DNA from: Chondrosia reniformis
Taxonomy: Eukaryota; Porifera; Demospongiae; Chondrillida; Chondrillidae
DNA length: 64,000 nt
Reading direction: 5' to 3'
Assembly: GCA_947172415.1 (NCBI GenBank)
Contig: OX359200.1
Span: 6,326,501 to 6,390,500, forward strand
The position numbers and the translations under genes were made by a program. The notes beneath the pieces were generated by a model, which was given only the letters and a program-made list of their open reading frames with translations, searched no databases and was not told the origin of the DNA. How positions within the stretch are numbered: position 1 is the stretch's first letter; every line of letters begins with the position of its first letter. Positions 1-64,000 of the stretch are shown piece by piece.

Positions 1-1200
1 TAAAAGTACCACGTACGTATATGGTAAAATGCATGGCTCATTTTTTGAAAATATTGTAAATCAAGATTATTCTCAACCGTAATAGCCATGCACTGAAGTG
101 GGGACAGATGTATATGTTAACTTTGATTTTCACTTATTTGGAGAAGACCTGAAAATGCCAACTCTAGCTGATATTCAGTAACTATCAATCACAGGAGGTC
201 AATCCTTTGAAGACTAACCCATGCAATTCAGTGGTAGTACTTCTTCCAGTTTGAATGAGAAGTGTAAAAGGAAGTGATGTCAGAAGAAAGTCAAATAGGT
301 ATTGTCACAGATCAGAAGAGTTGACAATTCATCAACTTTCCACTGATTTGTTAACCTTATACATATTCACTTGTCTCTTCCTGTCCAATTTATAACAATT
401 ATTCTTGCATTAAACTGTTAACTTTACACCCGTACACATGAACGACACATAAGAAACACACCTTCTGAGCAGGTTATCTACATACTGTATATGTCAGAGA
501 TTCTTAAATCAGTGTGCTCTGTGTATACGAGCTCTACGCATTTCATAATCAAAAGGATTTAGTAGAATGTAGCATGTATTCACAGTAGTGCATACGTAAA
601 TCTTGAATATCTTACCCCTGGCATGCTAACTTTTGTGTTTACTTAAATTTTATTGCTTCTCTATGCAATAACAAATACTTGTGGTTCTCTTTCTATGGGT
701 TTTCCTGAAGTCCTTGACTGATATTTTGATTCTGGAATGAACCCATCCAAACCATAGTCTGTTGAATTGTAGTGTCTTCATTATTTGCTGCATTGAATTA
801 TGGTCAATGTTTAATTTAAATTCTATTGAAATACATATATATGCACATTCATATTGTACTGCAGTGTATGTTGACAGATGTGTATGTTGACAGATGTGGA
901 TGTTGTTGTTGTTTGGAAATTGCTCAAAATATTCAAAAGATTTTCCATCTAAAGAAAAGACATGTAAAATAGTAAATCATACCACCAGGTCACTTGTAGG
1001 CATTGCTGAGACAATTGTATCTCAGTGGCAGAGCACTGCAGTTGGCCACCCATGGTTTCCTGGGTGATGGTTATACTGTACTTTCCTTTTGTTTTTCACT
1101 CTACTGAAATGAAAGCCATGAATTAACAGCTATGTTTGATTGCATATTATAATACTGTGTGCATGGATTTTTATGCTATTGTTGTTCCGTTTCCTTGCAG
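1..1200. other. Intron / upstream part of the POGLUT gene, no exon recognised
   Basis: The stretch is AT-rich with no convincing exon. The N-terminal half expected for this enzyme family (filamin-like domain and start of the CAP10 domain) must lie largely before the window. A tRNA-like repeat sits near the right end. The acceptor TTGCAG at 1195-1200 opens the first recognisable exon. Confidence 0.5.
995..1090 (+). repeat. tRNA-derived SINE-like repeat, copy 1 (degenerate)
   Basis: It shares the core GACAATTGTATCTCAGTGGC and AGAGCACT with better copies at 21685 and 63165. The A-box region (CTCAGTGGCAGAGC) is recognisable. The B box is eroded (GGTTTCCTGGGTGATGG). It is probably an old, silent copy. 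Confidence 0.55.
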
Positions 1201-4200
1201 CTCTTTCGCAGGACAGTTGGACAAATGGCAGATTTCAAGGAGTTTAGCGATGAGATGCTACTTTCTGTTCTACGAAAGGTAACAGACTGTCTTTTTGTAT
1301 GTGTGCATCTACAGTGTGCACCTGTATGTGTTATTGCATGTGCTCTTTCATAATTACATACTGTTTGTGACTGTATTGCTTCCTCAAGCAGAATTGCTGA
1401 AATGCTGAGGTATTGTGCAATACCCCTAAAAAGTTACATAATGACTGGCAAAGCCTTATCTTTTTATTCTAATGTCCTCCAAACACTCACAGGTCACATG
1501 TGTACAGCTGTTTCATGTTGACTTCTTGGACAGACTTCAGTAATGTCAATATATATTTATTTATTTATTTGTCATTTATTAAAGTGACACATACACATAA
1601 AAAAGAGCACAAGGCCAAGCAGGGACCCATGAGTCACTATATATGTCTATTAAATATTACAGTTGTGAGTTTATAATCTGGCTTGATCAGGAACATATTG
1701 CATGTATACATGTAGACATTGGAATTCTTCATCTTCTAAATCAGTGAAGTTTCTTTTCGAATCATGTGATCCTCATCATACTGTATCTTCTTCTCCCTGT
1801 ACAAGCAATCCATGCATGGCATCCCATAGCATATATATATTTATAGTGACTCGTGGCCCCAACTTGGCCTTGTGCTGTTTTGCAGGTGTCACTTTAATAA
1901 ATATATTATTAATATTATTATTATTTATATAACCAGACTTGTATTAGAAATTGATTTAATGTGGCTGTACTATACCCATCCACACTATTCAACTGGGGGA
2001 GGAAGTACGGAAGTATTGGTAATAAGTGTAACAAATCAGAGGACATGCTAATCTCTACTGAAACCCAAGTTATTTATTGTTAATGAATCTGTCTGTATGC
2101 AAACTTGATAACCTTGGAAATAACAGTTGTACTCCATTGTTATCGTATAGTGAATAGTGTCCATTTATTAATTTTAACTTTTATCTACGATAAATTGTGT
2201 ATCTTGCTAATTCAACCTAATTATTCATTTGTGTCAAGATGCACCACCGTAAATTTTAAAGAACAGACAAAAAATTATTATGTTAACGATATTATATCTA
2301 ACATCATGTAATACATTACATATATTATATACATATACACTGTACACTGAAAAGTCTGTCAAAAATAAAAGTATAGACTACGTACTCACAACTAAGGTAC
2401 CAATATGCTAGGAGATCTTTTTGGAGAATACCACTCCTCATCAGTAGCACTGGGTAGCATTCTAAAACCACTAAGTTACCAAGCAACTCAGCGATTGGTA
2501 TCTTGGTGCTATATTTTATACATTATAGTATGCTATATTTTCTACATTATGGTATGTTACGTATATCTTCTACATTATAATATGCTATATTTTATACATT
2601 ACATAATATTTATATTGAGTATGTACGCTTATATGTATATATGTAATGTTTATATTGAGTATGTATGTATCGTGTATAGGTGAAGATACCAGATATGGAG
2701 TTTGTAGTCAATTTGGGTGATTATCCTTTGGAGGAGAAGGAGAGACCTGTTAAGAATGACATTGGCACCGTCTATCCAATTCTGTCGTGGTGTGGTTCTG
2801 AAGATTCTCATGATATAGTTTGGCCTACCCACGACTTATCCCGCTCAACACTTGGAGCCATGGAAAAGTACGTGTGAGACATAGAAGTCAAGGGTATAAA
2901 TAACAGTCTCACCATTTACTACCTGCTTTTGAGCTAAGAGGTGTTACTATATATATATGTACAGTAACTACAAATATTTTAGATTAAGACCTCCCAAATA
3001 TGATCAATGTTACCGTAGTTATAGAAAAGTATTTTTTAAGATACATGCTCCTTGTACTTAAAATTCTATAATTATATGCAGTTGTTGCAATGGCATCAGT
3101 CATATGAATCATTTAGATGTGATATTTTAAATTTGGCTTATTGAACAAAATGCGATCTTTCAATATACGTACGTACTTTCCGTTAATTTATACTTCAGCA
3201 CAAAAACTATATTGTCCTTGTCAGCCATTTTGATAAGAGTTTGTATGATACAGTAAATGTACATGATTGGTGTGTAATTATACAAGTGATTCTAATGTGA
3301 ACAGGGTCACCGTGGACATTATGTCCATTCAAGGCTTTTCTTCAACTGAATGGTCAAGGAAGGAACCAAAAGTGTTCTTTAGAGGCCGCGATAGTAACCA
3401 GGCAAGGTTGGATGTTGTGGAAAAGTACCACAAGCACAAGGAATTTGACGTTGCACTAACACATTTCTTTTTTCATGAATACAATTACACACTTTATGGA
3501 GAAAAGCAGCAGCCAATGTCAATGTTTGATTTCTTCAAGGTAAATTTTAATATTCTATATAACTCTGTATCTATCCATAATTTAGTACACATGCAGAGAC
3601 CTTATTAACTGTGTGTACGTATGTAACTAAATCTAATTTTGTAAATTTTCATATATACGTATATACCTGACCCCTTAGACCGCAATTAATTGGGTTAGAA
3701 TCTATAGTTTTAACTTTTGTTGAAAGTACAGTTTGTTACCTGGATATGTAGAATGTACAAATATAAAATAATAATAATAAGGAGACAACACATTAACCTG
3801 TGAATGCCTTCCCAACTTAATGAGACTCTAATAATAGTAATATTGCTGAGAGCTTATATTCGGTACAGACATGTCGCTAAGTTATAATTAAGTAAGTAAC
3901 CTTTCTCTTACTTAATTAGTTACTACTATTTAATTCTACAAATTATTGGATGCATGTGTACGTATATATGAAGAAGCGAATGAACACTGGAAGGTATTAC
4001 ACATACACCATCCAGTCAAGTGTGTAAGCTGAAGACAGTCATCCAAACTCACTACCACATGAGCCAAAGCAGCTGTCTGTGGTTCTCTGATGATTTTTCC
4101 ACCTTGGATGACTGGGAGGCAATCACTGGCTCCCATTATAATAGGCCTTTGGTCCCCCAGCCAAGATAATACTTTGGTCACTTGACTGATCAGCATAATA

Positions 4201-6488
4201 CATTCCAGTGATTATTCATTTCTTCATTATAGCCTTTGCACAGGCATGCATAACTTAATTAACTCACTTAGTTTATATGTACAGTATATATATGTATGTG
4301 TGTATAGAATAAGTACATCTTGAACATTGATGGTACTGTGGCTGCTTACCGCATGCCATACCTTCTGGCTGGACACTCCCTCGTATTTAAGCAGGATTCA
4401 CCTTATTATGAGCACTTCTATAAAAAGCTTGTGCCATGGACTCACTACGTTCCCGTAAAGAGGGATATGAGTGATATCCTGGACCAGCTAGAATGGGCCA
4501 AAGAACATGATGAAGAGGTAGGGAATGTCAAGTTATTTACTCTCTCGATTTTACCAATTTAATTCTTCTCCTGATATGATACAGTTCAAATTATATATAA
4601 AAATCTCTGTAAAGTATCCATATATACAATGTACGTATGTACATATCAACACACATGTTTGACTACTTGAACTATTTACTGCTTATATGTACAAACAGTA
4701 AAGTTACATTTGAGATGATATGTACTCATAGGGACATTTTAAGCGTAACTACTTACTGTACATCTTCTCATATTTTTAAATAAATAACCACTTGACAACT
4801 ATGCTATGTACGTATAACAGTTTATCTCCTTTTAACCCTCTTACATTAATGGCCTACTCCTTATTAATTACATGTATTATTATATTAACCATAATACGTA
4901 TATGATATGTACATACTTCGCTGGTACAAATGTCATAGGCTCAGCAGATCACTAAGAATGCTCATCAGTTTGTGATGGATCATTTAATGCCTGAACACAC
5001 CTACTGTTACGTTGCAAGATTACTCAAGGTTTGATTTCAATTTTGGTGAATGCATGCATTTCCATGATTGGTCATACAATGTGACTATAATAAAACTTAT
5101 TGTGCTAAATATGAAAGTGATAAGCAGACCACAAGTTCTGTTTCTCAAGCATCATTGATGGGAATCAAACTCAGGACCACTGATTAAAATCATCAGTTAG
5201 TTCCCTCCTTCTACTAGGCTACAATGGTTATTATTCAATCTAATTAGTACTCACTCTCTTAATGGTGATTTAATTTATGTCAAACAAACTGACTCTCGGT
5301 AAACATTCCATGCAATCGGAAAATATTGATTGTCAAATAGTTTAAGATTTTACATTACCGTGGAATGTAATTGTTACTCGGTTATTAAAAGAACAATCTA
5401 AGTCAGTTGTGGTCTAACATTTATCACGTTTTTGTATGCCTTCCTGCATGCTACGAATGAATAATCTTAAACATCACATTCCAAAAAGTATGGTTATCCT
5501 ATGAAGCTAAGGAAACTTAAAGAGAATAGACTAAACAATTTTCTTAGACTGGATGATTCAGGGAAAACCATAGGGTTTTGGATGAAGATAAAGTTAGACT
5601 TCTTTTCTTCCTTTTCCAATTGTACAAATGTATTATAATTATATAGTACATACTGTATGTACTGTAACCGAATGTTCTCTATATACAATTATTTTGTTTT
5701 TATAACAGCTGTCTACACTTCTATGACAACTGTATACTTCTATGACAACTGTCTAGACAATTGTCTACTTCTATGACACTGGTATACTTCTGTGACAATG
5801 ATATACTTCTGTGACAATGATATACTTCTATGACAACTGTCTAGACAATTGTCTACTTCTATGACACTGGTATACTTCTGTGACAATGATATACTTCTAT
5901 GACAACTGTCTACACTTCTATGACAACTGTCTACTTCTATGACAACTGTCTACACTTCTATGGCAACTGTATACTTCTATGGCAACTGTCTACACTTCCA
6001 TGACAACTGTATACTTCTACGACCACTTTATACTACAATGTTTACGTATTTTATATATTTTGTATTATTATACTGCTAATAGTTAAGGGTAATACGTTTT
6101 GTTTCTATGACAACTATATACTTCAACTGTATTGCATGTAGGAGTATGCTAAAAGACAAGTAGGCAGACCAGTGAAACATCAACACATGACACAGCTAAA
6201 TCAACCAAATAAGAGTTGTCGCCCTTGCAAGGTATGTCAATCACTATAGTGACTCATGGGGCCAGCTTGGCCTATTGCTTGCTTATTATTAATGTATTTG
6301 TGATGGAAGTTTGAAGATGCATAATGTTAAATAGAAACAAGACTTAGAGACCTATTACACGTGTACCATCAGCTTATGTACTTATATAAAGGTATCTAGA
6401 GATGCAGGAATGGCTTCATCTTTCTTCATGTATATATTTTTAGGAGATGCGGCTTCACCTAAAAAGTGGTCAGCATGATGAGTTGTGA
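1201..6488 (+). CDS. POGLUT2/3: Protein O-glucosyltransferase, POGLUT2/3 (KDELC) type, 3' part
   Basis: This is an ER-lumen glycosyltransferase of the CAP10 fold. Relatives add O-glucose to EGF repeats of secreted and Notch-type proteins. Seven exons are seen: 1201-1278, 2680-2867, 3305-3539, 4308-4517, 4939-5028, 6142-6231 and 6444-6488. They give 311 residues, and all phases join cleanly. Diagnostic stretches are [51 protein letters not shown] and [10 protein letters not shown], which match human POGLUT2/3 in order. The last exon encodes a C-terminal QHDEL followed by TGA, an ER-retrieval signal as expected for this subfamily. The N-terminus is outside the window. A possible poly(A) signal AATAAA lies near 6658. 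The intron before the sixth exon contains a tandem repeat and a SINE-like copy. The choice between POGLUT2 and POGLUT3 cannot be made here. Confidence 0.93.
1574..1912. repeat. Fold-back element with arms of about 70 bp
   Basis: The left arm (about 1574-1650) and right arm (about 1843-1912) are inverted copies sharing TAGTGACTC, CTTGGCCTTGTGCT and GTGTCACTTTAATAAAT. The arms are separated by about 190 bp. A partial third copy in the right-arm orientation lies at 6243-6285. It is located in a POGLUT intron. It looks like a non-autonomous DNA element or a pair of repeats in opposite orientation. Confidence 0.6.
2505..2620. repeat. AT-rich imperfect tandem repeat, unit about 30 bp
   Basis: About four imperfect copies of a unit containing TATGCTATATTTTATACATTA lie immediately upstream of the exon at 2680. 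They are intronic. Confidence 0.55.
3936..4200 (-). repeat. Possible repeat fragment with decayed coding look
   Basis: The minus strand is open for 86 codons inside a POGLUT intron. A part of it (near 4070-4110, containing CTGATGATTTTT and CTTGGAT) resembles 42500-42545 in an importin-4 intron. This suggests a dispersed element rather than a gene. No family was recognised. Confidence 0.3.
5117..5228 (-). repeat. tRNA-derived SINE-like repeat, copy 2
   Basis: On the minus strand a tRNA-like 5' end (CATTGTAGCCTAGTAGAAGG, A-box-like) is followed by a B-box-like GAGTTTGATTCCC. It then has the family tail ACTTGTGGTCTGCTTATC, close to ACTTGTGGTTTGATTATC in other copies. It lies in a POGLUT intron. 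Confidence 0.55.
5704..6020. repeat. Intronic tandem repeat, unit about 20 bp
   Basis: About 15 degenerate copies of a unit like ACTTCTATGACAACTGTCT lie in the POGLUT intron that precedes the exon at 6142. Higher-order duplication is visible (GTCTAGACAATTGTCTAC recurs). Confidence 0.85.
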
Positions 6489-8663
6489 TGATGGGACACG
6501 ATAGTTTATCAACATAGATCATAGATTTTTTCCTCTTATTATGACTTATACACAATCAAATTTCTCTCTTTCAGTAATTTTTACAATAATCTTTGAATTT
6601 TACTGTGCGTATGTGTATGTCGATATGCATTGTACTACTATGTACAAGGAAACATATAATAAATATAACCATGTGAAAATTCAGCTTTATATTTTATATA
6701 TAACCCATAGTGCTGTTTTAGTGCATTCTTATATACGTACGTATATATGTACATGTGCTGCACAGTATTGAGAAAAAGGCAATTCTATTTTCAAAAGCAT
6801 GAATGTACACAATATACAAACATTTACCTTCATTTAGTGATTATTATAATTGTATGTTATACATATATATACACACAAAATAAAATGGCTCATATTCAAT
6901 GAACAACGTTAACAATATTGCAACTTAAATCAATATCAATATATACCTTGTATACATATGCCTTTAATTTTTAAATTACATGTACGTATACACACACCAT
7001 TTTCTTCCCCTTATCCTCATGACACACACACACACACATGTACATATATATGTGTGTGCATGTACAACTATATACTCCATATCATATACATTATATATAT
7101 GTATACATATTTACAGTATACAAATGGAACTATATTCAATTCAGTATATAGTTGTTGTATATAGGTTCAGCAGTATAGTTTATAATTAGCCATAGAGTAT
7201 CTAAGGGTTAGAGAGCATTTGCTGGCGCACGTTTGTGTATGCAGTAAACGTTAAAATTTTGTGCTATCTATCTAGTGGGAGTATTGTTGACAGCACTGCT
7301 AGAATTTAACATTTAACCCTGAACATTAAGACAATCTTTATCGCTACCCAACCATTAACTATGCAGCAACAAAGCAAGCTAGAAATATTTCCCCCTGCTA
7401 ATCGTTAGTAGTAACAAATGTGTGTTCACCGAGCAGGGACCGCCTAGCAACAAATAGAGAGTCTGCGGTCGATGTGACCGTGATATCAGGAATGTCGAGC
7501 ATCCGTGCCGCTTTATTGCGCAATTCAGAAAATGGAGGTTTCAAATGACACTTGGCTCCATATATATCTTTTTATTTATAATATTTGGCACAAGATAACG
7601 TCATTTTCAACAACATGTATATAAGTAATTTTTATGGCCTCCAGAAGATAAAAATCTTCCTTTTTAGTCATTTCACAGGCTTCCAAACTCTCACGGATCT
7701 TCACTGAAAGGTTTCGGTCGGCCCTCGCTTATTTTCTGCTAACTTCAAATTCTCAAGGGATGGCCTTGAAATTTAATCCCAATTAGTGAAGTTTAATGTC
7801 TTCCTCGTCTCAAGGTTACTCACCTCTCAGGCTCTGTGACTGCAAAATTAGTCATGCGACACGAGCAGAAATCACAGCTCTTCGAGTTCTATATCACCTG
7901 TCACAGCGTATATAGCTAGACAACGAATGTAAAATATTGAAGACTATGACCTACTTGTGAATTTTAAGGCTATAATTTTCTGTTCTAGTACTATATAGAA
8001 TGATACAAAAATATTATCAGAGGACGAAAAGTGTCCTGGCCAAAACACGGTCCGCCTGGACAAGCCAAAAGAGGTCCGAATTATAGCCTTTCATAGATTA
8101 TGTATAATCGTTATACCCCTATTCGCTATACTCGTTCTCTATACACTTGTATGTCTATCAGCATATAGGGCCCTATATATAATATTATTTATATATTATT
8201 TATATATACAATAGGAAACCTAATAACAACCAATTATAAGTTAGCTAAATGTGAGATCAGATGTTTTGAAGGTACCTTTATAATTATACAATACCCACCT
8301 GACTCCAAGTTGACACAGATATCTTATATGTATTATCAGTACTTTGTATACCTATATCTTGTTCTAAATTTATTAATTAAAAATAATTACTGTGATACAT
8401 GGAAATTGGAATTCCAGAAATTAAAGGCCATATATAAGTATAAATTTAGTTTAGCCATGGTAATATAACAAGGTATATCTAGTATAGTACTATACAGTGT
8501 AGTATAGAAGATATTAAGCGACTGCCCGATGATGCAATAGTTTTGTGGTGTGCGGTTGTAGTGTAGCATCCTAGGCCTTGCCTTTAACCCTTTCTATATC
8601 ATTCAAAGACCCACCTACACACACCACACGCACTGAAAGGCGGCCAAATTAAGCTCTGCAGAG
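6489..8663. other. Intergenic DNA upstream of the forkhead gene
   Basis: This is AT-rich DNA between the POGLUT 3' end and the forkhead start, with a short (CA)n run near 7021-7040. A TATA-like ATATATAAG lies near 8450. No coding potential is supported. Open frames here are short and TA-rich. Confidence 0.5.
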
Positions 8664-9953
8664 ATGCATATTTCATATTCAGAGGTCTCCATGAATTACT
8701 CAGCTTCGCAGCCAACAATTATGTCACGGAGTACCAATTCTGGAGAGCACTCGGATTTGCAGTGTGATGCCATTCCGTGCGCCGACCAGCCCGGCACAGG
8801 CTACGCTCACCATCAGCCTATGGTAATGTGTAGTCCTACCGTAGCCATGCAGTCAGAGTGCGTATTCCCAGCGCACCATCCTGCAGCACAACAGTGGGTA
8901 CAGCCAAATGCGGCAAGCTTTCAAATCTACAATCAACAGCAAAACCATCCAGGGGAACAATCCTACGTACCAGAGCAAACAGGCGCAGCTTGCCAATTAG
9001 GTCAGACGTTTTCTCCAACCCAAAATAGGCCCATGCAGTTTATGACGCCACAGTTGTCAACTCCTAGCCTATGGGCACCTCCAGTCTCGTCATCTGCGAT
9101 AACACCGTCTCCAGGTCAGCTATCCTCTCCTCTCGAAGGTACGACTGCTAGTGCATCTATTCCCGGATTTCTTCAGCCTGTAAAACACGGAAGGCCTACT
9201 AAGCCACCGTATTCCTACATTGCTCTGATTGCTATGGCTATAGAAAATTCCCCAGGGAGACGAGCAACGCTAGCTGAAATCTGTCAACACATTCGAGATC
9301 GTTTTCCGTATTACAGAGGTGACTACAAGCAGGGCTGGGAAAATTCCATTAGACATAATCTTTCGTTAAATGAATGCTTCATGAAGATCCCCAGGGAGCA
9401 AGGCAAACCTGGAAAGGGGCACTATTGGACTTTAGATCCTGCAAGCAAAAATATGTTTATGGATGGCAGTTTGAGAAGAAGAAAGAAGAGGTTTAGAAGA
9501 AGTGACTCCACATCCTCAGATGCTGAGGCCAGCCCTTCTTGTGGTGAACTTCCACTGGATCACAATCTGGAATCAAATTCATCACAGAGTTGCTCAGAGC
9601 CGATTAATGAGAAATCAAGTCAATCCAATTTGTTGCCTAGTGAAGCTGATAAAGCTGCTGATTCTTCCCATTTCTGCTCAAGATCTGTCTCTGTTATCAC
9701 TCAATGCAGTGCAATGCCTCAACACCTAGCCTCGCCCCTTGGAATAGGTCCAACTGCCCTCCCCTCTACCATTTCTCCCCAACCATACACTCAGCCCTCC
9801 ACACAAATCCAAGCTCCCTCCTTTAGCTTTGTACCAAATACCCCTTGGCCCTGGATGCCCTGCCAAACCACTCAGTATACCCTCCCTACCTACGTGGGGT
9901 ATCCTGTTTTACAAGAGAACAGCAGTCTGCCTCAAGTGCAGAAAATTCAGTAA
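8664..9953 (+). CDS. Forkhead (Fox) transcription factor, FoxF-like
   Basis: This is a DNA-binding transcription factor of 429 residues in one uninterrupted exon. The forkhead domain covers about residues 180-278, beginning [14 protein letters not shown]. Recognition helix 3 reads [15 protein letters not shown], and the wing region reads [17 protein letters not shown] followed by a basic RRRKKRFRR tail that could serve as a nuclear signal. The LNECF...[10 protein letters not shown]...DPAS pattern is closest to what I recall of FoxF, with FoxL and FoxD features. The class needs a tree. The N-terminal 179 residues are rich in Gln, Pro and Ser. The C-terminus is Ser/Pro/Thr/Gln-rich, as in activation domains. 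An in-frame ATG nine codons downstream could be an alternative start. The lack of introns is common in some Fox classes. Confidence 0.95.
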
Positions 9954-10346
9954 CCTTTTTATGCCCGTTGCGATTCCTGTTTTTATGCCCTCAAGGAAAT
10001 GCTCACCAAAAGTCACTTAAGACTTAGTATATTGTAGTTTGTAGTAGCTTGAGTGATATATCGTGTCACCTTAAAAACCATCATCATGTGTTTTTTCAAT
10101 ATTCATCTCTTTTTTCAAGGCAATGTAGTGTTTTTTGAATAATAATATATACAGCATTTGCTTCTTAACAATGATATGTTCATTGAGATCATACTGTTTT
10201 CGCTTGGGAGAAAAGGGTAATATAAATACAACCTATTTTGAAAGCACATGTAGTAGATAAAATTTATAGCCTATGGGTATGGTATATAAACTATGAATCT
10301 AATTACTATGTCTAGGACCCATATTCTAGCACGTGCTGCAAAAAAG

Positions 10347-26353
<16,007 letters not shown>

Positions 26354-27595
26354 TTCTCTATAATTATCTAATTGAACTATTTCTTAATTTATCAAGGGAA
26401 ATAAAATTTCTTTTAGTTACATTAGCAAATATCCACTTGGGAATATTGACATTTATCCTTAATGAAATGTGGAACATAAATAAAATTCAAAGAACAAAGG
26501 TCAAACATTGTGAAGCATTACTACATGCAATGCATATAATGCACTTTATATTTATTACTTACTAATATATATATTGAATATACAAATTACAGTGTGTATA
26601 TAGTTTAACAAATACTTGGTCATTTAACAGTCTCCAGGGTCATGTTTTGCTTAATCTTAAGAACCAACAAGATATGTTTATATACAATTATACCATGTAC
26701 ATCCCATGTATATATCTGTTAACTATTGAGATACTGAGATTATTTAGCAACAGCAACATGAATTCTTTAGATAGAACGTTTCAACCGAAAGGTCTTCATC
26801 AGCAATATGATCACAACAAATACTATATGTAACTATGTATGTATATAAATTAAGCCAAAACTTCTAGAAAAAAACCAAGTTCCAGTAAATAGTTCCTATC
26901 TTACAGAGGGAAAGTTCATTTCAACATTAGTCTGTGTGAAATCATTGTTTTGTTCTATTTGAAATTGACCATATACCTTTGCTTCAATGCATGGTTGCAA
27001 GTTAGGTCCTATGCGCTTAGATACGCTTTGATGGTATGACGTCATCTATGTTACTATATTTAGATACGTCATGCGCCGTATTTGGGTGGTTCAATTTCGT
27101 CATAGTTCCCAACCCAACTTAGCTTGGGCGTTCCACATATTCCGCATTCCTCGGGATGATTCATGATTTATGATCTAGGATATCATGTCACACACGCCGT
27201 ATTATACAAACCTGAATTACTTCAGTTATACCTTGAGATAATGATAGGTACAGTGTCCCTTTGTAAACATGTAGGAAGTTTAAATTCGTTTCATGATGAT
27301 TCTACTACCTTAAGCTTTAAGTCATTCATGAAGTCATGTATGTACTGATCCTATACCACTTCAGTAACTCTATATATTACCATGTGTTTAAATGACTTTA
27401 TCTTTGTATTGAACACAAAACCCAGTGGACATAATTGGCATTTTGAAGTTAAAGGAGTGACAAATTCTTCTTTTAAACATTATACAGATTTGAAATGTAT
27501 GCATATTAACTAACATTCATTTAGTTATACAAACAATTATAGCACTAAAAAAGAAAATAGCAAGTCTGGTGTACATTGAAGGATGTAATGCCATG
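26354..27595. other. Intergenic DNA between convergent GMDS and TAF11
   Basis: It contains the GMDS 3' untranslated region with AATAAA near 26400 and 26477, and the hairpin at 26769. There is a less AT-rich patch at about 27000-27130 with GACGTCAT. No gene is supported. Confidence 0.5.
26769..26812 (-). other. Hammerhead-like core hairpin near the GMDS 3' end
   Basis: On the minus strand: CTGATGAAGACC, TTTC, GGTTGAAACGTT. It has the same core as the small elements elsewhere in the window. Outer-strand pairing is weak. It lies about 400 bp after the GMDS stop codon. Confidence 0.35.
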
Positions 27596-28066
27596 TTAAA
27601 ATAACGTCTTCCTATGTCTTGTGCTAGGCAATTCCTGTCGTTGTCTTAAGATGCGTGAGGCTTCTCTGATGTGCTTGGGTTTTAATGGTCCCTCATCCTG
27701 TTGTCGGTCACGTGACGCACACGCCAACTCCACTATCTCCCCCACATACACTTTGGCCATACCAGCCATGGCAATGACTGCGTTCTGAGGGATAGAAGTT
27801 CCGCATACACTTTGCATCAGCGTTTTGATTCGTGATCTTGGAAAGGCCGCTCTTCTAAAGACCTCATACTGGTCTTGCTGCTGATTAGAGAAGGACGCGA
27901 CCAGTAGCTTCATCTTCTCCTGTTCCTTCGTGTCCTCGTCTTCACTCTCCGCCGTATCTTCCGTCTTCACTTCTTCAGTAGAATCATCAAATTTCGCCTT
28001 TTTGCTCTTAAACGCTTCGTCATCCGACGATTCTGCAGTTTTATCCTTCCTTTTCTTTTTGCCCAT
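27596..28066 (-). CDS. TAF11: TFIID subunit TAF11
   Basis: This is a subunit of the general transcription factor TFIID. It pairs with TAF13 through a histone fold and acts in nuclear pre-initiation complexes. The single exon encodes 156 residues, shorter than human (211) because the acidic N-terminus is short. Residues 1-50 are Lys/Glu/Asp/Ser-rich, starting MGKKKRKDK and ending in an acidic EDTAESEDEDTKEQEK run. The histone fold spans about 52-150: MKLLVASFSNQQQDQYEVFR, RRAAFPRSRIKTLMQ, SIPQNAVIAMAGMAKVYVGE and PLKPKHIREASR all line up with human TAF11. The gene is divergent from the gene starting at 28624, about 220 bp of shared promoter apart, and convergent with GMDS. Confidence 0.95.
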   Translation of the reverse strand: MGKKKRKDKTAESSDDEAFKSKKAKFDDSTEEVKTEDTAESEDEDTKEQEKMKLLVASFSNQQQDQYEVFRRAAFPRSRIKTLMQSVCGTSIPQNAVIAMAGMAKVYVGEIVELACASRDRQQDEGPLKPKHIREASRILRQRQELPSTRHRKTLF

Positions 28067-28285
28067 TATTGAAATTTAAGGGCGGCCATTTTAATTCGGT
28101 TCTTGCCTATTGCACCATGGATTGGCAGCAGGCAAGCCCTCGCACGCCCTTTATAAAAGGATCTCTGCAGAAAATGGTTACATAGTGAGAATTTGGCCTG
28201 CCCGGGCGTGTTCAGCCAATTTTATACTAATCCTACAACAACCGCCAAAGAAGAGAGGGAAGCGGTTATCCTTTAGACAGGGAAA
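28067..28285. promoter_or_regulatory. Shared bidirectional promoter region
   Basis: TAF11 (minus) and the unrecognised gene (plus) are transcribed away from this segment. It contains GGCGGCCATTTTAA, a YY1-like site read in reverse, just before the TAF11 ATG. A putative 5' untranslated exon for the plus gene ends at a GTGAGT donor near 28286; its acceptor CTATAG lies directly before the ATG at 28624. Confidence 0.4.
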
Positions 28286-28623
28286 GTGAGTTTGTGAAGT
28301 GGCTCCAATCATCCATTAGTTTTCTATTAGAACGTGATTATCATAGACATAAATAAATGATTTACGTACACATATATAGCTATTACTCTTTTAAGGATTT
28401 GGCAATCGAAAGATTAAGTATTTCTTAAATAAATGGTTTGATGGTCTAGATAGTATAATATGGAGTATCCTTTGGTCAGATCTGTTTAAATGAGTACTCC
28501 TTAAAGATAGTATATGTTAAAATTTCACGTACTATTTGCTACAGATAGATGGTTGAGCCATGTATTTATTATAACTATTCCAGAATAATTGATGTGATAA
28601 CGACATCTTTTTATTCTATAGAA

Positions 28624-29877
28624 ATGGGGTCAAAAATTCCGGAAGCTGACAGTTGTGAAATGAAGGCAGTAGTTAAGTCAATTGTACCAAAATCAAACAT
28701 AAAGTGTCCTTTCAATATACCTGGTCAGGTGGTTGCCCTTGGTTACGAAGCCACACCTAAAGAACTCTCAGAGTCGTCAACAAGATTTATTTGTCTCCAG
28801 GCTGAAGTTAAAACGGAGGAGAGCAGTGTACCAGTTGAGTTTGTGGTAGACACACTGTCAGAATCTGCTACCTTAACTGAAGAATATTTTAACATGTGCA
28901 AAAAGACATTTATTGAGAACCGAACTATTAAGTGTCCAAATAACTTGGAATATACAGGGAGTATATATGCAGGGAAAATTCAGCTTGGAAATCGCTGTTT
29001 TGAAATTGAAGTAAGTAACAAAGCCTAATTTTCCATAGAGCATGATTTTTCATTTCTATATTATTCTATGTAGTACACATTGTATATAGAAATAATTTTC
29101 AATTCATTTAAGCTTATATGACCTTTGGAAGGTGAAATATGAAAGAAGTATGTAGTCGAACCTCTCTTAACAGACTCCCTGAATTGCAGAAACCCCCTTA
29201 TTATATATGCGCACTATTTGTAGCCCCATGCAGCTAACCTGCTATTACATTAAATACATATAGGCTCCTCTGAATTGAGGATCCCTCCATAATAAGGAAT
29301 TTTCTTTAGATCCATGATACAAAGGTTTCACTGTATATTGATTTGTTATTAAATGGATAGTGTTTTAAAATATTATCTCATTTTATCTGAACATCTCTTC
29401 CAATTTCCTGCAGAAAGTGGTACCAATTTAATATCGGCAATTTGTACATAATTTTATTTACTATCATTCTTGCCAATTGAAACTAAATTTGATTGGCTAC
29501 TTTCTATAATAATTTATCGATTGGACAATATATAAATATAGTTTTAAAATGGGAAATATTGTTACTTCAGCCTTTGTACTGGTAATGTGAATAAACTGAG
29601 CCCTTTGAATACAGTAGACAGATCCTATATACGTACGTACTATGTGATCATTACTACCTATTCATTAGATCTGTATATAGTGTCTACATTCTTCAGTGAT
29701 ATAAACACCAAGCCATAGATTGTGTTATATAATCTCTCTTGTGCTGATTGGAATGTTTGCTTGTCCATTTAGGTTGCCCTGGATACGGTCAATTCACTTC
29801 CTGCTAAATTCTTCTCATACTTTGATCACGTTATTACAGGAGGCAAACACTATTGGATACTGCCACCAGGAAAGTAG
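28624..29877 (+). CDS. Unrecognised protein, two coding exons
   Basis: I do not recognise the family. Exon 1 (28624-29010) starts MGSKIPEADS after a CTATAG acceptor, and ends at a clean GAA|GTAAGT donor. Exon 2 (29773-29877) follows TTTAG and encodes VALDTVNSLPAKFF through HYWILPPGK, then TAG. The join is phase 0 and gives 163 residues with no signal peptide or membrane segment. The motif IKCP occurs twice (SNIKCPFNIPG and RTIKCPNNLEY). Two points support exon 2 as real: the good acceptor, and an almost identical copy of the same exon at 33008 in the duplicated unit. An upstream in-frame ATG at 28549 is less likely because a splice acceptor separates it. The intron holds a Tigger-like element. 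Confidence 0.6.
29155..29333. mobile_element. Possible Tigger/pogo-like MITE, about 180 bp
   Basis: The left end GTCGAACCTCTCTTAACAG and right end (reverse: CAGTGAAACCTTTG) resemble each other and Tigger termini, and TA flanks both ends. It lies in the intron of the unrecognised gene. Confidence 0.45.
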
Positions 29878-32550
29878 ATGGACCACTCAAGAAAGCATTT
29901 TGTCATTCAATCACATATCTGAAATCTTTCTATGTGTACCTGTATGTGTGTGTTATGTATTGTGTTACTGTATGGTAACTGACTGTGGTTTATTTTTATA
30001 TCTTTTGTATTGAATCTATAGAAGTATCTTGAGAACCTCAATAACACAGCAGTGCTGTGATTATAAATTAATTATTTGTTATAACTAAACCAGATTGTTA
30101 AATAATAAAATTGACTTAATTTGGCAGACTTTTAGAAAATGCTTACTGCTGGGAAGGTAAAAGAATGTAAATGTCTACCTTTATATATTGTATCTGTAAC
30201 TGTATATAATATGTATGTCCATTACCATTATTGTATAAAAATTAACTATACACGTAGCTATATTAAGTGAGTTCCTATGCAAGTGTATTAATTTTGTAGT
30301 AGTATATCACGATATTAACGATATATGCGTATATCGATAGTAATCAAATTGCATGAATGTTAACTGGATATGTGCTTAACTATATCTACTGTCGGCACCA
30401 GACAAGATGATCATGATTAACTGTATCTTTTAAACTTCATATATATCTTGATTCTCTCTACACTCATTGATTATTTGTTAGTATAGAAAAAAAATGTCAA
30501 ACAATATGTTGATAACAAAAAGAAAAAGTAATTGTTTTGATACTCTAGTAAAAGCTTATCATTTTGAAACACGTTTTGAAATATTACATTACCCAAATTT
30601 CAAGCACTTCAGTGTAAACATCTTCATGACGATTGCCCTCTGCTGAACACCACCTTACTGTAATGTTATCACTGGTAGTGTTTATCTGTCTATGAAACCA
30701 GCCGTATCTCTCACAGGAGTGTGAGGAAGATGATATACAGCCACGCCCATCCCACAGAGGATCCTCCCAAACTACTCTATTTTTCCAATCAGTCACAAAG
30801 CCAGTTTCACAGTAAAAGTGTTCACCAACAAATGAAGGCACATAGGACCTGTCATTGGGATTTGATCTGTCCCTGGGACACCGTTGTCTAGCATGATGTA
30901 AATTATTATGTAAAGTCTCACCAGGTCCAACAACATAAGTCCAAAGATGGTTATAAGAATTACCGTATGTGATTGATATACCATCTGCATAAAGTTCACT
31001 GGATGATCTGTCGGGTGAATAGTAAAATGCTTGTGGTGCTCCAAACTGATATCCCTTTGCATAACCACACACATGGGTATAAGAAGTATCTACAGGGAAC
31101 TCAACTGCAGTACAACCACGCGAGACAGTCCTGCCACATGCCTTCTGTCCAGTGCTATTGTTTGTTACCATTCTGAGACCAAAGGGACATTGATCACTTT
31201 CACTCATATTGAGATAAGCTATCCTTTTACCACATTTACTTCATAACTTGAGTTAGGATGATCAGCAGGACACAAAATCATTCTTTGAGTTTCTTCAATT
31301 TTACTTATCTTGTTTTGCCATTGTACTCTTTCCTCGTGCAACTTTTCAGCAATTCTCTCCATTATAGTATTGGTGATGTTACTGTTTAGCTTATTCAGCT
31401 CTTCTTCATTTAATGTGGTATCTCCTGATAGTCCAGTAGGTCCTGGAGGACCAGATAAACCTGGATTGCCTACTGTTCCCTGTGGTCCTGGTAACCCCTG
31501 TATACCTTGTGAACCACGAAGTCCTCGAGGGCCTGGTGGCCCTTCCGATCCTTCTGGTCCTTCTGGACCATGTGGACCAGGAGGACCACTCACGTCTAGT
31601 ACCCCTGGTCCACCAACAGGCCCACGCTGTCCTTGTCTTCCTTGTGGTCCTTGAGGACCTGGCACTCCTTGCTCCCCTTTCTCCCCAGGCCCACCTTTAG
31701 GTCCAACTGATCCCTTAGGGCCTGGAGTACCAAGAATATCTACTGCCAACTGCAACTTGCCAGAAGGATTAGAGAAACATGTTCTGTTGTCTTGAGGACT
31801 TTGAGCAGTCACTGACAGTGAAAGAGTGACAATTATCAGTGGCAGAGCTAACATACTGAATGATCAAGGATCCAGACGTATATACTTAACTAGAAAATTT
31901 CTGACTTATATATTCTAAAACCTCTGTCGTATATATAGACTCCATGCAGACTACAAACTGAAAGAAGCTTCCCTCAATTCAGAGTTCTAGTAATTAGTTT
32001 AGTTTACATTTAGAGTATTATGTCTATACAGTGCAAAGTTGTATACATGAAGGAAATATTATAGCTTAACCAATTACAGTTGTATGTTCTTAACTAAGTA
32101 AAGTAAAAAACAATGTACTAATCTTTCAGTTTACTGCAGCTGTGCATGTAAACACGTTCTATATTGTACGTATACATAGAGTGCAAATGTTATCCATCCA
32201 TGCATCCACACATGTTCAGCTATGTCTCCTATACAGAAGGTATATATACAGTATACGTCAACATACTGAGTGATCTAGGATCTATTGTCATCTACCTGAC
32301 TGGCAGTATTACTGAGTTGTGGAGATTCAAAAAGTTTGACTTGTATTTATATTTGAAGCAGCCAGAAAGTGCGAGATAGACCACTCACGTGTTCACCTCT
32401 AACCCTCATTATGCCATATGTGGAGAAAATTAATAGATAAAATACAGTATCTTTACTCTGATAATTACGTACATTTGAAACTATACAAACTTTGCAACAC
32501 TGTATACCATATTTAGAATGTGCTGAACATGTGGATATACCTACGTATAT
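29603..32550. repeat. Segmental tandem duplication, unit A
   Basis: This unit matches unit B (about 32853-35375) along its length. It contains the last exon of the unrecognised gene, a spacer, the frameshifted collagen-like copy, and its upstream DNA. A roughly 390-bp insertion at about 31874-32262 is absent from unit B. Confidence 0.85.
30584..31854 (-). pseudogene. Collagen-like gene, copy A, frameshifted
   Basis: This is a paralogue of the intact gene at 33786-35084. It keeps a signal peptide (start at the second [16 protein letters not shown]), a Gly-X-Y region, the coiled linker and the Cys-rich C-terminal domain. In the linker near 31230-31245, ten bases present in copy B are missing. 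Copy B has two ATTTAC repeats spaced by AGGA, and copy A retains one, a typical slippage deletion. This puts the C-terminal domain (30584-31207) out of frame with the collagen part (31219-31854). The first ATG of copy B is CTG here. A roughly 390-bp insertion separates the start from the TATA box. It is most likely a recent pseudogene. A sequencing error is possible but would not explain the insertion. Confidence 0.7.
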
Positions 32551-33007
32551 TACTACAAAGTGAAAGCTACAAAATGTTCTCACTCCAGGATAACCACAAT
32601 CAAGTTAGCTAAATATTAAATATTGCAAATTATAGTAACTGCATTCATTGAGGGGTAACATATACGGTGTCCTGTGTTGTGCATGAAACATGCTGATTGA
32701 AATATCGCTTGCAAGAGCTTGTGAAATAAAAGATCACTGATAACTTGCAATAACTTGCTGAATAGGCCGGGTTATTTTCTGCATGTTGGCTATTGTGCTT
32801 CAAGAGCTAGGACCTCGAAAACAATAAACAAAATTTTGCTTCCACTATTTTCAGTAGACTGTTCCTACGTATATGTATGTGATCATTACTACCTATTCAT
32901 TAGATCTGAATATAGTGTCTACATTCTTCAGTGATATAAACACCAAGCCATAGATTGTGTTATATAATCTCTCTTGTGCTGATTGGAATGTTTGCTTGTA
33001 CATTTAG

Positions 33008-33112
33008 GTTGCCTTGGATACGGTCAATTCACTTCCTGCTAAATTCTTCTCATACTTTGATCACGTTATTACAGGAGGCAAACACTATTGGATACTGCCA
33101 CTGGGAAAGTAG
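33008..33112 (+). pseudogene. Orphan copy of the last exon of the unrecognised gene
   Basis: After a TTTAG acceptor, 34 codons (VALDTVNSLPAKFF through HYWILPLGK) and TAG repeat exon 2 of the gene at 28624, with one visible amino acid change. No upstream exon exists in unit B. It is therefore a by-product of the duplication, unless it is used as an alternative terminal exon by long-range splicing. Confidence 0.65.
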
Positions 33113-33785
33113 ATGGACCACTCAAGAAAGCATTTTGTCATTCAATCACATATCTGAAATCTTTCTATGTGTACCTGTATGTGTGTGTTATGTATTGTGT
33201 TACTGTATGGTAACTGACTGTAGTTTATTTTTATATCTTTTGTATTGAACCTATAGAAGTATTTTGAGAACCTCAATAACGCAGCAGTGCTGTGATTATA
33301 AATTAATTATTTGCTATAACTAAACCAGATTGTTAAATAATAAAATTGACTTAATTTGGCAGACTTTTAGAAAATGCTTGCCGCTGGGAAGATAAAAGAA
33401 TGTAAATGTCAACCACCATTATTGTATGCTAAATTAACCATACCCGTACGGAGCTATATTAAGTGAGTTCGTATGCAAGTGTATAAATTTGTAGTATATC
33501 GGGATATTAACAATATATATTATATCGATGGTAATCAAATTGCATGAATGTTAACTGGATATATGTGCTTAACTGTCTACTGTTGCAAGACAATTGCAAG
33601 ATGATCATGATTAACTGTATTTTTTAAACTTCATAATATTATATATCTTTAATCTCTCTACACTCATTGATTATTGTTAGTATAGGAAAAAATGTCAAAC
33701 AATATTATATTGATCACAAAAAGAAAAAAGGAATTGTTAATGTATTGTAGCAAAAGCTTATCATTTTGAAACATGTTTTGAAATA

Positions 33786-35084
33786 CTACATGACCCAAAT
33801 TTCAAGCACTTCAGTGAAAACATCTTCATATCGATTGCTTTCTGCTGAACACCACCTTACTGTAATGTTATCACTGGTAGTGCTTATCTGTCTATGAAAC
33901 CAGCCGTATCTCTCACAGGAGTGTGAGGAAGATGATATACAGCCACGCCCATCCCACAGAGGGTCCTCCCAAATTACTCTATATTGCCTACGAGACACAA
34001 AGCCAGCCTCACAGTAAAAGTGTTCACCAACAAATGAAGGCACATAGGACCTGTCATTGGGATTTGATCTGTCCCTGGGACACCCATATCTATCAGTACT
34101 ATAAATCTCACTAAGTCCAACGACATAAGTCCAAAGATGGTTATAAGTGTTACCATATGTGATTGATATACCATCAGCATAAAGTTCACTGGATGATCTG
34201 CCAGGTGAATAGAAAAATCCTACTGGTGATCCAAACTGATATCCTCTTACATAACCACACACATGGGTATAAGAAGTATCTACAGGGAACTCAACTGCAG
34301 TACAACCACGCGAGACAGTCTTGCCACATGCCTTCTGTCCAGTGCTACTGTTTGTTACCATTCTGAGACCAAAGGGACATTGATCACTTTCACTCATATT
34401 GAGATAAGCTATCCTTTTACCACATTTACAGGAATTTACTTCATAACTTGAATTATCAGCTAAATATGGGTAATCACGACATAAAAGTATTCTTTGAGTT
34501 TCTTCAATTTTACTTATTTTGTTTTGCCATTGTACCCTTTCCTCGTACAACGTTTCAGCAATTTTCTCCATTATAGTATTGGTGATGTTACTGTTTAGCT
34601 TATTCAGCTCTTCTTCATTTAATGTAGTATCTCCTGGTGGTCCAGTAGGTCCTGGAGGACCAGATAAACCTGGATTGCCTACTATTCCTTGTGGTCCCGG
34701 TGGCCCTTGTATACCTTGTGGACCACGAGGTCCTCGAGGGCCTGGTGGCCCTTCCAATCCTTCTGGTCCTTCTGGACCATGTGGACCATGAGGGCCGCTC
34801 ACACCTGGTACCCCTGGTCCACCAACAGGCCCACGCTGTCCTTGTCTTCCTTGTGGTCCTTGAGGACCTGGCACTCCTTGCTCCCCTTTCTCCCCAGACC
34901 CACCTTTAGGTCCAACTGATCCCTTAGGGCCTGGAGCACCAAGAACATCTACTGCCAGTTGCAACTTGCCAGAAGGATTAGAGAAACATGTTCTGTTGTC
35001 TTGAGGACTTTGAGCAGTCACTGACAGTGAAAGAGTGACAATTATCAGTGGCAGAGCTAACATACTGAATGATCTAGGATCCAT
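33786..35084 (-). CDS. Short-chain collagen-like secreted protein, copy B (intact)
   Basis: This is a secreted collagen-like protein of 432 residues in one exon. The signal peptide covers about 1-25 ([17 protein letters not shown]). Residues 49-153 form 35 uninterrupted Gly-X-Y triplets, predicted to trimerise. A helical linker of about 50 residues ([20 protein letters not shown]...) carries an N-glycosylation site. The C-terminal domain is about 220 residues and Cys-rich, with [30 protein letters not shown] and ITVRWCS motifs. This C-terminal domain is not fibrillar COLF1 or collagen IV NC1 as I know them. Its role is likely matrix binding or recognition (inference). A TATA box lies 61 bp upstream of the ATG. 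Confidence 0.88.
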
Positions 35085-35144
35085 TGTTATATTATCTACC
35101 TACTGGCAGTATTACTGAGTTGTGGAGATTCAAAGTTTGACTTG

Positions 35145-35152
35145 TATTTATA
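35145..35152 (-). promoter_or_regulatory. TATA box of the collagen-like copy B
   Basis: TATAAATA on the minus strand lies 61 bp before the ATG. The equivalent sequence in unit A (near 32345-32352) is intact but about 490 bp from its start codon because of an insertion. Confidence 0.55.
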
Positions 35153-35801
35153 TTTGAAGCTGCTTTAGAAGAAGCAGCCAGAAAATGTGAGACAGAAGAC
35201 TCACATATTCACCTTTAACCACCACTTTGCCAATTATAGTCTTGCCTGATTGGATAATAAGTAACCTAGTACTAATGGTGCATGCACTGATAATTACATT
35301 TGAAACTTTACAAACTTCGCAATACTATAGTACTTGTGCTGAAACATTTGTAAATAACAATACCTATGTACAACTTCTTTAAGACAATGCATGATAATGT
35401 ACATTTATTGTCTTTGCATTTAGCTATCAACACGTCGATCAACACAATCTAGTTACATTAAAATTGCCCTTTGCTTCTCTCATCAAGCAGTGTCTAGAGC
35501 ACACATGAACACATGTGACACACACGTGACACACACATTCATTTTACTTTTGAATTGTCCACATTAATATTGAGCCAAGTATAGACTTTTAGGCAAAATC
35601 ATAAAGTGATAGAACTTCTCCGCAAAGGTTTTTATAAATAACTATAATAGCTATACTAACAAGAAAATTTTCTATATATCCTTTAAACTTGGTTAGTGTC
35701 ATATTTGTATATAGATCTCAAGCATGCAGTTGGCTGCTAATTCTTGATTGCCCATTTGGCGGGAAGTTTTGTAAATTCAGAACAACACGTGGTCTAGTAA
35801 A

Positions 35802-38800
35802 ATGGCGAACCTGGAAGCAATCCTGAATAATTTACTTGTTCCAGACAATGCTGTTATCCAGCAGGTAAGTTGAAGTAATATAAGTAAGTGAAGCATCTGC
35901 ATTATGTTATAACCATCCTTATAGGCTACCCAGGAACTGAAGGCCATCTACAAGAACCCCGGTGTTGTCCCTCCGCTCTGTCAGTGCTTAGTAACCTCAG
36001 CAAGTCCTCAGGTAATATATTGTTGGCCTAATCGGCTTTGATTAGCGCGAAACGGGAGTAGATTACCGCACATCGCATCAGCCTTTCCGGCTATAGACCT
36101 CTAGGCAGGTCATGACGTGATTAATAGACATTAACATTCTCTTAACAAAAAAAACAAAGAAGGAATCTGTAGTGGAAGACCATGTGTTAAATTATATTTT
36201 AAATGAGCTAAATCGTGAAAAAATATTGGAAATTCCTTGTTCTGGTCTGTGATACCATATACATAGATCATCTACGTATACTATATAGTATAGGTAATCT
36301 ATGGTGATACATAAGTGTGTGTGTTCAGAGGTAATATGGTGGTTGTAATGCAATGTAGGTTCGCCAATATGCCGCCATCTTGTTGAGGAGAAGGTTGATC
36401 AAGCTGTGGAAGACACTGAATGATGTGGAAAAGGAGAGGTTAGCGATGCCTTGATAGACATGAGGTTGAGTGATATATGTATGAAAAATCTAAGATACCA
36501 TTTTCCTACATGCTATATGCCTATTCTGTAAAAGAGCCTATAGGGAAACTAAACCTGAAGAGAGCTTTGGATGAAGATACAGGAGTCTTTTCTTCCTTCT
36601 TTTCCCTTCTTTCATCTTCTTCTCCACTGGGTCAGACAGGGAATTCCACCCTTCATCAGTGATCCTGGGAGTCCTTTGTCTTTTTCTTTATCTTGATCTT
36701 CTGTGAATGTCTTCTGATTAATTGTCACTTTTTGTGCACAGTATAGTGTACATTACTAACAAATTTATACATATTTATATGACCATGTTACTGTTGGATC
36801 ACATAATACTTCAACATGTGTACAATGGTATTCTGGAAACCTTTAATCACTAATTTACATCACAATCAATTAATTAAATCCTACAATGTGATCATTTCAA
36901 AACATGAAAGTTTTCAAGATCTGACTTAATTTTAACAGGAAAATACCCTTCAACATACTGTAGCTAGTCTACCGGGATGGAGAGACCTGAGAATATTGCA
37001 AATTTGTTAAGTTGTGGGAAACATCATTAGTAGTATACCAAGTTATCATAATATTAAGTCTAAACTGTAATATGTACGTAATTACTTCTTGAGCAATCCT
37101 GGGAGTTTGATGAGCAGGGTAAATCCAGAATCTAATGAGTCGGCATGTAATCAATTATTAATAAATTATTTTTGATGTATGTATATATGTATTAATTTAA
37201 TGATTACTATTTTCCATCTACAGTATCAAAGAACATGTCTTGACAGCTCTTGATCGAGAGATGGAGTAAGTTTTAAAATCTTGCAATGGAGTGACCTCTT
37301 AACTACGTATATATCATATTATGTGATTTCTGTTACCTAGGAAACCAGTAAAGAGATCAGTGGCGCACTTGGTATGGTATGCAATAGGTCATTGACTATT
37401 TCATATACAAATGTATTTATCTCTTAATGATGCAACTCCAGTATAATCAATAATGCATGATAATGGTGATTTATTTGGGGAAGTTATGCATGGACAGATG
37501 CAACTACAGTATAATCAATATAATCATTGAGTTACACATTTACCAAATTTATATACTGTACTTAATAAGTGCAAATATACGTATGTAGACCAATTTACCA
37601 TCCACAGTTTAACCACTGTTGTACCCCACCATTGACCAATTAGGTTGGTTTGGTCTGGTTGCTCCTGACAACATAATGAGATTCAGTAAGGTCGTAAATT
37701 TGGCTTGAATTTGTAAAATATTAGTTGTTTATCAGAAGGCCAAGTGTCCTCAACAAGCATATCCCCAGTGTCCTCTACAAGCATATCCCCAGTGTCCTCA
37801 ACAAGCATATCCCCAGTGTCCTCTACAAGCATATCCCCAGTGTCCTCTACAGGCATATCCCCAGTGTCCTCTACAAGCATATCCCCAGTGTCCTCTACAG
37901 GCATATCCCCAGTGTCCTCTACAGGCATATCCCCAGTGTCCTCTACAGGCATATCCCCAGTGTCCTCTACAAGCATATCCCCAGTGTCCTCTACAAGCAT
38001 ATCCCCAGTGTCCTCTACAAGCATATCCCCAGTGTCCTCTACAAGCGTATTCCCAGTGTCCTCTACAGGCATATCCCCAGTGTCCTCTACAAGCGTATTC
38101 CCAGGGTCCTATATTTAGTGGAATTGAATTGTAGAGTAATCGGTTTCTCAATTAGTAATTGCTTATATGTACACTCATAATAGAATTATTAATTACATTC
38201 TGAGTTGAAAGTGTGTTTGAAAGTGATTTGCCTTTGCACTGGGTTAGTGTAATTAACTTCCTTTTCACTTTCACAAATTGTACAAGTTTTAAATACAGTA
38301 CTGTATATATGTATATGCATTATATTCCTATTGAGGAACATCCTATGATATTTGTCTTCTTAAAGCTTGTTTACTGATTGAAATTTGTAATTCAAATGAT
38401 CAAATCATTATTAATTACATTCTGAGTTATAAAAGTGAGCATTTAGTTTAAAAAAGTGGTGATTTGCCTTAAAAATGATACTTCATAAAAATTCCTATAG
38501 TTTTTGTTAAAAAGTAACTTCTATATATAATGTACATGGTGATTTAAAAATAATTTAAAAGTGATAGTATATCAGATGTGCATCACCTTAAAGCCAGTAC
38601 ACACCCATGAATGCCATCTTCTCAAAGGTCGGTTCAGGAAGTGGTGTCATGGCAACCATACTGAATCCTGACTTCCTGAGTATATTGTATGTCCTCACGA
38701 AACTGGTGACATCAAACCTGTTATCAATGTAGACCTGTTCCTTCCCATAAGACTTTCTATTCAGGATAGCACTGTATTCAATCTCTCCACTACTGCCATC

Positions 38801-41800
38801 CTTTCTGAAAGTGACATCAATTATGTACTTTTGCAAGCTGACTTGATTGTACCCTTTGGTGCTGAGTTCCTTGTAGTTGAGGCCTTTGAGGAGGAAGGTC
38901 CACTCGTTCTTCTTGTAGATTGTGTAGACAAACTGAGTCTTGTCCCCCCCTAGTCTGTATCTCATTACTATAGGGTAATACCCCTCTGTCTGACGGGCTT
39001 CTCTTTCTGCTTCCCATTTTGATTCTGGAGTTTCAAAGTTAATCTTGATATCGGAATCTGTCTTTGCAAGGACTAGTATCATTTTAACTTCATCGTTGAC
39101 AGTGTAAGGAGCTAATGTGATTGGTTGATAGTTGCTAAACTCCTTCACTTTATTTTCAGCCTCTTCAATAGATAGGTCAATGAGAGTAATGTAGTTCATG
39201 ATATTTTCCACTCCGACATATGTGAACACCACTGAAAATCTTTGAGCTCCATTCCACATGTAAGTATTGACATTTGTGGGCACAAACCCACTTGTTTCCT
39301 TCTTCTCAAGAGCTTTAGGAAGCCTCTTAATGTTTAGGAATGCTGTCATCTTGCTCAGCTCCTCGGGGAGGGGGAGGGGTCCCGTTACTTGAGGGACTGT
39401 TGGGGGAGTAGTGGGTGTGGTGGAGGGCGTGGTAGCAGTGGTGGGTGGAGTAGCAGGTTCCTCTGTAACTGGTTCGGGTGTAGTGGCATTTTTACCTGAG
39501 GAGAATAAGAATAAGCTTTAAAGACAACTCTTATTAGCTTCTGCTATAAAAACTAGTGTAAGCATTATTACTGTAACAGAGTTCTACTGTTAGTTTATTA
39601 TGTGTGTTTAATATTAATTGTAGTAAAGTCTGAAATACTGTTGTATATTAACAATGCCATGGTTTACTATATAAACTCACTTGATCCTACATAGAGAAGC
39701 AGATTTGGAGTAGTCTTTTTAGGAGTGGTTGAGAAACTGCTAAAATCAATCACATCCTTTGTAGCTGCAGAGAGCAGTTTCTCCTTCACTTCGTCAGGAG
39801 ACAGTTTTGGGTTCTCCTCAAGAATGAGAGCTACAGCACCAGACACAAGTGGAGCAGCCATTGAGGTCCCTGTCTTACTCACAAGTGAGTCGTCGCTCTG
39901 GTGAGAAGCTGATCTGACAGATACTGCTGGAGCCATGATGTCCACACATGACCCATAATTTGTTCCAGTGGACGTGTACCAGTAGAGTCCATCTTGGCTG
40001 GAAGTCCCACCTACTGTGATGGCCTCAGGAGCGGAGGCCGGACTGTAGTTACAAGCGTCCTTTTTATAATTCCCTGCAGCTGCTACAGTCACAACTCCTG
40101 ATTGGTAGGCTGCCTTTATATAGTGGTTGATGGAAGGGGACTTTGGTGCCACTATGGAGAGTGACATGACAGTGGGACGGCCGCTCTTCTGGGCTTGGTC
40201 GATGACTTGGTCAATTGCTGTGAGGAGACCAGAAACACTTCCTCTCTTGTTGCAGTCAAGCACTCTTATGCTGTAGAGGTTGGCTTGTGAGGCAGTCCCT
40301 GTAATTTTCCCACCGGCTAGACCAGCTACATGTGTCCCGTGTCCCTGGCAGTCTTCACCGGTAGACCCGTAGTGATCATATCCGCCATATTTAGCTCTGT
40401 CTTCAAACACTTCATGGCTATATCTGATTCCAGAATCTAATATATAAATATCAACCCCTTTGCCTGTAAGTGGACTGTCAAATATGTTGTCCAGAGGAAG
40501 ATTGCGCTGGTCTATCCGATCAGTATGCCATCCTAATTCAATGGGAAATTGAGCAGCTGTAATCTCTCCATCAGGTTCAATGGACTCCACCTCCTCAAGC
40601 TCCATAATCTTGACCAGTTCCTCAGGACTGAGTTCTGCTGTGTAACCACGGCTGTGACTTTTTACCATTCTCCCGGCTGACCTTCCCATCCCTCTGGCAC
40701 CGGTTATTGTGTCATTTGGAGCTAAAATGGTATCGAAATCCAATCTGTGGCCTTTCATCGGCATGGAGCTGTCCTTCATGGTGACTATGTAACGATTTAT
40801 TTGGTCCTGATTGTTCCCTCTCTCTCCTCCTCCTCTCCCTCTCCCTCCTTCTCTCCCTAACCCTGGATTCACAGGTCTTCCAGCTGCCATTAAGAATAGC
40901 ATTGCTGTTGCTAATATTGCAAGTTTCTTCATAAACATTTTTGAATCTTCTGAATCTTGTTTGGCTGATTTATAATTCTCTTTTTGGAGTCTGTTTCTTG
41001 TTATTTTTTTTATTTCTGCTCTTCCTTTATATACTTGTTGGTGTAATCATATTCATTGATATTACATAATTTCTCTCCTTATACAGGATATGATAACTTA
41101 TCTTTTTGTTAGATATCCTTATTTGGGAACTTTAATTTCTGTAAATTACTTATATGCAGCCGATAATGGCTACTGTAATTATTATTAATTTAGATTAAAT
41201 TCTTTAAAAGGTGTGTTTCTAAATATTGCAGTTGCACAATTTTGAGGTCAGTGTGGCTGGATCATGACAACGGAATGACTTCTTAGAAGATATTGATTGA
41301 AGATATTTTATGTACTATGTCATTTGTAACCTTTACAGTATAGACGTCCCCATTTCAGGATGCTTCAATCTAAGCCAGAAAATAGAGAAAGTTAGCTAGC
41401 TACAGAGTGTGTGTGTTTGGCAAGTGTAATTCTATCCTGACCTGGGAGGTGATTCTACAATATGTTAGCAAAAACGAAGAAAAATGATTGCACTTGGAGT
41501 GTATACTACGTATATGAAAATCTAACTCACCATTTTCTTACATGCTATGCCTACTGTAACTCTGTAAAAGCCTATAGGGAACTAAACCTGGAGAGAGCTT
41601 TGGATGAAGATACAGGAGTCTTTTCTTTTCTTTCTTTCTTCTTCTCCACTGGGCCAGACTGCTCTGTATGTTTAGAATACTTGGATGGGTGCAATATTCT
41701 CTTTTGGGGAGTAGGAAGCTCTGTCTATATATTAAATAATATTTATAATTCACATCAATATTTGATGGACAATTCCACTATTGTGTAGTAAAGTGCCAAA

Positions 41801-44800
41801 TCTCTTACATGCGTACAACATTAGATACATGTTCATTGTAATAAAGGTCGAATGATGTTAATCTCTGATATAATGTATCATGTATCATTCAATTTCTAGT
41901 CACATACAATCATATTTAAGCATAAATACTAGTATATGCACAACTAACGTATGCTAGTAAGTTAAGGTTGAGTTTTTCTCTTTCAGAATTAATGAGAGCT
42001 TTGAGTTTTGAAATATTAGAATACTTCCATGTTAACAATGGCAGCTGGGCCATGTGCATATTTAAATGTCATATTTGGTAAACCTTGTGGTAATGTGTAG
42101 CTCTATTTTGTAGTTTTTTAAGGTGGTTTTTGTTTAGGGAAGGTTATAGGAAACTTCCTTATAGGGCGCATGTGACTTCAGTTAAGAGGAAGATATTCTC
42201 TTTCATCTCTTATTTATATGTATTCCCATCTTTATTAATCCTTCCCTACTCCCAATGTATTGTAGATATGCCTTACAGTAGTTTGAAGATCATGTTTGAT
42301 TATATGTGCACCTTTCTATGGACTCCGTACATATGCAGATGGTACAGCTGCAAATGGATAGATGTGGTGATTATTGTAATGCTGATTAATGAAATCTGAT
42401 GGATGATTAGAGTGACAGCTGTAACCAAGATTTTGGTCATACAAATAAAAATGTTAAATGTTAGAAAAGAAGATTCCTGTATCAGAAGGAGGACCAAACA
42501 GCTATCTATGGTCCTTTGATGATTTTTATCATCTTGGATTTCCATTGATAATGCAATCCTATATCCATAATCTGACACACCATTTTCCCATTACATGTTA
42601 CGTACATCTACTTTAGAGTAAAGGCCTATAGGGAACTAAACCTTTGAATGAAGATACGTGCAAGAGTTTTCTCCTATTTCTCTTCTTCTCCACTGGGCCA
42701 GACAGCTGTTTCTGGGAATTCCACCCTTCATCAGTGACCCTGAGAATCCTTGTCTTCTTGTCGATCTTTTGTGAATCCTCCTCCTTCATGCAGGGTCCAG
42801 TGGAACTGTAGTTGTAGCTAGTCAGCATTTGTATTCATAAAAACCTTGTTTACATACATTGATTGAAATAAACAATTGTGTAATTGTCAATTAAGCTTTC
42901 TTAATTAAAAATTAGGAATGTTTAAATTAACCAGTGAAATGAAGAAAGCCTAAAGTATTCTGAAGGTGCTCATAATATTATCATCCTTGTACAGTTAAGT
43001 TGACTTATTTAGCATGAAGAGAACTTTCTTCTCTTTATTTGGAGCATTCATACAGTTATCATAATTATTTAATCAATGATAAAATATTTCAAGCATTTTC
43101 CCAGTATCACCAGGTAAATAAGGTGGTGTCACTATACTTCCATATAAGGGCATACTACTTCTATGTTTTGTGTCAACACACCTAACCACATAATTCATTC
43201 TGAAGATAAAGTAGAAGTTACGCTGGCATCAAAATCGGCACACCTTTGATGGACTAATGGCTTGTAATGTCATAAAGGGAGGGTTTGTCTTGTAATCAAC
43301 ACAGATACCATTCTGTTTGCTAACAGAGGATTAAATTAAGGATTTAGATCTTTCATTCAGGAACCTACATTAAAACATGTTGAGTCTGGAAAAGTCTGTT
43401 TCATCAATCATCTTAAAATGTCTGCAGAGAGTGGTCTAGACTTGGGAGGATACATATGTGCAATACAAGCATATGGTTTATAAGTCTTCCATTTTTAATA
43501 GCAATTTTGACTTTAAGACTAACAAAGCTTTTTAAATCTTATTATGCAATGTACATAAATATTATTATATAAGCAGATTTGGTAACAAAGGCCATTTTGC
43601 TTAAAATGCAATTTTTAACATCTACTAGGTACAAAAGTGTTTGCGTGTTCCTGATTTATCTGTGTGTACTTATCATGATCTCTCTCTAAGTTTAGGAGGT
43701 TGGGAGGATATTATTGGAGTCTCAGGGGCCATGACCTCTGAAGTGTTTAAAAACTGACCTTTAGTTTTAGTGTCATCCTTGAGATGTGCTGTTGTACTGA
43801 ATCACTTTGTTGATGTATTGTGAGTCAAGTGATGGAGTGAATCCTTATTTTGTTACTATTATTGGTAACCATTATCTGTTGTGATGGCCTAGAGGAAGAG
43901 GATGTTATTTTATTTGCATTAAACAATTAATGTCATCATGTCTCATCCTCCCGCCCTTGAAAGATTCCATATAATTAATCAGTTATCATTGAGTTATTTA
44001 ATGAATCCTTGAAATGATATGTGGTAACAATTGTGATTAATGTTAGCTTCCATGCTTTCACCTTTTGGAGCTCACCTTTACACCATCCCCTCCCACCTTA
44101 CAGTAGCCCCTTCCACCTTACAGTAGCCCCTTCCATCTTACAGTAGCCCCTCCCACCTTACAGTAGCCCCTCCCACCTTACAGTAGCCCCTCCCATCTTA
44201 CAGTAGCCCCTCCCATCTTACAGTAGCCCCTCCCACCTTACAGTAGCCCCTCCCACCTTCTAGCATCTAATTCATCCTCTAAAACCTTATTTTCTCCCTG
44301 GGTAGGTATCTGTTATAGCTAGTCAGGAGCTTCCTGCTGGAAAATGGAACAAGTTATACCAGTACATTGAACAGAACTGCCTAAATCCTGATCCTAATAA
44401 GAGAGAGGTATACATACGTAGAACTTTCTGTATGGGTCCTGATTACTTGTGATTATCACTTGCATGCACCAATGGGGTTAATGCTCCTCAACTTTGAATG
44501 TTCATTTTTGTAGGTTGCTATGCTGTTGCTATGCAGTCTGCTAGAGTCCAATCCAGAACCTGTAAGCAACCAAAGCCACACCCTTTCCTACCTCTCACCC
44601 CTCCCATTCCTCCTCCTCCCCTTCTCCTCCCCCTCCCCTCCTTATCCTCCCCCTCCCTTCCTTCTCCCCTCCCCCTCACCTCCTCCTCCCCTTCTCCTCC
44701 CCCTCCCCTTCTCCTCCCCCTCCCCTCCTTATCCTCCTCCCTCATTATCCATGTTTGTAGTTCCAAGCGCAATTTAAGAATCTGATGATAATATTCAACA

Positions 44801-47800
44801 ACACACTTCAAGACCAGTCCTGCAAAGAAGTCCCTTTTTTGACTATCAAGTATGAGTGTGACTGCTACCAATACTACATACCTCATGTGCCTTGCTAATA
44901 TGTATTATATGATCACATGCTTTGTAGATGTATGACAGCCATCGTGGAGTATGTTGACAGTGATACTACAGTAAGTTGATCCATTCATCCATCCACCCAC
45001 TCACCCATCCATCCATCCACCCATCCATCCTCTCGTCCATCCAACCATCCATCCCTCCATCCATCCACCCATCCATCCATCCATCCATCCACCCATCCAT
45101 CCTCTCGTCCATCCATCCATCCATCCATCCATCCATCCATCCACCCATCCATCCACCCATCCATCCACCCATTCATCCATCCTCTCGTCCATCCATCCAC
45201 CCACCCATCCATCCTCTTGTCCATCTATCCAGAAACCCTTCCAGACTCTCATTCCAGTGTGTCTTCAAGTGGTTCGTCTGTTAGTACAGCAGGATGAGGA
45301 TCAGGCCACTGAAGCCTTAGAGCTGTTTGATGAGCTCTGTGAGTCAGAGGTTGCTATCCTAGCACCTCATCTCACCACCCTCTTGATGTTCCTCTTTGAG
45401 GTAAACTCTTTACCTAATACCAGTAGCTTGGCTTATCAATACATGATAACCACAATCTCTCTGAGCTAAGCGTATTTATCAAGTGCTGCTATTAGAATTT
45501 TTGTCTAATGATGCTTTTGTGAAATTAATTTTGAGGATAAACTTAATTTATTTCTAATTAAAGTTTACCAACATCTTATTATGTCATCAGATTAATTGAA
45601 GTCGTGTAATATACGTAGCTACTTATCTGTATTATCCCATTTACACATATTATATAGTGTAACAGTGAATTCAATGACCATTAATCTGCTAATCTAGCAA
45701 GTTTGTACCCTTTGATGTGATTAATTATTGTTTAATCAAGTGAGATCCTTGTTTCAATAAGGATATAGGTATCATTCTTGCTGCCAATGTCATTAATTGG
45801 AATAAGGAATTAATAACTGTTAGATTATCGTGAAATTTCAAAGCAACATTTAACCCTCTTACACCATCCAGGGTAGGGCAGGTTGGTAAAAGAAAGAGTG
45901 TTTGCCAGAACTACAGATTCCAGTCAGAGAAGTAGTTTAATGATTTAGTTCTTAAGTTGTTTCTTGTTTGCATGCAGGTAGGAATCAATACTGATTTGGG
46001 TGACAGTTTAAGAGTTAAAGCCCTATCACTTGTGACAAACATTGTGCAACTGAGGAAGAAGGTAGCCATTTTAACAATTGCATTGAAGACAAAATAATTG
46101 GCTGTACCTATATTCTTTGTTGGTAACAGGTAATTTCAAAGCCAGATATGTTACAAAAGGTATTGCAAGCCATCTTTACTATAATGGTCAGTGAGGGGGA
46201 TGGGGAGGACAATGAAGACGACATCTTGGAATCTTCCAGTAGTCCCTATGACACGGCAGCCAAGGTCGGCCATTTTAGACACCGCATATAATTACAGTGA
46301 ACTAATCCTAAAACAGAAACCATAGGCAACCTCAAACCCTCTTTCTAGTCTGACGTATAATCTTGTTAATATTTATGTTATTCCTTTCAAAGGGTTTGTT
46401 GTTAGGTGCATCACACTTATTGCACATATTCCCTTTAGATCCTTGACACTCTAGCTCTGCATCTTTCCCCTCAAGTCATTTACCCTGCTGCAGTGAGTTG
46501 GTGTTAATTTTGTGCAAGATCTTACTGTACTCAGTTATAGTATATTTGTAGCTCTTTGTCTGTTTAGGTGAACATTTAAGTTGAAATTCTTGATATATAG
46601 GGACATGATGACTTTACAAGTATGGTTTTTATGTTCCATTTTAGATTCTAATAATAGGAACCTGGTTTGAAAGTGGGAATGTGAAGCAAAGAAAGGCAGC
46701 AATTCTGTCTGTTGCAGTTTTATGTGAAGGATGTGCAGATTTCATAAAAGAGAAGTTAGTAGATTAATTCATCACTCTATCCATCCATCCATCCATCAAT
46801 CTCCATCCATCCATCCCATCCTTCCCATCCATGTAGAGGATTGCTAAAATCACTTTTAGAGTATGCATTTATTGGAATTAAGGATCAGGAAAGTGTAATA
46901 CGAAATGCATCACTCTTTGCCATCGGACAGTTTGCTGAACATTTACAAGTACCTAATTGCTCAATAATGCCAAATATTGTGCAATCATTATATACGTAAC
47001 TCCTCTTCTCTGTATAGCCTGATGTTAGCGACTATGCTGCTGATCTCATTCCAGTGCTGTTAGAGCAGATTTCCATGACAATTACTAAAGTGCCTCACGA
47101 CAAACCCTCCAGGTCTCTAGTGAAGGCGTTTTATGCATTAGATACATACTGTGAAAATCTAGGTAAGAATTCACCCACATCTCCAGACTCCACCCACATG
47201 TCCAGACTCCACTCACATCCCAAAATGCCACCCATAGCCCATAACCTCTAAAACACTCTCATCCATCCACTTTAACCTTTGTTTACTAGTAATGTTATTT
47301 ATTGTTTACTTATTATGTTTATTATTTACAAAAGGCAGTAAAGTTGTACCCTATCTGAAGCAGGTAATTGATACCAGCATTGAAGTGTTTAAAATTGCTC
47401 AGGTAAGTGTACATATGTACATACAGTAAGTGAGTACATCTCAGTTAACTAACACACTATTGTGACATCACTCTCTTCACAATTAAGGCTTCTCCTGTCT
47501 TCTTTCTCTACTTTAATACTGTACACCTTACATTTATATTGATTCTCTGGTCTACATATTAATATAATCTCTATATATTACTTCATTTTATATTGTAGGG
47601 ACTGTCAGTGAAAGAGCATGTTGTTAGTACATTTGGGGCTTTAGGTATGTGTATGTGTAGAATATATGTAGTATATATAATACTATGTATGTACGTACGT
47701 ATATAATGTACCTACGTACTAATCTATGTATACACAACACTATAGAGACCATTCCTGTAAAATACATTGTAATTTTGTTTTCTTTAAATATTACTCTTGT

Positions 47801-50800
47801 GTTGAGCCATTTGAAATGTGTTAATTTTTATAATATAATACATTAAGCCCACAAAAGAGTAGTATTACATAATGTAAGATACGTACATGGTTATGTAGGA
47901 GGTTATATAATAGTCTTTCAATTCTTAATATTAGCAAATGCAGCCGAGGAAGCCTTTCTTCCATACTTCTCAGATGTTGTAATTATCATTAAGGTTTGTG
48001 CAATAGGGAGTAGATCTGCCAGATAAGTATTGCCATGCTTTCAATAACCATTTGTGTCTAGGAGTGTCTAGCACTGGGCAGTGAAGCTGGTGATGCTGGT
48101 CTACTACATGGGCAAGCTATCGATACTCTAGGTGTATTGGCACGTAATGTGGGAAGAACCCACTTTATGCCGCTCGCAGCTGACTGTCTTCAGCTTGGAA
48201 AGGTGATTTAATCCTCCACTGCATGCAGTGTTTAGCAAAGAAATATCTAAATCTTTGGAAAGGGTCATCTTTCGACTTTGGGAGCGTCTAGAGACGCAGT
48301 TTTTTGTTTCTTCTTTCTGCCAAACGTTTCGACCCTGGGGGTCTTCTTCAGTGACCCCCAGACACTCCCAAAGTCGAAAGATGACCCTTTCCAAAGATAA
48401 GTTCGACTCAGTTAGAAGAAATCCTTATTCTATTAAATATCTAAATGAATGTCAACTAAATTTGCATACATAATTTTGTGTGTAGAATGCAATGCAGTCA
48501 CCAGACCCTGACATCAGAGGAACAGCGTAAGTGTTGCACAACACTACAGTGTACTGTATATTTGACTTCAGATTCATGCCTTAATGAGACGAAGTAAAAA
48601 GTAGTCAGGATGGTAAAGGAAGCCACGAGCCAAGCACACAGTAAAGTTACATGTCTGGGGAGGAACCAGTTTGAAAGGAACTACAAAACCTATATTCTTT
48701 AATAGCAACGATTAAGGAATAATATGTAGAAATTCTAAAGGATGGCCTGTTGCCATTTATTTGAAAATTACATCACAGATTTCAACAGGATAATGTCCTT
48801 AACACGCTACTTTTGTTTACACTGAGATATTTTTACAATTACACTTAGACAATTTTTTACATTTACGTAGTTGATTTACATTTTCACTTTGACGATTTAC
48901 ACATTTTCAAAGTTTACTTATGTATACTATTATTGTGTAGCTATGGGATGCTTGCCTCCCTGTCTTATGTATTGAAAGAGGACATGAAGGAGGAATTGGA
49001 TGAGATTGTAGTAAAGCTATTAGAGACTCTTCAGTCAGATGAAGGCATTCAGGTGACCTGCATAGCTGCAATCAGTTTATTTTATTCAGTAGTAACTCAC
49101 AAATATAGTCCATCTTTCTTTTGGAACCTTTAATTTTGACACACTTTTTAGGAAATTGTGTCGCAGCTCTTATATTATATATTAATTTATTTCGTCCCTC
49201 CCCACCTCTTGTATTAAGTGGTTACTGTCTTATTTATAGGTTCACTATGATGAGCCTGGAAATGGTCTATTTAACTTCAATGATTTTGAAGGAGAGGAGA
49301 AGAAAGATGATGACGACGACGATGAAGATGACTTGGATGATATAGCTGCCATAAAAGGGTTAGATTCATGTATCAGCTACATACATGTAGAACAGATCTG
49401 TAAATTATGAAACATACTTCTGGTATTTCCTCCATTTTTGGGTCACTTCCTGTATTTCTATACTACTTCCTGTATTTCTATACTACTTCCTGTATTTTCT
49501 CTGAAATTTCTCTACAGAGTGACAGTTGAAAATTCTTACTTAGAAGAGAAAGAAGATGCTTGTAATGCACTAGCGGAAATTGCAACTAACACAGGGTAAA
49601 TCCCTTCCTAGAGATCATAACCCGAGCATGCATGATGTAATATTATACATGGTGATCGAGTATTATGGTGGTATCTGTAGATCAGCATATCTGGAACACT
49701 TTGATGATACTTATAGAGAAATGGCACAACTCATTGATGTAAGGTTATGTATAAGAGATGTGTTCACTCAAACAACATAGCAACATATGTTTTAATAAGT
49801 ACAGTACTTACGTAGTTAGCTCAAAGAAAATTTAACAATTATAGTTTTTGTCCTCGTTATTATTGATAAAGAACTACAGGTTGAAACTCTTAAATTTATT
49901 GAATTTTGTTGTAAATAGCTCAATTAGTAGAATTAACCAGATATTTTTGTATGTACATAGCATACATCTGTCAACATTAGAAAGGCAGTCACCACTTCCC
50001 TGGCCAGAGTGGTTATAGCATGGTCCTCCCTTTGGGACCAACTGAAGCAAGAGGACAAAGGTAACCATGAGCCACCTATGGTGTAACCTTTGACCCTTGA
50101 CCTCTCACCTGTCGTCCTATTAGCTGAACTGTCTTTACTATTTAACACTTCACTGGAGACATTGATGGCAAGTGCTAGAACTGATAGCGAGAAGACTGGA
50201 GCTCTTGCTTCCTTAGAGGCACTGGATGACTTACTGAGAGCTTTGAAAGGAAAGCTAGAGATTCAGCCAAAATGTTGCAAGTCCATTCTTGAAGGAATTC
50301 AGGAATTTCTTACCAAACAGGTAAATGTCTTTGTACAGTGAGGCATCCTTGAGACTTTATGAAATCTTGGCAATTACGTAGGTTAATGATATTATCCGTT
50401 AACAACTGTTGTTGCAAGTCATATATTATGTATGGATAATTTCACATAGTATGACAACTACGTACGCACTTTGTATTACCATAATTATTAGCAGCTAATA
50501 TAATTAGATTCATCCTAACTATTATTGATATGTTTAGAGTGTGTGTCAGTGCAATGAAGAAGAAAGTGAAGTTGATGAGGATGAGGTGAGAGGGAAACCC
50601 TGTAATTTGACTTTGAATGTTTTAGGCTATTGGCTGTGAGATACATTTTATATGTTTTCTACACATTGCAGTTAGATTGGTAATTTTAAGATAGTTCTGT
50701 GTGGATGGTCTGCCATAAGATACTTTGTGTCCTCTGCCATTTGCAGGCTGAACTGGATAGGATGTTGGTTGAAGCAGGAGGAGCACTTATGCCTCCATTT

Positions 50801-53071
50801 GTCAAGTTGGTTGGGAGCGACAGGTTAATGGCTGAAGTGGAAGCGTTTGTTGAAAACTTGCTTAAAAGTTTGGTAAGCCTAAAGTGAAGCATGCAGCATA
50901 ACGATTTAGTGAACTTCAGTCTGAATATAAATATATGTACGTATAAATATATACATATATATGTATGTATGTAACCCTAAAGAAATGGTCAAAATGGTGA
51001 GTGTGGCAGTGGATCAGAAATGGACTTATTGCATAATACTTTGTACTCAAAACTGCTAATTATAATTGCTTGTTTTTATGTCTCTGCATGTATATAATAC
51101 GTACATTTTCAAGAATATTTGAAGCATAAATTAACTACATTTAAGCCTGACTTGTTTTACTGTAAATTTGTACTTTATCAATTTTTAACTTGTTTTTGTA
51201 GAAACAGTCATCACCAGCTTCTGAGAGAGTATATATTGTTGGAACAGCTGCTGAAGTACATACATGCATACCAACAGTATATATTTCGTCAAGGTTTCTT
51301 TAGAAATACCACAAGGGGTGAAAGATGTGCTATACTTAATTTGCTACACATGAGATTATTATGTGCTATGCACTGCCTGTGATAATGAAACCACAACCAT
51401 CTGTTAGTATCCAGTCACTTGATATTCAATCATTGAAGAAAGAAATTCAGCAATTGCCATAAGTGAACTCAAGGCTTGTCATTGCTATATACAAGTTATA
51501 ATGGGCAGTGTGTCTCCAAAGTGTACTTATAATGCTATACAGATTAACAAAACATATTTGTATTCTTATTTCTAGCACGAATGATTTTTTTAATTGATCT
51601 GTATACATATGCCTTTTAGATGATGTTCGCTTTGGATGGAAATGCTCTTAAATTCAGTAGCAAAATTGACATTTTCTTGAAGTGTCTGCAGGACAAAGAT
51701 GCTGATGTCCGGAGCAATGCGGCCTTTGGTATCGGAGTGTTAGCAGCTAATGCAGTTTCAGTGCTTGCTGTGTAAGATGGTACCTTAGTTAATGTGTGTT
51801 GTGAGATAAGTTGGTCTATAGAGCCTTAACTTTGTTGAGGGTTTTACTCTCTGATTTATCACTTAAGTTTGTGTGAACCATCTTCTCATTATGCATGCCT
51901 CTTAATTAACAACATGGTCGGACAATTATGTAAATACATGTACAGTAATGCAAATTTAATATCAACATTTACACATCTAAATACAACCAATCAAAGATAC
52001 ATAGGACATTTAATTAACTGAGAACAATATAGTGAAACCAATAGATCATTTTCACATAGGTAACAAGTGTGTTATGATAGTATAGTCAAGAATTAAACTA
52101 TGTAACTGTTAGATTGATCAGCACTACAACCACCTTGGCCATAATTTGTACTTATAGTCATTACAGTACTATACTCCAAAGACTGTTTGTTGCTATTGGG
52201 AGTGAGAAAAATGGAAGATGCATTGACAATATTGTAGCAGCTGTCAGTAGAATGATTATGGCCAAGTCTGATGTAGTCCCACTTGATGAAGTTAGTGAAG
52301 TTGGTGTTTGTACAGTGCACTACGTATATGAATTATCCAACACCACCATTTCTTTGCATATAACTGGTGAATACTCACTACTAATTTAAGAGCTTTTTAA
52401 GAGGATTTAGTTTTCTTCACCTTCTCCTTCCACTGGATCTGACAGAAGTCCTAGGGAGTACCTTCATCTTAGTCTGTTTAAGTCCTCAATAAGCATTTAT
52501 TTATTTTATTTATTCCTACTCTTGGACACAACTTATACAGGTGTCATATTTTAAGGTCCCTCTATTCTCTCAACTGCCACTTCTTAATCTGTGATGGAAG
52601 ATCTGCTTCTGCTTTAGGTAGTTCCTGTTATTCTTCAAAAGTTGCCTCTGAGGGAAGACGAAGAAGAGCTAATTACGCTGTACAAGTGTCTCCTGTTTCT
52701 ACTTCAGAATGGAAACCAGATTGTAAGTGAATGTTTTTTGTTATAGCATAGTAAACTTACTTTCATTGCATTGTTTGTTTTAAAAGGTTATTCAGTCTCT
52801 GAAACATGTTCTCAAAGTCTTTGCACACGATATCTCAAAGTTAGACAATGGTATGGTAAAAAACTGTGTAGTGTGTATGTGACAGTCACATGATAATCAC
52901 ATGACATTTGCCTCACTACTCACACTACTTTTGTTTGTATTAAAATTCACAGAAACTCAACTGGTTTTAAAGCATATTTTACAGTTACTATCAAGTCAGC
53001 ATTCAGAGGAACTTCAGGCAGCCTTTACTCACTTAACAGCTGAAGAAATACAGAATCTCTCTGACTTGTAG
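35802..53071 (+). CDS. IPO4: Importin-4 (karyopherin beta)
   Basis: This nuclear import receptor is built of HEAT repeats; human IPO4 imports histones and ribosomal proteins in a RanGTP-dependent way. I place 35 exons, summing to 1070 residues (human 1081). Exon ends, first to last: 35802-35864, 35925-36011, 36359-36438, 37224-37265, 37341-37371, 44306-44407, 44514-44561, 44761-44849, 44928-44970, 45233-45400, 45978-46061, 46130-46264, 46439-46492, 46645-46754, 46837-46948, 47018-47162, 47335-47402, 47599-47644, 47935-47993, 48062-48202, 48486-48526, 48941-49052, 49240-49358, 49518-49595, 49681-49738, 49961-50060, 50124-50320, 50538-50585, 50747-50872, 51202-51255, 51620-51771, 52158-52290, 52618-52722, 52787-52850, 52953-53071. 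Matches to IPO4 include [48 protein letters not shown] and [14 protein letters not shown]. Acidic loops occur at [12 protein letters not shown] and [10 protein letters not shown]. Intron 5 (6.9 kb) hosts a protease gene on the other strand. Confidence 0.97.
36478..36717 (-). repeat. R1 dispersed repeat, copy B
   Basis: This is a near full-length R1 in importin-4 intron 3. The ribozyme-like motif (36630-36666) keeps CTGATGA and the hairpin but has lost the GAAACAGC segment by a small deletion, so it should be inactive. Confidence 0.8.
37738..38110. repeat. Minisatellite, 24 bp, about 15 copies
   Basis: The unit is AGTGTCCTCTACAAGCATAT followed by CCCC, with A/G variants. It lies in importin-4 intron 5, about 480 bp from the 3' end of the nested protease gene. 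The unit length keeps several frames open on both strands; none looks like a gene. Confidence 0.94.
38588..40938 (-). CDS. Secreted subtilisin-like serine protease with extra C-terminal domain
   Basis: This is an S8 (proteinase K-like) endopeptidase of 721 residues in two exons: 40938-39681 and 39495-38588 (phase 1 join, Ser420). A signal peptide covers residues 1-20 ([18 protein letters not shown]). A Gly/Arg-rich segment follows at 24-42, then an I9-type propeptide at about 48-125 (RYIVTMKD...). The catalytic domain lies at about 130-410, with D168 (YILDSGI), H203 (GHGTHVAG), N290 (AAAGN) and S359 (GTSMAAP), so it is predicted active. A Thr/Pro-rich linker runs from 421 to about 460, probably O-glycosylated. 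A C-terminal domain (about 469-721) has repeated G-Y/F-x-x-V-x-L-x-x-Y and Y-S-A-I-x-x-K patterns, weakly like the tandem repeats of polyglycine hydrolase N-terminal domains. The gene lies wholly inside importin-4 intron 5 on the opposite strand. Confidence 0.9.
41024..41033 (-). promoter_or_regulatory. TATA box of the nested protease gene
   Basis: TATATAAAGG on the minus strand lies about 90 bp upstream of the protease ATG. This indicates that the nested gene has its own promoter inside the importin-4 intron. Confidence 0.5.
41515..41662 (-). repeat. R1 dispersed repeat, copy C (truncated)
   Basis: It matches R1 from ATATGAAAATCTAACTCACC to CCACTGGGCCAGAC. It then stops at the point corresponding to the predicted ribozyme cleavage site. 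It lies in importin-4 intron 5. Confidence 0.75.
42583..42795 (-). repeat. R1 dispersed repeat, copy D
   Basis: This R1 copy, in importin-4 intron 5, has the best preserved ribozyme-like motif. It begins near ACACCATTTTCCCATTACAT and ends near TCTTTTGTGAATCCTC. Confidence 0.82.
42695..42740 (-). ncRNA. Hammerhead-ribozyme-like motif in R1 copy D
   Basis: Minus strand, in order: GGGTCA (42740-42735), CTGATGA (42734-42728), hairpin AGGGTGGAATTCCCA (42727-42713), GAA (42712-42710), palindrome ACAGCTGT (42709-42702), C (42701), TGGCCC (42700-42695). GGGTCA and TGGCCC pair over all six positions with one G-U. This reproduces stem I, core, stem II, core, a minimal stem III and the U-H cleavage position (GUC). 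The A-A apposition flanking GGG/CCC departs from the usual G-C closing pair of stem II. Confidence 0.45.
44085..44265. repeat. Minisatellite, 20 bp, about nine copies
   Basis: The unit is CAGTAGCCCCTCCCACCTTA, directly upstream of importin-4 exon 6 (44306). Confidence 0.92.
44575..44750. repeat. Pyrimidine-rich tract in importin-4 intron 7
   Basis: CTCCTCCCCCTCCCCTTCTC-type sequence fills most of the 199-bp intron between exons ending at 44561 and starting at 44761. It may act as an extended polypyrimidine tract. Confidence 0.85.
44974..45230. repeat. CCAT simple repeat filling importin-4 intron 9
   Basis: (CATC)n with CACC and CTCTCGTC interruptions makes up nearly all of the 262-bp intron 44971-45232. 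The acceptor CTATCCAG is itself formed by the edge of the repeat. Confidence 0.93.
48252..48397 (-). mobile_element. M1-family MITE with 38-bp terminal inverted repeats
   Basis: The left end TCTTTGGAAAGGGTCATCTT TCGACTTTGGGAGCGTCT is mirrored at 48360-48397. On the minus strand the interior (48319-48355) carries GTCA, CTGAAGA, a GACCC/GGGTC hairpin, GAA, ACGT, T, TGGC, a hammerhead-like order. It lies in importin-4 intron 20. Confidence 0.8.
49440..49498. repeat. Short tandem repeat, 20 bp, three copies
   Basis: CACTTCCTGTATTTCTATA-type units lie in importin-4 intron 23, just before the exon at 49518. Confidence 0.75.
52403..52490 (-). repeat. R1 dispersed repeat, copy G (degenerate)
   Basis: TTCTCCTTCCACTGGATCTGACAG and TACCTTCATCTTAGTC are recognisable but diverged forms of the R1 ribozyme end. 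Located in importin-4 intron 32. Confidence 0.4.
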
Positions 53072-53651
53072 TAGTGCATTAAATATTTGCTATTTTGTAA
53101 AACAGAAAAAACTGATTGTAAATAATTCAAGTACATATTTTGATGTGTAAAAATCTTTAATGTCTACATAATAAGTTCCTCCTTTATAGTTTGTAGTCGT
53201 ATTGCATAATCTAAATGCCATCTTCCTATAGATATGTCGACATGCGCATAGGATAAGCATACATGTACTTCAAATAGAATAGATCATTTTGGTAGGACTC
53301 TCTTAAAGGTAATCTATAACAAGGAAAGTAGACATGTTAAAAGTAATAAACTGGTAGCAACCACTTCCAGTCTGTGATCATGTTGACATTTACCCAGCAG
53401 CTGTTGAGGTACAGAAGTGGTTTATAGTGTATATATAGGGTAGGGTTATGACTTATATCTACAGAGACTAAGATGGTAGGATGGTTGTACCATAATACAC
53501 GTGGACAACCATTGATTACGTCATTACGTTGCTAAATGTAGCGATGATGACATGTCACATGAGCTAACTCGGGGTGTGTTATTCCGGTCCGAATTGAATT
53601 TTATAAGCAAGAACCTTCAAGCTTTCTCACAACAGTTAAAGAGCTCTAAGC
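53072..53651. other. Intergenic DNA with bZIP-like site
   Basis: It holds the importin-4 3' untranslated region and the promoter of the next gene. ATTACGTCATTACG near 53515-53528 is a CRE/ATF-like palindrome about 125 bp upstream of the ATG at 53652. No other gene is seen. Confidence 0.4.
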
Positions 53652-54857
53652 ATGCCACACGGCGGAGGACACGTTGGAGGGTTCAGTGGAGGAGGAGGTT
53701 TTAGCGGAGGCGGAGGGTTTCACCACCATCATCATCATGGGTTCGGGCATCGCCACCATCACCATCACTACCGCGGCTACTGGGGATGGGGTTGGCCCGG
53801 CTGGGGATACGGGGGTTATGGCTACAACCCGTATCGTCGGATATACGGGTGCGGATGCGCGGTTTTTTGGGTCATAGTCGCTGTGGTGATCGTTATCATC
53901 GCTGTATCTGCCACTAGCGTCAGTAATCGCTTTGAGAGCGATTATTCTTACGCTCCGTCTGACACAAGGATCGTCAGAGGAGACAGCGCCTTCTGCCAAG
54001 CGTTGTATCTGGATGACCGCTCATATATCGGAGCCACGCTCTATTCGTTGCATTCTACTCCACCTTTAACTACTTGGAATAACTTCACCTTTTTAGACAC
54101 TCAGTCGGTGGATAGTAACGGATACCAGTACTGGTACTTCTATATGCATACGGGTTCCAGGGCTACTATTGATCTCTGTCTCACATCATCAAGTTCTCTG
54201 ACTTTCCTTCTTATCAAGTCCAAGAAGAATTTTGACAACTGGGTCAATACTGGATTAGAGTCTTATGCCACTTATACAACCACTTTTACCCAACAATGCA
54301 ATAGCCCACCATCATTCGTTTACAACTTGCCACCAGTTGGAGCTGGAGATGCTTACTATTTTGTAATTTACAATCGATACTACACCTACTCACAATTCAG
54401 AATTGATGGCCACTTCTACCGAAAGCAGTACACAGTTGAACCTGGAAATGTAATCCATCAGTGCTCTAAGTCCAGTTGCAGCTTAGGAACAGGACAGAAT
54501 TATGTCTATTTGGTGAAGGTGAATGATTATCCTACTGATCCTACTGATTCTGTCGACCTGGATGTGGAATGTCATGTAAATGGAGGCATTATTGCAGTAA
54601 TAGTCTGCGTGCCTCTTGTTTTTTGTATTTTGCTGACTACCGTGGTGATCATTATTGTAGTGTGTTGTGTTAAAAAGAGAAGAAAGAGTCAACCGATGAC
54701 TGAGCCACTGGTCTCCAACCCTGAACCAGCTGGTGAGACTACTACAGTCACTGCCACTACCACAACATTGGCTCCACCCCCATATAACCCAAATCCTGGT
54801 TATCAGACTCAACCACCAGCCTATGGAGCCATGCCTCAAAATATGGAGAGTCAATAA
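53652..54857 (+). CDS. Two-pass membrane protein, His/Gly-rich N-terminus, APD1-4-like ectodomain
   Basis: This is a 401-residue single-exon protein. Residues 1-67 are Gly/His-rich, with two poly-His runs (HHHHHH, then HRHHHHH) and aromatic GYWGWGWPGWGY repeats. A first membrane segment lies at about 70-90 (AVFWVIVAVVIVIIAV). The ectodomain (about 90-315) has SAFCQALYLDD, YWYFYMHTGSRATIDLCL and LLIKSKKNFDNW motifs that resemble the APD1-4 N/M domains (DUF4792/4793) known from plants and animals; this is recognition by pattern only. A second membrane segment lies at about 317-347 (GGIIAVIVCVPLVFCILL...), followed by a basic stop KKRRKS. The cytosolic tail has APPPYNP and a QPPAY end, PPxY-type sites that bind WW domains of Nedd4-like ligases. 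No RING is present, unlike plant APD proteins. Confidence 0.72.
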   Translation: MPHGGGHVGGFSGGGGFSGGGGFHHHHHHGFGHRHHHHHYRGYWGWGWPGWGYGGYGYNPYRRIYGCGCAVFWVIVAVVIVIIAVSATSVSNRFESDYSYAPSDTRIVRGDSAFCQALYLDDRSYIGATLYSLHSTPPLTTWNNFTFLDTQSVDSNGYQYWYFYMHTGSRATIDLCLTSSSSLTFLLIKSKKNFDNWVNTGLESYATYTTTFTQQCNSPPSFVYNLPPVGAGDAYYFVIYNRYYTYSQFRIDGHFYRKQYTVEPGNVIHQCSKSSCSLGTGQNYVYLVKVNDYPTDPTDSVDLDVECHVNGGIIAVIVCVPLVFCILLTTVVIIIVVCCVKKRRKSQPMTEPLVSNPEPAGETTTVTATTTTLAPPPYNPNPGYQTQPPAYGAMPQNMESQ

Positions 54858-55523
54858 ATTCTTCAGAAACATACGTACTTTTACTGTTGATCTTTGTTGC
54901 CATTAACATTTATTAGATTATAACGAGAATAGGATGTTGCAACCTGTTATAATTTTGTTCTGTTGTAGATTCTTTCATATGCAATATGTAAATTAAATTG
55001 TATTCTGTTGAGTAAAAATTTAGTGAATTAGTTTGTAAACTAATGAATATACCATTCAAAATCATTATAAATATCAGAACATAAGAGCGTAATTCAATGA
55101 TTGTTTAATCTTATCAAAGTTGCAGTTTATAGGTCTATAAATATTCATCAACTTTTAGTGTAGTCATAAAACCATTGCAAGACAACTCATTCAAATTATA
55201 GTGACAAGGTGTGGCCATATACTTGTGCCACACCCACACGTACAGACTGCTATATCGAGGAACTTGGGTTTTCTTAGGAGCTGTATTAGCTCTAATCATG
55301 CCACAAAGCGGAAGATGTTTTGTATTATCGACTAGTGAAGGCATTTCAGCGGCTTCAGGTAGCTATATGATCATATACTATATTCTTATTCACAAACCGG
55401 CCCAAGCATGCCCGGGCGAGCCTCCGGCGGGGATGACCTGGCTCAAATACGAAGAACCGGTAATCTCAATCATTTCTCAGTCAGATCCGATCGTTTACTT
55501 GACGCTCAAGGTTGCTCTAGACT
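54858..55523. other. Intergenic DNA before the glycosyltransferase
   Basis: The left half is AT-rich 3' flank. The right half (about 55200-55520) is GC-richer and open in two frames. A stop codon directly precedes the ATG at 55524 in the glycosyltransferase frame, so this is probably 5' untranslated sequence. Confidence 0.4.
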
Positions 55524-57869
55524 ATGGAAAAATATATATCGGCTTACAAGGTACGTATTGGAGAATGGGTACGCAACGCGGAGATACCAGTACGATACAG
55601 AGCCAAGCTGTCGCTGCGGCCAGAAGGTGAACGTACTCTACTTGGCCACTACAGAAGAGGATGGCCATATGTGATCAAAGAAATGGTTTCACAGCTCTGT
55701 GCAAAAGGTGGAACCCTCTTCATCCCAGAAGTTGAAATGATTTATGGAAATATAGTAGTAGCTGAGCCCTGGGTGGGAGTAATACACCAGACACCAAAGA
55801 ATAACTGCCCAAGCCTCCCTGACTTGGAGAGATTGGTTAAAGATAGAAGCTTCACCAATTCTCTCAAAGCTTGCAAAGGTCTTTTTGTCCTTTCTTCCAT
55901 TGTCAAAGAATATCTTGCTCCGCACTTTCCTGATGTACCACTTTGCCTCATTCACCATCCAATTACACCTTTCAATAAGGATTTCAAGTTTAGCGTGTCC
56001 AAATTTGAAGATAACCCGAAGAAGAAGGTCCTATTTATAGGCGAAAGGCTTAGGAACTTCCAGGCTATCTTTGACCTCCAGGTACCTAATGATCTCCAGA
56101 AGGTGCTGATCAAGGGAAGCGTTATTGATTTGAATGACTGTTATGGCATTGACAAAAAGAAAATTGACTTGAAGCAAAATGAGACGGTGAATATTTGGGA
56201 AAAGCAGATCTCTGATGAAGATTATGATCAACTACTGAGTGAGAATGTGGTATTTCTCAATCTCTTTGACGTAGCCGCCTGTACAACAGTCATTGAATGC
56301 CTGGGAAGAGGGACGCCATTAGTCATAAACAGACTACCTGGAGCTGAGGAATACCTTGGGAAGGACTACCCTCTCTTCTACAGCACTTTGGAGGAAGCTT
56401 CTCACCTGTTGGCTAACAAGGGACGACTGATGGAGGGCCATGAGTATCTTATGAAGAGAATCCATGAAATTGATTTATCTGAAGAAAGCTTCTTCACTTC
56501 CATAGTCAACTCTGCCATCTATCGCCATCTACCATTGCCAAGGTCGCAGCAACACTGCAAGGAGAGACCGAATCAGTGTATCTTTCCTGAGTATGATGTT
56601 ACTTTTATCATATACGTAACCAATTTGAGAGATATTGACAAGACACTACAGGGAATCAGAGCAGGAAGGAATGGTAGAACAGTGCAATTACTCCTCTGGA
56701 GTCATGATGCAATTCTGCTTGGCAAGGTGAGAAAAGTGATTGCCGCAGCTAAAGAGGATATAACATGCTATATCATGGAGGCCAGCGAACAGTATAATCC
56801 TTCCTGTGTGTACAAGGCCCTCAAGGAGCTGGCTGATGGAGATGTGACAGTTGTGGTAGACAGTGCCTCTGTCTTTCAGGAAGATACATTTGAAAAACTT
56901 GTCGAAGAAGATAAGGATCATATGATGTACATAAGCTCCGATACAATCCGACAATATCAGAATAGTGTCATTCCACCAATGCAGAGTGATGTTGCCCTAC
57001 CCACCCAGGGTGATTTTACTCTACCCACCCAGGGTGACATTACCCTACCTACCCAGGATGGTGTAAATGGAGTAAAAACCTTTGATGTCTCCATAGTGAT
57101 GTGCCAATACAAAAGAGTTAAGGATCTGCCAGAACTTTTGAGGCGACTTGAAGAACAGAATTTTGAAGGCACCTTTCAGTTGATTATTTGGAACAACAAT
57201 GAAGAAATGAAAGAGGAGATCAAAGACAAATGCAAACCATTCATGAAAAAGTTGAACATTGAGCTTATTCATAGCTCAAAGAACTTCTACTGCGGAATAC
57301 GCTTTGCCATCAAAGACCTGATAAAAAGCGACCTCATTATCCTGATAGATGATGACATCCTCCCTGGAAAAGGCTATGTCAAAAGGTTTATTGACAAGTA
57401 CAAGGAGTATGGACCAAATACTACATTTAGCTTCAGGGGTCACTTATTCAATCACTCTATCGATGAGGAAAATCCCCAAGAGGCATGGCAATACTGGTAT
57501 AAATCTACAGACCAGTTCCTCCAGCTAGAACAACATCATGAAGATCACCTAGTCCACATGCATCATGCAGGTAACATGCTCATTCCTAAGCAAATCCTTG
57601 AAGCAGCACTATCAGGTCACCAGCTCACAAGAAGAGATTATGTGCTTGTGGATGACTACTGGCTCTCCTTTGTCCTCTCCCACCACATGGAGGTGAGTTT
57701 GATGAGAGTCAAGGCAGATGATGTCATGGCAATGACTCCCAGTGCTGATGACGAAGAAGTGGCTCTGTATTGCAATCGAGCAGTTCACGAGCAGCGAGCT
57801 GACTTTTACATTTATCATAATCGTCTCAACTGGCCCAAGAGTAAACCAATTGAATTTCCAAACATTTAA
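55524..57869 (+). CDS. Multidomain glycosyltransferase (GT-B part plus two GT-A-like parts)
   Basis: This is a 781-residue single-exon protein without a clear signal peptide or membrane segment. Residues about 1-340 look like a GT-B (GT4-type) enzyme: GVIHQTPKNN, KACKGLFVLSSIVKEYL, KKKVLFIGERLRNF and the donor-site stretch TTVIECLGRGTPLVINRLPG. Residues about 355-480 look like a degenerate GT-A domain (VTFIIYVTNLRDIDKTLQGI; VVVDSAS in place of a DxD). A linker at about 491-512 holds three nine-residue repeats with LPTQGD. Residues about 518-781 are a GT-A domain: FDVSIVMCQYKR, LIIWNNN, the metal-binding LIDDDI (about 608-610) and LVDDYWLSFVL. Substrates are unknown. The start at 55524 follows an in-frame TAG; an upstream coding exon cannot be excluded. 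Single-exon structure in an intron-rich region could mean retroposition or lateral transfer. Confidence 0.8.
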   Translation: MEKYISAYKVRIGEWVRNAEIPVRYRAKLSLRPEGERTLLGHYRRGWPYVIKEMVSQLCAKGGTLFIPEVEMIYGNIVVAEPWVGVIHQTPKNNCPSLPDLERLVKDRSFTNSLKACKGLFVLSSIVKEYLAPHFPDVPLCLIHHPITPFNKDFKFSVSKFEDNPKKKVLFIGERLRNFQAIFDLQVPNDLQKVLIKGSVIDLNDCYGIDKKKIDLKQNETVNIWEKQISDEDYDQLLSENVVFLNLFDVAACTTVIECLGRGTPLVINRLPGAEEYLGKDYPLFYSTLEEASHLLANKGRLMEGHEYLMKRIHEIDLSEESFFTSIVNSAIYRHLPLPRSQQHCKERPNQCIFPEYDVTFIIYVTNLRDIDKTLQGIRAGRNGRTVQLLLWSHDAILLGKVRKVIAAAKEDITCYIMEASEQYNPSCVYKALKELADGDVTVVVDSASVFQEDTFEKLVEEDKDHMMYISSDTIRQYQNSVIPPMQSDVALPTQGDFTLPTQGDITLPTQDGVNGVKTFDVSIVMCQYKRVKDLPELLRRLEEQNFEGTFQLIIWNNNEEMKEEIKDKCKPFMKKLNIELIHSSKNFYCGIRFAIKDLIKSDLIILIDDDILPGKGYVKRFIDKYKEYGPNTTFSFRGHLFNHSIDEENPQEAWQYWYKSTDQFLQLEQHHEDHLVHMHHAGNMLIPKQILEAALSGHQLTRRDYVLVDDYWLSFVLSHHMEVSLMRVKADDVMAMTPSADDEEVALYCNRAVHEQRADFYIYHNRLNWPKSKPIEFPNI

Positions 57870-58556
57870 CACTCTCCTATATTATATAGGGTATATATTT
57901 CGAATACTCCACTTAGCTAATATACGTACGTATGTATCCATTATTAATATATCTTTTTTTGTATTTTTGTATTAAGGTAATACTTTAATTTAAGAGTAAA
58001 TTCAATTTTGAGCTTCATCTTTGGGACGATACATCCTTCGATTTTTGAGCGTTTAAAAACACTGCGTTTTTAAACACTCAAAAGTGGAAGGATGTGAAGT
58101 GAAAGTAATAAATAATATATAAATAAATAATAATTGATCATGAGTGTCAAAATTTTTATAGCATGAATTAAAAGCTTATATAAGTACGTACGTATATATA
58201 CATATTATACATTCCTACTTAGAGAGTACTACCGTACTCTCTGATAGGAGCTAGCATTCAACTAAAGTTTGCAACCAATAAATTTTTAAGGGAGATCTAG
58301 ATTTAGGACTCCATGTACCCTGTTTTATATAAATTGAAAATAACCTTTAAAATGGAGCACATGAACTGTACAGTGCATTCAACCTTACATTACGTTAATT
58401 CATACATGCATGGCATATGAAATGCTATGTAAATCATTACTATTTATACTATAAAACTGTAACTACATGCAATATATAAGATGTCAGTTCTATATATGAA
58501 ATTCAGGGTTCTCAAATTGTTTGGATATTTGTGGGATTCAGGGTTCTATGGACAAG
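57870..58556. other. Intergenic DNA between convergent genes
   Basis: AT-rich 3' flanks of the glycosyltransferase (plus) and the Ig/protease gene (minus). It contains a fold-back element at 58031-58094 and no supported gene. Confidence 0.5.
58031..58094. repeat. Fold-back remnant of the M1 element family
   Basis: ACATCCTTCGATTTTTGAGC GTTTAAAAAC is followed almost directly by its reverse complement (GTTTTTAAACACTCAAAAG through AAGGATGT). This equals two M1 ends joined without the hammerhead-like interior. Confidence 0.7.
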
Positions 58557-61500
58557 TTATGATTCAAAGTTTCTTACTCCCGTTTCCTCTCGAATCCAAT
58601 CTAGGAAATAGTATACACTAATGTGTTGCTCAAACTGGACACGTCTGGTGCATTCTGAAAAATGTCCATTCAGTAAACCAGTAACAAACCAGTACTGCTC
58701 GGCGCTGTTGTATGACACAAGAGCTGTTCCTCCTACCCGAGCACAAGGGGTTCGTGTCGGAGCTATGCACACAGATCTGCTGGCGGTACTCAAGGCATTG
58801 CACTGTGAGCCTCTTGTTAAAATATTAGTTTCCCTACGGAGAACCCTACCACCTTCGATGCTTGGTAGGAACATTGTCCAATGTGCAGTTGAAGGTGGTT
58901 TGGAAACATCTCTATCACTCGGGAGACAGGCTGCCCGAAATGGAGTGCCTTCACTGGCCAGATTGACCTTTGCTATGCGAACTAGTGCCACCACATCTTC
59001 TCCCTCAGAAGAACTGCTATAATTCTGATGACATACAATCTCCAACACTTGAGAAGAGAAAGCGGGATAGGACCAACAGTTGGACTGCGCTCCAGTGCTA
59101 CCAGGATTCTGGTTGGTAGTAAATGGATCAACAAAAACAGCAGAAAGATCTCTGAAATCCTTCCCACATACACAGCTCCCTAGTGTCAAAACCCACTCAT
59201 GATTTATCAAAACTCCACCACAGAATAGTTTACTGTCAGTTTGACTGCAGAATGAGATTGTCCACGGTGCAGTATCGTAATTCTGCATAAATATTTCCCG
59301 AGGTACTCCTTGAATTGTAGGTAGATTACGTGGTCGGTATGGCAACAGACCACATGTGACACAACCTCCAATCCTGTCACTTGAAGAGTACCCATCCTCA
59401 CAGGCACATTGATAGTTTTCATCAAAAGGTAAGCATGTATGATCACAATCAAAGCCTTTATCTTCACAGTGATCTAATGAAACACATAAGAACCATGATG
59501 GTATGAACAGTGGTTAAAGCTATTTTATGACACTTCACTACTTATTACTACTAATAGTATACTGTAAGTATGTATCTGCTAAGCTGTTTGAAGATCTTGG
59601 ACTACACTAGTATTAAAAGTATTATTCTCGCATCAAGAAGATAAAAACAACAAAGAAAAATTATTTAATCCAATTTACAGTATATGCTTAATAAATCAAT
59701 TGAAACCGGAATTGACCTGCTATATATATATAGACCCAACCACAAATAATAGACCCAACAGATAGATCACATGACAGTCATAGGATCAATAGATATGTCA
59801 CATGATATCATTAAGACTATTATACATGTATAACTCAAGCATGTAAGTGCATGTATGTGATGAGGGATACTACTCCCTTTACCTTGGACTAAGACTCGAA
59901 TACTCTTGTCAAGCGATCCAAATATGTTCTCCACTGAACACCTATACACACCATCGTCTCTCTTCCTCACATTTGTAACTAACAAAATGGCTGATCCTTC
60001 TCCTGTTGCCAAAACAGTTGGTGAGCCAAGCTACAATATACACATAGAACAATCTACTACATCAGATTTAGATTAAAATTTAGAGAAAGATGGAGTAATG
60101 AAAAATGAAAATGATTCAGATATTTCAATTGGTTTGCAGCCATACTATTCATTACATTTGTAAATATTCAAACTTTACTCTTTCCATCGCTACTTTAATT
60201 CTGGATCATTTGGTCTAATGCCATACATATGTCATCATAAAGCAAGGAGATTGGCATAATGGAACTAGTATATGAACAGTCTCTCTAGGACGGTCAATTG
60301 CTTAAAATGACCGCTTCAAGTCTCAAAATTATTTATACTTTTAAACCCTAGCAATTCAGTCACTTACGTCATACAGCAAGAACATTCTCCTAGGAGACCA
60401 GATTAGGAAGGTCCCATGGTAACTATATATATATTTATATGAATGCTATAACATTGCAGACATTTGTACGTACTTTTTTCCATGTAATTGAAGGGGGGGG
60501 ACTACCGCTGCCAAAGCAACCAATTGTAAAATTGAGTCCAATGATCGTCCTTAGCGGACCTTCTACTGGGTTCAATGAAATACTACTTGGTCCAGCTAAA
60601 AAAGAAATTAGGTTTACAGGTTTTGTAATGTATACAGTGTATAGTAATAAGACAGTAAACACAACTCATACATAAAACTGTAAGTTCTTAATGTGTTGAT
60701 TCACACTGCCTAAAAGACTCTCTTACGTACTTTAAATGATCAAATTATTTAACTTGTGCTAATATTGTATGCTATTATAAACTAGTGCATGCTAATATAA
60801 ACTAGTACATTCTAATATAAACTAGTGCATGCTAATATAAACTAGTGCATGAAAAATCTAAGATACCATTTTCCTACATGCTATGCCTATTCTGTAAAAG
60901 AGTCTATAGGGGAACTAAACCTGAAGGAGCTTTGGATGAAGATACAGGCATGTTAGTAATCTGACTCACGGTGAACTGTAAGAGAAAAGTTTTGCCACAC
61001 AGATCCCCTTAGGTTGGTTGCTAAGCAACTGTACATTCCTTCATCAGGATATGTGACAGGATTAAACTGAATTGAAAAAAGATAAGGGATTGTTAAGTTG
61101 ATTTTAAAGTTGTAAATTACTTTGTGTGGCTTTGGATTTACTCCACCCAATCAGGTCTCCTAAGGAGTGCAATGGGTTTTACAATAGGTAGAACAGAGGT
61201 CCACTTAATCTGGTAAATCTAGAATCACATGCTGAGAGATTAAACTAGCCATTAGTTGCTAAGAAGACATGCTTAAATTACATAACCACCCTAGACCTGA
61301 AGAGTATTTAAGCTAAGAATACTTACATCAACTGTCGATGTTGTCAGTCTTGTGGAGTCTTCCGGCCTACCCAGTTTTCTTATTCTACCGCCTGGAATAT
61401 TAAACTTGGTACCATTTCTGTACCATTGAAATTCCACCTCTTCAAGTGCAATAGGATGGTTTTGAATGCTGCAAGTTAAGCCCAGCCTACGACGAATTCC

Positions 61501-64000
61501 AGCCTGTACTTGCTTTGTAGTATTTCCAGAAACAGTAGGAGGATCTATAATTATCAGATGAATCAATGTACCTTCATCCTGTATACACACACTAAAACTA
61601 TATACAATAGCACACGTATGCTATAGACCTACTGTATGTATATATCTTAATATACGTATGTAGGCTGGAATAATGTGTAAGAATAATGATCTTGGTATAT
61701 ATCTTTAAAAAGAGAGTAGTAAACTATTTTTATTGTATTACATTTTAAACTCAGGCATTGTATTAAATATCACATAATCAAAGCACACAGTACATATACA
61801 TATTCATAGTTGTATATATAAATATTGACTCTCATGTCCTCATCCAACGAGTCGAAAGATGGAGGTTATCAATAATCCTCACCGTAAGTTTTTATTGTTA
61901 TAGGCAGTGATTTCCTGGTTCCTGAGGGTAGCTGAACAAGACATGTGTAACTACCAAAGTCTTCTTGCTGCATTGATCCAAAGAAGAGCATGCTCGGCGG
62001 ACTTGCTGGAGGAATAGGAGTGCTGTCTCCTTTGATCCATGAGGCATTCAGACTACTTTGTCCCTCAATAATACACGGTAGATAGAGAGTACTGCCAGGA
62101 ACGGCTATTACTTCCTTTGGAATCACAAACTTTCCAGCGGATATACCTACAAGATAGAGTTTGAACTTTGACAAGATAACTTTGTGTTATTTCATTTTTA
62201 ATTATATATCTATGGATGGATTAAAGGTTATTGTCCAAAAAAGAAAACTCCTATTAATATACTAATTAATTACAATTGTTTATTTAAAAATTTATTAGTA
62301 TAGAAATACATCAGCAATACAATATAGAGACAATTTTATGATACCTGAAGATGAGTCATCACTAGGAGGAACAATCTGCAGAGATTCCCTCAACTGATAG
62401 TCCTCACAGGTGTATGTGCCAATGTCGCTCAATTGAAAGTTCGTGATGTGGAGAACTGCCACCTTGGTTCTCGGAAGATAATAAAAGCGAATGCGGCCAG
62501 AGTTTGTCTGAGTAAGAGCCTCTTCTCCCTTCAACCAGATTGGGTCTGTGGTCACTAGAGTTGATGTCGGTCTGATGCAGCTGCAAAATATTATCACTTG
62601 TTTGCGCAATTTAATTTTAAGCGTAGCATCTATAACGTTAGGGTCTCTCCTCCTGGGAATTTGAAGTCGTACTGAAATTTCTTCACATTTGTCTTGATAG
62701 GTGACTATATACACAATAAAGTATACGGAGATTACACATTGTAACTTCTTACCCAGACATACAGACGGATGCACTGGATAATAAATTTTCTATAGCAGTG
62801 CAAGAAAATTGAAAATATTTAGGATTTTCTGACCATATAAATCCTTCAGCTGAAGAAGTGCTTTTAATCAATTGCTTTGCACTGCTACAGAGAGCTGATT
62901 AATTCTCCCATTATATAAGTAACTTGTGAAATACGTAGGGGAGTTAATTGATCAGTGAAGTGACTAAAGTCTTACATTGACAACTTATGTAGAAAATTAT
63001 ACGTATGTACGTATGTACCATGAATCTGCAGAAACCAGTAATATATATATACAGTACCTCAATTAAAAAGTCAGTAAAATCAAGATATTTCTTGATAGAT
63101 AGCAATCTAAATGTAAGGCTCTAAGTAGGGACCAGTCTTGGAATAATTCAAATAATATAAGGTTTAAATCTTCACTGCTTTACACTTATGTAGATCCTTT
63201 CAGACCTAAATGGTACCCAATAATCAAACCACAAGTCGAAAGAAGGGGAATCAAACCCAGGACAGCTGGTTATGACCACCAGTGCTCTACCGTTGAGCTA
63301 CAATTGCCACAGTAATGCCTCATTCATGTTTCCCCTCTTATACTAACTACAAAGAAGTAATTAGTTGAGATTCACTAATGAGTGGTGATTCTCTTTATCA
63401 GAATAAGCTGATAATCAAGACCCAGCACATTAGGAGGAGCCATCTAAGAAATGTTAAAGCATGTCTCACTAACATTAAAGCTTATACTGTATAAGGGAGA
63501 ACACAAAGTCTCCTCTGTGCTATTTAATTATCAGCTTATGAAGGTTTACCAGACTGAAACATTCTGATTTATAACACTTGCTGCTACGTATGTCTTATTA
63601 GAACCAGCTCAACATATATCCCTATATACAGTAGTAGTAGCAAAGGACCTTGCAGTCTTACTTCATATATTCAACGTACCGTCAACTGGTACTAAAGTTG
63701 GATATGAGAGTATCATTGGACTAGATCCACCATTGCTCTCTGCTATCACACCAAAAACATGCTGCACTCCTTCTTGCACTCGATGAAACACGTAGCTATG
63801 GGCATTCTTCTCGACCAGCCTCTTCTCTACTGGTACATATTCATCATCTTCAATCTATAAGAAAGAGATATACAAGGACATATATATATATATTTATGTA
63901 CTTAGTAAGGTAATGGTGCCTATACTGTATATATACTTAAAAACTGGTCCTAATTCGAGACACTTATAATTTCTTACCACGCCTTTCTGACAAATGTTAG
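58557..64000 (-). CDS. FN3-Ig-EGF protein with trypsin-like pseudoprotease domain, 3' part
   Basis: This is a secreted or extracellular protein whose N-terminus is beyond the window. Exons on the minus strand: 64000-63978 (partial), 63854-63680, 62704-62345, 62146-61883, 61544-61327, 61066-60970, 60595-60474, 60030-59883 and 59473-58557; phases all close. In order: an FN3-like end (HSYVFHRVQEGVQHVFGVIA), then four Ig domains with their D-x-G-x-Y-x-C signatures (SDIGTYTC, EDFGSYTC, PDEGMYSC, RDDGVYRC). A Cys-rich EGF module follows (HCEDKGFDCDHTC...CACEDGYSS), then an S1 trypsin fold to the stop. In the S1 fold the TAAHC motif is LTLGSC, so His is Ser (59175-59177). Asp is kept (EDVVALVRI). 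GDSGGP is ARVGGT, so the nucleophile Ser is lost (near 58734). It is thus a serine protease homologue without activity, probably a binding module. No membrane anchor follows. Confidence 0.87.
60846..60955 (-). repeat. R1 dispersed repeat, copy E (truncated)
   Basis: It matches R1 from GAAAAATCTAAGATACCATT to TTGGATGAAGATACAGG and lacks the ribozyme-like end. It lies in an intron of the Ig gene, directly after an exon donor. Confidence 0.75.
63165..63335 (-). repeat. tRNA-derived SINE, copy 4 (best preserved)
   Basis: On the minus strand: GTGGCAATTGTAGCTCAACG, GTAGAGCACTGG, then GGGTTTGATTCCCC. The A box (TAGCTCAACGGTAGAGC) and B box (GGTTTGATTCC) are close to tRNA consensus. The tail ACTTGTGGTTTGATTATTGG is shared with other copies. 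It lies in an intron of the Ig gene. Confidence 0.75.

What the first reader, a model, noticed from the sequence alone, without database searches (positions are those of the whole stretch)
42695..42740. Dispersed repeat R1 carries a hammerhead-ribozyme-like motif
On the minus strand all hammerhead parts occur in order: GGGTCA, CTGATGA, hairpin, GAA, palindrome ACAGCTGT, C, TGGCCC. The outer six bases pair completely with one G-U, and the U-H site is GUC. A self-complementary short stem III is what Penelope-like elements and animal retrozymes use (known family trait), where dimers are the active form. R1 is short, has no coding capacity and has seven copies here, so it would fit a non-autonomous retrozyme-like element. 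The main weakness is the A-A pair beside stem II.
Basis: partly seen in the sequence, partly recalled or inferred. Interest (0 to 1): 0.78.

Follow-up and report, generated by a model that had tools for sequence, protein, structure and literature searches.

The report
Sponge repeat with hammerhead-like cleavage site
A short, very abundant jumping repeat in what appears to be the kidney sponge genome carries a slightly damaged hammerhead ribozyme, and many shortened copies begin at the very base where that ribozyme would cut, which suggests that its RNA was sometimes cut there before being copied back into DNA.

Summary
The motif is real. On the minus strand of 42695-42740 all hammerhead core bases, a 6-bp stem I and a palindromic stem III occur in order; the flaw is an A·A at 10.1/11.1. 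Contig lengths identify the genome as Chondrosia reniformis. Rfam does not hit R1, but a model of this genome's own hammerheads does (E 0.0012 in 64 kb). R1 is not a retrozyme: true tandem retrozymes of about 352-362 nt exist here and share only about 14 nt with it. R1 is a dispersed retroposon with fixed 3' end, variable 5' ends and, in the longest copies, a TATA box; the commonest start lies about 30 nt after it. New evidence: truncated copies pile up at the predicted scissile bond. Of 39 independent foreign-flank junctions within -1..+4, 23 start exactly at U1.1; equal-design counts gave 43 raw (about 27 cleaned) there against 5 at a control site. Against: A·A in 57 of 60 scored copies, no sign of selection, a second start cluster at +5..+7, some starts upstream. 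Best reading: an attenuated hammerhead that cut some R1 RNAs in the germ line. Cleavage itself is untested.

The parts
42567..42779 (-). R1 copy (subfamily A) holding the reported motif; starts at about -79 relative to the predicted cut
   Evidence: (85% to subfamily A consensus)
42695..42740 (-). Hammerhead-like motif (type I topology)
   Evidence: (21.0 bits, E 0.0012)
42735..42740 (-). Stem I 5' arm GGGTCA
42728..42734 (-). Core C3-A9 CTGATGA
42713..42727 (-). A10.1, GGG-loop7-CCC (stem II), A11.1; the A·A lies at the base of stem II
   Evidence: A·A in 57 of 60 scored copies
42702..42712 (-). GAA (12-14) plus palindromic stem III ACAGCTGT (no loop, so a dimer is probably needed to form it)
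42700..42701 (-). Predicted scissile bond: C17 (42701) / U1.1 (42700); truncated copies elsewhere in the genome start at the U1.1 equivalent
42695..42700 (-). Stem I 3' arm TGGCCC
23007..23219 (-). R1 copy; hammerhead-like motif at 23125-23170 (24.6 bits)
36481..36708 (-). R1 copy, subfamily B (94.5%); the stretch GAAAC...CTGTC is partly deleted
41514..41663 (-). R1 copy truncated within about 7 nt of the predicted cut
60849..60948 (-). R1 copy, subfamily B, 3' part only
16543..16632 (+). R1 copy, 3' part only
5577..5613 (-). Weak 37-nt R1 fragment (purine tract; uncertain)
   Evidence: E 5e-4

Best explanation
R1 is a non-coding, non-autonomous retroposon of the sponge. Shown from sequence: over a thousand dispersed copies, a precise 3' end (TTTTTCAT in subfamily B), variable 5' ends, and in the longest copies a TATA box about 30 nt upstream of the commonest 5' end. 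Inferred: it is transcribed by Pol II and copied by a LINE- or PLE-type reverse transcriptase supplied in trans. Its RNA contains a minimal type I hammerhead whose stem II begins with an A·A instead of a pair. Inferred from genome evidence: the motif retains, or retained when the copies were made, weak self-cleavage (probably as dimers, because stem III is a loopless palindrome), so that some R1 RNAs were cut between C17 and U1.1. Reverse transcription of the 3' fragment then gave ribozyme-less copies whose first base is U1.1; uncut RNAs gave copies starting near the transcription start.
For: Motif complete and matched by the genome's own hammerhead model. Pattern sample allowing starts at -1..+4 equally: 156 hits, 1 reversed-control hit; of the 100 rows listed (33 from one array, written once, leaving 68), 39 independent junctions have foreign flanks, starting at -1:5, 0:23, +1:2, +2:3, +3:2, +4:4; by eye two of the 23 are doubtful (C2:1215319 looks like an indel inside an R1 copy, C2:757379 lies in a local cluster). 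Binomial p about 3e-9 against equal use of six positions, taking 23 of 39. Exact-junction counts of the same design: 43 at 0 against 5 at -31; of the 43, eight lie in one C2 cluster, eight more are places that or the eye marks as R1-internal and two are one duplicate, leaving about 27. In an anchor sample (145 copies, 127 independent), 18 of the 65 starts within -70..+30 fall in 0..+7; 0 of 2000 uniform simulations reach that. Both subfamilies (TGGC and TGAC) contribute starts at 0.
Against: A·A at 10.1/11.1 in 57 of 60 scored copies, where PMC3088659 (section 8) calls this the most conserved pair aside from A15.1-U16.1. The subfamily B consensus has a stem I mismatch and its best fold is not a hammerhead, yet B copies also start at 0. 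No sign of selection: the motif differs between A and B at 3 of 46 sites against 21 of 177 elsewhere, p=0.43. The fold of the A motif is no better than shuffles, z 0.11. Starts also cluster at +5..+7 (8 events), which cleavage alone does not explain, and three B copies start at -7, -5 and -4. With other gap costs one A copy (L087) is placed at -5. No Rfam hit. A coarser collapse of flanks leaves only 25 foreign-flank junctions, 9 of them at 0. No RNA or biochemical data.
Confidence: 0.58

Rival explanations
1. The pile-up is a reverse-transcriptase stop at a folded RNA domain (stem I and neighbours), not a cleaved end; the hammerhead likeness is a relic or only a structure.
For: A second sub-peak at +5..+7 lies at the 3' edge of stem I, where a stop would be expected; the best fold of the A motif forms stems I and II; some starts lie at -7..-4.
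Against: In the pattern sample the peak is at 0, the far side of stem I, not at its entry (that pattern cannot see +5..+7). The fold is no more stable than shuffles (A z 0.11, B z 0.61), and B does not fold so yet starts at 0.
Confidence: 0.25
2. Chance likeness: R1 is an ordinary SINE-like repeat whose sequence happens to contain hammerhead consensus bases.
For: A·A mismatch, no Rfam hit, no extra conservation, B consensus lacks a full stem I.
Against: Genome-specific model E 0.0012 and 1e-4 within 64 kb; the genome is rich in real hammerheads with the same GAAACAGCTGTCTG; chance does not explain junctions at the predicted bond.
Confidence: 0.12
3. R1 is a true non-LTR retrozyme: tandem units processed by hammerheads into circles.
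For: Same ribozyme type and, in subfamily A, the same palindromic stem III as the genome's retrozymes; two near-identical loci hold two partial R1 copies head to tail (L095, L110).
Against: Smallest same-strand gap 607 nt (A) and 1234 nt (B) among 100 listed places each; promoter-like region, fixed 3' end and 5' truncation instead; only about 14 nt shared with the tandem retrozymes.
Confidence: 0.04

Closest known systems
Minimal type I hammerheads of Penelope-like elements and dispersed in animal genomes (PMC7761336, passages read; Cervera and de la Pena 2014, not held)
   Same: Type I topology, weak stem III, thousands of dispersed non-coding motifs, dimer likely needed
   Different: R1 has A·A at 10.1/11.1, is not shown to be linked to a PLE, and leaves a start-site footprint; [quoted passage not shown]
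Animal non-LTR retrozymes (PMC7229834, parts 1 and 2 of 6 and passages read)
   Same: Non-coding, small, type I hammerhead, no LTR
   Different: Retrozymes are unit-length tandem repeats; R1 is dispersed, 5'-truncated and has a TATA-type promoter. Real retrozymes (about 352-362 nt) coexist in this genome
5'-end ribozymes of R2, RTE and L1Tc retroelements (HDV-like or twister; PMC7761336 passages, partly recalled)
   Same: A self-cleaving motif in the 5' part of a retroelement RNA
   Different: Those are thought to form the element's proper 5' end; in R1 the cut would remove the ribozyme and give short copies
Schistosome SINE-like hammerhead repeats (Sm-alpha; recalled; only search listings seen)
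   Same: Hammerhead inside a SINE-like repeat
   Different: Those hammerheads are canonical and described as satellite-like DNA (recalled)

Membership tests
Type I hammerhead ribozyme | Core bases CUGANGA ... GAA, A15.1-U16.1, U-H cleavage triplet | tested here: met
   (window copy); consensus of 42 copies
Type I hammerhead ribozyme | Stem I pairing | tested here: inconclusive
   6 of 6 pairs in 17 of 36 scored A copies, 4 of 24 scored B copies; the B consensus has one mismatch
Type I hammerhead ribozyme | Pair 10.1-11.1 at the base of stem II | tested here: not met
   A·A in 57 of 60 scored copies
Type I hammerhead ribozyme | Covariance-model score | tested here: inconclusive
   No Rfam hit; genome-specific model E 0.0012
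Type I hammerhead ribozyme | Self-cleavage at C17/U1.1 | not testable with these tools
   Only indirect: 5' junction pile-up
Type I hammerhead ribozyme | Loop I - loop II tertiary contact | not tested
   No three-dimensional RNA tool used
Non-LTR retrozyme | Head-to-tail unit-length arrays, each unit with a hammerhead | tested here: not met
   Smallest same-strand gaps 607 and 1234 nt among 100 listed places of each subfamily; contrast L079 and L080. Sample of listed places, not the whole genome
Non-LTR retrozyme | Circular RNA | not testable with these tools
   No RNA data
Penelope-like element part | Linked RT/GIY-YIG gene or pseudo-LTR | not tested
   Autonomous partner not sought
SINE (tRNA-derived, Pol III) | tRNA-like head | tested here: not met
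   No tRNA in 5 loci (bacterial setting of ARAGORN); no tRNA model at E<=10. TGGCCCAGTGG resembles an A box (consensus recalled)
Retroposon copied from RNA | Fixed 3' end with variable 5' truncation | tested here: met
   45 of 55 B copies end exactly at TTTTTCAT; 5' starts cover the whole range that the query allowed, -153 to +48
Retroposon copied from RNA | Target-site duplications | tested here: inconclusive
   Flank repeat of score >=20 in 5 of 48 copies against 2.5% of mispaired flanks; long repeats in L177 and L194

The most novel reading that the evidence does not exclude
R1 is a retroposon that carries an attenuated hammerhead as a built-in brake: the A·A mismatch tunes cleavage so that uncut RNAs propagate the full element while cut RNAs seed dead, ribozyme-less copies, and the genome keeps a countable record of in vivo hammerhead cleavage.
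Probability: 0.2. Interest if true: 0.76.

Novelty: new variant of a known kind. Interest (0 to 1): 0.57.

Why it matters
[quoted passage not shown] R1 offers a test that needs no RNA: if a ribozyme cuts retroposon RNA, copies should start at the scissile bond. Here an excess does. The same junction count could be made in any genome with a ribozyme-bearing retroposon. If cleavage is shown, the case also bears on how far the 10.1-11.1 pair is needed.

Tried and rejected
Coding origin of R1: the subfamily A consensus is open for 59 codons in one frame and 58 in a reverse frame, and the A/B differences looked at by eye are mostly non-synonymous; dropped. tRNA-derived SINE: not supported. MITE with inverted ends: CCACTGG at the far side of the window copy lies outside the shared repeat. 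Splice acceptor at the site: no AG before position 0. Internal Pol II start at 0: no TATA 30 nt upstream (consensus). Microhomology with an ACATG-like target: R1 also has ATG at -31, where only 5 junctions match against 43 raw at 0. Control at c=-23 gave 43 hits, 13 with letters, of which by eye 2-3 are true truncations and the rest indels. Control at c=-37 gave 36 hits with no letters, so it cannot be split. A comparison of A and B start rates (10 of 74 against 2 of 53 at -2..+3) is only suggestive, p=0.07. A literature search for 10.1/11.1 mutants gave one unrelated paper. A one-mismatch search meant to give new places listed the same 100 exact ones and served only for its count.

Full report
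Organism. The window is G000:C12:6326501-6390500 of a 117,379,552-base assembly in 15 contigs. Total size and the contig lengths seen (10.41, 10.29, 9.42 Mb and others; C12 7.52 Mb) match Table 3 of the Chondrosia reniformis genome note, PMC12181767 (passages read). The species name is an inference from these lengths.

The motif. One search shows every hammerhead part in order on the minus strand of 42740-42695. Numbering the base 3' of the predicted cut (U1.1, 42700) as 0, the core is CTGATGA, stem II GGG/CCC with A·A at its base, GAA, the loopless palindrome ACAGCTGT, C17 and stem I GGGTCA/TGGCCC. No Rfam family reaches its gathering score in the window, and no hammerhead model appears at E<=10 in the 701 bases around it. 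The genome itself has canonical type I hammerheads: 111+107 exact matches to CTGATGAGN{8,16}CGAAACAGCTGTC with no reversed-control match, and 65 RF00163 matches among 73 candidates scored of 11,921, 51 of them over the cut-off. Many lie in tandem at about 352-362 nt (coordinates; two arrays read): these are retrozymes. A model of 15 such hammerheads finds three places below E 0.01 in the window: 4052-4086 (a retrozyme remnant), 23125-23170 and 42694-42740. I gave it 46 of the 183 R1 loci held: 29 of 30 subfamily A loci match at E<=10, 19 of them with 17.5-21.3 bits, and 15 of 16 B loci with 9.6-17.0 bits. The score rests largely on the shared core and the GAAACAGCTGTC stretch, so it does not prove common descent.

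What R1 is. A DNA search gave 2276 candidates, 40 scored. A 20-letter piece of subfamily A has 680 exact copies and 1553 with up to one mismatch; a 21-letter piece of subfamily B has 816. R1 shares about 14 nt of the core with the retrozymes (the longer matches listed there are R1 copies that lie near retrozymes). In B, 45 of 55 copies end exactly at TTTTTCAT, while 5' starts run from upstream of a TATATAAG box (-119) to far inside the element, with 19 of 53 independent starts at -91..-82, about 30 nt after the TATA box. Two copies share about 115-127 nt more upstream. Long target duplications are seen in L177 and L194, but most copies show none above background. This is the anatomy of an RNA-copied retroposon with a TATA-type promoter; Pol II is inferred.

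Junction test. If the hammerhead cuts R1 RNA, reverse transcription of the 3' fragment should give copies that start at U1.1. The anchor sample has 145 copies (L081-L225): 60 of 63 listed C2 places and 30 of 37 listed C1 places of A, and all 55 listed C1 places of B. Of the seven C1 places left out, five had an intact core, which raises the share of truncated copies in that part; two were simply not fetched. They collapse to 127 independent copies. Of 65 starts between -70 and +30, 18 fall in 0..+7, which none of 2000 uniform simulations reached; the best 5-nt window is -1..+3 with 11 (49 of 2000) and the best 3-nt window is +5..+7 with 8 (118 of 2000). No A start lies between -10 and -3 there, though with other gap costs L087 is placed at -5. 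Three B starts lie at -7, -5 and -4. So in this sample the hot spot is not a single base.

A sharper test asked for copies matching R1 from +4 on and differing at -2, -3 and -5, which lets starts at -1..+4 appear equally (156 hits, 100 listed, 33 of them one tandem array). After writing the array once and collapsing similar flanks, 39 independent junctions with foreign flank remained: -1:5, 0:23, +1:2, +2:3, +3:2, +4:4; 12 further clusters had R1-like flanks (indels or rearrangements) and were left out. By eye two of the 23 are doubtful (C2:1215319, C2:757379). A coarser collapse at up to 5 mismatches in 15 leaves 25 foreign-flank junctions, 9 at 0 by strict matching; I hold the finer one to be right because the coarser one merges flanks on different chromosomes that share only an AT-rich target motif. 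Flanks often read TACA|TG or GCAT|TG, so part of the 0 class may truly start at +1. Exact-junction counts of the same design gave 43 at 0 and 5 at -31. Of the 43, eight rows are one C2 cluster (counted once: 36), seven more are places that flags as R1-like flank, one is the indel just named and two are one duplicated flank, so about 27 stand; the 5 control hits could not be cleaned, their letters being withheld. The words behind the and patterns are not equally common (15 of 60 against 5 of 60 C2 copies of A, 29 of 55 against 23 of 55 B copies); for the pair this was not measured. It may lower the contrast by a factor of about two to three, but does not remove it.

What speaks against activity. 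A·A stands at 10.1/11.1 in 57 of 60 scored copies. PMC3088659, section 8 (read), calls this the most conserved pair aside from A15.1-U16.1 and says that U·U is the best tolerated mispair; A·A should therefore be weak. Stem I is fully paired in 17 of 36 scored A copies and 4 of 24 scored B copies, and A and B differ at 3 of 46 motif sites against 21 of 177 elsewhere, p=0.43, so there is no sign of selection for the ribozyme. The motif's fold is no better than shuffles (z 0.11; canonical ones -2.9 and -2.0).

Verdict. The motif is real, and the genome holds a footprint of an RNA end, or a hard stop, at its predicted scissile bond. The best single explanation is weak hammerhead cleavage of R1 RNA, probably through dimers; the main rival is a structural stop of reverse transcriptase. 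By the membership test R1 is not a retrozyme, and not a proven hammerhead, since one defining pair is missing and cleavage is untested; it may still work like one. Searches of the held library for 'hammerhead ribozyme' with 'porifera' found 0 papers, with 'penelope' and 'sponge' 5, with 'sine' and 'retroposon' 7 and with 'retrozyme' 31, 30 of them listed; from titles and abstract starts I saw none that describes this element, but most subscription papers are not held.

Noticed in passing
window 4010-4260 (+), hammerhead remnant 4052-4086: Remnant of a canonical tandem-type retrozyme with most of stem II lost (25.2 bits, E 7e-5; read).
   Followed up: partly
G000:C4:3836500-3840000 (L079), G000:C7:2772500-2775500 (L080): Retrozyme arrays with four or five hammerhead stretches spaced 359-362 nt in a sponge.
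   Followed up: partly
G000:C3:7259507-7260685: Array of a roughly 28-31-nt unit made of the R1 stretch just 3' of the predicted cut (33 rows).
   Followed up: no
G000:C2:756963-757403: Eight R1-like junctions at spacings of 25 nt and more, a second small array of the same stretch.
   Followed up: no
G000:C2:988525-1520310, 2549848-3520724, 7669254-8058023: R1 copies with the same or nearly the same foreign flank repeated over hundreds of kilobases, pointing to duplicated blocks on C2.
   Followed up: no
upstream of subfamily B copies, e.g. L214: TTTTGGCGCCAAAA, a perfect palindrome resembling an E2F site (recalled), lies just before the TATA box of R1.
   Followed up: no
L095 and L110: Two partial R1 5' parts head to tail in near-identical loci.
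   Followed up: no
window 29641-31863 and 32876-35099: Two very similar neighbouring stretches (90-98% in four 300-nt blocks) with collagen-like open frames, apparently a tandem gene duplication.
   Followed up: no
window 14407-14950, 18862-19461, 24017-24630, 37668-38185: Short-unit tandem arrays (8, 30, 32 and 24 nt), some open in several frames.
   Followed up: no
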